Positions 1-64,000 of a DNA stretch of 64,000 bases are shown piece after piece. The position numbers and the translations under genes were made by a program. Source of the stretch: Strigamia acuminata. Its lineage: Eukaryota; Arthropoda; Chilopoda; Geophilomorpha; Linotaeniidae. The stretch lies in assembly GCA_949358305.1 (NCBI GenBank), contig OX442320.1, forward strand, positions 3,426,259 through 3,490,258, written 5' to 3'. The notes beneath the pieces are model-generated. The model had not been told where the DNA came from. It saw only the letters and a list, made by a program, of their open reading frames with translations, and did no database searches. Positions within the stretch are counted from its first letter, which is position 1; each line of letters opens with the position of its first letter.

Positions 1-22
1 AATTGAGACGAAACCAACAAAG

Positions 23-3000
23 ATGAGCGACACCGGTAATTGGAGTTTGGCTAACATTGAGCCACTAAATGATGCGAATTATTTCCTATGGGAATCGAGA
101 GTGGAGGGAATTCTTAGAGCCAAGAAATTGTGGAAAGAAGTAATAGTAGGAGCCGAACCGCAACGTGGAGTTCAAGGAGAAGCGGATTTTGACGCACAAG
201 AGAAAACTTGGAACGATTGGGACGATAAAAACGCGGCGGCCCACTTCACGATGATCAGTACAATGACTGCACCACAAGTCTTGAAGTACTCAAACACAAA
301 AGGAGCAAAAGCACTTTGGGATTTGGTGAAAACAAATATGGCGGCAAAAACCCAAGAATTGCAAATGAGGAGTGCCTGCGAGTTGACACAGCTGAAGATG
401 AACAGCAAAGAAGATGTAGACACGTACATGAACAGGGCCGAAGCAATAATCAACCGCTGTGCAAAACTTGGCAAAAATATAGACGACTACGAGTGCAAGT
501 TTTACGTGACGAAAGGATTGCGGAGAGAATTTGACGCGAATGTGCGCGCAATTGAAGTGCAGGCGAATTTAGACATGTCAAAAATTCGTGACATATTAAA
601 AATGGAGGAAGGTCGAATTTCAACTAGAAAAGAAGAGAAAAATACGACAACAAACGAGGCTGCACTAAAAACACGTGAGAGGGGGCAGAAACCAAAGCGC
701 ACATGCTTCAACTGTGGCCGCGGAGGGCACATGGCACGAGAATGCTACAGTGAGGCAAAATGTTACAACTGCCAGGAGTTTGGTCACTTATCGAAAGATT
801 GTTCGAAACCAAAACGAGAATTTAGAAGTGGCGACTCAAGAGGACGTGGTCGAGGCAGAGGCAATCAGCGAGGTCGCGGCAGAGGAAAAAGCGAAATATC
901 AATGATGGCGTACGAGGAAAAGCCTGAATTCACGCTCATGACGTATGAGATGGATGAAAACACCAATGATGAAGAGACGAATGAAGAACCAAATGAAGAA
1001 AACGATTGGGTGTTGGATTCCGGAGCGACAAGCCACATGACGGCGCTGGATGCAAAACATTTCGACACATTTAACGAGGATGAAAAGAATATCGGAATGG
1101 CGAAGAAAGGCAAAAGTATGAAATCGATTGGAATGGGCGAGATTGTGCTCGAACACGACGGGAAAAATTCCAGATTGAAGAAAGTACTGTGTGTACCACA
1201 AATTGGTAGCAACTTGTTGTCAGTATCGAAAATTGTCGATAATGGACTAAAAGTCACATTCTCCAAAACGAGCGCAACGATAGATGATGAAAATGGAGAA
1301 CAAGTTATGACGGTGCCAAGAAAAGGAGACATGTTTGTGTTGAAGGCAAACATAAAAGAAAATGAGAAGTCTTATAAAGCGGAGGAAAAAGACAACAATT
1401 GGCACGTGAGATTGGGACATTTAAATTACAACACCCTGAGAGAGATGAAAAATGAAGAACTTGCATACGGCATAGAAATTAGCAGCAAAGGTGGCGCCGT
1501 GTGTGAACCATGCATCGCAGGAAAGATGAAAAAGTCATCGCACAAATCGGTAACAGACCGACAATCGTCAAGCATTATGGAATTGTGGCACATTGATTTA
1601 ATTGGACCAATTGGACCCGAATCTCGAGGAGGTGCAAACTATATAATGACTGTAGTGGACGATTGGAGTAGGATGCTAATGATTAAAACATTAAATGCAA
1701 AAAGCGACGCGAAGGAGAAGTTAACAGAACTTATCATTGGGATGGAAAGACAGACCGACAAGAAGCTGAAAAAATTAAGGAGCGACAATGGCGGCGAGTT
1801 CTTGTCCAAAAGCATGAAGGAATGGACGACAAAGAGGGGCATAGAACACCAGCTGACCACAGCATTTAATCCGGCCAGCAACGGCGTTGCAGAACGCGCG
1901 AACCGGACAATACTTGAGATGTTGAGAGCAATGTTAAAAGATTGCAAACTGCCAAAGACGTTTTGGGCGGAGTGTGCATCGACAGTGGCGCACATCCGCA
2001 ACCGGTGCAAATCGTCAGTTCATGGACGCACACCATTTGAGATATGGTTTGGCAAGAAACCAAATTTGAAGTATTTGAGAAGATTTGGATGTATAGCATA
2101 TGTGCTAATTAAGGACCACAAACGAAAGAAATTGGATCCCAAAGCGGAGAAAGCAGTATTCATTGGATACTCAAACACAAGAAAAGCGTACCAAATTTAT
2201 CATCCAGAAAACGATTCGATAAGCGAAGAAATTGATGTAAAATTTGACGAGAGTAAAACGGGCGCAGATTTGTTGAATGGAGAAATCAAAGATGGTGAAG
2301 AGATTGAAACAGTCAAAATCGATCTGAATTGCGAAGAAAATGAAGACGAATCAGACGATGCCGAGGAAGAAGAGCAAAACGAGATAAATGAAGAAGAAAA
2401 TGAAGCCAATGAATCAGAAGATAACACGGAAGAAAACGACACTGAGGTCGAACGTGACGAACCACCACGGAGGGGACGACCAGCAGGGGTGACCAGGGAA
2501 ATGAAGTTGGTCGCCGATAAAGTGCAAAGAGAAGAACACGAGAAGAGACTGGTTGACCAGGGAGCGCGAAGATCAGAGAGAATTAAGGCGAAACAAATGG
2601 CATTACTAGTAGAAGAAATCTTAACGCCGAAAAATTTCCACGAAGCAACAAACTCCCATCACGCGACAGACTGGAAGGCCGCGATGGATGACGAGATGAG
2701 CTCGATGAAACAACACGCAGTGTGGAAAATTGGAAAATTGCCAAAAGGAAAGAAGGCGGTGAAATCCAAGTGGGTTTATAAAGTGAAGTTAAACTCCGAG
2801 GGGGAACCGGAAAGATTCCGAGCAAGATTGGTAGCCACTGGATACTCGCAGAAATTCGGGGACGACTACGAGCTGACCTTCGCCCCGGTGATCAGGATAG
2901 AGACACTGAGAATGCTGATTAATGTAGCAGCAAAAATCAACAGACCATTGAAACAACATGACGTCAAAGCCGCATATCTTCACGACAAGCTGAAGGAGAT

Positions 3001-4165
3001 GATATTTATGATACAGCCAGAAGGATATGTTGAAGGAGGAAAAGGACATGTTTGTCAATTAATTAAAAGCATCTATGGATTAAAACAGGCAGGGAGATGT
3101 TGGTTTGAAATGTTGGATAAGACATTGAAGAAAATTGGATTTAAACCATCTCCAGAGGACCCGTGCCTTTATGTGATTTTTATTGATGGCAACTTTATGT
3201 TTCTAGGCGTGTACGTGGACGACGACCTGTCCTTGGCATCCACGGATGAATTTGAGACGGAACTAATGTCAAAAATGAAAGAAGAAATAGAATTCGTGAG
3301 CATAGGCAGACTGGAATACATTTTAGGAATCCAGGTGGAATACAAAAATGGAAGAATCAACATCCACCAAGGCGGATACATAAAAAGATTGGTGGAGAGC
3401 GAGGGATTGGAAGAATGCAATGCGGCAATAACCCCAGTGAACCCCAATCAAAACTTGGACGAATTTGACGAAAGCGAAAAGGTTGATGCAACACAGTACC
3501 AGGAACTGCTGGGCAAGATGATGTACCTTGCCACACACACGAGACCAGACCTGAGTTTCCCAATGAGCCTGTTATCGCAATATAACAAGGACCCACGAAA
3601 GATTCATTTTACAGCATTGAAGCGTGTGCTGAGATACCTGAAGGGGACGGTGGACTACAAGCTAAGCTACGGGAGAGAAGAGAGCCATATCCATGGTTAC
3701 TCGGACGCGAGTTGGGACCGGACATCGAACGCACGGTCGTTCTCCGGATTCATCACACTTGACGGAAGTTCAATCATTAACTGGAAATGCCAGAAACAAG
3801 CGATAGTCGCGATGTCGAGTACAGAGAGTGAGCTCTTGGCGCTGACCGAAGGAGTGCGAGAATTAATTTGGCTGAAACAACTCGCGATTGGACTAAATGG
3901 AGAAGTTGACGACGGAAATGCCACAACAATGCACTGTGACAGTTTGAACGCAGTGAAACTGTTGCGAGGCGGTGCGCAGAAGACGAGGACCAAGCACTTG
4001 AATCGAAAAGTGCATTTCATCAAACAAGAGATTGAGGACGGAAACATTATCGTGGAACATGTCGCAAGCGAGGACATGTTAGCAGACTTTTTAACGAAGC
4101 CTTTAGCCGGACCTGCACTAAATGGAATACTAGAAGCATTAGGACTAAAGACTGTGGGGGAATAA
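23..4165 (+). CDS. Copia-type Gag-Pol polyprotein, intact
   Basis: A 1380-residue single ORF from an ATG at 23. In order: an N-terminal UBN2-type Gag region; two CCHC zinc knuckles ([14 protein letters not shown] from residue 228 and [14 protein letters not shown] from 247); an aspartic protease with DSGA at 332-335; the integrase zinc-binding module (His around 461, CEPC at 494-497); the integrase DDE triad at about D525, D588 and E624; an acidic linker with an AT-hook-like RRGRP; reverse transcriptase with YVDD at 1064-1067; and RNase H with its first Asp near 1228. The protein makes capsid, then copies and integrates the element. Length and order match complete copia elements, and all catalytic motifs are present. 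[11 protein letters not shown] has His where copia RTs more often have Asn, probably neutral. Gag and Pol share one frame, so Gag excess would need another mechanism such as splicing or processing. Confidence 0.95.
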
Positions 4166-4266
4166 TGACTTTATTGTGTGCAGTGTTCATATTGATAGTT
4201 TTTATATAATTGTGTTTTTGAGAAGTGTTTTTGTGATGAAATCAAATTGTTGATTTTGGGGGAATT

Positions 4267-4475
4267 TGTTGGGATATTTGATGTGGAAAATCACCACTTG
4301 ATGTCATTGTGCAATTAGTGTAGTTTGAGTTTTTTATATCCTGTGGTGACACTCCTACCATATATGGAGTGAACATCCTTCCTGTGTTTTTTCCCCACTC
4401 TTTCACTTGATGTAGAACAGTGAGGTTGCTCTAACCTTGTATTAAACTTCAACCGTTATTTCCATATTCATAACA
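4267..4475 (+). repeat. Copia 3-prime LTR
   Basis: The 209-base segment starts TGTTGGGATATTTG directly after the polypurine tract and ends TTCATAACA, giving the inverted termini TGTT...AACA usual for LTRs. Its short length is in the range of insect copia LTRs. The end point is inferred from the terminal CA because the partner LTR is not in the window. Confidence 0.75.
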
Positions 4476-5813
4476 AAAACACACTTAAACTACAAAAATG
4501 AAATACTTTTTTTATACTAAACTAGCGCTTAGGAAGGTGCGCTTTAAACTACAATGTTTTAACAAAATTACACTTAACTTTACGGCTTTTTCGGATGCAA
4601 AATGGTCCAAACGAACAAGGTGGTCACGGTCCAAAATGGTGGTCAAGAGACGTCCAGTCAGTGTGGATGCAAGAAGGCAAGTGGTCTTCACACTTCCCAA
4701 AAAATGAATTTTGGGGGTTAATCCGTTCAGTGGGATTGGGCGAATGAAAAAATGACACATTTGACGTGTGTCACTCATTCATCACCCAACAGTGCATTTC
4801 CTTTTCTGGATATGCCACCCACTGAGTTTTGGTCCAAATTCTTTTTCGAGAATTTGAACTTTGCCATTCTTGTCAGCAAGATTAACCTGTTTTTTAAGAC
4901 AAGTCAAAATCGCCCATTCTCCACAGCTGCTTGACAATCTCCAGTCTCTTTGTAAAGAGAAAATTGTTTTTATTTCTTTTTCGGGAAATAATCACAAAAT
5001 ACTACCATTAGTCACATTTTTGGTGAGAAAATATGACCTCTTCAGACTACCATCCAAGTGTCGTTAACTTTTCGTACAAAAAGTTAAAGTTCAAGCATTT
5101 TGATTAGAAATAACTTAAACAATGGACAGCATCGTAAATTCTTCGAGTTGTAGAAACTTCTGTTTGTTTGTCGAGAATCAAAACTTTTTATTCAAAAGAA
5201 ATGATCCAACAAACGTCTGGTACATTTATTTATATTTTTCGCGAAATAATAAATAACGTACGGTAGTCTACTTGTTACACATTCTTGTGAGAAAAATGCA
5301 ACTAGACTCGGGAGACAGTGTTGAAATAATATTTCGATTAAAATATTAACAACACTGTGAAATTTGTAATTATATTTTTCTTTTTCGAGAGAAAATACAA
5401 CAAACAAATCAAAAATCGTAATTTTCTCGTTAAAGAAAATCACAACACGAACAAAACGGTTATAAATTTCTTTTTTAAGAAAATTTACAACACGGACATT
5501 TAGTCATAATTTTCTGGTTAGAAAAAATACAACTCAGCCATAATTTTCTTGGTAAAGAAAAATTACAACAAAAATGTCAAAATTCAAAATTTTACCTAAG
5601 TTCACTTTTAGCTTGCAACCTATCTCGGTGGGACCTCCACGTGTGACGATGACCTTTCGATGACGCTATCCGCTCAAAATGTGTATTTTGGCATAACAAG
5701 CAAGTCTATCAATTCTAGTAGTTGAGAGATAAGTTAACAAACCTAAAGTGTGAACTGGGTAAAATAATGAAACCGGTGGTTATCAAGACATAACATATTT
5801 ATTGATATCTAAA
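4476..5813. other. Non-coding, AT-rich; nothing recognised
   Basis: Only short, compositionally poor ORFs occur here. About 5190-5580 has repeated short A/T motifs such as TTTTCTCGTTAAAGAAAA-type near-palindromes, but no clear terminal repeats. I see no gene. Confidence 0.5.
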
Positions 5814-7254
5814 TATAATCACCGAAAAGTGATTATATTAATCAATTTTGCATCAAATATAATTATACAATAATTATGCCGACAAATGGCCAAATTACTA
5901 TCGATTAAACTATACATATAGTTGCCTGTGCGGCGCTATAATAGTATCAATCGGCTTCGTCCTGGTAAGATGTCGTCTGAATCGGTTGATTATTTGGTCC
6001 TGGTTCGAATCTGTAATGAAAAGGTTAGTATCCGAGGACTTCCGGTTGACTGTATCTGCATCGCCACAACCTTGGGGCGGTTATTGGTTTAAATGGCCTG
6101 TGAGAGCCATTTACCAATTGACCTCTTATAGATGTTTTAAGACATCTATAATTGGTGTGATACGTCAAATGGTTCTTCATACGAGAGTAAACTGTTGCAA
6201 GTTTACAATCATAACTTCTGGTTCCGTGCAATGGATGCATTTATTAGAGTATTACTTTTCAGTAAATACTCGTAATAATTCTGCTTACATAAAGTTGGCA
6301 ATTTAGCTACACATTTACTGGCAAGTAAATGCTAATGTAGCTAGTCTTCAGTTTTGTACAGTTCTGGAAGAAGTATCCATGTTTATGCACAATGCTGAGT
6401 TGTGACATAAACTAGCTGGGGATTTAATCTAACTAAACTTTTCCGAGTTTAGTTATTTCAACCCTAATGTTACATTTTCGACACGCTGTTCGGCAGCCGT
6501 GGTTTACTGTAACTGGCAGGCCTTGTGGAACACTTGTTGAATTATATCCGGCCCGACGGGATTCTTACTACTCATCGCCGCGACCTGATCTCCTCACGGC
6601 CACACAGCCGTCATCGGGCACCCGGACATGGAGGCATCATATCACCCATCTCCACGTCAAGTGTACGCCGTATGTAGGTTGTCATAGGCCCGCAGTATAA
6701 GGGGCATTGACTGCGCAATCAACAGACAAGCAAGTGTCTGCGCAATCAACATGACAACCGGAGTAGTAGAATGGGCTCAAGAAAACATATAGTCAAATAT
6801 CTGGTCAAGAGCGAGCTACTTCCTGTTGCGAGGAAGTATATACTCGGGGAAAACAATAGCTTGGCCATTGCTCCAATGAGAGCAATGGTCCTGCAAATCC
6901 CCCCAATCACTGGTCCAGGTGATGGGATACTCAGGACACATTTTCAGTCCAGGTGGTCAGCTAGACAGACCATAGCTCTCTGCTAGGTCGGGACAGGAAC
7001 TGGATAGCGAGGAACACTTTTGGATTAAGTCTTTCAACTTGATCCGCGGGGGTCCACGCTTGGAGCAGGTGCGAGGGGGAGATTTAATCCCCTAGGCCTA
7101 GTTTTGGGGTAACTTTGCAGAGTTACCACAAAACAACCTAATATCTATATTTATTGCCATAAACATAAGATAACGTTGATTTTCTGCCTTAAAATCACAT
7201 AAAAGTTGTATTTTATGTGGTTTTACGTCAAGTGACAAATTCTATTCGAATTTG
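5814..7254. other. Dense array of short inverted repeats (possible structured RNA or hairpin-rich insert)
   Basis: About twenty perfect or near-perfect stem-loops follow one another, many with 9-12 bp stems and a 6-base loop. Clear ones: 5814-5837 (TATAATCAC stem), 5908-5923, 6083-6118, 6127-6150, 6187-6206, 6247-6271, 6304-6343 (two coaxial 8 bp stems), 6381-6412 (12 bp), 6430-6455 (10 bp), 6723-6740 enclosed by a 9 bp stem pairing 6677-6685 with 6751-6759, 6812-6846, 6863-6891, 7022-7045, 7101-7134, 7177-7197, 7196-7219 and 7236-7254. No long ORF runs through it. The density is far above what the surrounding AT-rich DNA shows, and the middle (6470-6780) is GC-richer. Function is unknown; a structured non-coding RNA, a transposon rich in small palindromes and a viral or organellar insert are all possible. 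Confidence 0.55.
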
Positions 7255-8699
7255 CCGCTTTTGGTCGTCAGCGCCATCTATTGGCGTAATTTGTCGCTAT
7301 ATCGATGAGCGACTGCATGATCGTCATAAACATTTAACAGAGATAGCGACACAGACTGAAAGAAACCGGAATTGACACTCACCATGCAAATTTGTTGAAT
7401 CGGGCTTGATGACAATCACTACTCTGATCACGGCCTCGGTGGCATGCTGTCTCTTTCAGTCAGCGGAGCTCTCGTCGAAGTCACGCTCGGTTCTCCAGTA
7501 GTCATGAATTTTGACCCGGCGTAACTTTTTTTGTGAACATTTTCGGCCATTTTCGGTGTGCCCCAAACGAATTCAATTTAGCACGCAAAATCCCTTCATC
7601 TTTATCACAGAACAGAAAACATTTTCCTCCAAAATTCACCACAACCAAGTCCAGTAAAGTTATTTAATTTCATTTCGTGTATCGACCGGCTCCCTTCCTC
7701 GTAATTATAGGTCGGCAAGTGGTTGAAAATAAATGATAGTCGTACCACAGACTCGTGAACGGAAAAAGCGCCATTTAGACAATGCCAACTTAGTACAAAA
7801 GGCGATGGCGGAACTGAACGAAGTCGGAATAATTTTAAAAATTGTTCAAAACGTTAGAATCTTTATTGTATTTAAAAATGTGTGGAGACTTTCCTGTGTA
7901 CTATTTATTTACTTGAAATTTATCTCTGATTTTTAAGTTTTTTAAGTTTGTCGTTTCATGTTCGGGCCTTCTGCGCTATAACTATAACTATAGTCCGAAT
8001 CTCGTATTTATGTTACCGTATTTACCACAGGTCTTTCGCTTGAATCCTTCCCGAAAAAAGGAATCCTACCAACTCAAGTCTTTAAAAGAAAAAAGAAAAA
8101 TACCATATTAAAATTAGAATTATCGATTTTTTGTGTATTTTTATTAATTGGGAGGCCCTGGTCGATTGGCTAGGCGCAGCCAAGTGCACAATACGCCTAA
8201 ATTTTAACAATTTCTTCCGACTCCAACCATCATTATAATACCTATACTTTATATTAATTCGTGAATAATTTACAACATAAAAATATTGTAGTTATTTCCG
8301 TATCAACTGGGTAAGAATTACAAATGAAAACGGGTGTATATAATGTAAATTCTATTTGCATTACACGCTCCTGGTGTTAACACAGGCAACTAAGAAAACG
8401 TGTAGGCGAAAATTTTTCACGAAAAATATAATTCGGTTCTTTTCTAACTTTTTATTACGTATATGTATAAGTATATGTATTTAGTCCCTTTTTATGTAAA
8501 TGAAATAATTTTTTTTTAAATAAAATTTTAAATTATTTGTTAACAATTTGTTTTCGAACAAGATTACACGAAACCTTCCATTTCGGGTTTTATTTATTGC
8601 GCCATCTTCCACCATCCATCAACACCCACACACTAGGTTATTATTTAATTGCAAACGCTTGTTTAATTGTTGTTAAACTGTTGTTTTATTTTTTTATAG
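7255..8699. other. Non-coding; isolated short palindromes
   Basis: A 10 bp inverted pair (GACTGAAAGA at 7354-7363 with its complement at 7452-7461) and CGCCATCTATTGGCG near 7271 continue the palindromic character of the preceding stretch more weakly. The rest shows no supported gene. Confidence 0.4.
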
Positions 8700-8836
8700 C
8701 CGTAAGAAACGAATCGTCGTCGAAATTCAAAAATCATTTTTCTCAATTCACGAAATTGGCGACGAAAAGCTAAAAACTATGCATCAAATTCACGACTTGA
8801 TCGAGAAAATGCGCGCCAAGACTAGGAAAAATCGAG
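8700..8836 (+). CDS. Candidate internal exon, unknown protein
   Basis: A pyrimidine-rich acceptor (TGTTTTATTTTTTTATAG) ends at 8699 and a donor (CGAG followed by GTAAAAAT) follows 8836. Of the 137 bases, one base completes a codon, 45 codons are open, and one base is left over. The peptide is helical and charged (RKKRIVVEIQKSFFSIHEIG, then DEKLKTMHQIHDLIEKMRAK), unlike the low-complexity translations around it. I do not recognise the family; such peptides occur in DNA-binding proteins of transposon origin, but that is only an impression. No partner exon is assigned, and the call rests on splice-site quality and composition alone. Confidence 0.3.
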
Positions 8837-9349
8837 GTAAAAATCATTCAAGGAATGCATTACAAATCAGAAGTTTGAAATATTTATTCACAAATCATAA
8901 ATAAATATCATTCTGTGGCGCCACGTGTGCTTGCAGCAGAGTAGGCAAGGTTTTTATGACCATAACTGTAGAATACTTGCGTCTGCGTATTAAATTTTTA
9001 TTCCAGGATGTGTTAGGTCGTAAAATAAAAGTATAAATGTTCAGGCAGCGATTGAACTTTATTAGAACTCCATTGCCAACAGCAGGCTACAGGTCTACCG
9101 TTCGCTCCGTTCTTTATTGTTTTGAATGCTGTTTGGTGGATTCGGGGCTTTTGGGTGTTAGGATCGTTTGTTGTGGGCTCCGCATGAAACCCAATTTCAA
9201 CATCAACGGTCATTTTTGGGACATTATGTTCCATTTTGTTATTTAACATTTATTTTTCTTTGGGAAGTTGTTGCTGGTTTTTGTTTTTGTTTTTTTCCCT
9301 CTAAATAAACATTTATGCGTAGAAAACAATGAAAAAATATTATGAAAAA
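8837..9349. other. Non-coding; nothing recognised
   Basis: Short ORFs at 9013-9249 on both strands look like chance openings. No repeats or RNA genes are seen. Confidence 0.4.
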
Positions 9350-9488
9350 ATATTTTTTTGTTGAATTCTGATATTGGAATGTGTGTAACATTGTTGCCAT
9401 GACATTATGAGCATGACCAGTTGGTCATAAGATCATTTGGCAATGATGTGACACTCATTCCATTTTCAGAATTCAACACCAAAATATT
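9350..9488. mobile_element. Short MITE with GTTGAATTCTGA termini
   Basis: The left end, GTTGAATTCTGATATTGGAA from about 9360, is mirrored on the right by TTCCATTTTCAGAATTCAAC ending near 9477; subterminal bases (ATGTGT.ACAT.TTGCCA) also pair. A related terminus in opposite orientation lies at about 18470-18485, which supports a dispersed family. No coding capacity. Target duplication is unclear. Confidence 0.6.
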
Positions 9489-9539
9489 TCATTAGACACA
9501 TAGATTTTGAATTCAAGACCGTATTTCAGGATGTACGAT

Positions 9540-9567
9540 AATGGGTCCAAATAGTGGACCCATTATT
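9540..9567. repeat. Hairpin ATAATGGGTCC / GGACCCATTAT
   Basis: An 11 bp inverted repeat with a short loop. A related ATAATG(T)ATCCATTATTATACATCC string occurs at 18330-18356, near the related MITE end there, so it is probably part of the same repeat family. Confidence 0.5.
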
Positions 9568-9742
9568 ATACATACCGGTACTTAAATGGTAATAAACTAA
9601 CAATAAAGTAGATTTATTTCGAGGGACAGTATGGCTCATTTTAAGTTTTTTCAATTTAAATTGTATATTTTCTGAAAAAAAGTAGAAATACAGCATTTTC
9701 TCGATTAAGAGCTGCGGCTCTTATTCAAAACGGGCGTCCTTG

Positions 9743-10178
9743 GGGGCCGTCCATAAATTATGTAATGCCTGGAAGGGGGGGAGGGGGTTTCAAATTTTGT
9801 TACGGGTTGTTACGACAGGGAGGGGGGGTTCTTAAAAATGTTACGTAACAAAAAGTGAAAATTTTACTTTTATTGCTTCAATTTATTATTATTGTAAATT
9901 TTAAATTTTTATAAACAGTTTTAAATTTTTCAAATTTTTTTTTACATTTTTCAAATTTTTTTTTTGATTTTTGAAATTTTGTTGAAATTTTGGTAAAAAT
10001 TTTTTTGTAAAATTTTGTATTTTAGCTTGTATCAAATTTTTTTTTTTTGGGGGGGAGGTGGGAAGTTTTGATACGTAATATTCTAGGGGGGGTTTGTGAA
10101 TTTGTTAAGACCTTGTTACAGGGGAAGAAGGGGTCTAAAAATAAAAAAATCAGTGTTACATAATTTATGGACGGCCCC
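9743..10178. mobile_element. Nested MITE with perfect 23 bp terminal repeats
   Basis: Perfect terminal inverted repeats beginning GGGGCCGTCCATAAATTATG lie at 9743-9765 and 10156-10178. G-rich subterminal tracts with GTTACG motifs follow on both sides. It sits inside the 9691-10841 element, so it inserted later. I recall this type of terminus as widespread in insects, but I cannot assign the superfamily or a clear target duplication. Confidence 0.8.
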
Positions 10179-10239
10179 TTAGGCGCGGCTCTTAATTGAA
10201 GGCAGCTCTTATTATAATTGTTTATCATATTTTATTTAA

Positions 10240-10690
10240 ATTTTTTTTTTTTATTAAAATTTCAATTTTTTTATTAAAATTTCAATTTTTTCCGTTAAAA
10301 TTTCAATTTTTTCCATTAAAATTTCAATTTTTTTCCATTAAAATTTCAATTTTTTCTATTGAAATTTTAATTTTTTCCATTGAAATTTCACTTTTTTCCA
10401 TTGAAATTTCACTTTTTTCCATTGAAATTTCACTTTTTTCCATAGAAATTTCACTTTTTTCCATTGAAATTTCACTTTTTCCATTAAAATTTCTATTTTT
10501 TATATTGAAATTTTATTTTCCATTGAACTTTCCAATTTTTTATTGAAATTTTAATTTTTTTCCTTAAAATTTTAATTTTTTTTATTAAAATTTTAATTTT
10601 TTTCATTAAAATTTTAATTTTTTTATTAAAATTTTAATTTTTTTATTAAAATTTAATTTTTGCCAGTGAAATTTTATTTTTTTCCATTGA
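10240..10690. repeat. Minisatellite, about 18-21 bp AT-rich units
   Basis: Tandem units of the type TTTTTTCCATTGAAATTTCA, drifting to TTTTTTATTAAAATTTTAA on the right. More than twenty copies with variable unit length. An open frame through it is a by-product of the repeat and is not called as a gene. Confidence 0.85.
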
Positions 10691-10841
10691 AATGTCACTT
10701 ATTTTTTAAACTTTTTATTTAAATAACTATCATCATCGACGAATGTTTCATTAACCGTTTCCTGTTTGGTTACAAAAGCCCTCGAATAGTAGCCGTTTAG
10801 TAGCTACAAAATGAGGACGACTCTTAATCGAGAAAATACTG

Positions 10842-11248
10842 TAAAAAAAATTTTATTATGCACAAAAATTTAAATATTTTATTTAAACCACTTTTCATGC
10901 AGGCTTGTGGCTGGAATGTATATCATTTATTTATGGTCGCGCCTCACGGGCGCCCAATGAGAATAAAGCAGTGCTTTCGTGTGGGAAAGATACAGTATCA
11001 CCGGATGGAAGAGCAAAATAAAAGAGCAATGCAACTTTTCTTCATCAGTAGTTTTTTTTTCCTGGACTATACCCCCAGGAAAGACGGATACACTTCACAT
11101 TGTGACCGATTGCTGAATATAGCTTTTTTTTTTAAAATATTTCCTTCTAGAATTTGATGAAAACAATAAAATTGCAATAAAAATTCTAAAAAAAAATGCA
11201 AATTTGGGAATAACATTGTTTATTTAGCTTAATGCTCATATTTTCCCA
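10842..11248. other. Non-coding; nothing recognised
   Basis: AT-rich sequence with poly-T runs. No convincing ORF, repeat or RNA gene. Confidence 0.4.
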
Positions 11249-12029
11249 CAGAGTAGAATCTTGATTATCGGAACACTCAGGCGGGCTGCGAGGGGTGAGG
11301 CGGCTAGGCGGTCGCCTCAGGCGGCATATTTCTAGGGGCAGCATCTGTGGGCGCACAAACAAGTTTTTTTCAGCAAAAAATTTTTTTTTTCTTCAAAAGG
11401 GCGGCGTATGCCTTGCTCGCCTCAGGTGGAAATATGTTGTTAATTGTTGGAAAGATTGCCATTGATCGAGTTAGATTTGAACAAGTTTATTCGCACATGA
11501 TACCATATGAACTGCACATGTTATCGTCACGTAACCGGAAGTCACGTGTGAAAACCGAGTGTTTTACTCAAATGTCATTTTTTATAACTTTTTGAATTGT
11601 ATCAAGTTCATTTTAATATTTCTTAATTTTGTATTTTCTGGTGTTTTTCTTTACATTTGTTTCCTTTTTTAAACCACTTATTTGCTCAAACTAATGTATC
11701 AATAACAACCCCTACCTTCTCACACTGGCCCTGGATCACCGGTTATATACACCGAATAATATCCAGGGTCACTCTTGAGTGTGGAAAGAGTATACAAACT
11801 CAGTTTTTAAAGTTTTTTGACAATTTTTACATAATCAGCATTTAATGTCTTTCGACAATTTTTATCAAATTTTGGTTGGTTTTAATGATTTCTAACTATA
11901 TTTTAATGTCTTTTTATTTTCATACGCAATACAGTGTATGTGTATAAATCTAATGTTTATTATCCGAACAATTTGGTTTGACGAACACCCGTGTCCCTAA
12001 TTAGTTCGGATAATCGAGGTTCTATCGTA
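11249..12029. mobile_element. Tigger/pogo-like non-autonomous element
   Basis: The left end reads AGAATCTTGATTATCGGAAC and the right end, reverse-complemented, AGAACCTCGATTATCCGAAC. This is the well-known GAACCTCGATTATCCGAAC type of Tigger/pogo terminus. The body is AT-rich without a transposase. Near the left end (11281-11345) lies GC-rich sequence (GGCGGTCGCCTCAGGCGGCA), perhaps another repeat. Boundaries are approximate because the flanking TA is not clear. Confidence 0.65.
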
Positions 12030-12205
12030 ATTGAAAATGTCTGATTTAATAAAAAAATTAGTAATATCTTTATCTGCCTCAGCCGGCCATAGAAAGTTTT
12101 ACTTAAAGAACATCCTGTTACCTTATACAACAGTACTTAAAACGTGCCATGTGGAAATAGCCTAATAAAATTCCAAAATTAATCAGTGAAATCAATACGT
12201 TAGCC

Positions 12206-12437
12206 ATGAAGTTTGCTATGTATGTCAAGATTGTCAACCTGCTCTACCTAATTACAAGAACAAATGCTGCGGTTCAGGTGAATGCAACCACCAACCAGGC
12301 ACAGAAAATTACTTCTAAAAATCTGGTGTTGAAAAATTCGACTGGATTTCTACATTTTCATCATCACTTTTATCATGGTCTTGTTGATGAAAAAAAAAAG
12401 ACGATCCAAATGGAGAGTAAAGAACGACTAACAGATG
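12206..12437 (+). CDS. Exon 1 of secreted WAP-like repeat protein (signal peptide)
   Basis: The ATG at 12206 has a good context (AGCCATGA) and opens MKFAMYVKIVNLLYLITRTN, a short basic start followed by a hydrophobic run, consistent with a signal peptide cut before about residue 22-25. About 55 more residues follow, including FHHHF and a Lys-rich stretch. I end the exon at 12437 because GATG followed by GTAAAT is a good donor, it leaves one base (phase 1), and the acceptor at 13064 takes up exactly that phase, forming an Asp codon. Without splicing the frame would stop at about 12478, giving an isolated 90-residue peptide. The join is inferred, not observed. Confidence 0.65.
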
Positions 12438-13064
12438 GTAAATTATTTTACAATGATGATTTCACGGAGTATAATTAATTTGCTATACAATATTATCAAG
12501 ACAATTAAAAATTCATGTTTCATTTCAATTGATTCAGAATTAACGTATTTCTGCAATTAAGATGTAGCGGCTCTCGAATAAGAGCTGCGGAGATGACAAA
12601 TTCCAGGCTGTTATTCAATGAATTTCAGAATTGCGTAATTAAGTATTTCACAAAAAAAATCTGAAATTACAAACAGTAATCATATTTACTTGACTTTCCG
12701 GTAAAGTAAATATTAATTTTCAAGCAATATATTGTATATTAATGTAACGTTTGTTATGTACATAAAACAAATGCTGCATTCCTTATATTTGCTAATGGTT
12801 GCTGACAGCTGCGATTTGGAATAATTGCTGAAATACGATAGTGATTTCTCATTGTCTAATTACAATTTGGAGCAAAATTAACACTTTCCAAGCAGCACAA
12901 ATGTGGATACTGAGACATCACTCCGATGTAGAAAGTCAATCTAAAATCAATACAGAAATTCTGTATACCGGTACACAAGTTTTTTTTTAGATTTACATAG
13001 CATTGTATTGCTTGGGTCAGTGAACTAAAATTTCTTGAAAATAAATTGATTTTTGTTTATCCAG
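12438..13064 (+). other. Intron of the WAP-like gene
   Basis: 627 bases from GTAAAT to TTTTTGTTTATCCAG, a good donor and acceptor in matching phase. It contains AT-rich filler and a short palindromic tract (12568-12592, CTCTCGAATAAGAG) resembling termini of the MITE at 9691. Confidence 0.6.
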
Positions 13065-15496
13065 ATAAACATTTCAAAGACGCTCTTGTGAAGGACAGAG
13101 AGAAGAAGAAAATGAAGGAATTGATACAAATTACATGTCCTGCTTTGAAAAATCCGTTAAGCGTATGCCAGAACTGCTCATCCAATGCTGATTGCTCATC
13201 AAGTTTAATATGTTGTGACTCATTTGGCAAGAAATGCTGTATAGCACCTGTTGAAAAATCAGTGAAGCAAACTGATGTTGGAGAGTTGCCTGACGACTCG
13301 GTTTGTCCTGTGTTGAATGTGTTTGTGTCACGTTGTAAGAAATGCGAGTCAGACTCGGACTGTTACCACAAAAAGTGTTGCCCTACACTCGATCACAGTT
13401 GCTGTATTTATGGTACTGTCAATGGAACAGTTTTATTTATTAAAAAACACTCCAAAAAGGAAATTAAAAATCAAAACAATACAGAAAACTCTGCAAATAA
13501 AACCAAAAATCATAAAATTTCCACAAAATCGGATGTTGAAAGTACCACTGTAAGAAGTTCAGACTCAACAACGTCTGGTAATGTCTGTCCAAGTGTAGAT
13601 AAAATATCAACCAAAGAATGCACAAAATGCACGTCAGATCGTGATTGTAATAAGCCTAAATCATGTTGTCCAGCACTTGATCGCAAATGCTGCGTGCACA
13701 GTGCGAATAAATCCGGTGATACTGCAACGTCAAAGACTGTAGGAACTCTCACTACGCCGTCGAAAAATGCCGCTGTAGAATCAACAACCGATAGAACTAC
13801 CAACAATAAATTGACAACTTCTGCTTCAAATAACGAGCTTCAAGCAACAACTGCAAAATCAGCTAATAATACCAAAAACTCTACAATGACTGATCCGAAA
13901 TCACCGAATAATATCCATGGCTCTACAGTAACTGATCCGAAATCACCGAATAATATCCATGGCTCTACAGTAACTGATCCGAAATCACCGAATAATATCC
14001 ATGGCTCTACAATAACTGATCCGAAATCACCGAATAATATCCATGGCTCTACAGTAACTGATCCGAAATCACCGAATAATATCCATGGCTCTACAGTAAC
14101 TGATCCAAAATCACCGAATAATATCCATGGCTCTACAGTAACTGATTCGAAATCACCGAATAATATCCATGGCTCTACAGTAACTGATCCGAAATCACCG
14201 AATAATATCAATGGCGCGACATTAACTGATCCGAAATCACCGAATAATATCCATGGCTCTACAGTAACTGATCCAAAATCACCGAATAATATCCATGGCT
14301 CTACAGTAACTGATCCGAAATCACCGAATAATATCCATGGCTCTACAGTAACTGATCCGAAATCACCGAATAATATCCATGGCTCTACAGTAACTGATCC
14401 GAAATCACCGAATAATATCCATGGCTCTACAGTAACTGATCCGAAATCACCGAATAATATCCATGGCTCTACAGTAACTGATCCGAAATCACCGAATAAT
14501 ATCCATGGCTCTACAGTAACTGATCCGAAATCACCGAATAATATCCATGGCTCTACAGTAACTGATCCGAAATCACCGAATAATATCCATGGCTCTACAG
14601 TAACTGATCCGAAATCACCGAATAATATTCATGGCTCTACAGTAACTGATCCAAAATCACCGAATAATATCCATGGCTCTACAGTAACTGATCCGAAATC
14701 ACCGAATAATATCCATGGCTCTACAGTAACTGATCCGAAATCACCGAATAATATCCATGGCTCTACAGTAACTGATCCGAAATCACCGAATAATATCCAT
14801 GGCTCTACAGTAACTGATCCGAAATCACCGAATAATATCCATGGCTCTACAGTAACTGATCCGAAATCACCGAATAATATCCATGGCTCTACAGTAACTG
14901 ATCCGAAATCACCGAATAATATCCATGGCTCTACAGTAACTGATCCGAAATCACCGAATAATATCCATGGCTCTACAGTAACTGATCCGAAATCACCGAA
15001 TAATATCCATGGCTCTGCAGTAACTGATCCGAAATCACCGAATAATATCCATGGCTCTACAGTAACTGATCCGAAATCACCGAATAATATCCATGGCTCT
15101 ACAGTAACTGATTCGAAATTACCGAATAATATCCATGGCTCTGCAGTAACTGATCCGAAATCACCGAATAATATCAATGGCGCGACATTAACTGATCCGA
15201 AATCACCGAATAATATCCATGGCTCTACAGTAACTGATCCGAAATCACCGAATAATATCAGTGGCGCGACAATAACTGATCCGAAATCACCGAATAATAT
15301 TAATGGCTCTCCAACAATTGATACGAAATCACCGAATAATATCAATGGCTCTACAATAACTGATCCCACTAAATCAAATACTTCAAATACTATTAAACTC
15401 AGTACTGTAGATAGAAGCTCTGAAACAACCACTGCTCGTACAAACACGAAAACCAATACTGCTTCAACAGTTTATTTAAGGACAACTATTCAATGA
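13065..15496 (+). CDS. Exon 2: three WAP-like cysteine modules plus 14-residue tandem repeats
   Basis: Three eight-cysteine modules occur in a row at about 13135-13250, 13300-13415 and 13585-13700: C-P-x(9-10)-C-x2-C-x(2)-S-D/N-x-D-C-x(4-5)-C-C-x(5-6)-C-C. The CP start, the D-x-x-C before the central CC pair and eight cysteines match whey-acidic-protein four-disulfide cores, but the last two cysteines are adjacent and the second and third only two residues apart, so this is a variant. WAP domains often inhibit proteases or kill bacteria; no such activity can be read here. A Ser/Thr-rich linker is followed by about 35 copies of TDPKSPNNIHGSTV and a Thr-rich tail ending at TGA 15494-15496. The product is probably secreted, with cysteine heads on a long hydrophilic, possibly O-glycosylated stalk. 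An upstream ATG at 13046 would lie in the intron. Confidence 0.75.
13886..15366 (+). repeat. 42-base coding minisatellite, about 35 copies
   Basis: The unit ACTGATCCGAAATCACCGAA...CCATGGCTCTACAGTA encodes 14 residues. Most copies are identical even at silent sites, which points to recent homogenisation. Variants (AATGGCGCGACA, GCAGTA, TTCGAAA) cluster at both ends, as expected for unequal exchange in the middle. The antisense frame is also open (ILFGDFGSVTVEPW) but is an echo of the repeat. Confidence 0.95.
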
Positions 15497-15502
15497 AATA
15501 AA
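15497..15502 (+). terminator. AATAAA polyadenylation signal
   Basis: AATAAA begins immediately after the TGA of the WAP-like gene, so the 3-prime untranslated region would be very short. A second one-base variant, ATTAAA, is not seen nearby. Confidence 0.55.
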
Positions 15503-15666
15503 GTCCTACAAAACTTGGTACTGGTAAACTTGTTGTATGTATTTAATCCCAAATTTATTCTAATGTAATGTTGATGATGGCAAATTCAAACTCCACTCTT
15601 CTTTCTGCTCTCATCTCAGACGAAATGTAATAAAAATTGTAATTATTTAGTGCAAAAAATCATTCG

Positions 15667-16064
15667 TATACTCCAAACTGATACAACGATGTCCTAACTC
15701 CAATTGGTTGAGCCGTATCACTGGTGTAGTGTCACAAAAAAGTAGCCCATAACACAAGAATTATTATCAAACTTGGCAAAACAACCATTAAAAAAATTAA
15801 ACCTTTGTTTACCTGCCAAAAGCAACCAACAAACTATGCGAACATTGTTTGATTGATTAAAAGGGGAAAAAGCGTATTTTAGCAAATGAAATAAATATTT
15901 TATTACCAAATAAATAAAATCCATCATTCTAATTACTTTTAACACTGAAATTCATTGAAAATAAACAAAACTACTTCTCCGCGTAGTAGAGCACAGCCCA
16001 CAGTTAGGCGTAATTCGGCTCAACCAATAGGAGTTAGGACAACGTTGTACCGGTTTGGAGTATA
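15667..16064. mobile_element. MITE with about 50 bp terminal repeats, TA duplication
   Basis: TACTCCAAACTGATACAACG at the left matches TACTCCAAACCGGTACAACG (reverse complement of the right end), and the pairing continues through GTCCTAACTCC.ATTGGTTGAGCCG for about 50 bases. TA flanks both ends. The TACTCC start and TA target fit the Tc1/mariner (Stowaway-like) group. The interior is non-coding. It lies just downstream of the WAP-like gene. Confidence 0.8.
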
Positions 16065-16767
16065 GTGTCCGTATGTAATCTTTACCAACCTACAGCCACT
16101 AACAACTAACGTAACCTATGTAGTGGTACGAAATGGGTATTAGAGAAACACGCAGATGATATGATATAAACTTGTTGGTCAATGTAACGCACAATATGAA
16201 ATCAGAGTATTTTAGAAAATCGACAGCCATTTTATTCCAGAGTGCATGCAACCAAGATTTGGAAGACATGTGACCAAGCCTGGGTTAAAGATTACAAAAA
16301 TCATCAAACACATGATCACATATTTGATCAATCATGTGATGTGAATCAATGTATATATTTGCATATTAATATAAACCATAAACATACTGTAATTATTAAT
16401 CCTCAGAAGGACAACCCTATATCTATTTGGGGACAACACTCTTCCTGAATAGGCAAATTTTTTTTTGCTTTACTAAAATTATCTAAAAATTTCTGACTTT
16501 GTTCCCACAACAATAAAGTTTGTTTCAAAAAAAATTTGGAGTGTTCTGTACGTTATTTATTTATTTATTCATCTTTGAAAATTCTGCCCCTTAGAAATCC
16601 CATCTTAAAATTAAGTTGGCTTCTCCTAATCTTATAAAAGCACTTCTACTTAGTGCTTCCAATTTTTACCAGCAAACACCGTATGGCGCTAGTATTCCAA
16701 CACTCGTGATTATGTTATGATTACGGTTCCATTTCTGGCTAAAATATACATTTAAAATTAAAGTTTT
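16065..16767. other. Non-coding; one 8 bp hairpin
   Basis: CACATGAT at about 16308 pairs with ATCATGTG about 22 bases later. Otherwise AT-rich sequence with no supported gene. Confidence 0.4.
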
Positions 16768-16885
16768 TAGGATAAATTAAACTTTTTTAGGATAAATCAA
16801 ACTTTTTTAGGATAAACTAAACTTTTTTAGGATAAACTAAACTTTTTTCGGATAAATTAAACTTTTTTAGGATAAATTAAACCTT
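16768..16885. repeat. Short tandem repeat, about 22 bp unit, 5-6 copies
   Basis: Units of AAACTTTTTTAGGATAAATT with single-base variation (AAATC, AACTA). Confidence 0.9.
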
Positions 16886-17206
16886 TTCACTTAAAATGTG
16901 AGTAAATGTTAAATAGTTTTTAAATAAAAGGGCCACTACCACAATTCGTCGGTTGAATAGTAAAAAAGGAAATGCCTATTCACAACACAAAGCTAGTTAA
17001 TCCAGGAACTAAGCAGATAAGAATTTTGAATTTAAATTTGAATCTTTTTTTATCCGTATACAAGTCGAACCTCGCTATTGCGAACACCATTATTAGGAAT
17101 GTTAATATCGGCGTAGGTATCGGTATCGGCCGATATTCAGTTGCCGATTATCGGTATCAGCGATACTGCAAAATATCGATTTCGGTCAAAGTCTAATTTT
17201 CATGTA

Positions 17207-17834
17207 AAGGGTGTCCCAAAAATAACGCAAGATTTGAATTCGCCACCACTTGTGCAGTAAATTGTTTGCAACCCTGAAACAACAACAAATTGACAGCTAA
17301 GAGTTTAGGGTTAGGTTTAGGTTTAGTGAAAATGGAGTGCTACACGATAAAACAACGTGTTTATGGTTGGTAAACATGGAGCATTACTCGATACAACAAC
17401 GTTTAACAATTCAATTACTGCAAGAGACATTTCCTGGTCGTGTACTCTTTCCTTTCGGTGATCAGAATTGTAATGCACGGATGGTTGTGGGCTTGTTGAC
17501 ATAGACCTTTGAATTCAAATAACCCCATAAAAAGAAATCTAATGGTGTTAAATCACACAATCTAGGGGGCCAATTCTGATCACCGAAACGAGAGAGTACA
17601 CGACCAGGAAATGTCTCTTGCAGTAATTGAATTGTTACACGTTGTTGTATTGAGTAATGCTCCATGTTTACCAACCCTAAACACGTTGTTGTATCGTGTA
17701 ACACTCCATTTTCACTAACCCTAAACCTAACCCTAAACTCTTAGCTGTCAATTTGTTGTTGTTTCAGGGTTGCCAACAATTTACTGCACAAATGGCGGCA
17801 AATTCAAATCTTGCGTTATTTTTGGGACACCCTT
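17207..17834. mobile_element. Mariner-derived foldback element with about 260 bp arms
   Basis: The left arm from AAGGGTGTCCCAAAAATAAC (17207 to about 17468) is mirrored by the right arm (about 17573-17834), leaving a spacer near 105 bases; TA flanks both ends. A transcript would fold into a long double strand. The arms hold the start of a transposase-like ORF (MEHYSIQQRVTI) and the spacer side holds its end, read on the minus strand. The structure is what internal deletion plus inversion of a mariner/IS630-type element would leave. Confidence 0.85.
17462..17704 (-). pseudogene. Internally deleted mariner/IS630-type transposase remnant
   Basis: The 80-codon frame joins an N-terminal piece (MEHYSIQQRVTIQLLQETFP) to a C-terminal piece with NWPPRLCDLTPLDFFLWGYL and SKVYVNKPTTIRAL. 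PLDFFLWGYLKSKVY-like text is a familiar end of transposases of this group in insects. The catalytic aspartates are missing, so it cannot be active. The frame falls across the foldback spacer and right arm. Confidence 0.75.
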
Positions 17835-18329
17835 TATTTCTTCACATTCTGCCATACATGAAAAAATGTCAGAATATTCCGACATACACGAAGCAACGTC
17901 AGAAATTTCAGAATCATCTTTGCTATAATTTTCCAAATTTTTGTAAATTGCATTTCTTATACTCCGTATTTGATATGTTTTTCTTGTTATAACGAACTAA
18001 TTATTTAAAAAGAACTAATTTGTTGTTAAGAACTCTTGATATTAAGAACGAATTTTGTTCCCCAACCTGTTCGTAATAGAGAGGTTCGATCTGTATTTAT
18101 AAAATTGTTGATATTTTTATTTAATACCGAATTATTTTATTCAGAGTCATGTATGTGGCCATCTAATATGACCAAATAGACGTTTGAGATATTAAACTAC
18201 GGGAATCATTTATTTCATCATATTTTAGACATAAAAATTACAAAACTAGCATCGTATAGTTTTGAGTTAGGCACTTCATTGTGATAATCAATTACTGACT
18301 TTTAAGCATCTCTGTGCTATTAATAAATT

Positions 18330-18495
18330 AATAATGTATCCATTATTATACATCCTGAAACACAGTAATGAAATTCAGTCATAAATTTGAAATTAATTTC
18401 TCTACCTAACATATTTGACTTCTAAATTGGTCGTGACCTCATTTGACAATGATGTTGGTCACGTTCCAATATCAGAATTCAACAACAAAGTTTTT
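18330..18495. mobile_element. Partial or diverged copy of the GTTGAATTCTGA MITE family
   Basis: ACGTTCCAATATCAGAATTC AACA (about 18468-18492) is the reverse complement of the left terminus at 9360, and the opposite side carries the ATCCATTATTATACATCCTGAAA string also found near 9520-9575. Inverted relative to the 9.4 kb copy. It ends about 50 bases before the candidate exon at 18548. Confidence 0.45.
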
Positions 18496-18547
18496 TTCTG
18501 TTATTGCTATCATCGTATTCTACATAACTGTTTATTTGAGCACACAG

Positions 18548-18575
18548 GCGACTGCTAAAAAAGAAATCAAAAAAG
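18548..18575 (+). CDS. Candidate 28-base exon upstream of mucin-type exons
   Basis: ATTTGAGCACACAG is followed by GCG ACT GCT AAA AAA GAA ATC AAA AAA G and then GTGAGATAAATGGTT. The donor flank is nearly the same as that of the large exons (GTGAGATAAATAGTT), which suggests common origin. Read from phase 0 it gives ATAKKEIKK and leaves phase 1, which fits the next phase-1 exons; other phases hit a stop. No signal-peptide exon is identified upstream. The short length makes this tentative. Confidence 0.35.
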
Positions 18576-18722
18576 GTGAGATAAATGGTTACTACCAAAA
18601 ATCATAGAAAATATCCAAATAGTTAGGCAAAAATTATTTGACAGTTATTTTTTTTTAATGTTGACAATATGCAAGAGGGATCACATTCTTTAGATAGAAA
18701 TTCATGGAAAACATATGTTAGC

Positions 18723-18885
18723 CGGGGCGTACATCTAGCGCAACACAATTTACTGCGACAACAATGTACCGCGACAAGCCGGCTCTTCTTAGGAATTAAA
18801 CCTAAAATATATGTAGTCGCAGTTTCCAAAGTCGCGGTAGATTCGTGTCGCGGTAAGATTTTTTCGCACTAGATGACTTGCCCCG
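18723..18885. mobile_element. 163 bp MITE with 7-base target duplication
   Basis: CGGGGCGTACATCTAGCGCA at the left mirrors CGGGGCAAGTCATCTAGTGC (reverse complement of the right end), with further pairing through TACCGCGAC motifs over about 60 bases. TGTTAGC is duplicated exactly at 18716-18722 and 18886-18892. A hAT-like origin is possible (those make 8-base duplications), but the superfamily is not certain. Confidence 0.85.
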
Positions 18886-19559
18886 TGTTAGCAAACAAGC
18901 TTGGGCTCTAGAAATTTTTATTGAAAATTTTTTTTCTATAGTTTCTTAAAGTAAATTAGAAAAATGTTGCAAGTATGAACTGCTGGTAATTTTAGTGCAC
19001 CATTACAACTGCCACGTACAGCCTTGCACATAAAAATAGTCCCAGTCCAACTTGAAGCTCATCTACAGAATGAGTGTTTTCGGCTGTATCCACCAGGTAG
19101 TGCAAAAACTCACTGATAAGTTGTGACAAATTGACGTTTCAATGATGTCACTTAATCACCTCCACATCATGGGTTAGATGATAGTGTGACATCATTTAAA
19201 TTAATGAGAAGTTCATGTTTTTGCCACTAGTTGGCAGATCTTTCTGTTTAACTAAAGGGTTAGTGAAGTTTGTAATAACTTACATTCAGACTCAAAAGTG
19301 AAGAGACTAAAAAACAAAACCAAAACTTCTTAAAAACAGCGTGGCTTCAAATAGGCGTCGGAAGGTCCGAGCTGGAAAAAATTTTAAACGCCCCGGTGTT
19401 TATTTGAGGCACTATGGTAGCTCCTTAGTTAGAAAGATCTCGCAACTTGTAATAAAAATATGTACATCTGTGAGTGGCAGTCGGACCCCTCATGACCAGG
19501 GTAGGACCATGTGGCATTTGGACACCATTCACGATGTAAAACAAACACAATACTAGTAT
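18886..19559. other. Non-coding; nothing recognised
   Basis: No supported coding region. Short, weak inverted repeats around 19125-19200 (TGACATCA-type) only. Confidence 0.4.
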
Positions 19560-20630
19560 ACTAGAACACACAGTTTAGGATTGATAAGTCTTTATTACCA
19601 TGGTTGTCTAGAGGTTCACCGTGTCATTGCCTTGGTTGTTGGGTTGTCCTTCAGCAACCCAACTCAGACCAACCGCTGAACCAACAGCGAGTTCGGTTAA
19701 ACATAGCCATGCCATGCTTTGCAGCACGGTCCAATGTGTTGCTTCAAGTCCCTTCAGACTTAAGGGCGACCTCGCCAGTTATTGCTACTGCGATCGCAGG
19801 ATCGCTCTTCATATTATTACATGGGTTCTGCGCTCTGTGCTCAGCTCACGTAATAGGGATTTAAGGAAGGTTTGAAAGGAATGACTCAGATGGTTTTGGT
19901 TTAAATTTAAATTAAATTTATTCAAAGGTCAGACATTTTTGATTGGAAATGTCTGCAATCAATCAATCAATCAATCAAATGTTTTACAAATAGACAAAGA
20001 CAGACTGTATTAAGTGCCATCTGGAGTTATCTAAACTATATGAATTAAATGACTTTACAAATCTTAAACGTACTATTAAATAAATAATAAAGTAATCAAA
20101 TGAATAAGTGCATTTTCATGAATCAAACACAAATAAATTATAAACCTTATGTGACCAAAATTCTGTGTTAACTAACGTAAAAGGAATCATCAGCCAAGCC
20201 ATTAACTGGCTGACATCAGATCCTTGTCAATGTTAAAGCAAGAGATCATTCAGGCTTGAAGCTCTGGAGTGAACTGACTAAACTGGGTAGTGATTTCTAA
20301 TAAGATATCTCTTACCCTGGTTTAGAAGTTAGCAAGTGAATGACCTTGAAAATGGCCTTCAAGGTAAAATTTGATCACATCATTGGAATGATCTCGCCCA
20401 ACTTTCTATACAATCGCTTCATCAAAGTTGGCCTAGATGCACTTGCTCAAGAAATATTTGAGGGGATCAGACTTTTGGTCCACCCTGTATAAATTGGTCA
20501 CACATTATTAATTAATTCTATGTTTTATTTCAGATAGTGTATTGCATTTAATGTTTAGTTTATAAGTTAATGTAAAGCCATTTAATGTAACTCCAGACAG
20601 TTAAACAGTCTGATTTGATTTAAAAGATAA
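19560..20630. other. Second hairpin-dense stretch
   Basis: Clear stem-loops: 19638-19663 (GTTGGGTTG stem, 9 bp), 19931-19956 (CAGACATTT, 9 bp), 20191-20212 (CAGCCA), 20343-20365 (ACCTTGAA, 8 bp) and 20398-20431 (CCAACTTT, 8 bp), with weaker ones near 19745-19770 and 20594-20612. A (TCAA)n run covers about 19956-19979. The style matches the 5.8-7.25 kb array though the sequences differ. No credible protein. Confidence 0.4.
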
Positions 20631-21258
20631 AAACAATTAATAGAATTTTTTGCATTTAAAATCTAAAACCTGAGTCAGTCTCTCTTATTCTTTTCTCAAA
20701 GCACATTACATGAGTTAAATCCTAGGGACATAAAACCACGTAATAATATCAGAGGATACCGACACCTGTGCTTATATAACGTAAATTTAAGGTATCTGTT
20801 ATCATAATTTTACCAAAGCAAAAGTTATAAATGAAATTTACATGTATTTGATTACAACATCTTGTTGAATACCGTTTAATGGGTTAGTGTTTTATTTAGA
20901 TTTTTCTGAAAACATTTAAAAAATGAGATTAAACTTATCAGTGAACAAAAAAAAAATAATAGAAAGTATCGAATTTACAAGTAATCCTCGTATACAAATA
21001 TGGGTAATCCGTGTATACGAGTAGCAAAATCATTTAAATTTTCTGACCAATTACTTTTTTTTAAAAAAAAGGAATTTTATTCCCAAATTTCCTCTTTTGC
21101 CAATAAGTATAAAATACAAACGATTCGCTACTCGAATAGAAGGATTCCCATCCTGTACACACAAATAAACTTCATTGACTTGGTCGAAATATTCAAACAT
21201 AAAACTATGGTGTTCCATGGTGTTGTGTTTTAATTCAACATCTTGGTGTTATTTACAG
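20631..21258. other. Non-coding, presumed intron
   Basis: AT-rich sequence leading into the acceptor at 21258 (TTGGTGTTATTTACAG). Nothing else recognised. Confidence 0.4.
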
Positions 21259-21336
21259 CTGGATTGGACACTACTACAATTTTCCCCACAAATCAAACTA
21301 CAATTTCTCCAATTCCAGATGAAAACATCATCGAAG
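21259..21336 (+). CDS. Candidate short paralogue of the mucin exons (78 bases, phase 1-1)
   Basis: Acceptor TTATTTACAG, then 78 bases, then donor GAAG/GTGAGATAAAC. Read in phase 1 (upstream G plus CT) it gives a Thr-rich peptide ending SPIPDENIIE. The three giant exons end TSTPIPDENIIE before the same donor, so this looks like the same exon type before repeat expansion, or after loss of its array. Length is a multiple of three and the phases are symmetric, so it can be included or skipped without a frameshift. It shares the donor-side intron words GTGAGATAAA and TGTGATTAA with the large exons. Confidence 0.55.
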
Positions 21337-21871
21337 GTGAGATAAACATTTAAGTTATGTGATTAAGAGTTGCACATCAATAGTAGTCGCCAGGATTGGT
21401 TTTACGGGCATCAGATCAAAGATGTGCACTCAGACGGACCCCACCCACACTTTCGAATTTCTAAGTAACTTTGATGACTTTTTGACAAAAATATTCTTTT
21501 GGGGTTTAAATATCCGAAAGCACCTTGAGATCTCCCAAACCACTTGCTGGTCCTGTGACTATCACTAGATGCATTCAAAAATAATAATATCAATTGTAGT
21601 TTAAGTGTATTTTAAGTTTTAAAATGGATTATATTATTTGTACACTATTTTTCTTTATTTTTTACACTAAAAACCCCTGACTTTTACACTAAATTTTTTA
21701 ATGTCACCATTATTTTCACTTATTTCTACACAAGATAAATTCATACACATCAAGGACTGGTTTAGGTTAGGTTAGGTTAGGTTAGGTAGAAAAACAAAGG
21801 CGGAGTTGTAAAAAAAATTTTTTTTTGTGTAAAAATAAAGGAAAATAGTGTACAAATAAATGGAACCCCAA
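21337..21871. other. Presumed intron; contains TTAGG repeats
   Basis: It starts GTGAGATAAACATTTAAGTT. Apart from the telomere-like run at 21761-21787 I see no feature. Confidence 0.4.
21761..21787 (+). repeat. (TTAGG)5 telomere-type repeat
   Basis: TTTAGGTTAGGTTAGGTTAG and on to GGTTAGG. TTAGG is the telomere unit of most arthropods. Interstitial runs this short may come from break repair or chance, but the motif supports an arthropod host. Confidence 0.8.
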
Positions 21872-22854
21872 ATTAATTTCTAACGCTCAAATTAATCGTG
21901 ACAAATTATTATTATTATAGATAAAATAAAGTTTCAAATTATTAGGCAATAATTTGTTAGGAAATAATTTGTTAGCAGGGAGATTTTCACGATCTATGTT
22001 TTGTAAAGTTTAAGATAATTTTTTCTGCACCATTAGAACATGATATTCAGTCTAGCAGGACTAGTTTTAAACATGCTTACAATACATCCAGTACTGCATT
22101 TCTGGTTATAAATATCTATTCGCCATTGTTGCATGTTGGTAATCCTAAATGACATGAAAGACATCGAATTACAGTGGTGACAGCACTTGGCCAACATGGC
22201 CGCCAACTTTTATTCTAAGAAGTGAATGCAGAAAACTCATACAGAACAAATCATGTACTTATATACAAATAAGAAATCATATTTGGTTCCTGATGCAAAT
22301 GAACAACATAAAGCATAAATCCATAAATCATATACAGTGACATTCGGGCCAATCATGAATACTCTACACAATAAGATGTTTCATCGAAACAAACAAAAGC
22401 AATTGCATCACAGTAGTGTTTGTAAAGCACAAGACAGCAAAATACGCACAGCGGCATATAAACGCACTAATAATCTGAGGACCGCTGAAACGCGTAAGTG
22501 AACCGCTTGCAAATCACAGAACACGAGCACACTAAACCGTAAATGTACGCCTAGGTAATATACAACTCGAAGCCGATCAAACATTAACAATATCTTCGGA
22601 TCGAATCGGTTAGTCGTTTAGTCGAACATCGCGACGAAACGGTCATTTTATCGACGCGCCGTTTAGTCGACAAACGGCCTGTCGACTAGGCAAGTGCTGG
22701 GTCGCTTAGTCGACCCATATGACGAGTACGTTTCGTCGATGTAACGTTTAGTTGACAAACGTTTCGTCGCCGTTACGTTTAGTCGACAAACAACAAATAT
22801 AAATATAAATATAAATGGCGGCCGATTTAGTTCGTTTTCTGTTGCAATGGACAT
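21872..22854. repeat. Duplicated block X (matches 47819-48797)
   Basis: It begins AATTAATTTCTAACGCTCAA and ends GTTGCAATGGACAT. The block at 47819 follows it base for base with scattered substitutions and small indels over almost 1 kb. Its first about 30 bases are the end of the TGTCA...TGACA LTR that is complete at 47285-47848. The duplicated unit therefore spans intron plus LTR end and brackets the three mucin exons. Confidence 0.85.
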
Positions 22855-23335
22855 CACAACACACTATTGGTTGCCTTCATGTAGGCAGTCATGTTGTTGA
22901 ACAAAGTTGTGATGTCATATGTCATGAGATATCAAATTACTTGGGTTCCAGAGTAAGGTTAATCACCAAGTGTAGTGCTACACTTGACCTTTTTACTCAG
23001 TCTATTTGCATGAAAAATGAACTCCCACAGCCAACAAAGTTCTACATTGACAATGTCATTGTTACTTAACTCTAGCTTATGGAGCAAAATGCTTTGAAAT
23101 GGTTAAAGAACTACATGTAATTGTTATCTCACATAATTAATTTTAAAGTTTTAAAATAGCTTATTAGTGCTCTCCCCTTGTAAGTGTTGTAACCAAAACA
23201 TTTCAACTTTCTTTTTTTACAAGAAAAAAATAAAAAACCAAACTTTGTACACACTTAGTCGACCAGGTCATTTTGTCGACTAAACGGTGTTGACTAAACA
23301 GCGTCGACTAAGTGAGTGTCTACTAAATAACCCTT
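22600..23335. mobile_element. Element with many TTTAGTCGAC motifs
   Basis: GTTTAGTCGACAAACG-type motifs in both orientations crowd 22610-22790 and 23257-23330 and flank about 460 bases of other sequence, as subterminal repeats of a DNA transposon would. The left half is also present in block X-prime (48540-48790), the right half is not. The 84-codon frame at 22815-23069 has no recognisable similarity and is not called as a gene. Confidence 0.45.
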
Positions 23336-23420
23336 ATTTTATGCAGATTTATGGTCTGGTCTGAAAAATGTTAACAATGTGTTGCACATATTTTATAAAA
23401 GTTTTACAATTTTTTACACA

Positions 23421-23588
23421 CATTTTTTAAATAATTTACGTAAAAGAGCATTCCATTTCATTACATTATTTAATTTGAAAACTCCCGTTATAATGTCTTT
23501 GCAAGGCAAAAATGCAAATATACATTTAGACATTTTTTAATTTTGTATTAATCAATAGATTGTGAATTTCTTGTCCACTTCGCATCAG
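23421..23588 (+). repeat. Intron 3-prime segment shared by all three giant exons
   Basis: The 168 bases before exon A are almost the same as those before exon B (about 30893-31063) and exon C (about 36496-36666), ending in the acceptor TTTCTTGTCCACTTCGCATCAG-type sequence. This shows that the exons were duplicated together with their intron flank. Confidence 0.85.
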
Positions 23589-26500
23589 CAACTACATCTA
23601 CTGAAACACCTTCCACTACTCCAACTGAAACACCTTCAACAACTCCTACAGAAACTCCATCAACTACTCCTTCTGAAACTCCATCAACTACACTTACTGA
23701 AACTCCTTCCACTACACCCACTGAAACTCCTTCAACAACTCCTACAGAAACTCCATCAACAACTCCAACTGAAACTCCATCAACTACACCAACTGAAACA
23801 CCTTCCACTACTCCAACTGAAACTCCATCAACAACTCCAACTGAAACTCCATCAACTACACCTACTGAAACTCCTTCAACAACTCCTACTGAAACTCCAT
23901 CAACTACTCCTACTGAAACTCTTTCCACTACACCCACTGAAACTCCTTCCACTACTCCAACTGAAACTCCATCAACTACACCTACTGAAACTCCTTCCAC
24001 TACACCTACTGAAACTCCATCAACTACACCTACTGAAACTCCTTCCACTACACCTACTGAAACTCCATCAACTACACCTACTGAAACTCCTTCTACTACA
24101 CCAACTGAAACACCTTCAACAACTCCTACAGAAACACCATCAACTACACCTACTGAAACTCCTTCCACTACACCTACTGAAACTCCTTCTACTACACCAA
24201 CTGAAACACCTTCAACAACTCCTACAGAAACACCATCAACTACACCTACTGAAACTCCTTCCACTACACCTACTGAAACTCCTTCCACTACACCTACTGA
24301 AACTCCATCAACTACACCTACTGAAACTCCTTCCACTACACCTACTGAAACTCCATCAACTACACCTACTGAAACTCCTTCTACTACACCAACTGAAACA
24401 CCTTCAACAACTCCTACAGAAACACCATCAACTACACCTACTGAAACTCCTTCCACTACACCTACTGAAACTCCATCAACTACACCTACTGAAACTCCTT
24501 CTACTACACCAACTGAAACACCTTCAACAACTCCTACAGAAACACCATCAACTACACCTACTGAAACTCCATCAACTACACCTACTGAAACTCCTTCCAC
24601 TACACCCACTGAAAGTCCTTCCACTACTCCAACTGAAACTCCATCAACTACACCTACTGAAACTCCTTCCACTACACCTACTGAAACTCCATCAACTACA
24701 CCTACAGAAACTCCTTCCACTACACCCACTGAAACTTCTTCCACTACTCCAACTGAAACTCCATCAACTACACCTACTGAAACTCCTTCCACTACACCTA
24801 CTGAAACTCCATCAACTACACCTACTGAAACTCCTTCCACTACACCTACTGAAACTCCATCAACTACACCCACTGAAACTCCTTCCACTACGCCAACTGA
24901 AACTCCATCAACTACACCTACTGAAACTCCTTCTACTACACCAACTGAAACACCTTCAACAACTCCTACAGAAACACCATCAACTACACCTACTGAAACT
25001 CCTTCCACTACACCTACTGAAACTCCATCAACTACACCCACTGAAACTCCTTCCACTACGCCAACTGAAACTCCATCAACTACACCTACTGAAACTCTTT
25101 CCACTACACCCACTGAAACTCCTTCCACTACGCCAACTGAAACTCCATCAACTACACCTACTGAAACTCCTTCTATTACACCAACTGAAACACCCTCAAC
25201 AACTCGTACAGAAACACCATCAACTACACCTACTGAAACTCCTTCCACTACACCTACTGAAACTCCATCAACTACATCCACTGAAACTCCTTCCACTACA
25301 CCCACTGAAACTCCTTCCACTACGCCAACTGAAACTCCATCAACTACACCTACTGAAACTCCTTCTATTACACCAACTGAAACACCCTCAACAACTCGTA
25401 CAGAAACACCATCAACTACACCTACTGAAACTCCTTCCACTACACCTACTGAAACTCCATCAACTACATCCACTGAAACTCCTTCCACTACTCCAACTGA
25501 AACTCCATCAACTACACCTACTGAAACTCCTTCCACTACACCTACTGAAACTCTATCAACTACACCTACTGAAACTCCTTCCACTACACCTACTGAAACT
25601 CCATCAACTACACCTACTGAAACTCCTTCCACTACACCTACTGAAACTCCATCAACTACATCCACTGAAACTCCTTCCACTACTCCAACTGAAACTCCAT
25701 CAACTACACCTACTGAAACTCCTTCCACTACACCTACTGAAACTCTATCAACTACACCTACTGAAACTCCTTCCACTACACCTACTGAAACTCCATCAAC
25801 TACACCTACTGAAACTCCTTCCACTACACCTACTGAAACTCCATCCACTACACCCACTGAAACTCCTTCCACTACACCCACTGAAACTCCTTCCACTACT
25901 TCAACTGAAACTCCATCAACTACACCTACTGAAACTCCTTCCACTACACCCACTGAAACTCCTTCCACTACACCTACTGAAACTCCTTCTACTACACCAA
26001 CTGAAACACCTTCAACAACTCCTACAGAAACACCATCAACTACACCTACTGAAACTCCTTCCACTACACCTACTGAAACTCCATCAACTACACATACTGA
26101 AACTCCTTCCACTACACCTACTGAAACTCCATCCACTACACCCACTGAAACTCCATCCACTACACCCACTGAAAGTCCTTCCACTACACCTACTGAAACT
26201 TCTTCTACTACACCAACTGAAACACCTTCAACAACTCCTACAGAAACACCATCAACTACACCTACTGAAACTCCTTCCACTACACCTACTGAAACTCCTT
26301 CTACTACACCAACTGAAACACCTTCAACAACTCCTACAGAAACACCATCAACTACACCTACTGAAACTCCTTCCACTACACCCACTGAAAGTCCTTCCAC
26401 TACTTCAACTGAAACTCCATCAACTACACCTACTGAAACTCCTTCCACTACACCTACTGAAACTCCATCAACTACACCTACTGAAACTCTTTCCACTACA

Positions 26501-29500
26501 CCCACTGAAACTTCTTCCACTACTCCAACTGAAACTCCATCAACTACACCTACTGAAACTCCTTCCACTACACCTACTGAAACTCCATCAACTACACCTA
26601 CTGAAACTCCTTCCACTACACCTACTGAAACTCCATCAACTACACCCACTGAAAGTCCTTCCACTACTCCAACTGAAACACCTTCAACAACTCCTACAGA
26701 AACACCATCAACTACACCTACTGAAACTCCTTCCACTACACCCACTGAAAGTCCTTCCACTACTTCAACTGAAACTCCATCAACTACACCTACTGAAACT
26801 CCTTCCACTACACCTACTGAAACTCCATCAACTACACCTACTGAAACTCTTTCCACTACACCCACTGAAACTTCTTCCACTACTCCAACTGAAACTCCAT
26901 CAACTACACCTACTGAAACTCCTTCCACTACACCTACTGAAACTCCATCAACTACACCTACTGAAACTCCTTCCACTACACCTACTGAAACTCCATCAAC
27001 TACACCCACTGAAAGTCCTTCCACTACTCCAACTGAAACACCTTCAACAACTCCTACAGAAACACCATCAACTACACCTACTGAAAATCCTTCCACTACA
27101 CCTACTGAAACTCCATCAACTACACCCACTGAAACTCCTTCCACTACGCCAACTGAAACTCCATCAACTACACCTACTGAAACTCCTTCCACTACACCCA
27201 CTGAAACTCCTTCCACTACGCCAACTGAAACTCCATCAACTACACCTACTGAAACTCCTTCTACTACACCAACTGAAACACCCTCAACAACTCCTACAGA
27301 AACACCATCAACTACACCTACTGAAACTCCTTCCACTACACCTACTGAAACTCCTTCCACTACACCCACTGAAACTCCATCCACTACACCCACTGAAACT
27401 CCTTCCACTACTTCAACTGAAACTCCATCAACTACACCTACTGAAACTCCTTCCACTACACCCACTGAAACTCCATCCACTACACCCACCGAAACTCCTT
27501 CCACTACTTCAACTGAAACTCCATCAACTACACCTACTGAAACTCCTTCCACTACACCTACTGAAACTCCATCAACTACACCTACTGAAACTCTTTCCAC
27601 TACACCTACTGAAACTCCATCAACTACACCTACTGAAACTCCTTCCACTACACCCACTGAAACTCCATCCACTACACCCACTGAAACTCCTTCCACTACT
27701 TCAACTGAAACTCCATCCACTACACCCACTGAAACTCCTTCCACTACTCCAACTGAAACTCCATCAACTACACCTACTGAAACTCCTTCCACTACACCCA
27801 CTGAAACTCCATCCACTACACCTACTGAAACTCCTTCCACTACACCTACTGAAACTCCATCAACTACACCCACTGAAAGTCCTTCCACTACTCCAACTGA
27901 AACACCTTCAACAACTCCTACAGAAACACCATCAACTACACCTACTGAAAATCCTTCCACTACACCTACTGAAACTCCATCAACTACACCCACTGAAACT
28001 CCTTCCACTACGCCAACTGAAACTCCATCAACTACACCTACTGAAACTCCTTCCACTACACACACTGAAACTCCTTCCACTACGCCAACTGAAACTCCAT
28101 CAACTACACCTACTGAAACTCCTTCTACTACACCAACTGAAACACCCTCAACAACTCCTACAGAAACACCATCAACTACACCTACTGAAACTCCTTCCAC
28201 TACACCTACTGAAACTCCTTCCACTACACCCACTGAAACTCCATCCACTACACCCACTGAAACTCCTTCCACTACTTCAACTGAAACTCCATCAACTACA
28301 CCTACTGAAACTCCTTCCACTACACCCACTGAAACTCCATCCACTACACCCACCGAAACTCCTTCCACTACTTCAACTGAAACTCCATCAACTACACCTA
28401 CTGAAACTCCTTCCACTACACCTACTGAAACTCCATCAACTACACCTACTGAAACTCTTTCCACTACACCTACTGAAACTCCATCAACTACACCTACTGA
28501 AACTCCTTCCACTACACCCACTGAAACTCCATCCACTACACCCACTGAAACTCCTTCCACTACTTCAACTGAAACTCCATCCACTACACCCACTGAAACT
28601 CCTTCCACTACTCCAACTGAAACTCCATCAACTACACCTACTGAAACTCCTTCCACTACACCCACTGAAACTCCATCCACTACACCTACTGAAACTCCTT
28701 CCACTACACCTACTGAAACTCCATCAACTACACCCACTGAAAGTCCTTCCACTACTCCAACTGAAACTCCATCAACTATACCTACTGAAACTCCTTCTAC
28801 TACACCAACTGAAACACCTTCAACAACTCCTACAGAAACACCATCAACTACACCTACTGAAACTCCTTCCACTACATCTACTGAAACTCCATCAACTACA
28901 CCTACTGAAACTCCTTCCACTACACCCACTGAAACTCCATCAACTACACCTACTGAAACTCCTTCCACTACACCTACTGAAACTCCATCAACTACACCTA
29001 CTGAAACTCCTTCCACTACACCCACTGAAACTCCTTCCACTACTCCAACTGAAACTCCATCAACTACACCTACTGAAACTCCTTCCACTACACCCACTGA
29101 AACTCCATCCACTACACCTACTGAAACTCCTTCCACTACACCTACTGAAACTCCATCAACTACACCCACTGAAAGTCCTTCCACTACTCCAACTGAAACT
29201 CCATCAACTATACCTACTGAAACTCCTTCTACTACACCAACTGAAACACCTTCAACAACTCCTACAGAAACACCATCAACTACACCTACTGAAACTCCTT
29301 CCACTACATCTACTGAAACTCCATCCACTACACCTACTGAAACTCCTTCCACTACACCTACTGAAACTCCATCAACTACACCCACTGAAAGTCCTTCCAC
29401 TACTCCAACTGAAACTCCATCAACTATACCTACTGAAACTCCTTCTACTACACCAACTGAAACACCTTCAACAACTCCTACAGAAACACCATCAACTACA

Positions 29501-30059
29501 CCTACTGAAACTCCTTCCACTACATCTACTGAAACTCCATCAACTACACCTACTGAAACTCCTTCCACTACACCTACTGAAACTCCATCAACTACACCTA
29601 CTGAAACTCCTTCCACTACACCCACTGAAACTCCTTCCACTACTCCAACTGAAACTCCATCAACTACACCTACTGAAACTCTTTCCACTACACCCACTGA
29701 AACACCTTCCACTACTCCGATTGAAATTCCATCGACTACACCAACTGAAACACCCTCCACTACTCCAACTGAAACTCCAACAACTATTCCAACTGATACT
29801 CCAACTACACCTGCTGAAACTCCTTCAACAACTACAGTAACCCCATCAACTGTACCAACTGAAATACTTTCCACTATTTCAACTGAATCACTTTCCACCA
29901 CTCCAATTGAAATTCCATCAACTACGTCAACTGAAACTCTACCAACTACACCTACTGAAAAACCTTCTACTATTCCAACTGAAAAGCCTTCCATTATCCC
30001 TACTTTAACTCCAACTACACCGACATCTACACCAATTCCAGATGAAAATATAATAGAAG
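23589..30059 (+). CDS. Giant mucin-type exon A: TETPSTTP octapeptide array
   Basis: The acceptor CACTTCGCATCAG ends at 23588 and the donor GAAG/GTGAGATAAATAG follows 30059. The exon is 6471 bases, exactly 2157 codons, entered and left in phase 1. It is open throughout, but the frame has no ATG. About 250 tandem 24-base units encode T-E-T-P-S-T-T-P; near 29700 they become irregular (PIEIPS, PTDTPTTPAE, EKPSTIP) and end TSTPIPDENIIE. Five of eight residues are Ser or Thr and each unit carries one Glu, so the product should be extended, acidic and densely O-glycosylated if secreted: a mucin, glue, gel or coat protein. Higher-order repeats of 360 bases (26401 against 26761) and 864 bases (27083 against 27947) show recent internal duplication. 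A cell-surface role is inferred from composition only. Confidence 0.8.
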
Positions 30060-31063
30060 GTGAGATAAATAGTTTCTTTGTTTGTGTGATTAAAATTTGT
30101 TTAAGTTTGGTTATTATTTGAGGACAACTATAATTTGTGAGAAGAGTTCTATTATCATTATCACAATAATAGTTTTTCACGGGCAGGCTACCCACCCTTT
30201 TTTCTAATTCATTTTTACTTTAGACTAATCCTTCTTATTTCTTTCCATTTTCTCTGATTTTATCTTCATCCAAGTGTGATGACTAATTATTCTAAATGTA
30301 TGCGCAAACTCAACATTGCGCATCACATTATTTTCAACAATAGGAGTTTATTTCTACCTTTCACCTCTTAATTCACGTTTAATAAACCTGATCACGTGAC
30401 CAAGTTCACGTACTCACATTTCCCATAACAAGAATCACTTCTCACTCTGGCCTCAATTGAGATACATCTCCTAGATGCTAGTTTGAGGACGTTACCTTAT
30501 GATTTTGCGCCTTAAACAAGCGACACACCATTCTATAGCCCCATTGCGCCTCTATTTGCCGAATATTTTAGTATTCAAATGCTCGTTGATATTCTTCGCC
30601 CCCTGTGGGATTAATAATACTGTGATTTCTCATTCATTTACGTCATTTATATTGGGCCTATTTGGCGGTGTTGTATCCAGGAATAAATAAAAACAGGTTT
30701 AGTGTTTGCTTAAACACTGCAACTGCAGCAGCCATTTTATTTTCCGAAGCTGTCTGCTTGAAAACATAAGGCAAAAGTGATTCCCGGCAGCTGGAATGCA
30801 CATTGCAACAAAAATGCACTCAGTTAAGAACAAATCGCTGTTCATAACTGTAATAACTATTACAGAGTGAATAAATCACGTTAGGCATTACAACACATTG
30901 CCAAATAAATTTACATAAAAGCGCATTTCATTTCATTACATTATTTAATTTGAAAACTCTCGTTATAATGTCTTTGCAAGGCAAAAATGCAAATATACAT
31001 TTAGACATTTTTTAATTTTGTATTAATCAATAGATTGTGAATTTCTTGTCCACTTCGCATCAG
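30060..31063 (+). other. Intron between exons A and B (1004 bases)
   Basis: GTGAGATAAATAGTTTC to CACTTCGCATCAG. From about 30176 it contains a degraded copy of the TGTCA...TGACA LTR (CACGGGCAGGCTACCC start, GCGCA-rich body). The intron at 35663-36666 has exactly the same length and differs at only about four positions seen by eye, so the duplication is recent. The 63-codon ORF inside is LTR relic sequence. Confidence 0.8.
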
Positions 31064-34000
31064 CAACTACATCTACTGAAACACCTTCCACTACTCCAAC
31101 TGAAACACCTTCAACAACTCCTACAGAAACTCCATCAACTACACCTACTGAAACTCCTTCCACTACACCCACTGAAACTCCATCAACTACACCTACTGAA
31201 ACTCCATCAACTACACCTACTGAAACTCCATCAACTACACCTACTGAAACTCTTTCCACTACACCCACTGAAACTCCATCAACTACACCTACTGAAACTC
31301 CTTCCACTAGACCCACTGAAACTCCATCAACTACACCTACTGAAACTCCATCAACTACACCTACTGAAACTCCTTCCACTACACTCACTGAAACTCCATC
31401 AACTACACCTACTGAAACTCTTTCCACTACACCCACTGAAACTCCATCAACTACACCTACTGAAACTCCTTCCACTAGACCCACTGAAACTCCATCAACT
31501 ACACCTACTGAAACTCCATCAACTACACCTACTGAAACTCCTTCCACTACACCCACTGAAACTCCATCAACTACACCTACTGAAACTCCATCAACTACAC
31601 CTACTGAAACTCCATCAACTACACCTACTGAAACTCCTTCCACTACACCCACTGAAACTCCTTCAACAACTCCTACAGAAACTTCATCAACTACACCTAC
31701 TGAAACTCCTTCCACTACACCCACTGAAACTCCATCAACTACACCTACTGAAACTCCTTCCACTACACCCACTGAAACTCCATCAACTACACCTACTGAA
31801 ACTCCATCAACTACACCTACTGAAACTCCTTCCACTACACCCACTGAAACTCCATCAACTACACCTACTGAAACTCCTTCCACTACACCCACTGAAACTC
31901 CATCAACTACACCTACTGAAACTCCATCAACTACACCTACTGAAACTCCTTCCACTACACCCACTGAAACTCCATCAACTATACCTACTGAAACTCAATC
32001 AACTACACCTACTGAAACTCCATCAACTACACCTACTGAAACTCCATCAACTACACCTACTGAAACTCCATCAACTACACCTACTGAAACTCCATCAACT
32101 ACACCTACTGAAACTCCATCAACTACACCTACTGAAACTCCTTCCACTACACCCACTGAAACTCCATCAACTACACCTACTGAAACTCCATCAACTACAC
32201 CTACTGAAACTCCATCAACTACACTTACTGAAACTCCTTCCACTACACCTACTGAAACTCCTTCCACTACACCCACTGAAACTCCATCAACTACACCTAC
32301 TGAAACTCCATCAACTACACCTACTGAAACTCCTTCCACTACACCCACTGAAACTCCATCAACTACACCTACTGAAACTCCATCAACTACACCTACTGAA
32401 ACTCCATCAACTACACCTACTGAAACTCCTTCCACTACACCCACTGAAACTCCATCAACTACACCTACTGAAACTCCATCAACTACACCTACTGAAACTC
32501 CATCAACTACACCTACTGAAACTCCTTCCACTACACCCACTGAAACTCTTTCAACAACTCCTACAGAAACTTCATCAACTACACCTACGGAAACTCCTTC
32601 CACTACACCCACTGAAACTCCATCAACTACACCTACTGAAACTCCATCAACTACACCTACTGAAACTCTGTCAACTACACCTACTGAAACTCCATCAACT
32701 ACACCTACTGAAACTCCATCAACTACACCTACTGAAACTCCATCAACTACACCTACTGAAAATCCTTCCACTACACCCACTGAAACTCCATCAACTACAC
32801 CTACTGAAACTCCATCAACTACACCTACTGAAACTCCTTCCACTACACCCACTAAAACTCCTTCAACAACTCCTACAGAAACTCCATCAACTACTCCTAC
32901 TAAAACTCCATCAACTACACCTACTGAAACTCCTTCCACTACACCCACTGAAACTCCTTCAACAACTCCTACAGAAACTCCATCAACAACTCCTACTGAA
33001 ACTCCATCAACTACACCTACTGAAACTCCGTCAACTACACCTACTGAAACTCCTTCCACTACACCCACTGAAACACCTACCACTACACCCACTGAAACTC
33101 CTTCAACAACACCTACTGAAACTCCTTCAACAACTCCTACAGAAACTCCATCAACAACTCCTACTGAAACTCCATCAACTACACCTACTGAAACTCCATC
33201 AACTACACCTACTGAAACTCCTTCCACTACACCCACTGAAACTCCTTCCACTACACCCACTGAAACTCCTTCAACAACACCTACTGAAACTCCTTCCACT
33301 ACACCCACTGAAACTCCATCAACTACACCTACTGAAACTCCATCAACTACACCTACTGAAACTCCATCAACTACACCTACTGAAACTCCTTCCACTACAC
33401 CCACTGAAACTCCTTCAACAACTCCTACAGAAACTCCATCAACTACTCCTACTAAAACTCCATCAACTACACCTACTGAAACTCCTTCCACTACACCCAC
33501 TGAAACTCCTTCAACAACTCCTACAGAAACTCCATCAACTACACCTACTGAAACTCCTTCCACTACACCCACTGAAACTCCTTCAACAACTCCTACAGAA
33601 ACTCCATCAACTACTCCTACTGAAACTCCATCAACTACACCTACTGAAACTCCTTCCACTACACCCACTGAAACTCCTTCAACAACTCCTACTGAAACTC
33701 CATCAACTACACCTACTGAAACTCCATCAACTACACCTACTGAAACTCCTTCCACTACACCCACTGAAACACCTACCACTACACCCACTGAAACTCCATC
33801 AACTACACCTACAGAAACTCCTTCCACTACACTCACTGAAACTCCTTCCACTACACCCACTGAAAGTCCTTCCACTACTTCAACTGAAACTCCATCAACT
33901 ACACCTACTGAAACACCCTCAACAACTCCTACAGAAACACCATCAACTACACCTACTGAAACTCCTTCCACTACACCTACTGAAACTCCATCAACTACAT

Positions 34001-35662
34001 CCACTGAAACTCCTTCCACTACTCCAACTGAAACTCCATCAACTACACCTACTGAAACTCCTTCCACTACACCTACTGAAACTCCATCAACTACACCTAC
34101 CGAAACTCCTTCCACTACACCTACTGAAACTCCATCAACTACACCTACTGAAACTCCATCAACTACACCCACTGAAAGTCCTTCCACTACTCCAACTGAA
34201 ACTCCATCAACTACACCTACTGAAACTCCTTCTACTACACCAACTGAAACACCTTCAACAACTCCTACAGAAACACCATCAACTACACCTACTGAAACTC
34301 CTTCCACTACACCTACTGAAACTCCATCAACTACATCCACTGAAACTCCTTCCACTACTCCAACTGAAACTCCATCAACTACACCTACTGAAACTCCTTC
34401 CACTACACTTACTGAAACTCCATCAACTACGCCAACTGAAACTCCATCAACTACACCTACTGAAACTCCTTCTACTACACCAAATGAAACACCCTCAACA
34501 ACTCCTACAGAAACACCATCAACTACACCTACTGAAACTCCTTCCACTACACCTACTGAAACTCCATCAACTACATCCACTGAAACTCCTTCCACTACTC
34601 CAACTGAAACTCCATCAACTACACCTACTGAAACTCCTTCCACTACACCTACTGAAACTCCATCAACTACACCTACTGAAACTCCTTCCACTACACCTAC
34701 TGAAACTCCATCAACTACACCTACTGAAACTCCTTCCACTACACCCACTGAAACTCCTTCCACTACGCCAACTGAAACTCCATCAACTACACCTATTGAA
34801 ACTCCTTCTACTACACCAACTGAAACACCCTCAACAACTCCTACAGAAACACCATCAACTACACCTACTGAAACTCCTTCCACTACACCTACTGAAACTC
34901 CATCAACTACATCCACTGAAACTCCTTCCACTACTCCAACTGAAACTCCATCAACTACACCTACTGAAACTCCTTCCACTACACCTACTGAAACTCCATC
35001 AACTACACCTACTGAAACTCCTTCCACTACACCTACTGAAACTCCATCCACTACACCCACTGAAACTCCTTCCACTACACCCACTGAAACTCCATCCACT
35101 ACACCCACTGAAACTCCTTCCACTACTTCAACTGAAACTCCATCAACTACACCTACTGAAACTCCTTCCACTACACCCACTGAAACTTCATCCACTACAC
35201 CCACTGAAACTCCTTCCACTACTTCAACTGAAACTCCATCAACTACACCTACTGAAACTCCATCCACTACACCCACTGAAACTCTTTCCACTACACCCAC
35301 TGAAACACCTTCCACTACTCCGATTGAAATTCCATCGATTACACCAACTGAAACACCCTCCACTACTCCAACTGAAACTCCAACAACTATTCCAACTGAT
35401 ACTCCAACTACACCTGCTGAAACTCCTTCAACAACTACAGTAACCCCATCAACTGTACCAACTGAAATACTTTCCACTATTTCAACTGAATCACTTTCCA
35501 CCACTCCAATTGAAATTCCATCAACTACGTCAACTGAAACTCTACCAACTACACCTACTGAAAAACCTTCTACTATTCCAACTGAAAAGCCTTCCACTAT
35601 CCCTACTTTAACTCCAACTACACCGACATCTACACCAATTCCAGATGAAAATATAATAGAAG
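31064..35662 (+). CDS. Giant mucin-type exon B: TETPSTTP array
   Basis: 4599 bases, 1533 codons, phase 1 at both ends, with the same acceptor and donor text as exons A and C and no stop codon seen. Roughly 180 octapeptide units. The first about 70 bases are identical to A and C. The 5-prime two thirds are made of a cassette (CCATCAACTACACCTACTGA / CCTTCCACTACACCCACTGA) typical of exon C, while the last third (from about 33830) resembles exon A, including TESPSTTST and the irregular tail PIEIPSITPTETPS. The exon is therefore a mosaic of A-like and C-like arrays, as unequal exchange would produce. The tail ends IPDENIIE before GTGAG. Confidence 0.8.
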
Positions 35663-36666
35663 GTGAGATAAATAGTTTCTTTGTTTGTGTGATTAAAATT
35701 TGTTTAAGTTTGGTTATTATTTGAGGACAACTATAATTTGTGAGAAGAGTTCTATTATCATTATCACAATAATAGTTTTTCACGGGCAGGCTACCCACCC
35801 TTTTTTCTAATTCATTTTTACTTTAGACTAATCCTTCTTATTTCTTTCCATTTTCTCTGATTTTATCTTCATCCAAGTGTGATGACTAATTATTCTAAAT
35901 GTATGCGCAAACTCAACATTGCGCATCACATTATTTTCAACAATAGAAGTTTATTTCTACCTTTCACCTCTTAATTCACGTTTAATAAACCTGATCACGT
36001 GACCAAGTTCACGTACTCACATTTCCCATAACAAGAATCACTTCTCACTCTGGCCTCAATTGAGATACATCTCCTAGATGCTAGTTTGAGGACGTTACCT
36101 TATGATTTTGCGCCTTAAACAAGCGACACACCATTCTATAGCCCCATTGCGCCTCTATTTGCCGAATATTTTAGTATTCAAATGCTCGTTGATATTCTTC
36201 GCCCCCTGTGGGATTAATAATACTGTGATTTCTCATTCATTTACGTCATTTATATTGGGCCTATTTGGCGGTGTTGTATCCAGGAATAAATAAAAACAGG
36301 TTTAGTGTTTGCTTAAACACTGCAACTGCAGCAGCCATTTTATTTTCCGAAGCTGTCTGCTTGAAAACATAAGGCAAAAGTGATTCCCGGCAGCTGGAAT
36401 GCACATTGCAACAAAAATGCACTCAGTTAAGAACAAATCGCTATTCATAACTGTAATAACTATTACAGAGTGAATAAATCACGTTAGGCATTACAACACA
36501 TTGCCAAATAAATTTACATAAAAGAGCATTTCATTTCATTACATTATTTAATTTGAAAACTCTCGTTATAATGTCTTTGCAAGGCAAAAATGCAAATATA
36601 CATTTAGACATTTTTTTATTTTGTATTAATCAATAGATTGTGAATTTCTTGTCCACTTCGCATCAG
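35663..36666 (+). other. Intron between exons B and C (1004 bases)
   Basis: Near-identical twin of the 30060-31063 intron: same length, with differences noticed at the positions matching 30346, 30829, 30920 and 31013. It carries the same LTR relic. Confidence 0.8.
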
Positions 36667-39600
36667 CAACTACATCTACTGAAACACCTTCCACTACTCC
36701 AACTGAAACACCTTCAACAACTCCTACAGAAACTCCATCAACTACACCTACTGAAACTCCTTCCACTACACTCACTGAAACTCCATCAACTACACCTACT
36801 GAAACTCCTTCCACTACAGCCACTGAAACTCCATCAACTACACCTACTGAAACTCCATCAACTACACCTACTGAAACTCCTTCCACTACACCCACTGAAA
36901 CTCCATCAACTACACCTACTGAAACTCCTTCCACTACACCCACTGAAACTCCATCAACTACACCTACTGAAACTCCATCAACTACACCTACTGAAACTCC
37001 TTCCACTACACCCACTGAAACTCCATCAACTACACCTACTGAAACTCCTTCCACTATACCCACTGAAACTCCATCAACTACACCTACTGAAACTCCATCA
37101 ACTACACCTACTGAAACTCCTTCCACTACACCCACTGAAACTCCATCAACTACACCTACTGAAACTCCTTCCACTACACCCACTGAAACTCCATCAACTA
37201 CACCTACTGAAACTCCATCAACTACACCTACTGAAACTCCATCAACTACACCTACTGAAACTCCTTCCACTACACCCACTGAAACTCCATCAACTACACC
37301 TACTGAAACTCCATCAACTACACCTACTGAAACTCCATCAACTACACCTACTGAAACTCCTTCCACTACACCCACTGAAACTCCTTCAACAACTCCTACA
37401 GAAACTCCATCAACTACTCCTACTAAAACTCTATCAACTACACCTACTGAAACTCCTTCCACTACACCCACTGAAACTCCTTCAACAACTCCTACAGAAA
37501 CTCCATCAACAACTCCTACTGAAACTCCATCAACTACACCTACTGAAACTCCATCAACTACACCTACTGAAACTCCTTCCACTACACCCACTGAAACTCC
37601 ATCAACTACACCTACTGAAACTCCATCAACTACACCTACTGAAACTCCATCAACTACACCTACTGAAACTCCTTCCACTACACCCACTGAAACTCCTTCA
37701 ACAACTCCTACAGAAACTCCATCAACTACTCCTACTAAAACTCCATCAACTACACCTACTGAAACTCCTTCCACTACACCCACTGAAACTCCTTCAACAA
37801 CTCCTACAGAAACTCCATCAACAACTCCTACTGAAACTCCATCAACTACACCTACTGAAACTCCTTCCACTACACTCACTGAAACTCCTTCCACTACACC
37901 CACTGAAAGTCCTTCCACTACTTCAACTGAAACTCCATCAACTACACCTACTGAAACACCCTCAACAACTCCTACAGAAACACCATCAACTACACCTACT
38001 GAAACTCCTTCCACTACACCTACTGAAACTCCATCAACTACATCCACTGAAACTCCTTCCACTACTCCAACTGAAACTCCATCAACTACACCTACTGAAA
38101 CTCCATCAACTACACCTACTGAAACTCCTTCCACTACACCCACTGAAACTCCATCAACTACACCTACTGAAACTCCTTCCACTACACCCACTGAAACTCC
38201 ATCAACTACACCTACTGAAACTCCATCAACTACACCTACTGAAACTCCATCAACTACACCTACTGAAACTCCTTCCACTACACCCACTGAAACTCCATCA
38301 ACTACACCTACTGAAACTCCATCAACTACACCTACTGAAACTCCATCAACTACACCTACTGAAACTCCTTCCACTACACCCACTGAAACTCCTTCAACAA
38401 CTCCTACAGAAACTCCATCAACTACTCCTACTAAAACTCTATCAACTACACCTACTGAAACTCCTTCCACTACACCCACTGAAACTCCTTCAACAACTCC
38501 TACAGAAACTCCATCAACAACTCCTACTGAAACTCCATCAACTACACCTACTGAAACTCCATCAACTACACCTACTGAAACTCCTTCCACTACACCCACT
38601 GAAACTCCATCAACTACACCTACTGAAACTCCATCAACTACACCTACTGAAACTCCATCAACTACACCTACTGAAACTCCATCAACTACACCTACTGAAA
38701 CTCCATCAACTACACCTACTGAAACTCCTTCCACTACACCCACTGAAACTCCATCAACTACACCTACTGAAACTCCATCAACTACACCTACTGAAACTCC
38801 ATCAACTACACCTACTGAAACTCCATCAACTACACCTACTGAAACTCCATCAACTACACCTACTGAAACTCCATCAACTACACCTACTGAAACTCCATCA
38901 ACTACACCTACTGAAACTCCTTCCACTACACCCACTGAAACTCCTTCAACAACTCCTACAGAAACTTCATCAACTACACCTACTGAAACTCCTTCCACTA
39001 CACCCACTGAAACTCCATCAACTACACCTACTGAAACTCCTTCCACTACACCCACTGAAACTCCATCAACTACACCTACTGAAACTCCATCAACTACACC
39101 TACTGAAACTCCTTCCACTACACCCACTGAAACTCCATCAACTACACCTACTGAAACTCCATCAACTACACCTACTGAAACTCCATCAACTACACCTACT
39201 GAAACTTCTTCCACTACACCCACTGAAACTCCATCAACTACACCTACTGAAACTCCATCAACTACACCTACTGAAACTCCATCAACTACACCTACTGAAA
39301 CTCCTTCCACTACACCCACTGAAACTCCTTCAACAACTCCTACAGAAACTCCATCAACTACACCTACTGAAACTCCATCAACTACACCTACTGAAACTCC
39401 TTCCACTACACCCACTGAAACTCCATCAACTACACCTACTGAAACTCCATCAACTACACCTACTGAAACTCCATCAACTACACCTACTGAAACTCCTTCC
39501 ACTACACCCACTGAAACTCCTTCAACAACTCCTACAGAAACTCCATCAACTACTCCTACTAAAACTCCATCAACTACACCTACTGAAACTCCTTCCACTA

Positions 39601-42600
39601 CACCCACTGAAACTCCTTCAACAACTCCTACAGAAACTCCATTAACAACTCCTACTGAAACTCCATCAACTACACCTACTGAAACTCCATCAACTACACC
39701 TACTGAAACTCTTTCCACTACACCCACTGAAACTCCATCAACTACACCTACTGAAACTCCATCAACTACACCTACTGAAACTCCTTCCACTACACCCACT
39801 GAAACTCCATCAACAACTCCTACTGAAACTCCATCAACTACACCTACTGAAACTCCATCAACTACACCTACTGAAACTCCTTCCACTACACCCACTGAAA
39901 CTCCATCAACTACACCTACTGAAACTCCATCAACTACACCTACTGAAACTCCATCAACTACACCTACTGAAACTCCTTCCACTACACCCACTGAAACTCC
40001 TTCAACAACTCCTACAGAAACTCCATCAACTACTCCTACTAAAACTCCATCAACTACACCTACTGAAACTCCTTCCACTACACCCACTGAAACTCCTTCA
40101 ACAACTCCTACAGAAACTCCATCAACAACTCCTACAGAAACTCCATCAACAACTCCTACTGAAACTCCATCAACTACACCTACTGAAACTCCTTCCACTA
40201 CACTCACTGAAACTCCTTCCACTACACCCACTGAAAGTCCTTCCACTACTTCAACTGAAACTCCATCAACTACACCTACTGAAACACCCTCAACAACTCC
40301 TACAGAAACACCATCAACTACACCTACTGAAACTCCTTCCACTACACCTACTGAAACTCCATCAACTACATCCACTGAAACTCCTTCCACTACTCCAACT
40401 GAAACTCCATCAACTACACCTACTGAAACTCCATCAACTACACCTACTGAAACTCCTTCCACTACACCCACTGAAACTCCATCAACTACACCTACTGAAA
40501 CTCCTTCCACTACACCCACTGAAACTCCATCAACTACACCTACTGAAACTCCATCAACTACACCTACTGAAACTCCATCAACTACACCTACTGAAACTCC
40601 TTCCACTACACCCACTGAAACTCCATCAACTACACCTACTGAAACTCCATCAACTACACCTACTGAAACTCCATCAACTACACCTACTGAAACTCCTTCC
40701 ACTACACCCACTGAAACTCCTTCAACAACTCCTACAGAAACTCCATCAACTACTCCTACTAAAACTCTATCAACTACACCTACTGAAACTCCTTCCACTA
40801 CACCCACTGAAACTCCTTCAACAACTCCTACAGAAACTCCATCAACAACTCCTACTGAAACTCCATCAACTACACCTACTGAAACTCCATCAACTACACC
40901 TACTGAAACTCCTTCCACTACACCCACTGAAACTCCATCAACTACACCTACTGAAACTCCATCAACTACACCTACTGAAACTCCATCAACTACACCTACT
41001 GAAACTCCATCAACTACACCTACTGAAACTCCATCAACTACACCTACTGAAACTCCTTCCACTACACCCACTGAAACTCCATCAACTACACCTACTGAAA
41101 CTCCATCAACTACACCTACTGAAACTCCATCAACTACACCTACTGAAACTCCATCAACTACACCTACTGAAACTCCATCAACTACACCTACTGAAACTCC
41201 ATCAACTACACCTACTGAAACTCCATCAACTACACCTACTGAAACTCCTTCCACTACACCCACTGAAACTCCTTCAACAACTCCTACAGAAACTTCATCA
41301 ACTACACCTACTGAAACTCCTTCCACTACACCCACTGAAACTCCATCAACTACACCTACTGAAACTCCTTCCACTACACCCACTGAAACTCCATCAACTA
41401 CACCTACTGAAACTCCATCAACTACACCTACTGAAACTCCTTCCACTACACCCACTGAAACTCCATCAACTACACCTACTGAAACTCCATCAACTACACC
41501 TACTGAAACTCCATCAACTACACCTACTGAAACTTCTTCCACTACACCCACTGAAACTCCATCAACTACACCTACTGAAACTCCATCAACTACACCTACT
41601 GAAACTCCATCAACTACACCTACTGAAACTCCTTCCACTACACCCACTGAAACTCCTTCAACAACTCCTACAGAAACTCCATCAACTACACCTACTGAAA
41701 CTCCATCAACTACACCTACTGAAACTCCTTCCACTACACCCACTGAAACTCCATCAACTACACCTACTGAAACTCCATCAACTACACCTACTGAAACTCC
41801 TTCCACTACACCCACTGAAACTCCTTCAACAACTCCTACAGAAACTCCATCAACTACTCCTACTAAAACTCCATCAACTACACCTACTGAAACTCCTTCC
41901 ACTACACCCACTGAAACTCCTTCAACAACTCCTACAGAAACTCCATTAACAACTCCTACTGAAACTCCATCAACTACACCTACTGAAACTCCATCAACTA
42001 CACCTACTGAAACTCTTTCCACTACACCCACTGAAACTCCATCAACTACACCTACTGAAACTCCATCAACTACACCTACTGAAACTCCTTCCACTACACC
42101 CACTGAAACTCCATCAACAACTCCTACTGAAACTCCATCAACTACACCTACTGAAACTCCATCAACTACACCTACTGAAACTCCTTCCACTACACCCACT
42201 GAAACTCCATCAACTACACCTACTGAAACTCCATCAACTACACCTACTGAAACTCCATCAACTACACCTACTGAAACTCCTTCCACTACACCCACTGAAA
42301 CTCCTTCAACAACTCCTACAGAAACTCCATCAACTACTCCTACTAAAACTCCATCAACTACACCTACTGAAACTCCTTCCACTACACCCACTGAAACTCC
42401 TTCAACAACTCCTACAGAAACTTTATCAACAACTCCTACTGAAACTCCATCAACTACACCTACTGAAACTCCATCAACTACACCTACTGAAACTCTTTCC
42501 ACTACACCCACTGAAACTCCATCAACTACACCTACTGAAACTCCATCAACTACACCTACTGAAACTCCTTCCACTACACCCACTGAAACTCCTTCAACAA

Positions 42601-45600
42601 CTCCTACTGAAACTCCATCAACTACACCTACTGAAACTCCATCAACTACACCTACTGAAACTCCTTCCACTACACCCACTGAAACACCTACCACTACACC
42701 TACTGAAACTCCATCAACTACACCTACTGAAACTCCTTCTACTACACCCACTGAAACTCCTTCAACAACTCCTACAGAAACTCCATCAACTACACCTACT
42801 GAAACTCCATCAACTACACCTACTGAAACTCCTTCAACAACTCCCACAGAAACTCCATCAACTACACCTACTGAAACTCCATCAACTACACCTACTGAAA
42901 CTCCTTCCACTACACCCACTGAAACTCCTTCAACAACTCCCACAGAAACTCCATCAACTACACCTACTGAAACTCCATCAACTACACCTACTGAAACTCC
43001 TTCTACTACACCCACTGAAACTGCTTCAACAACTCCTACAGAAACTCCATCAACTACACCTACTGAAACTCCATCAACTACACCCACTGAAACTCCTTCA
43101 ACAACACCTACAGAAACTCCATCAACTACACCCACTGAAACTCCTTCCACTACACCCACTGAAACTCCTTCCACTACACCCACTGAAACTCCTTCAACAA
43201 CTCCTACAGAAACTCCATCAACTACACCTACTGAAACTCCATCAACTACACCTACTGAAACTCCTTCCACTACACCCACTGAAACTCCATCAACTACACC
43301 TACTGAAACTCCATCAACTACACCTACTGAAACTCCTTCCACTACACCCACTGAAACTCCTTCAACAACACCTACAGAAACTCCATCAACTACACCCACT
43401 GAAACTCCTTCCACTACACCCACTGAAACACCATCAACTACACCTACTGAAACTCCTTCCACTACACCCACTGAAACTCCTTCAACAACTCCTACTGAAA
43501 CTCCATCAACTACATCTACTGAAACTCCTTCAACAACTCCCACAGAAACTCCATCAACTACACCTACTGAAACTCCATCAACTACACCTACTGAAACTCC
43601 TACTACTACACCCACTGAAACTCCTTCAACAACTCCTACAGAAACTCCATCAACTACACCTACTGAAACTCCATCAACTACACCTACTGAAACTCCATCA
43701 ACTACACCTACTGAAAGTCCATCAACTACACCTACTGAAACTCCTTCCACTACACCCACTGAAACTCCTTCCACTACACCCACTGAAACTCCTTCAACAA
43801 CTCCTACAGAAACTCCATCAACTACACCTACTGAAACTCCATCAACTACACCTACTGAAACTCCTTCCACTACACCCACTGAAACTCCATCAACTACACC
43901 TACTGAAACTTCATCAACTACACCTACTGAAACTCCTTCCACTACACCCACTGAAACTCCTTCAACAACACCTACAGAAACTCCATCAACTACACCCACT
44001 GAAACTCCTTCCACTACACCCACTGAAACACCATCAACTACACCTACTGAAACTCCTTCCACTACACCCACTGAAACTCCTTCAACAACTCCTACTGAAA
44101 CTCCATCAACTACATCTACTGAAACTTCTTCCACTACACCCACTGAAACTCCTTCCACTACACCCACTGAAACTCCTTCCACCACACCCACTAAAACTCC
44201 TTCCACTACACCCACTGAAACTCCTTCAACAACACCTACAGAAACTCCATCAACTACACCTACTGAAACTCCATCAACTACACCCACTGAAACTCCTTCA
44301 ACAACTCCCACAGAAACTCCATCAACTACACCTACTGAAACTCCATCAACTACACCTACTGAAACTCCTTCCACTACACCCACTGAAACTCCTTCAACAA
44401 CTCCCACAGAAACTCCATCAACTACACCTACTGAAACTCCATCAACAACTCCTACAGAAACTCCATCAATTACACCTACTGAAACTTCTTCCACTACACC
44501 CACTGAAACTCCTTCCACTACACCCACTGAAACTCCTTCCACCACACCCACTGAAACTCCTTCCACTACACCCACTGAAACTCCTTCAACAACTCCCACA
44601 GAAACTCCATCAACTACACCTACTGAAACTCCATCAACAACTCCCACAGAAACTCCATCAACTACACCTACTGAAACTCCATCAACTACACCTACTGAAA
44701 CTCCATCAACTACACCTACTGAAACTCCATCAACTACACCTACTGAAACTTCTTCAACAAGTCCCACAGAAACTCCATCAACTACACCCACTGAAACTCC
44801 TTCCACTACACCCACTGAAACACCATCAACTACACCTACTGAAACTCCTTCCACTACACCCACTGAAACTCCTTCAACAACTCCTACTGAAACTCCATCA
44901 ACTACACCTACTGAAACTCCTTCCACTACACCCACTGAAACTCCTTCCACTACACCCACTGAAACTCCTTCCACTACACCCACTGAAACTCCTTCAACAA
45001 CTCCTACAGAAACTTCATCAACTACACCTACTGAAACACCTTCCATTACACCCACTGAAACTTCTTACACTACACCCACTGAAACTCCTTTAACAACTCC
45101 TACAGAAACTCCATCAACTACACCTACTGAAACTCCATCAACTACACCTACTGAAACTCCTTCCACTACACCCACTGAAACTCCATCAACTACACCTACT
45201 GAAACTCCATCAACTACACCTACTGAAACTCCATCAACTACACCTACTGAAACTCCTTCCACAACACCCACTGAAACTCCTTCCACTACACCCACTGAAA
45301 CTCCTTCAACAACTCCTACAGAAACTCCATCAACTACACCTACTGAAACTCCTTCCACTACACACACTGAAACTCCTTCCACTACACCCACTGAAACTCT
45401 TTCAACAACTCCTACAGAAACTCCATCAACTACACCTACTGAAACTCCATCAACTACACCTACTGAAACTCCTTCCACTACACCCACTGAAACTCCATCA
45501 ACTACACCTACTGAAACTCCATCAACTACACCTATTGAAACTCCATCAACTACACCTACTGAAACTCCTTCCACTACACCCACTGAAACTCCTTCCACTA

Positions 45601-47169
45601 CACCCACTGAAACTCCTTCAACAACTCCTACAGAAACTCCATCAACTACACCTACTGAAACTCCATCAACTACACCTACTGAAACTCCTTCCACTACACC
45701 CACTGAAACTCCTTCAACAACACCTACAGAAACTCCATCAACTACACCCACTGAAACTCCTTCCACTACACCCACTGAAACACCATCAACTACACCTACT
45801 GAAACTCCTTCCACTACACCCACTGAAACTCCTTCAACAACTCCTACTGAAACTCCATCAACTACACCTACTGAAACTCCTTCCACTACACCCACTGAAA
45901 CTCCTTCCACTACACCCACTGAAACTCCTTCCACTACACCCACTGAAACTCCTTCCACTACACCCACTGAAACTCTTTCAACAACACCTACAGAAACTCC
46001 ATCAATTACACCTACTGAAACTCCATCAACTACACCCACTGAAACTCCTTCCACTACACCCACTGAAACTCCTTCCACTACACCCACTGAAACACCATCA
46101 ACTACACCTACTGAAACTCCTTCCACTACACCCACTGAAACTCCTTCAACAACTCCTACAGAAACTCCATCAACTACACCTACTGAAACTCCTTCCACTA
46201 CACCCACTGAAACTCCTTCTACTACACCCACTGAAACTCCTTCAACAACTCCTACAGAAACTCCATCAACTACACCTACTGAAACTCCATCAACTACACC
46301 TACTGAAACTCCATCAACTACACCTACTGAAACTCCATCAACTACACCTACTCAAACTCCTTCCACTACACCCACTGAAACACCATCAACTACACCTACT
46401 GAAACTCCTTCCACTACACCCACTGAAACTCCTTCAACAACTCCTACTGATACTCCATCAACTACACCTACTGAAACTCCTTCCACTACACCCACTGAAA
46501 CTCCTTCCATTACACCCACTGAAACTCCTTCCACTACACCCACTGAAACTCCTTCCACTACACCCACTGAAACTTTTTCAAAAACTCCTACCGAAACTCC
46601 ATCAACTACACCTACTGAAACTCCATCAACTACACCTACTGAAACTCCTTCCACTACACCCACTGAAACACCATCAACTACACCTACTGAAACTCCTTCC
46701 ACTACACCCACTGAAACACCTTCCACTACACCCACTGAAACTCCATCAACTACACCTACTAAAACTCCTTCCACTACACCCACTGAAACTCCTTCCACTA
46801 CACCTACTAAAACTCCTTCCACTACACCCTCTGAAACTCCTTCCACTACACTCACTGAAACTCCTTCAGCAACTCCTACAGAAACTCCATCAACTACACC
46901 TACTGAAACTCCAACAACTATTCCAACTGATACTCCAACTACACCTGCTGAAACTCCTTCAACAACTACAGTAACCCCATCAACTGTATCAACTGAATCA
47001 CTTTCCACCACTCCAATTGAAATTCCATCAACTACGTCAACTGAAACTCCATCAACTACACCTACTGAAAAACCTTCTACTATTCCAACTGAAAAGCCTG
47101 CCACTATTCCTACTGTAACTCCAACTACACCGACATCTACACCAATTCCAGATGAAAATATAATAGAAG
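36667..47169 (+). CDS. Giant mucin-type exon C: TETPSTTP array, 3501 codons
   Basis: 10503 bases, again a multiple of three with phase 1 ends. It opens with the same units as A and B and closes with PTDTPTTPAETPSTTTVTPS, EKPATIPT and TSTPIPDENIIE before GTGAGATAAATAG. About 430 octapeptides. It has its own higher-order repeats: a block of 2304-2328 bases (TACACTCACT at 37871 and 40199; CCATTAAC at 39640 and 41944) and a 600-base block (TACATCTACT at 43511 and 44111). Glu is sometimes replaced by Lys (ACT AAA ACT), Gln or Asp; I noticed no stop. It is one of the longest repeat exons one could expect in an animal gene. Assembly collapse or expansion is a risk. Role as for exon A; downstream exons are not found. 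Confidence 0.8.
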
Positions 47170-47284
47170 GTGAGATAAATAGTTTCTTTGTTTGTGTGAT
47201 TAAAATTTGTTTAAGTTTGGTTATTATTTGAGGACAACTATAAATTGTGAGAAGAGTTCTATTATCATTAATATAATAATAATT
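47170..47284 (+). other. Start of intron after exon C
   Basis: GTGAGATAAATAGTTTCTTT followed by sequence matching the other two introns with several substitutions, up to the LTR insertion. More diverged than the A/B intron pair, so this copy is older. Confidence 0.7.
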
Positions 47285-47848
47285 TGTCATGGGCAGGCTA
47301 CCCACCCTATTTTCTAATTCATTTTTTCTTTAGACTAATCCTTCCTATCTTTTCCCATTTTCTCTGATTTTATCTTCCTTCAAGTGTGATGACTAATCAT
47401 TCTAAATGTATGCGCAAACTCAGCATTGCGCATCACATTATTTTCAACAATAGGAATTTATTTCTACCTTTCACTCTTTGATTCACCTTTAATAAACCTG
47501 ATCAGCTGACCAAGTTTACTTAGTCACATTTCCCATTTCCCATTTCCCATTTCCCATTTCCCATTTGCCGACTATTTTAGCATTCAAATGCTCGTTGATA
47601 TTCTTCGCCCCAGTGTGATTAATAATACTGCGCATTCTCATTTACATCCAATGTGAATTTGATCTTGTCGAATATGAAATAATGTTTAGTCACTGCGAGA
47701 CCAGATTCTTTTAATTACCTGATGTCCACATTTGACGGCGGCCATTTTAGAGGGAATCTACGAGCCTTTGCCCACTTATTTTGTGCCAAATTCACTTTTC
47801 CGCGAAATATAGTCAAATTAATTTCTAACACTCAAATTAATCGTGACA
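47285..47848 (+). repeat. Solo LTR (TGTCA...TGACA), AATT target duplication
   Basis: Starts TGTCATGGGCAGGCTACCC, ends AAATTAATCGTGACA, flanked by AATT on each side (47281-47284, 47849-47852). Inverted termini TGTCA/TGACA. It matches, in opposite orientation, 50882-51556, including GATGTCCACATTTGA and AATCTACGA.CTTTGCCCA. Solo LTRs arise by recombination between the two LTRs of one element. Confidence 0.75.
47529..47572. repeat. CCCATTT microsatellite
   Basis: About six copies of a 7-base CCCATTT unit inside the solo LTR. Confidence 0.85.
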
Positions 47849-48797
47849 AATTATTATTATTATAGATAAAATAAAGTTTTAAATTATTAGGCAATAATTT
47901 GTTAGGGAATAATTTGTTAGCAGGAAGATTTTCACGATCATTGTTTTGTAAAGTTTAATTATATTTTTTCTGCACCATTAGAACATGATATTCAGTCTAG
48001 CAGGACTAGTCTTAAAAATACTTGCAATACATTCAGTCCTGCATTTCTGGTTATAAATATCTATTCGCCATTGTTGCATGTTGGTAATCCTAAATGACAT
48101 GAAAGACATCGAATTACAGTGGTTACAGCAGTTGGCCAACATGGCCGCCAACTTTTAACTAAAAAGTGAATGCAGAAAACTCATACAGAACAAATCATGT
48201 ACTTATATAAAAATAAGAAATCATATTTAGTTCCTGATGCAAATGAACAACATAAAGAATAAATCTATAAATCATATACAGTGACATTCGGGCCAATCAT
48301 GATTACTCTACACAATAAAATGTTTCATTGAAACAAACAAAAGCAAATGCATCACAGTAATGTATTTAAAGCACAAGACAGCAAAATACGCACAGCGGCA
48401 TATAAACGCACTAATAATCTGAGGACCGCTGAAACGCATAAGTGAACAGCTTGCAAATCACAGAATACGAGTACACTAAACCGTAAATGTACGCCTATAA
48501 TATGCAACTCGAAGTCGATCAAACATTAACAATATCTTTAGATCGAATCGTTTAGTCGTTGCACATTTAGTCGAACATCGCGACAAAGCAGTCATTTTAT
48601 CGACACGCCGTTTAGTCGACAAACGGCTTGTCGACTAGGCAAGTGTTGGGTCGTTTAGTCGACCCATACGGCGAGTACGTTTTGTCGATGTAACGTTTAG
48701 TTGACAAACGTTTCGTCGCCGTTACATTTAGTCGACAAACAACAAATATAAATATAAATGGCGATCGATTTAGTTCGTTTTCTGTTGCAATGGACAT
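47819..48797. repeat. Duplicated block X-prime (matches 21872-22854)
   Basis: Counterpart of block X, in the same orientation, about 26 kb downstream. The match stops abruptly after GTTGCAATGGACAT. Confidence 0.85.
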
Positions 48798-49129
48798 GCG
48801 CACGACTTTTAAACACCATAACATCTTTGACTGATATAGTTATGGCTTTATGGATGTGCCTTATTGCGGTGTATTGCGGTGAAACGTTGTCATTTCTCTC
48901 TTAGATTCATAATGCAAATACTGCTCCCCCTCTTTTAATATATGCAATCACTCCAATCGCGTTGCTCTAAATGTATTATTGTGAATTACTCATACGAATA
49001 AAGCGTTCAGTGCCTTTACCGATAAAATCATAAGTCAGATTTTAATTTTTTTATTTATGATTGTAAACGTCACCAAACACAATTCCTTAATCTAAACCCA
49101 AAAAGTCAGTTTTAATGATTTTTAAATTG
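48798..49129. other. Non-coding; nothing recognised
   Basis: No ORF, RNA gene or repeat that I can support. Confidence 0.4.
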
Positions 49130-49410
49130 GTGAAATTTGGTGAAAATAAGATAGTGAACATGAGATAGTGAAGATGAGATAGTGAAAATAAGATAGTGAA
49201 AATGAGATAGTGAAAATGAGATAGTGAAGATGAGATGGTGAAGATGAGATAGTGAAGATGAGATGGTGAAGATGAGATAGTGAAGATGAGATAGTGAAGA
49301 TGAGAAAGTGAAGATGAGATAGTGAAGATGAGATAGTGAAGATGAGATAGTGAAGATGAGATAGTGAAGATGAGATAGTGAAAATAAGATGGTAAAAATG
49401 AGATAATGAA
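49130..49410. repeat. 14-base minisatellite GATGAGATAGTGAA
   Basis: About twenty tandem units, with AAAATAAG and GGTG variants. The frame SLSHLHYLIFTISS on the minus strand is the repeat translated and is not a gene. Confidence 0.95.
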
Positions 49411-49695
49411 AGGATTGGTCGGGAGACCGATTGTTGTTTTGTTAGCCCTAATCCCATTTGCGGCTATTTTTAGACAAAGCTAGTGGTAAATTCTCTTTAT
49501 TGTTAGCAAATATACTTTATTGTTAGAAAATATTAAACAAATTAATTTTTTATTTCTTAATATTAAATATCCATACACTTTTTCTATGAAAATAACTTAT
49601 ATTTTCCTTTTTAAAACTGTCCACTAAATTATGAAAGGATCACTGTAGACAAGGCTATATTATCAATTGTTGATAGTGGCAAAACACGGAATTAC

Positions 49696-50770
49696 TCACA
49701 ATTTCAATTGCCAGCACAGAGTGAGGGTCCAGTTTTTTTGAACACGACTGTACATCCTCTGGCTAATAAAAGTTTTGCCGGCATCACGGATGAATACGAC
49801 GCCGAGCAACTTAGTAATCGGGCCAAGATTAACTATTTGGAAGTTCGTGCTGATTAAACGAATGAGATGATCGAGGACGTCATCAGAGGCGTAGAAAAGA
49901 ACTATGTCATCGACATAAATCAGCATAAGCGCCGAAGTTCCGAATATGTACATGCAGTTACATCCGGGCAGCCGTCGAAATCCAAGAGATCGAAGTGTCT
50001 CGTCAAGTTTCTCAAACCATTTTCTCCCCGACTGGTGCAAACCATAGAGAGATTTGATGAGGAGCCAGACGTTGTTCGGATGTGAGCAAGTCGCTCCTGC
50101 CGGAATACGCATATACACTTTATGTTTGAGCTCGCCGTAAAGGTAGGCACATTTTATGTCGAGGTGAGCGTCTTTCCAGCCATGTAATACGACGAGCAGG
50201 CAGAAGAACATCCGAATCAGAACGAAATTGAGTACGGGGCTTATAACCTCATCGTAGTCGACGCCGAGAGTTTGACGAAATCCTTGGGCAACGAGCCGCG
50301 CACGGTAACGAGTGACTTTGCCGGTGGCGTCCGATTTGAGTTTAAAAATTCATTTGCAACCAAGGATTGTTGTATTTGGCGGTTTTGGTACTTCGACATA
50401 TACTTCGCGTTCTCTTAAGGTCCCGAGCTCTTCGTCGATCGCTTCTTGACCTTTTAGGCGCGTCGTTGAATTTTGGAATTTCGGCAAATGAGGCGGGTTC
50501 TTTTCGACAAAGGTGAGCCGCGTGTTGTACAGTCGGAATTGTTGGCAAAGTATATTCAATGTTACCGAAGAAAAAGAGTTCCGGATCATATTCGATGTGA
50601 TTAAATTGACAATATTTCTCGATGTCTTTCCGCGAACGTAGTCTGACATCCGGTTCCGGGAAATAATAAACATCGGTGTCAATTTTTCCAGGCCTTTGAT
50701 CTTTACGGAGATGTTCTTCATGTTTCCAACGGTCGAAAGGTGGATTTCCTCCGACGTATCTCCATATAAA
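49696..50770 (-). pseudogene. Decayed copia-type pol with MBD-like segment
   Basis: Read on the minus strand from about 50765. First comes a frame with YVGGNPPFDRWKHEEHLRKD and DVYYFPEPDVRLRSRKDIEK (50674 down to about 50615), close in pattern to a methyl-CpG-binding domain. A one-base frame change near 50455-50465 leads to the RT frame (EAIDEELGTLREREVYVEVP), then a TGA at about 50350-50352 where copia RTs have Trp in GCKWIFK. RT then continues (LKSDATGKVTRYRARLVAQG; YGLHQSGRKW; LIYVDD) and stops at about 49696 before RNase H. The RT is a different lineage from the element at 1-4475. Frameshift, stop and truncation make it a dead copy. Upstream it is cut by a hAT-like end. Confidence 0.75.
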
Positions 50771-50881
50771 CTAGGGTTGCACCGAATATTCGGTTTATAT
50801 TCGGTTATTCGGCCTATTCGGCCTAAAAACCAAATATTATGTATTCGGCCGAATATCAACCTGTTATTCGGCCGAATACAT
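50771..50881. mobile_element. hAT-like terminus with ATTCGG palindromes
   Basis: CTAGGGTTGCACCGAATATT followed by many CGGTTTAT/ATTCGG words and GTATTCGGCCGAATA palindromes. CTAGGGTTGCACCGAA resembles hAT-type ends. The sequence is broken at 50881 by the LTR of the next element, so only one end is seen. Confidence 0.4.
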
Positions 50882-51556
50882 TGTCACGATTAATTCTGTT
50901 GGTATAATTAATTCTAAACAAATATCGCGCAAAAACTAATTCGCGCAATAGTAATGGGCAAAGTTCGTAGATTTCCCTAAACCTTGTTTCCTTCAAATGT
51001 GGACATCCAGAAACTCAGGAAACCTAATACTCGCGTTTGACTAACATAATTTATATTGGACAGTTCCTTGCTTACGACGGGTGTTTGTAGGCATAAAAGA
51101 ATGAAAGCACGATGATATAAACCTAGAGTGGAAAGGGGATATCATCGGGCAGTGATAATATAAAAGATGACGGCTTAGAAAATAGCGCAATAGGGTTAGA
51201 TGGAAGAGCGCTTGTTGAAGGCGCAAATAATAGTAGACTAAATCTAAATGTTACTAAAGGAGAATGGTGTTATCCAGTAGAGAGCATAAGAAGAAGTGAT
51301 TAAACTTAGGATGGTTGGAAAGAAGAAAACTCAGTCATGTGACTGGTCAGATCAATTAAAGAAGGGGGTGGAAAGGTGAAAATAGGAGTTCAATTGTTAA
51401 GAATAATGATATGCGCATCATCCAGATTGCGCATTCATTAACTGAAGATGAGTAAGTGAGATGAATCATCACAAGTGAGAGAAACAAGAAAATATTATAA
51501 GAAATAAGATTGGGTTATTCTAAAATAAAAATAGGCGGGTAGACGTGCCCGTGACA
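50882..51556 (-). repeat. 3-prime LTR of a minus-strand LTR element
   Basis: On the minus strand it starts TGTCACGGGCACGTCTACCC at 51556 and ends TTAATCGTGACA at 50882. Inverted termini TGTCA/TGACA, same family as the solo LTR at 47285. A polypurine tract precedes it on the minus strand (complement of 51557-51571), which sets its orientation and marks it as the 3-prime LTR. Confidence 0.65.
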
Positions 51557-51571
51557 TCCCCCTCCCCTTAA
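51557..51571 (-). promoter_or_regulatory. Polypurine tract of the minus-strand LTR element
   Basis: On the minus strand TTAAGGGGAGGGGGA lies directly before the TG of the LTR, as expected for the plus-strand primer of reverse transcription. Confidence 0.65.
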
Positions 51572-51715
51572 ACCTTTATTATAGTTGTTGAAATAAAGGC
51601 AAAGAGAGAGAGACTCACTCAGATCAATACAACAATAAATACAATCTTGATTAAATATGCAAAATAACTGTCTAGATTAACATACTCTTGATTAAATAAG
51701 ATCTTGACTAAATAT
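51572..51715. other. Internal region of the minus-strand LTR element, before gypsy insertion
   Basis: AT-rich, non-coding. It continues at 59163 once the gypsy element is removed. Confidence 0.5.
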
Positions 51716-52259
51716 TGTTACGAGCGCAGACCTCGCTGTACGACAGCGGGCCTAAACGCTCTGTTTAGAGAATTAATTCTGAAAGCTCTCACTAGGCACA
51801 CTGGAGTTTCCAAATCCGCTCACCAGTTGTCACTGTGTTAATTATGCACAGGGCAACTGGACTAATCAATCAAGTAGAGCGGGGGTGGACCCAGAGTTTA
51901 CCTGGTGAGCTAAGTGGGTTTGAGAGAGCAGAAATGTTCTGAGCCTCAAACAGTTAACATGGTAAGTAAAGGCTTCTGTGGACCAGCGCACACAGCGCTT
52001 GGTCCCACCCCGCCTTTCCAAATTCATAGAGATATAATTTGATTATCATTCTTGCTTTCTTGCTTTATGTTTATGTAAAATAAAGGATTATGTTTATCAT
52101 TTGATTTTGTTAAGTTTGTAATAAGTCCCATAGAATAAAAGAGATTTATTTAAATGATAAATCAGTTCTCTCAATCATTTCACCTAAAGGATTTCAAGGT
52201 CTTTGCTAAATTAATTAGCATTTGTTATGTGTGTGGATCACCCCAACCCACACGTAACA
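51716..52259 (+). repeat. Gypsy 5-prime LTR
   Basis: TGTTACGAGCGCAGACC to CCCACACGTAACA, with 7 bp inverted ends TGTTACG/CGTAACA. It contains the hairpin CGCTGTACGACAGCG near its start and AATAAA words at about 52078 and 52135 that may serve as polyadenylation signals in the 3-prime copy. Confidence 0.95.
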
Positions 52260-53038
52260 AAGTGGTGGAGATGCGGAATTAAAAGACCCTGTATAATTGC
52301 TTTATTTAAGAGCTAAAATGTTAGTAAAAATCTGGAATTTTGAGTAAAATAGTTGAAAATTTGTCCCTGAAAATGAGTAAGGTTGAGAAAGCAAATTGCC
52401 TATAATATTATCAGATTTGAAAGCAAATAAAGAGACTTGTGAAAATCAATTTTAGTGTGAAAATTGAGAATTGGGAATGAATATTTAATTGTTTTGTGTG
52501 AAAATGTTGAATATTTAATTATCTTGTGTAAAAGTGTTGAATATTTAAGTGTTTGAGTTGAAACTGAGCATGAATGTTAAATGAGTTTGCATGTTACTGA
52601 ATATTTAATTAGTTGAAAACAATTAAACAGTATTTTAGAATTAAAGCCTAGTTTTAATGATAAATCATTTTAAGGTTATACATATTTTGAATAATTTTAA
52701 GAATTGTAAATAGTTTTAAAACAATTTTAACTCATGCACAGTTATAAGTAATAATATTATGAATTATTTTCTTTTCTCCTTAGCATGGTGAAAGTGTTTT
52801 AGTGATTAGTGTTTCACAGGTGAGGTGAATTTGTGTTTTGTGAGTGTGTGCCTTCTATGGTTGGAGTGGATCCATATTGAAGCTGGATCCTTCAAATATA
52901 ACATTTCGCAAGAAATCATCAAGTATAATTGCGGAAGACAGAGAGCGACACTACACATTAACAACAGAATTCAAGTCTGATGAACATTTGGATAGTGAGA
53001 TAGAACCAGAGGATAGTGAACCTCTAGAAGAAGTCAAG
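52260..53038 (+). other. Gypsy leader
   Basis: Primer site candidate at 52263-52276, then a U- and A-rich leader with several near repeats of GAATATTTAATTGTTTTGTG (about 52480-52620). No ORF before gag that I would call. Confidence 0.6.
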
Positions 53039-54106
53039 ATGGCGACTAGCTCAACTGCAACGTTGGAAACCCTATTAAAAGGACTAGTAGTGCAAAAGCG
53101 CAATCCAGTCAATTATGATACCAGAACGGGGAACATTGACGAATGGATTGTTGGTTATGAAGCGATTGTTGCTACGGATACGGAACGTGCCAAGCATCTG
53201 CCGATTGTAATGAAGGAAGATGCGCTCTCCTGGTACGTCGAGCAGCTACAAGCTAACCCTAGCTGGGCTTGGGACGAATGGAAAGCAGCATTGCAGAAAA
53301 AATTCCGCCGTAGGCCCGAGCACGTCCTCAATACCCTACACGCTCTTAAGCATGAAGAAGGGACAGCCATTGACTTTATTAAGAAAGTTCTCCACTTGTG
53401 TTCATTTGCCAGACCAGCCCTCAGTGAAACCCAGAAAATCAACTATGTCTATCAGGCTATGAAACAGCCGATAAAAGACAGGTTGATGACAGTTTTTCCT
53501 ACAGCTATGGATGATTTGATGGAAAGAGTTCAGCTTTATGAAGCCCATGGAGTGAAGGAAGATCCGTCGACAGCTTTACTGACCCTTGTACAGAAACTTG
53601 TGGCTGACAAGGCGACCGTCGCACCGTCAACTTATTTGACTGGAGTGGCAGAAGCCCCAAAGTCGCTCGCAGAACTTGTAGCAGAAAACAACTTTCTAAA
53701 AGAACAGAATATGTTTTTGCAGAATGGCGTATTGCAAGAGACGATCTCTCCAATTTTCCATCAAGGGACTTGGTTTACCCCAGTCAACAATCAGCGTCAA
53801 GGAGGAAAATTTTTCCAAGGAACCCAGCAGAAGCAGCAGCAATTCCAGCAAAGTTCTCCGCAGAACTGGCAGAATTTTCAGCAGCAGCAAACTGGACCCG
53901 GATGTTTCCATCAGCCCAACTGCACCTGCTGTGCGTCACAAAACAGAGGTGGCGGTGGGAAGAGGCGTGATACTTGGCGTTATAATAATAAGAATAATGA
54001 AGAAAATAACAGTAACCAAGGAAATGGTCCTGCTAACAATAACAGCGGTAATAACCAAGCAAGAAATCCACCTGGGAATCAAAAACAACAGAACCGGGGA
54101 AACTAG
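53039..54106 (+). CDS. gag: Gypsy Gag
   Basis: 355 residues from the ATG at 53039 (MATSSTATLETLLKGLVVQK). The frame is open further upstream, but only a non-ATG start (GTG, 52844) is available there, so I prefer the ATG. The first two thirds fit the retrotransposon Gag capsid pattern (DEWIVGYEAIV, WYVEQLQANPSWAWDEWKAA, FRRRP), and the C-terminal third is Gln/Asn-rich. There is no CCHC knuckle; instead CFHQPNCTCC gives a C-x-H-x3-C-x-C-C cluster. CHCC-type Gag motifs are known from the CsRn1 clade of gypsy elements, but I cannot place this element there with confidence. Gag forms the particle and packages RNA. Its stop TAG (54104-54106) comes right after a slippery heptamer. Confidence 0.85.
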   Translation: MATSSTATLETLLKGLVVQKRNPVNYDTRTGNIDEWIVGYEAIVATDTERAKHLPIVMKEDALSWYVEQLQANPSWAWDEWKAALQKKFRRRPEHVLNTLHALKHEEGTAIDFIKKVLHLCSFARPALSETQKINYVYQAMKQPIKDRLMTVFPTAMDDLMERVQLYEAHGVKEDPSTALLTLVQKLVADKATVAPSTYLTGVAEAPKSLAELVAENNFLKEQNMFLQNGVLQETISPIFHQGTWFTPVNNQRQGGKFFQGTQQKQQQFQQSSPQNWQNFQQQQTGPGCFHQPNCTCCASQNRGGGGKRRDTWRYNNKNNEENNSNQGNGPANNNSGNNQARNPPGNQKQQNRGN

Positions 54107-57100
54107 TAGTGCCACAAAGACAGTTAAAAAGTAGGCGTAGGAGAAGAAGAATGAGAAGGAAGTTGGAAATAGTTGACATTAACACCACTGAAGAAATGCT
54201 GACAATACCTGTCGTAGTGAACAATTTAGAAGTCAAAGGTGTATTGGATTCAGGTGGATATAGAAATATTATAAGTGAGGAACTGGCTGATAGATTGCAA
54301 CTGTCACGTCGGCTTTGCCCTTATATCAAATTGAGGGTAATTGATAACTCCTTAATATCTCCTGAAGGAATTGGGAAAATTACAGTCACTATTGGAAGAT
54401 TGGACTACAGCATGGAGGTATTAGTAGTGCGGGGATTTGGTCATGAGCTCTTACTAGGTGATCCTTTCCTCAAACAAGCAGGGTGTGTGTTGGACTATGA
54501 CCGACGGAAGGTCTTTGTGGGGCGAAAAAGTGAAGGATTTAAACCGGAAGTTTTTCCAATGTCAAGAAATTATCTGGAACAAACATTTATTGGCAGACTT
54601 ACTAAATCAATAAAAATTCCAGCAATGCACGAATGCATGCTTTTCATTGGAGTGAACAATAATAAAACTAATGAAGATTTGTTTGCAGAGCCATTATCCA
54701 ATTTGACTGATAGATTGGGAGTAATTGGCTGTAAAACTCTAACTACATTTAAGGATGGATCAGGCATAATGCGAGTTGCGAATCCGACGAAGAAGGCGGT
54801 TTATCTGCAGAAAGGAACAGCGATTGCCAAGGCATACCACGTCATTGACATTGGTAGTTTTGAGGAGCAGCCACCTAATGGCTTGAACTTTGATTCCGCC
54901 GTGTCAAGTGATCTACTGGATACAAACCAAAAGGAGCAGCTGAAGAGCCTACTGCGTAAGAATGAAGATAGATTTGCCACTTCAGATCAGGATTTAGGCA
55001 GAGTAAAGGTCTACAAGCATAAAATAGACACAGGTGATGCACAGCCAATTCACCTGCAGCCATATCGCCGATCCATGAAAGAGAAAGAAGTCGAAGCAGA
55101 GGAAACCCAGAAACTGCTTGAAATGGATGTAATCAGAGAGTCCGAGAGTCCATGGAGTGCGCCAGTGCTTTTAATTAAGAGACGTGATGGCAAATGGCGG
55201 TTTTGTGTTGATTGGAGGCGGCTGAATGCAGTGACTAAGAAGATGGTTTATCCACTCCCCCGAATCGACGACACCTTAGACCAACTGTCAGGTGCGAAGT
55301 ATTTTTCCATGATGGATTTAATCCAGGGATATTTCCAAGTCGAGATTGATGAGGAGGATAAGGAAAAGACTGCGTTCACAACGTCTTCCGGTCATTACGA
55401 ATTTAATGTACTGGGCCAGGGCTTGTGTAATAGTCCTGCGGCATTCCAAAAGCTCATGAACAAAGTGCTTGGTAACCTCCTAGGAAAAGTGTGTATAGCC
55501 TACTTGGACGATCTGATCATCTTTTCAAAGACATTCGACCAGCATTTGGTTGATTTAGACAACGTCTTTTCGAAATTGCGCACGGCGAATTTAAAGGTCA
55601 AATTAAGTAAATGCACTTTTGGAACGGATACCATTAAGTATTTGGGACACGTCATCAATGCAAAAGGAGTTTCACCGGATCCACGTAATTTGGAGTCCGT
55701 GGCGAAGTTCCCAAAACCAACAACAGTAAAGCAGTTGCAAGGATTTCTTGGATTATGTTCTTATTATCGCAAATTTATTCGTGGTTTTTCAGACGTGTCC
55801 AAGTGCCTTGTAAATCTGACAAAGAAAGAAGAAAAGTATGATTGGGGACCGCCACACGATGAAGCGTTCCAGAAGCTGAAGACGGCCCTAACGACAGTTC
55901 CAGTGCTGGCTCATCCAAATTTCAGCGAGCCCTTTATGATCTCTACTGACGCCAGTGCATATGGATTAGGAGTTGTGCTGAAACAAAAGATAAATAAACA
56001 AGAACATGTCGTAGCCTACGCTAGCCGACTGCTTAGCAAAGCAGAGCAGAATTATGATACGACAGAACGTGAGTGCCTTGCGATCATCTTTGGCATACAA
56101 AAGTTCCGACCTTACTTGTATGGCCAAAAATTCTACGTTATTACGGACCATTCAGCGTTGCAGTGGCTCAAAACTGTGAGAAATCCCAACGGACGACTCA
56201 CCAGATGGTCACTCCAATTGGTGGACTATGACTATGAGGTCATTCACAAGAGTGGTAAAAAACATCAAGATGCAGATGCGTTAAGTCGTATTCCTGAGGC
56301 AGTGGGCGAAGAAGAAATAATTGATTTACCTTTGTTGCTACTGGAAAATCTGGACCTACCTGCCGAGCAGCGAAAGGATCAGAAGCTGAAGGAATACGTT
56401 GATGCACTTCGAGATATTGAGCGCCTTTCGAAAAAGAAGAGACGATCTTTACAACAGTTCGTGCTCCAGGATGAAGTTTTGTTCAGAAGGAAGAATTTCC
56501 TGGGCAACGAAAGGTTACTACTGGTTGTGCCAAAACACCTACAGCAAGATGTTCTGCACGAGATGCATGATGGCCTTCCAGGAGCTCATCTAGGCCTGTC
56601 GAAAACTTGGAAAAGAATAAGTACCAGATTCCATTGGCCTAGAATTTATGCAGAAGTCAGAGACTACGTCCTGTCCTGCAAGAAGTGCGCTGCAGCAAAA
56701 ACGGATACCACACCACCAAAAGGATTATTGCAACCCTGGACAACCGTGACCAGACCATTCCAAAGAGTAGGAATGGACACTTTAGGAAAGTTCCCGACTT
56801 CAAAGAAAGGGAATAATTATGTGTTTGTTATGACGGACTATTTATCTAGAGCGGTCTGTGCGAGAGCGTCACCAACTTGCACGGCCATTGCAGCAGCGGA
56901 TGCTTTAGTTTATGAGATAATGGTGAAAGAAGGATCTCCAAGGGAAATTCTGACTGACCGTGGTACAGAATACAGAAATGAATTGATGGAGGAGGTCTCG
57001 AGACTCTATAAATCAAAACATAAAACAACTAGCGGATATCATGCCAGGACAAACGGTTTAACGGAGCGTTTTAACGCAACACTTGCGAAAATGCTTCTGA

Positions 57101-58008
57101 ACTACGTAAATGAAGATCATACGGACTGGGATGATTTCCTGCCACACCTGTTATTCTCGTACAACACGTCGGTTCACGAGACAACTGGATATACCCCATA
57201 CTTTTTATTAAGGGGGTATGAAGCAGATGTTAACGTCGATGTGAATCTGAATCTCCCGAAGAAGGAATTCACTTTGAGAACTGCCAAATTCATCGAGGCA
57301 GCAAGGAGAATCTCAAACCAGAGACTGGAGCAGATGTCAGCTAAAAGCAAAGAAAGATTTGATAAGAACAGAAAGGTTGTGGAGTTCGAGCCTGGAGAAT
57401 ACGTTTATTTGAAAAAACCGAACAGAAAGGTTGGACTCAGTGAGAAATTACTGCCACAATATTCTGGTCCTTACGAAATAGTGCGCCGAACTGCACCAAA
57501 CGATTACCAAATAGTAGATTCAACTGGTAAAAAATCAGACATTGTAAATGTAGAAAGGTTAAAACCTTACAAGCCAAGGAAAGAAGTATCCATAATTATG
57601 GATAGGAATAGTGAAACTGAGGTGAAGGCGGAAAATTCTAACAAAACTAAGTTGATGGAAAGTAAAGGAATTGAAGAAGTTAGAATTAACACTAAAAAAT
57701 CACTAAAACAATCAAAAAAACCATGCACAGAAAGATTCATAAGTGATGAAGATCAGATTTCTTTAAAGTCGTTGTTCGAACCGGAGGAGACGACGGGAAA
57801 ACGGTTGAAAGAATTGCCGCTGGTCGGCGATAAAGACGAAACGTCGGAGAAACGTTTGACGAAATTGCCACTAGATGGCGATAAAAGAAAAACGTCAGGA
57901 CAGCGTTCGCGGAAATTGCCACCAGAGGGCGTCGCTGACGAAACACGTGATTTCCGTTCTGAGCGGTTAAGACCACGAGCACGGACAAATTATCGCCGGT
58001 TTTATTGA
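54055..58008 (+). CDS. pol: Gypsy Pol: protease, RT, RNase H, integrase
   Basis: Expressed by frameshift as a Gag-Pol fusion; the frame is open from 54055 and the first possible separate start is only a GTG at 54109. Numbering from 54109: Arg-rich start; protease DSG at 47-49; RT with FCVDWRRLNAVTKK and YLDD at 465-468; RNase H with TDASAYGLG (Asp 614) and TTERECLA; integrase zinc module (His 817, His about 826, CKKC 857-860); DDE at 890, 950 and 986; then a basic tail. RT before integrase defines the gypsy order. YLDD replaces the more usual YVDD or YIDD. Residues about 1228-1280 hold three 17-residue repeats ((K)RLKELPLVGDKDE type). All catalytic residues are present. Confidence 0.95.
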   Translation, partial: PSKKSTWESKTTEPGKLVVPQRQLKSRRRRRRMRRKLEIVDINTTEEMLTIPVVVNNLEVKGVLDSGGYRNIISEELADRLQLSRRLCPYIKLRVIDNSLISPEGIGKITVTIGRLDYSMEVLVVRGFGHELLLGDPFLKQAGCVLDYDRRKVFVGRKSEGFKPEVFPMSRNYLEQTFIGRLTKSIKIPAMHECMLFIGVNNNKTNEDLFAEPLSNLTDRLGVIGCKTLTTFKDGSGIMRVANPTKKAVYLQKGTAIAKAYHVIDIGSFEEQPPNGLNFDSAVSSDLLDTNQKEQLKSLLRKNEDRFATSDQDLGRVKVYKHKIDTGDAQPIHLQPYRRSMKEKEVEAEETQKLLEMDVIRESESPWSAPVLLIKRRDGKWRFCVDWRRLNAVTKKMVYPLPRIDDTLDQLSGAKYFSMMDLIQGYFQVEIDEEDKEKTAFTTSSGHYEFNVLGQGLCNSPAAFQKLMNKVLGNLLGKVCIAYLDDLIIFSKTFDQHLVDLDNVFSKLRTANLKVKLSKCTFGTDTIKYLGHVINAKGVSPDPRNLESVAKFPKPTTVKQLQGFLGLCSYYRKFIRGFSDVSKCLVNLTKKEEKYDWGPPHDEAFQKLKTALTTVPVLAHPNFSEPFMISTDASAYGLGVVLKQKINKQEHVVAYASRLLSKAEQNYDTTERECLAIIFGIQKFRPYLYGQKFYVITDHSALQWLKTVRNPNGRLTRWSLQLVDYDYEVIHKSGKKHQDADALSRIPEAVGEEEIIDLPLLLLENLDLPAEQRKDQKLKEYVDALRDIERLSKKKRRSLQQFVLQDEVLFRRKNFLGNERLLLVVPKHLQQDVLHEMHDGLPGAHLGLSKTWKRISTRFHWPRIYAEVRDYVLSCKKCAAAKTDTTPPKGLLQPWTTVTRPFQRVGMDTLGKFPTSKKGNNYVFVMTDYLSRAVCARASPTCTAIAAADALVYEIMVKEGSPREILTDRGTEYRNELMEEVSRLYKSKHKTTSGYHARTNGLTERFNATLAKMLLNYVNEDHTDWDDFLPHLLFSYNTSVHETTGYTPYFLLRGYEADVNVDVNLNLPKKEFTLRTAKFIEAARRISNQRLEQMSAKSKERFDKNRKVVEFEPGEYVYLKKPNRKVGLSEKLLPQYSGPYEIVRRTAPNDYQIVDSTGKKSDIVNVERLKPYKPRKEVSIIMDRNSETEVKAENSNKTKLMESKGIEEVRINTKKSLKQSKKPCTERFISDEDQISLKSLFEPEETTGKRLKELPLVGDKDETSEKRLTKLPLDGDKRKTSGQRSRKLPPEGVADETRDFRSERLRPRARTNYRRFY
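54097..54103 (+). promoter_or_regulatory. -1 ribosomal frameshift site GGGAAAC
   Basis: In the gag frame the bases read G GGA AAC TAG, the canonical X XXY YYZ slippery form directly before the stop. The pol frame is -1 relative to gag and open from 54055, so slipping here joins Gag to Pol. I did not find a clear downstream stem by eye. Confidence 0.75.
57785..57945 (+). promoter_or_regulatory. Three 51-base repeats with CTCF-like cores
   Basis: CCGCTGGTCGGCG (57817), CCACTAGATGGCG (57868) and CCACCAGAGGGCG (57919) are spaced exactly 51 bases. The second and third match the degenerate CTCF core CCASYAGRKGGCR at every position; the first matches in part. They also encode the 17-residue protein repeat, so coding selection alone could keep them. 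Insulator sites inside a retrotransposon are known from Drosophila gypsy (Su(Hw) sites), which makes the position suggestive. Binding is not shown. Confidence 0.35.
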
Positions 58009-58108
58009 ACACCTTGCGCAGAAAGTTCGACTTTATTGAGCGATTAAGCGAGAGGCCAGTAAGTAAAACTGCTTAACATTGTGTTTCGACTTAGAAGTTG
58101 GATAATTT

Positions 58109-58306
58109 ATGATGGACGAACAAATATCTTTGTCCGATTTGGATACTAAGTTAACAGAGGAGGACGAAACGACGATAGATAAGCGAGTCGGAATGACATC
58201 ACGACAAACTTATGATTTAAGAAGTCGATTTGCGTTGGAAATCATCAAAGATCATCTGATAACCTTCGAAGAGGATGCGACAATTGAAGAAATCGAAGAA
58301 GACTAA
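58109..58306 (+). CDS. Small ORF downstream of gypsy pol, unknown
   Basis: 65 residues from ATG ATG GAC, strongly acidic, between pol and the polypurine tract. It starts MMDEQISLSDLDTKLTEEDE. The phrase DEQISLSDL resembles DEDQISLKSL near residue 1210 of Pol, so part of the Pol tail may have been duplicated. There is no membrane segment, hence no envelope protein. It could be an accessory product made from a spliced RNA, or chance. Position inside a well-kept element raises the odds slightly. Confidence 0.4.
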   Translation: MMDEQISLSDLDTKLTEEDETTIDKRVGMTSRQTYDLRSRFALEIIKDHLITFEEDATIEEIEED

Positions 58307-58604
58307 AATTGAAATTACAATTGTTACTTGTATAATTTTGTGTAAAATTTTGTTTTAGATTTTCTCTTGTGTATAGACAAACACGAAGAGTTTAATTTTA
58401 TGTAATTGGCTTTTCCAAGAAAAGTATTGTTAAACTAAGAATTGAGGGATATAAAGGTAATAGAACAATTCTCGTAAATTTTGTTAAAAATTTTGTGAAG
58501 AGCAAGAATGATGTTGAAAGTTAGAAGTGAAAATGATAATCTCGAAGTAGAAATTTGGGGGTATTTCCATTTGAAACAATTTGAATTTTGGAGACCAAAA
58601 TTTT

Positions 58605-58618
58605 TCAAAGGGGGGGGC
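58605..58618 (+). promoter_or_regulatory. Gypsy polypurine tract
   Basis: CAAAGGGGGGGGC lies directly before the 3-prime LTR. Confidence 0.85.
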
Positions 58619-59162
58619 TGTTACGAGCGCAGACCTCGCTGTACGACAGCGGGCCTAAACGCTCTGTTTAGAGAATTAATTCTGAAAGCTCTCACTAGGC
58701 ACACTGGAGTTTCCAAATCCGCTCACCAGTTGTCACTGTGTTAATTATGCACAGGGCAACTGGACTAATCAATCAAGTAGAGCGGGGGTGGACCCAGAGT
58801 TTACCTGGTGAGCTAAGTGGGTTTGAGAGAGCAGAAATGTTCTGAGCCTCAAACAGTTAACATGGTAAGTAAAGGCTTCTGTGGACCAGCGCACACAGCG
58901 CTTGGTCCCACCCCGCCTTTCCAAATTCATAGAGATATAATTTGATTATCATTCTTGCTTTCTTGCTTTATGTTTATGTAAAATAAAGGATTATGTTTAT
59001 CATTTGATTTTGTTAAGTTTGTAATAAGTCCCATAGAATAAAAGAGATTTATTTAAATGATAAATCAGTTCTCTCAATCATTTCACCTAAAGGATTTCAA
59101 GGTCTTTGCTAAATTAATTAGCATTTGTTATGTGTGTGGATCACCCCAACCCACACGTAACA
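58619..59162 (+). repeat. Gypsy 3-prime LTR
   Basis: Same length and, by eye, same sequence as 51716-52259. A 78-codon frame starting at 58508 runs into it and is not a gene. Confidence 0.95.
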
Positions 59163-60309
59163 ATATGATGATTATGAGAATTAGGGGTCGTCACCAGATA
59201 AATAAATAATAACAAAAATTAGAAATTAACTCATCAGGAAGCTTGAGAATAATAAACAAACATTTTCAAATAAACTGCATAAAACTCATCGAATAAAGGC
59301 TAAACAATTTTGATATGGACGAAGACAAGACTAACTAAACACGCGACACTCACAAGGGGGACGTGGACTAAATTTTTTAGGATAGGACGGACTCGAGGCT
59401 ATACACTTTAAATTCAATTTAAGTCATCACAATAAAATTATTTTACCTATTTGCTTTGTAAAACGAAGCAATAAATTTCTACGCGGATAAATTTTAAACA
59501 CGAAAAATAATACAAATAAAGAACGTCACAAGAGAGTTTATCTTACGAACAAGGGGTTTTATTCGGATTGGATACCTTTTTTTTTTAGGATAATGGCGCA
59601 AATGAATGCGCAAAACAAAACAAGGTAAGGGATACGATACATGAATGTAATCTTAACATCAGGTAGGTATATAAGGAATGATGGGAGAAATAAACAGAAA
59701 ATATGAAAATTGCGCAATGTTGGCGCGATAAACAAAAAATATAAACATGACACTATTTGGAATCATTAAAGGAAAATAATAAAAATAGGGATTAAGGTAT
59801 CCTCATGCACAACCGGACCGGTTGCCACGGGAAAATTATCACAGTTAGAAATATTAGGCATTATGAAAATTGAAGAAACACTAAATTTGAAAAATCACAC
59901 TAATATATCATAATTATGAATATCACAAATAATTATCACTATCATGACTTATTCCAGTAATTCAAATGATACAAACTAAAATTAAATTTAATCATCTCAA
60001 TTTTGAGGAATTTTAAAAATTAGAATAATTTCTGGAATAAATCGGGATTTAAATTCAAAAATATCACAATATAATAAAATTATAATAATGAGAAATAATA
60101 ATAATGAAGAAAACACTGTAGCAAATAAAAGTCTCGTAATTGTTCGGCTAATTGTTCATGCTAAAAGTATTTAAAAATAAACATAATAAAATTAACACTT
60201 CACTTTTGGAGCACTTATCCAGCGGTGATGAATATCAGATAAATTTGCGCAATAAATGTTTCCAGCAGTCTGTGGAATACTACACTTGTTGAAAAACACT
60301 TAACACAAA
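59163..60309. other. Non-coding internal region of the minus-strand LTR element
   Basis: AT-rich, with scattered GCGCAA words like the rest of this element and its LTR. No pol-like sequence is seen on either strand. Confidence 0.5.
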
Positions 60310-60700
60310 ATGATGATGATGAGAAACACAAACACAACGGCCAGAACACAAAATCAGTTCCTCAACTCCGTAGAGAAATTTTAGGAGGGCGCTATAAGAA
60401 ATTGATGCTCTAGGACGTGTGAGATGAATTTTTATGATGAAATATTTCATTCGCATCCGCAATGGTGGCGAGAAACAAAACCAGTTCCGCAACTCCGTAG
60501 AGAAATTTTAGGCGGGCGCTATAAGGAGTTGCTCTCGGGTCACTGAACGGATAGCTGAGATGAAATACACTTTACTTCTAACTCATATGTGAGGATGAGA
60601 ATAAAACCAGTTCCGTAACTCAGTTGAGGAATTTTACACGGGCGCTGTAAGGAAGTATTCTCACATCGTTGAACGAGTAGAAGTGATGAAATACACTTTT
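60310..60700. repeat. Three imperfect direct repeats of about 126 bases
   Basis: The core CAGTTCCGCAACTCCGTAGA...AATTTTA.GCGGGCGCTATAAG occurs at 60355, 60482 and 60608 (spacings 127 and 126), with ATGAAATA.ACTTT ends. They lie just past the 3-prime end of the minus-strand ORFs and may be regulatory repeats of that element. Confidence 0.85.
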
Positions 60701-60824
60701 GGTGGTGATTTGTTGGTTTAAATTGCGCAAAGAGAATGGTGGCGCATAATGGGTAGTTCTACGGTTTTCCGAGTGACGATGTTGCTGTCCCGTAGAATAT
60801 CTATTTTAAAGAAATTGTTATTGT

Positions 60825-61931
60825 TTATTGAGATTTACCTGCCAAGGTGCGGTAAGGTGTTGGCATTCGAAATGATTTAATCATATTCAGAGCTACGTTA
60901 ACTACAACTCTCATTGCATCTCGGTAGTTGGTGGCACCCTGCCGGTTAATCTCAGCCTTACAATGGTCCAAGAAGAGTTCTCCGTATCGGCGATACAGCG
61001 AATTGAGGAGTGGCTTAGCCTCTTCCGGACTCATGCGTAGGTCTGCAGATGCGAGGGACTGGAAAAGTTGTCGGACAGATGCGGCGGACATCCCAAATTG
61101 GAGGCACGGTCCATTTGCATTCGCAAAATTGCACTCGACCGCAGCTGGAGGCAAAAGGCTAGGGAGCAGCTCCAGGGTGATGCGAGGGGGCGTGTCATCC
61201 CAAATTTGCGATCCTTGGGCCGGTGGAATAGATGGTGCTGTCATCGGGTAAAATCCTGAATCTGTCATCAGATTGCGCAATTCTTGAAGGCGCAATTCAT
61301 CCGACCGTCTCTTTTCTTCCTCTTTTTCTGCTTGTTCACGAGCTTCACGTTCGGCGGCGTGGCGGTGGGCTTCTGCAACTCGAGTTTTTTCCAATTCGTG
61401 TTCCGCGTCTCGCTCTTGGCGTCTCTTCTCCTCCATCATGTTGTGATAGTCCCTGGTGTCCTGGACTTTGTAAAGATAGACGGAGATCTCACGATGAAGT
61501 GTCCATATCAGGATCTCAACGGCCGTCTCGGAGTCGTACGTGCTACACTCGGACATTCGCTTTTCAACCTGTCGCGCAATGTGGGGCCGTCTGTCCATCA
61601 TCTCTTTTTGAGTCACACGAAAATCTCCTTGGTAGACGCTAAAATCTTCTACCAACATGAAAGTGATCAAAGTATTCCAAGCTTTCCATGGAATTTGGAA
61701 GCGGGTCTGGGAAACTCCAGGTCCCTTGATGGTGATCTGGACCTCGAATTTTCGCAAGAATTCCTCTACGACTTCCAACGAGTTGACGGGCTTTTGGGTT
61801 ACTCCATACTTATCATAGGCCAACTCACATCGCGAAGCGACCCCTTTTGAATGAAAGTCCAGGTCCGATATTTGGGATTGCGCAGTCGAGTCGGGATCGG
61901 TAAGGTGATGAGTCCGAAACGAGAGTCGACG
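60825..61931 (-). CDS. ORF2 of minus-strand LTR element, Gag-like, unknown family
   Basis: The frame is open from 61931 (after a TAA at 61932-61934) to the stop at 60825. It overlaps the end of ORF1 by about 107 bases and sits +1 relative to it. No ATG occurs near its start, so it is probably made by +1 frameshifting or splicing rather than alone. About 330 residues remain after the overlap: a mixed N-terminal domain (PWKAWNTLITFMLVEDFSVY), a highly charged helix likely to be a coiled coil (EEKRRQERDAEHELEKTRVA), then a helical domain (SLASADLRMSPEEAKPLLNS, YRRYGELFLDHCKAEINRQG). Charged helices plus a helical C-terminal domain would suit a structural Gag, but I recognise no family. Confidence 0.5.
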   Translation of the reverse strand, partial: RRLSFRTHHLTDPDSTAQSQISDLDFHSKGVASRCELAYDKYGVTQKPVNSLEVVEEFLRKFEVQITIKGPGVSQTRFQIPWKAWNTLITFMLVEDFSVYQGDFRVTQKEMMDRRPHIARQVEKRMSECSTYDSETAVEILIWTLHREISVYLYKVQDTRDYHNMMEEKRRQERDAEHELEKTRVAEAHRHAAEREAREQAEKEEEKRRSDELRLQELRNLMTDSGFYPMTAPSIPPAQGSQIWDDTPPRITLELLPSLLPPAAVECNFANANGPCLQFGMSAASVRQLFQSLASADLRMSPEEAKPLLNSLYRRYGELFLDHCKAEINRQGATNYRDAMRVVVNVALNMIKSFRMPTPYRTLAGKSQ

Positions 61932-63651
61932 TTACTGGAATCTTTGCGGTGGCAGCCGTTGTGGTGGACATGTTGAAGTTGGCGCCCGACGACGTTGTTG
62001 TGTTTACGTTGCGTCCCGGGAATTGCGCATAAGTAATCGGCGTCACTGGCAAAGTCGGAACTTTTGAAAGTTTTACCTGTTGACATGATGGAACTTCGAT
62101 TGCTGGTGCAATTGGCGAGATCGTATAAGTTTGTGAAAATACATCAGCCGAGGCAGCGGAAACAGTTGAAGCTGGAAAAAGATCGGCAGATAAATTTTCA
62201 TTAATATTTGAATTGTCAGTATCGGGGTTAGAAATTGGTGAATTTGGTGTTGACGCGGATAATTGCGCTTGCACTGCTGGTGTCAGTCTAGCGCTCAGTG
62301 GCGGTCCGTGTGGCTTGTTGACAACAGCGCGGGGATCGCGCAGACGAGAAGAATCAAATTTGGCAGATGGAATGTCAATATCCCGGATGTCAATCATCTT
62401 TCGTTCAAGTCTGCGTACGTCACTTATTTTGGCGGTGGGAACACTACCGCGAATTTCGTTGGTGATGTCCAGAATCGACGGGGTCACACTCATTGTGGAT
62501 TGTGCGTCGAATTCTGGAAGTCCAGCGGCGGCAACGGATTGTTGAGAATCGTCCATGCTCTCTTTGCGCAATGTTTCTTGCGCAGAATCGTCCGCTAACA
62601 CTGGTGATTCGGGAATGAACTGCAGTTGTGGCACCGGTCGTAGCGCCATTTCTGTTGGTGGAGTTGAGAATTCAACATTAGACACAGTGGAATTAGAGTA
62701 CAAACTTTCGGTGTCCTCTTTGGTGGTAATGGTGAGTGTCGCCATCTTTTCGGCTGCTTTGGCGATCGTCTCGGCCGAAGGTCTGGGCACGAATTGTTCC
62801 GTCTCCGTGTCGCGAGTTGGATCATGCGGGAGCGCCGACGACGAGGTTGCCAAAGTGTTGCGCACCTTGATGGCTAATTGTTGCTCTCGATTTGGATTTC
62901 GATTGATGGAGCACGGTGGTTTGCGCTGGTAGAAATATGGCAGCGCGGTGTCGGAGTTGTCATCGATCGTGTTAAGGTCTCCTAACGACTCCAATGCAAT
63001 GCTTATCTGCTCTTGAAGACTCGCATCGGTCCCAGGAAAACTGTGGAAGAATTGGGGCAACGTCGGTTGCGCTTCGTCAACTTCCCGCTGCTCCTGGTCC
63101 ATCGGGTCCAAACCGGCGATTTCGTCGGCAAGCAAATTCGGCACTTGCGCAAATGTAACGCGCATTAACTCGGCTGTCGGGTAAATCCAGCTTCTGGGCA
63201 CGATTCTCGCCTGTCGCGCCTCTCGTTGAAGTCTGTGCCAATACTTGAAATGGCCGGCGCGGAACCTTTGTACCATGGCTGGTGTCCCGTTTGGTGGCCG
63301 AAATTGTGGAAACTCTACTCCGATCAAATATACCTTGTCCTGGACGCGACGAAACAGGCACCAGCCATAAATCTGGCGCATCCACACACGATGAAATCCG
63401 CGTCGAAGATCACCCCGCCCGTCACACGCTCGGCAAGTCTTATCCACGCCCGAAACAACCAATTCGTACCCGTATCCGGAACAAACCGGGCATATCTCAA
63501 AGTTTGGAAAGCTGTGTTCACGGGGGTCGTTCGGATGCCAGCATGGAAATTTGGGCGGCCCGACTGCGTGGAGTGGCGGTTCGGCAAAGTTCTTCGGATA
63601 AGGTTCGCCCGGGAAATCTTCCTTGCAACGACACACATGTTTGTCGACCAT
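61825..63651 (-). CDS. ORF1 of minus-strand LTR element: CxxCxGxG zinc-ribbon protein, unknown family
   Basis: 608 residues from an ATG at 63651. The N-terminal 100 residues are Cys/His-rich (KHVCRCKEDFPGEPY, FPCWHPND) and include CPVCSGYGYE and CRACDGRGDL, two CxxCxGxG motifs as in the DnaJ zinc domain, about 20 residues apart. A compact domain follows (WMRQIYGWCLFRRVQDKVYL, GHFKYWHRLQREARQARIVP). Residues from about 230 on are low-complexity, Ser/Pro/Thr-rich and probably disordered. The ORF stops at TGA 61825-61827, inside the start of the ORF2 frame. Strand and place relative to the LTR at 50882 suggest the first ORF of an LTR retrotransposon. No reverse transcriptase is seen, so the copy is non-autonomous or the family is not a retrotransposon. 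Function unknown. Confidence 0.55.
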   Translation of the reverse strand: MVDKHVCRCKEDFPGEPYPKNFAEPPLHAVGPPKFPCWHPNDPREHSFPNFEICPVCSGYGYELVVSGVDKTCRACDGRGDLRRGFHRVWMRQIYGWCLFRRVQDKVYLIGVEFPQFRPPNGTPAMVQRFRAGHFKYWHRLQREARQARIVPRSWIYPTAELMRVTFAQVPNLLADEIAGLDPMDQEQREVDEAQPTLPQFFHSFPGTDASLQEQISIALESLGDLNTIDDNSDTALPYFYQRKPPCSINRNPNREQQLAIKVRNTLATSSSALPHDPTRDTETEQFVPRPSAETIAKAAEKMATLTITTKEDTESLYSNSTVSNVEFSTPPTEMALRPVPQLQFIPESPVLADDSAQETLRKESMDDSQQSVAAAGLPEFDAQSTMSVTPSILDITNEIRGSVPTAKISDVRRLERKMIDIRDIDIPSAKFDSSRLRDPRAVVNKPHGPPLSARLTPAVQAQLSASTPNSPISNPDTDNSNINENLSADLFPASTVSAASADVFSQTYTISPIAPAIEVPSCQQVKLSKVPTLPVTPITYAQFPGRNVNTTTSSGANFNMSTTTAATAKIPVTSTLVSDSSPYRSRLDCAIPNIGPGLSFKRGRFAM

Positions 63652-64000
63652 GTTGTCTCAACTAGATGTACTTGTGCCTAATTGATTTCAATCATTGGGG
63701 TTATATACACAAATTGAAACAATGAACATATCACAAACGTTACTTACAATTAGAATTGCGCAAATTATGAACGCGCACAAAACATAACACACGAAATTCA
63801 ACACATGAAGTTAATCCATAAGAGAAAAATGCACAAGTGTCGAACGCTTCGAGAACTTTCTCACACAGGTGTCATATAAGCACATGGGTAGGAAGTGTAG
63901 GTGTTTGAGATTATAGTCGTAACTGTTTTAATAGAACGACGAACTCTAGTGTGAAGAATTGGAAGTTAACGAAAGATCGTAAATGAATGTTCTAGAATGA
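63652..64000 (-). other. Leader region of the minus-strand element
   Basis: Non-coding, AT-rich, with GCGCAAATTATGAACGCGCA near 63758. The expected 5-prime LTR (TGTCACGATTAATT on the plus strand) is not reached before the window ends. Confidence 0.4.

What the first reader, a model, noticed from the sequence alone, without database searches (positions are those of the whole stretch)
23589..47169. Three giant phase-symmetric exons encode a >7000-residue Thr/Pro/Glu mucin that start-codon ORF calling misses
The three blocks begin and end with matching splice sites in phase 1, all have lengths divisible by three (6471, 4599, 10503), and in that one frame read TETPSTTP without a visible stop. The frame has no ATG, so automated calls pick shadow frames (VSVGVV antisense, HQLHLLK sense). 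Tandem exon duplication with symmetric phases gives a gene that can grow or shrink by whole exons and by octapeptides. Such a product could be a gel, glue, silk-like coat or gut-lining mucin.
Basis: partly seen in the sequence, partly recalled or inferred. Interest (0 to 1): 0.9.

Follow-up and report, generated by a model that had tools for sequence, protein, structure and literature searches.

The report
Centipede gene for 34,000-residue giant mucin
A centipede chromosome carries six giant stop-free blocks of one Thr/Pro/Ser/Glu repeat, the last running straight into cysteine-rich domains, which are predicted to be spliced into a single, likely secreted mucin of about 34,000 residues that would be one of the largest animal proteins and is possibly a gland gel or glue.

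Summary
The window is chromosome 7 of the centipede Strigamia acuminata. The three blocks are the first of six same-strand repeat blocks spanning 171 kb; the other three lie downstream of the window. All six are open in the TETPSTTP frame (0 stops). The sixth is a 36-kb open block that runs in the same frame from repeats into a tail with 25 eight-cysteine motifs, then TGA and polyA signals. A signal-peptide-like exon with a phase-1 donor lies at 18452-18575; two relatives of it in the same cluster precede other mucin-type frames. Common variation within repeat units sits exactly at the seven fourfold-degenerate sites, as expected if this frame is translated. The joined model has 34,139 residues. 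Splicing into one mRNA, secretion, glycosylation and function are inferred; no transcript data were available, and arrays longer than the 12-20 kb read fragments may be mis-sized. Closest in kind: arthropod mucins, fly Sgs glue, spider AgSp glue.

The parts
18452..18575 (+). Predicted first exon: signal-peptide-like MLVTFQYQNSTTKFFSVIAIIVFYITVYLSTQATAKKEIKK, phase-1 donor AAAG|GTGAGATAAAT
   Evidence: Hydropathy plus donor scan; relatives at C9:3653643 and 3677563, 59% identity, donor at the same place
18576..23558 (+). Predicted intron 1
   Evidence: Between the predicted donor and the TAG acceptor
23559..30059 (+).
30060..31033 (+). Predicted intron 2; its middle resembles dispersed repeats found elsewhere in the genome
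31034..35662 (+). Block/exon E2, 4629 nt, phase 1-1
35663..36636 (+).
36637..47169 (+). Block/exon E3, 10533 nt, phase 1-1
47170..64000 (+). Start of the predicted 61-kb intron to E4. E4 (C9:3534737-3561067), E5 (3564849-3583040) and E6 (3584876-3620985) lie beyond the window end (C9:3490258)
   Evidence: copia and gypsy ORFs inside

Best explanation
The three blocks are the first of six stop-free Thr/Pro/Ser/Glu-repeat blocks on Strigamia acuminata chromosome 7, predicted to be exons of one gene whose product would be a likely secreted mucin of 34,139 residues ending in 25 eight-cysteine motifs. Inferred order: a signal-peptide exon (18452-18575), five cassette exons with phase-1 ends (6.5, 4.6, 10.5, 26.3 and 18.2 kb), then a 36.1-kb terminal exon whose frame runs from repeats into the Cys-rich tail and a stop. 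Inferred mechanism: the 32,381-residue repeat part is densely O-glycosylated into a stiff hydrated brush with one Glu per octapeptide, while the Cys-rich tail, and perhaps the single Cys at the start of each exon, cross-link chains into a gel or glue. The gene would grow at two scales: unequal exchange adds or removes in-frame 24-nt units inside exons, and copying of exon plus flank adds whole exons without breaking the frame, because both ends are phase 1. The mucin arrays hold in-phase acceptor-like ACAG|AA sites but no AG|GT, so a growing array would not split itself. Most likely role, no better than even odds: a glue or gel of geophilomorph epidermal or sternal defence glands.
For: Mucin parts of E1-E6 registered on the TETPSTTP codons: 0 stops in that frame against 10 (antisense VSVGVV), 336, 2,536, 3,439 and 5,791 in the others. 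Of 24 unit positions, the 7 with 5% or more minor bases are exactly the fourfold-degenerate ones (3,696 units, 3,077 perfect). E6 frame runs 12,037 codons from repeats into 1,717 tail residues with 217 Cys, then TGA and polyA signals; the eight ~160-aa tail repeats have dN/dS 0.17-0.42 in 28 of 28 pairs. Six acceptor-side copies genome-wide (6 of 6 candidates scored) and five donor-side copies, as one gene with five cassettes and a last exon would show. Signal exon with two relatives, both upstream of mucin-type frames. TAG|ATTGT site kept in all six exons and both relatives. Joined model: 102,420 nt, 0 internal stops; no N in the 206,742 bp read.
Against: No RNA or protein evidence. E3 and E4 are separated by 61 kb full of retrotransposon ORFs. 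E1-E3 flanks are nearly identical (E1/E2 introns 4 of 1004 differences), so recent copies may not all be used. E4-E6 arrays (18-36 kb) exceed the 12-20 kb read fragments and may be mis-sized. Rare one-step unit variants fall 33, 56 and 37 on codon positions 1, 2, 3, i.e. new changes look nearly unselected. E4 and E5 are also open antisense over their length. Donor counts are lower bounds: one search scored 40 of 97 candidates, 40 of 84. The signal-exon threshold was set after the hit was seen; no dedicated signal-peptide program was run. 0 of 3,634 database candidates matched the tail. A paper on centipede defensive glue does not contain the word mucin.
Confidence: 0.7

Rival explanations
1. 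Coding mucin, but not one 34,000-residue chain: E1-E5 are alternative or partly dead cassettes, and most mRNAs join the signal exon to one or a few of them, or directly to E6.
For: All ends are phase 1, so any combination stays in frame; E1-E3 are recent copies; a nearby relative, P1, has a signal exon with a stop.
Against: 0 of the five upstream blocks has an in-frame stop although E4 and E5 are 26 and 18 kb; all five keep donor and acceptor.
Confidence: 0.23
2. Non-coding C/A-rich minisatellite that happens to be open; the reader's splice sites are chance.
For: Low-complexity satellites can stay open in several frames; the antisense frame has only 10 stops; rare unit variants show no third-position excess.
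Against: Common variation only at the seven fourfold sites; same frame continues into conserved Cys-rich domains; ends copied with the blocks.
Confidence: 0.05
3. Same protein, other job: gut-lining or egg-coat mucin, or a component of the male's silk-like web, rather than a defence-gland glue.
For: Nothing in the sequence fixes the tissue; Drosophila mucins are expressed in many tissues (PMC2515642, passages); silky threads of male geophilomorphs are reported (PMC8056527, passages).
Against: No chitin-binding or von Willebrand domain in the tail by Pfam, which weakens a peritrophic role; sticky defence secretions are documented in centipedes (PMC11170834, passages).
Confidence: 0.5

Closest known systems
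Drosophila mucins (Muc/Mur; PMC2515642, passages)
   Same: PTS repeats over more than a third of the length, Ser+Thr over 25%
   Different: Reported range 300-23,000 aa; this model is 34,139 aa in six repeat blocks with an unnamed Cys-rich tail
Drosophila Sgs1/3/7/8 salivary glue genes (PMC6352337, passages)
   Same: Short first exon, phase-1 intron, Thr-rich repeats, distinct C-terminus; glue Cys suggested to cross-link
   Different: Sgs intron interrupts the signal peptide, here it follows it; longest Sgs listed is 2,245 aa; homology not tested
Spider aggregate glue AgSp1/AgSp2 (PMC6553539, passages)
   Same: Extremely long repetitive, Thr/Pro-containing secreted glue; few introns
   Different: AgSp1 predicted 1,383 kD against 3,498 kDa backbone here; Gly-rich repeats and spidroin terminal domains; no such domain found here
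Frog glue protein PRIT-Dg (PMC11237159, passages)
   Same: Mucin-like secreted protein remodelled by exon duplication and repeats into a defensive glue
   Different: IgGFc-binding domains; vertebrate; no relation shown
WAP four-disulfide core domain (PF00095)
   Same: Eight Cys, CP start, central CC
   Different: Last two Cys adjacent; only sub-threshold (16.5 and 16.8 of 20.8 bits)
MUC16 and titin (recalled, from no call)
   Same: Giant exons; very large chains
   Different: Not compared here

Membership tests
Mucin (criteria of PMC2515642) | Ser+Thr above 25% | tested here: met
   58.9% of the predicted protein
Mucin (criteria of PMC2515642) | Repeats with Pro, Thr, Ser, over one third of length, at least four repeats | tested here: met
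   32,381 of 34,139 residues; 3,079 exact TETPSTTP
Mucin | Secretory signal | tested here: inconclusive
   Predicted exon by hydropathy, with relatives; not shown to be spliced on
Mucin | Dense O-glycosylation | not testable with these tools
   20,106 Ser+Thr in the model; no glycan data
Vertebrate-type gel-forming mucin | von Willebrand D or cystine-knot domains | tested here: not met
   Pfam scan of the whole 1,717-aa tail lists only DUF397 (no single stretch passing) and sub-threshold WAP
WAP domain protein | PF00095 over its curated cut-off | tested here: not met
   16.5 of 20.8 bits for the tail, 16.8 for gene A; 0 of 19 genome matches lie in C9 3.4-4.0 Mb
Sgs-type glue gene | Phase-1 intron by the signal peptide, Thr repeats, distinct C-terminus | tested here: inconclusive
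   Architecture alike as predicted but the intron follows rather than interrupts the signal peptide; homology not tested
Spidroin glue (AgSp) | Spidroin terminal domains | tested here: not met
   No such Pfam family in the tail, the signal exon or block E2 at E<=0.1

The most novel reading that the evidence does not exclude
One centipede gene makes a 34,000-residue secreted mucin from five frame-neutral giant cassettes and a 36-kb terminal coding exon, among the longest coding exons and largest secreted proteins of any animal; it grows by whole-exon and octapeptide copying at once, and its tail is built from an undescribed eight-cysteine domain family with its own gene cluster on chromosome 7.
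Probability: 0.6. Interest if true: 0.88.

Novelty: new variant of a known kind. Interest (0 to 1): 0.76.

Why it matters
If right, it would approach titin in chain length (about 35,000 residues, recalled) and exceed the largest mucins of the Drosophila survey seen here (23,000 aa). Such a gene escapes annotation in three ways: its first five giant blocks have no Met, short reads would collapse the repeats, and trypsin has little to cut (79 Lys+Arg in 32,381 repeat residues). It offers a clean case of how extreme proteins may grow without losing frame (symmetric phases plus arrays without splice donors) and a concrete candidate for the uncharacterised matrix of geophilomorph gland secretions.

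Tried and rejected
In E6 the site reads CAC; TAG|ATTGT[G/C] 30 nt upstream is kept in all six exons and in the relatives P1 and P2; and P2 carries CQLVN ten times, nine of them inside its frame. The CAG model also stays open, 34,079 aa, so the main claim does not hang on this.

Gene A (13001-15496; Cys-motif domains plus about 35 copies of a 14-residue repeat) as the 5' end of the mucin: rejected, it has its own stop and AATAAA. Gene C (ATG at C9:3621299, phase-1 donor at 3621411) is likewise separate.

Each block as its own terminal exon: reading through the donor stops after exactly 20 residues in 5 of 5, as expected of recent copies; set aside because no Cys-rich tail accompanies E1-E5.

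Led nowhere: genome pattern search, 0 hits (the exact pattern does not allow all codons used); Rfam, 0; protein database, 0 of 3,634 candidates for the tail, and whether it holds arthropods was not tested; PDB by sequence, 0; NCBIfam, 0; structure of one 38-aa Cys domain of gene A, pLDDT 79.7, pTM 0.47, no PDB match at E<=0.001 among 28 listed, weak ones being small cystine-knot peptides, taken as uninformative. DUF397 (30.1 bits, over its cut-off of 24 for the whole tail, but 0 single stretches) is taken as a repeat artefact. Higher-order repeats: no dominant period in E1-E5 (best lag 0.01-0.03 above the median), only higher similarity at short lags in E6.

Full report
What the window is. The genome behind the window has 237,517,015 bases in 157 contigs; C1 is 66,985,994 and C11 9,836,499 long. 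The genome note of the centipede Strigamia acuminata gives a longest scaffold of 66,985,994 bp and an N90 of 9,836,499 (PMC10556566, parts 1 and 2 of 3 seen); its total is 17,267 bp and one scaffold larger than the set held here. The window is C9:3426259-3490258, chromosome 7 (12.25 Mb). Reads came from 12-20 kb fragments.

The observation. The three blocks are as described: AG|...|GT, phase 1 at both ends, lengths 6471, 4599 and 10503, one stop-free TETPSTTP frame, no Met in it. ATG-based calling returns four ORFs of 300 aa or more there, none in that frame.

Six blocks, not three. The 189 nt before E1 have six copies in the genome, all on the + strand of C9 (6 of 6 candidates scored); the donor side has five, also on C9 + (which scored 40 of 97 and 40 of 84 candidates). 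Reading on showed E4 (26.3 kb), E5 (18.2 kb) and E6. E6 has no donor copy: its frame runs 12,037 codons (C9:3584872-3620982) from TETPSTTP through SMTPTET (158 copies) and LTSPTEI sectors into a 1,717-residue tail with 217 Cys, then TGA and AATAAA/ATTAAA signals. Six acceptors, five donors and one terminator are what one gene with five cassettes and a last exon should show.

The 5' end. Between gene A's end and E1 a scan for hydrophobic ATG exons with phase-1 donors gave four rows at three loci; the strongest locus, 18452-18575, ends AAAG|GTGAGATAAAT, the same first 11 intron bases as the five mucin donors, though beyond that the flanks are only about 60% alike. Over 40.2 kb of flank on both strands it is the only locus at a threshold that I set after seeing it. 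Independent support: relatives at C9:3653643 and 3677563 (59% identity, E 6.7e-8 and 7.8e-7) have the donor at the same place and lie upstream of other mucin-type frames, P1 and P2. P1 is probably broken (a stop in its signal exon).

Which acceptor. Both sites are phase 1. I place exon starts at 23559, 31034 and 36637. The joined model is 102,420 nt, 34,139 aa, 0 internal stops; the gene would span 176,276 bp.

Is the frame translated? Registered on the TETPSTTP codons, the mucin parts of E1-E6 have 0 stops in that frame and 10, 336, 2,536, 3,439 and 5,791 in the others. The antisense frame's 10 stops show that openness alone is weak evidence. The stronger test is where units vary. Among 3,696 units (3,077 perfect in protein), the positions with at least 5% minor bases are 3, 9, 12, 15, 18, 21 and 24, exactly the seven fourfold-degenerate sites; the one third position that is not fourfold (Glu) varies in 0.16%. 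In each of the six exons third positions hold most variants. Against this, rare variants one step from a common unit fall 33, 56 and 37 on codon positions 1, 2 and 3: new mutations look nearly unselected, and the signal lies in variants that have spread. Finally, the frame is shared with eight ~160-residue Cys-rich repeats with dN/dS 0.17-0.42 in 28 of 28 pairs.

The tail. Each ~160-residue repeat holds three eight-Cys motifs; 24 Cys are invariant across the eight repeats and the window's gene A. The tail has 25 motif matches with 200 of its 217 Cys. Pfam does not name it. The WAP model gave 19 genome matches, none in this cluster. A genome search with one 161-aa repeat gave 15 matches, all on C9 between 3.44 and 3.98 Mb: a local gene family.

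How it grew. E1 and E2 introns differ at 4 of 1004 sites; donor-side flanks of E1-E5 are 91-100% and acceptor-side flanks of E1-E6 84-99% identical. The mucin exons end ...PDENIIEG|GTGAGATAAAT and the relatives' signal exons ...TDENTIQG|GTCAGATAAAT (read by eye), so the cassettes may carry a copy of an old first-exon end. The mucin parts hold 603 AG, 539 of them in ACAGAA, and 0 AGGT (summed): in-phase cryptic acceptors, no donors. The 61-kb E3-E4 intron holds copia and gypsy ORFs.

Mechanism and role. Shown: architecture, open frame, variation pattern, gene family. Inferred: splicing into one mRNA, secretion, O-glycosylation, gel or glue. Composition (46% Thr, 23% Pro, 13% Ser, 12% Glu; 3.5 MDa backbone) fits an acidic brush with a disulfide-rich end. 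Lithobius telopodal glue holds 18 unknown 'Glue' families, several Cys-rich, and geophilomorphs have aggregated sternal defence glands; the same paper does not mention mucin (PMC11170834, passages). In frogs a mucin-like protein became a defensive glue through exon duplication and new repeats (PMC11237159, passages). I favour a defence-gland glue, at even odds against gut, coat or web roles.

Literature. Listings for Strigamia with mucin (7 papers, 6 listed), centipede sternal-gland glue (4), longest exon with mucin (8), giant protein/mucin/single exon/arthropod terms (12, 10 listed) and exon-duplication/mucin terms (7) showed no report of this gene; apart from the passages named above only titles and starts of abstracts were seen, so absence from print is not established. 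MUC16 exon size and titin length are recalled.

Noticed in passing
window 13001-15496 (+): Separate gene A: three eight-Cys motifs, then about 35 copies of a 14-residue repeat (TVTDPKSPNNIHGS), own stop and polyA signal.
   Followed up: partly
C9:3653643-3658661 and C9:3677563-3684281 (L047-L050): Relatives P1 (probably broken) and P2 (1,871-codon frame): signal exon plus other Thr/Pro repeats with recurring CQLVNLSMIDFE in P2.
   Followed up: partly
C9:3621299-3623669 (L039, L040): Gene C right after the mucin gene: signal-like exon with phase-1 donor, then a 744-codon frame of Cys motifs.
   Followed up: partly
window 9287-9391 (-): Weak relative of the signal exon on the opposite strand (53% over 34 aa, E 0.018).
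   Followed up: no
window 30060-30123, 35663-35726, 47170-47233: Reading through the donors gives the same kind of 20-residue hydrophobic tail and stop in all five cassettes (GEINSFFVCVIKI...); could be an intron-retention end or just recent duplication.
   Followed up: partly
window 12206-12475 (+): Signal-like frame MKFAMYVKIVNLLYLITRTNAAVQVNA upstream of gene A; no good phase-1 donor found.
   Followed up: partly
window 2-4162 (+), 49699-50349 (-), 52844-58005 (+), 60828-63657 (-): Copia- and gypsy-type ORFs; the last pair has no Pfam name but recurs several times in the 61-kb intron.
   Followed up: partly
window 49140-49410: 14-bp tandem repeat GTGAAGATGAGATA, about 19 copies, unrelated to the mucin unit.
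   Followed up: no
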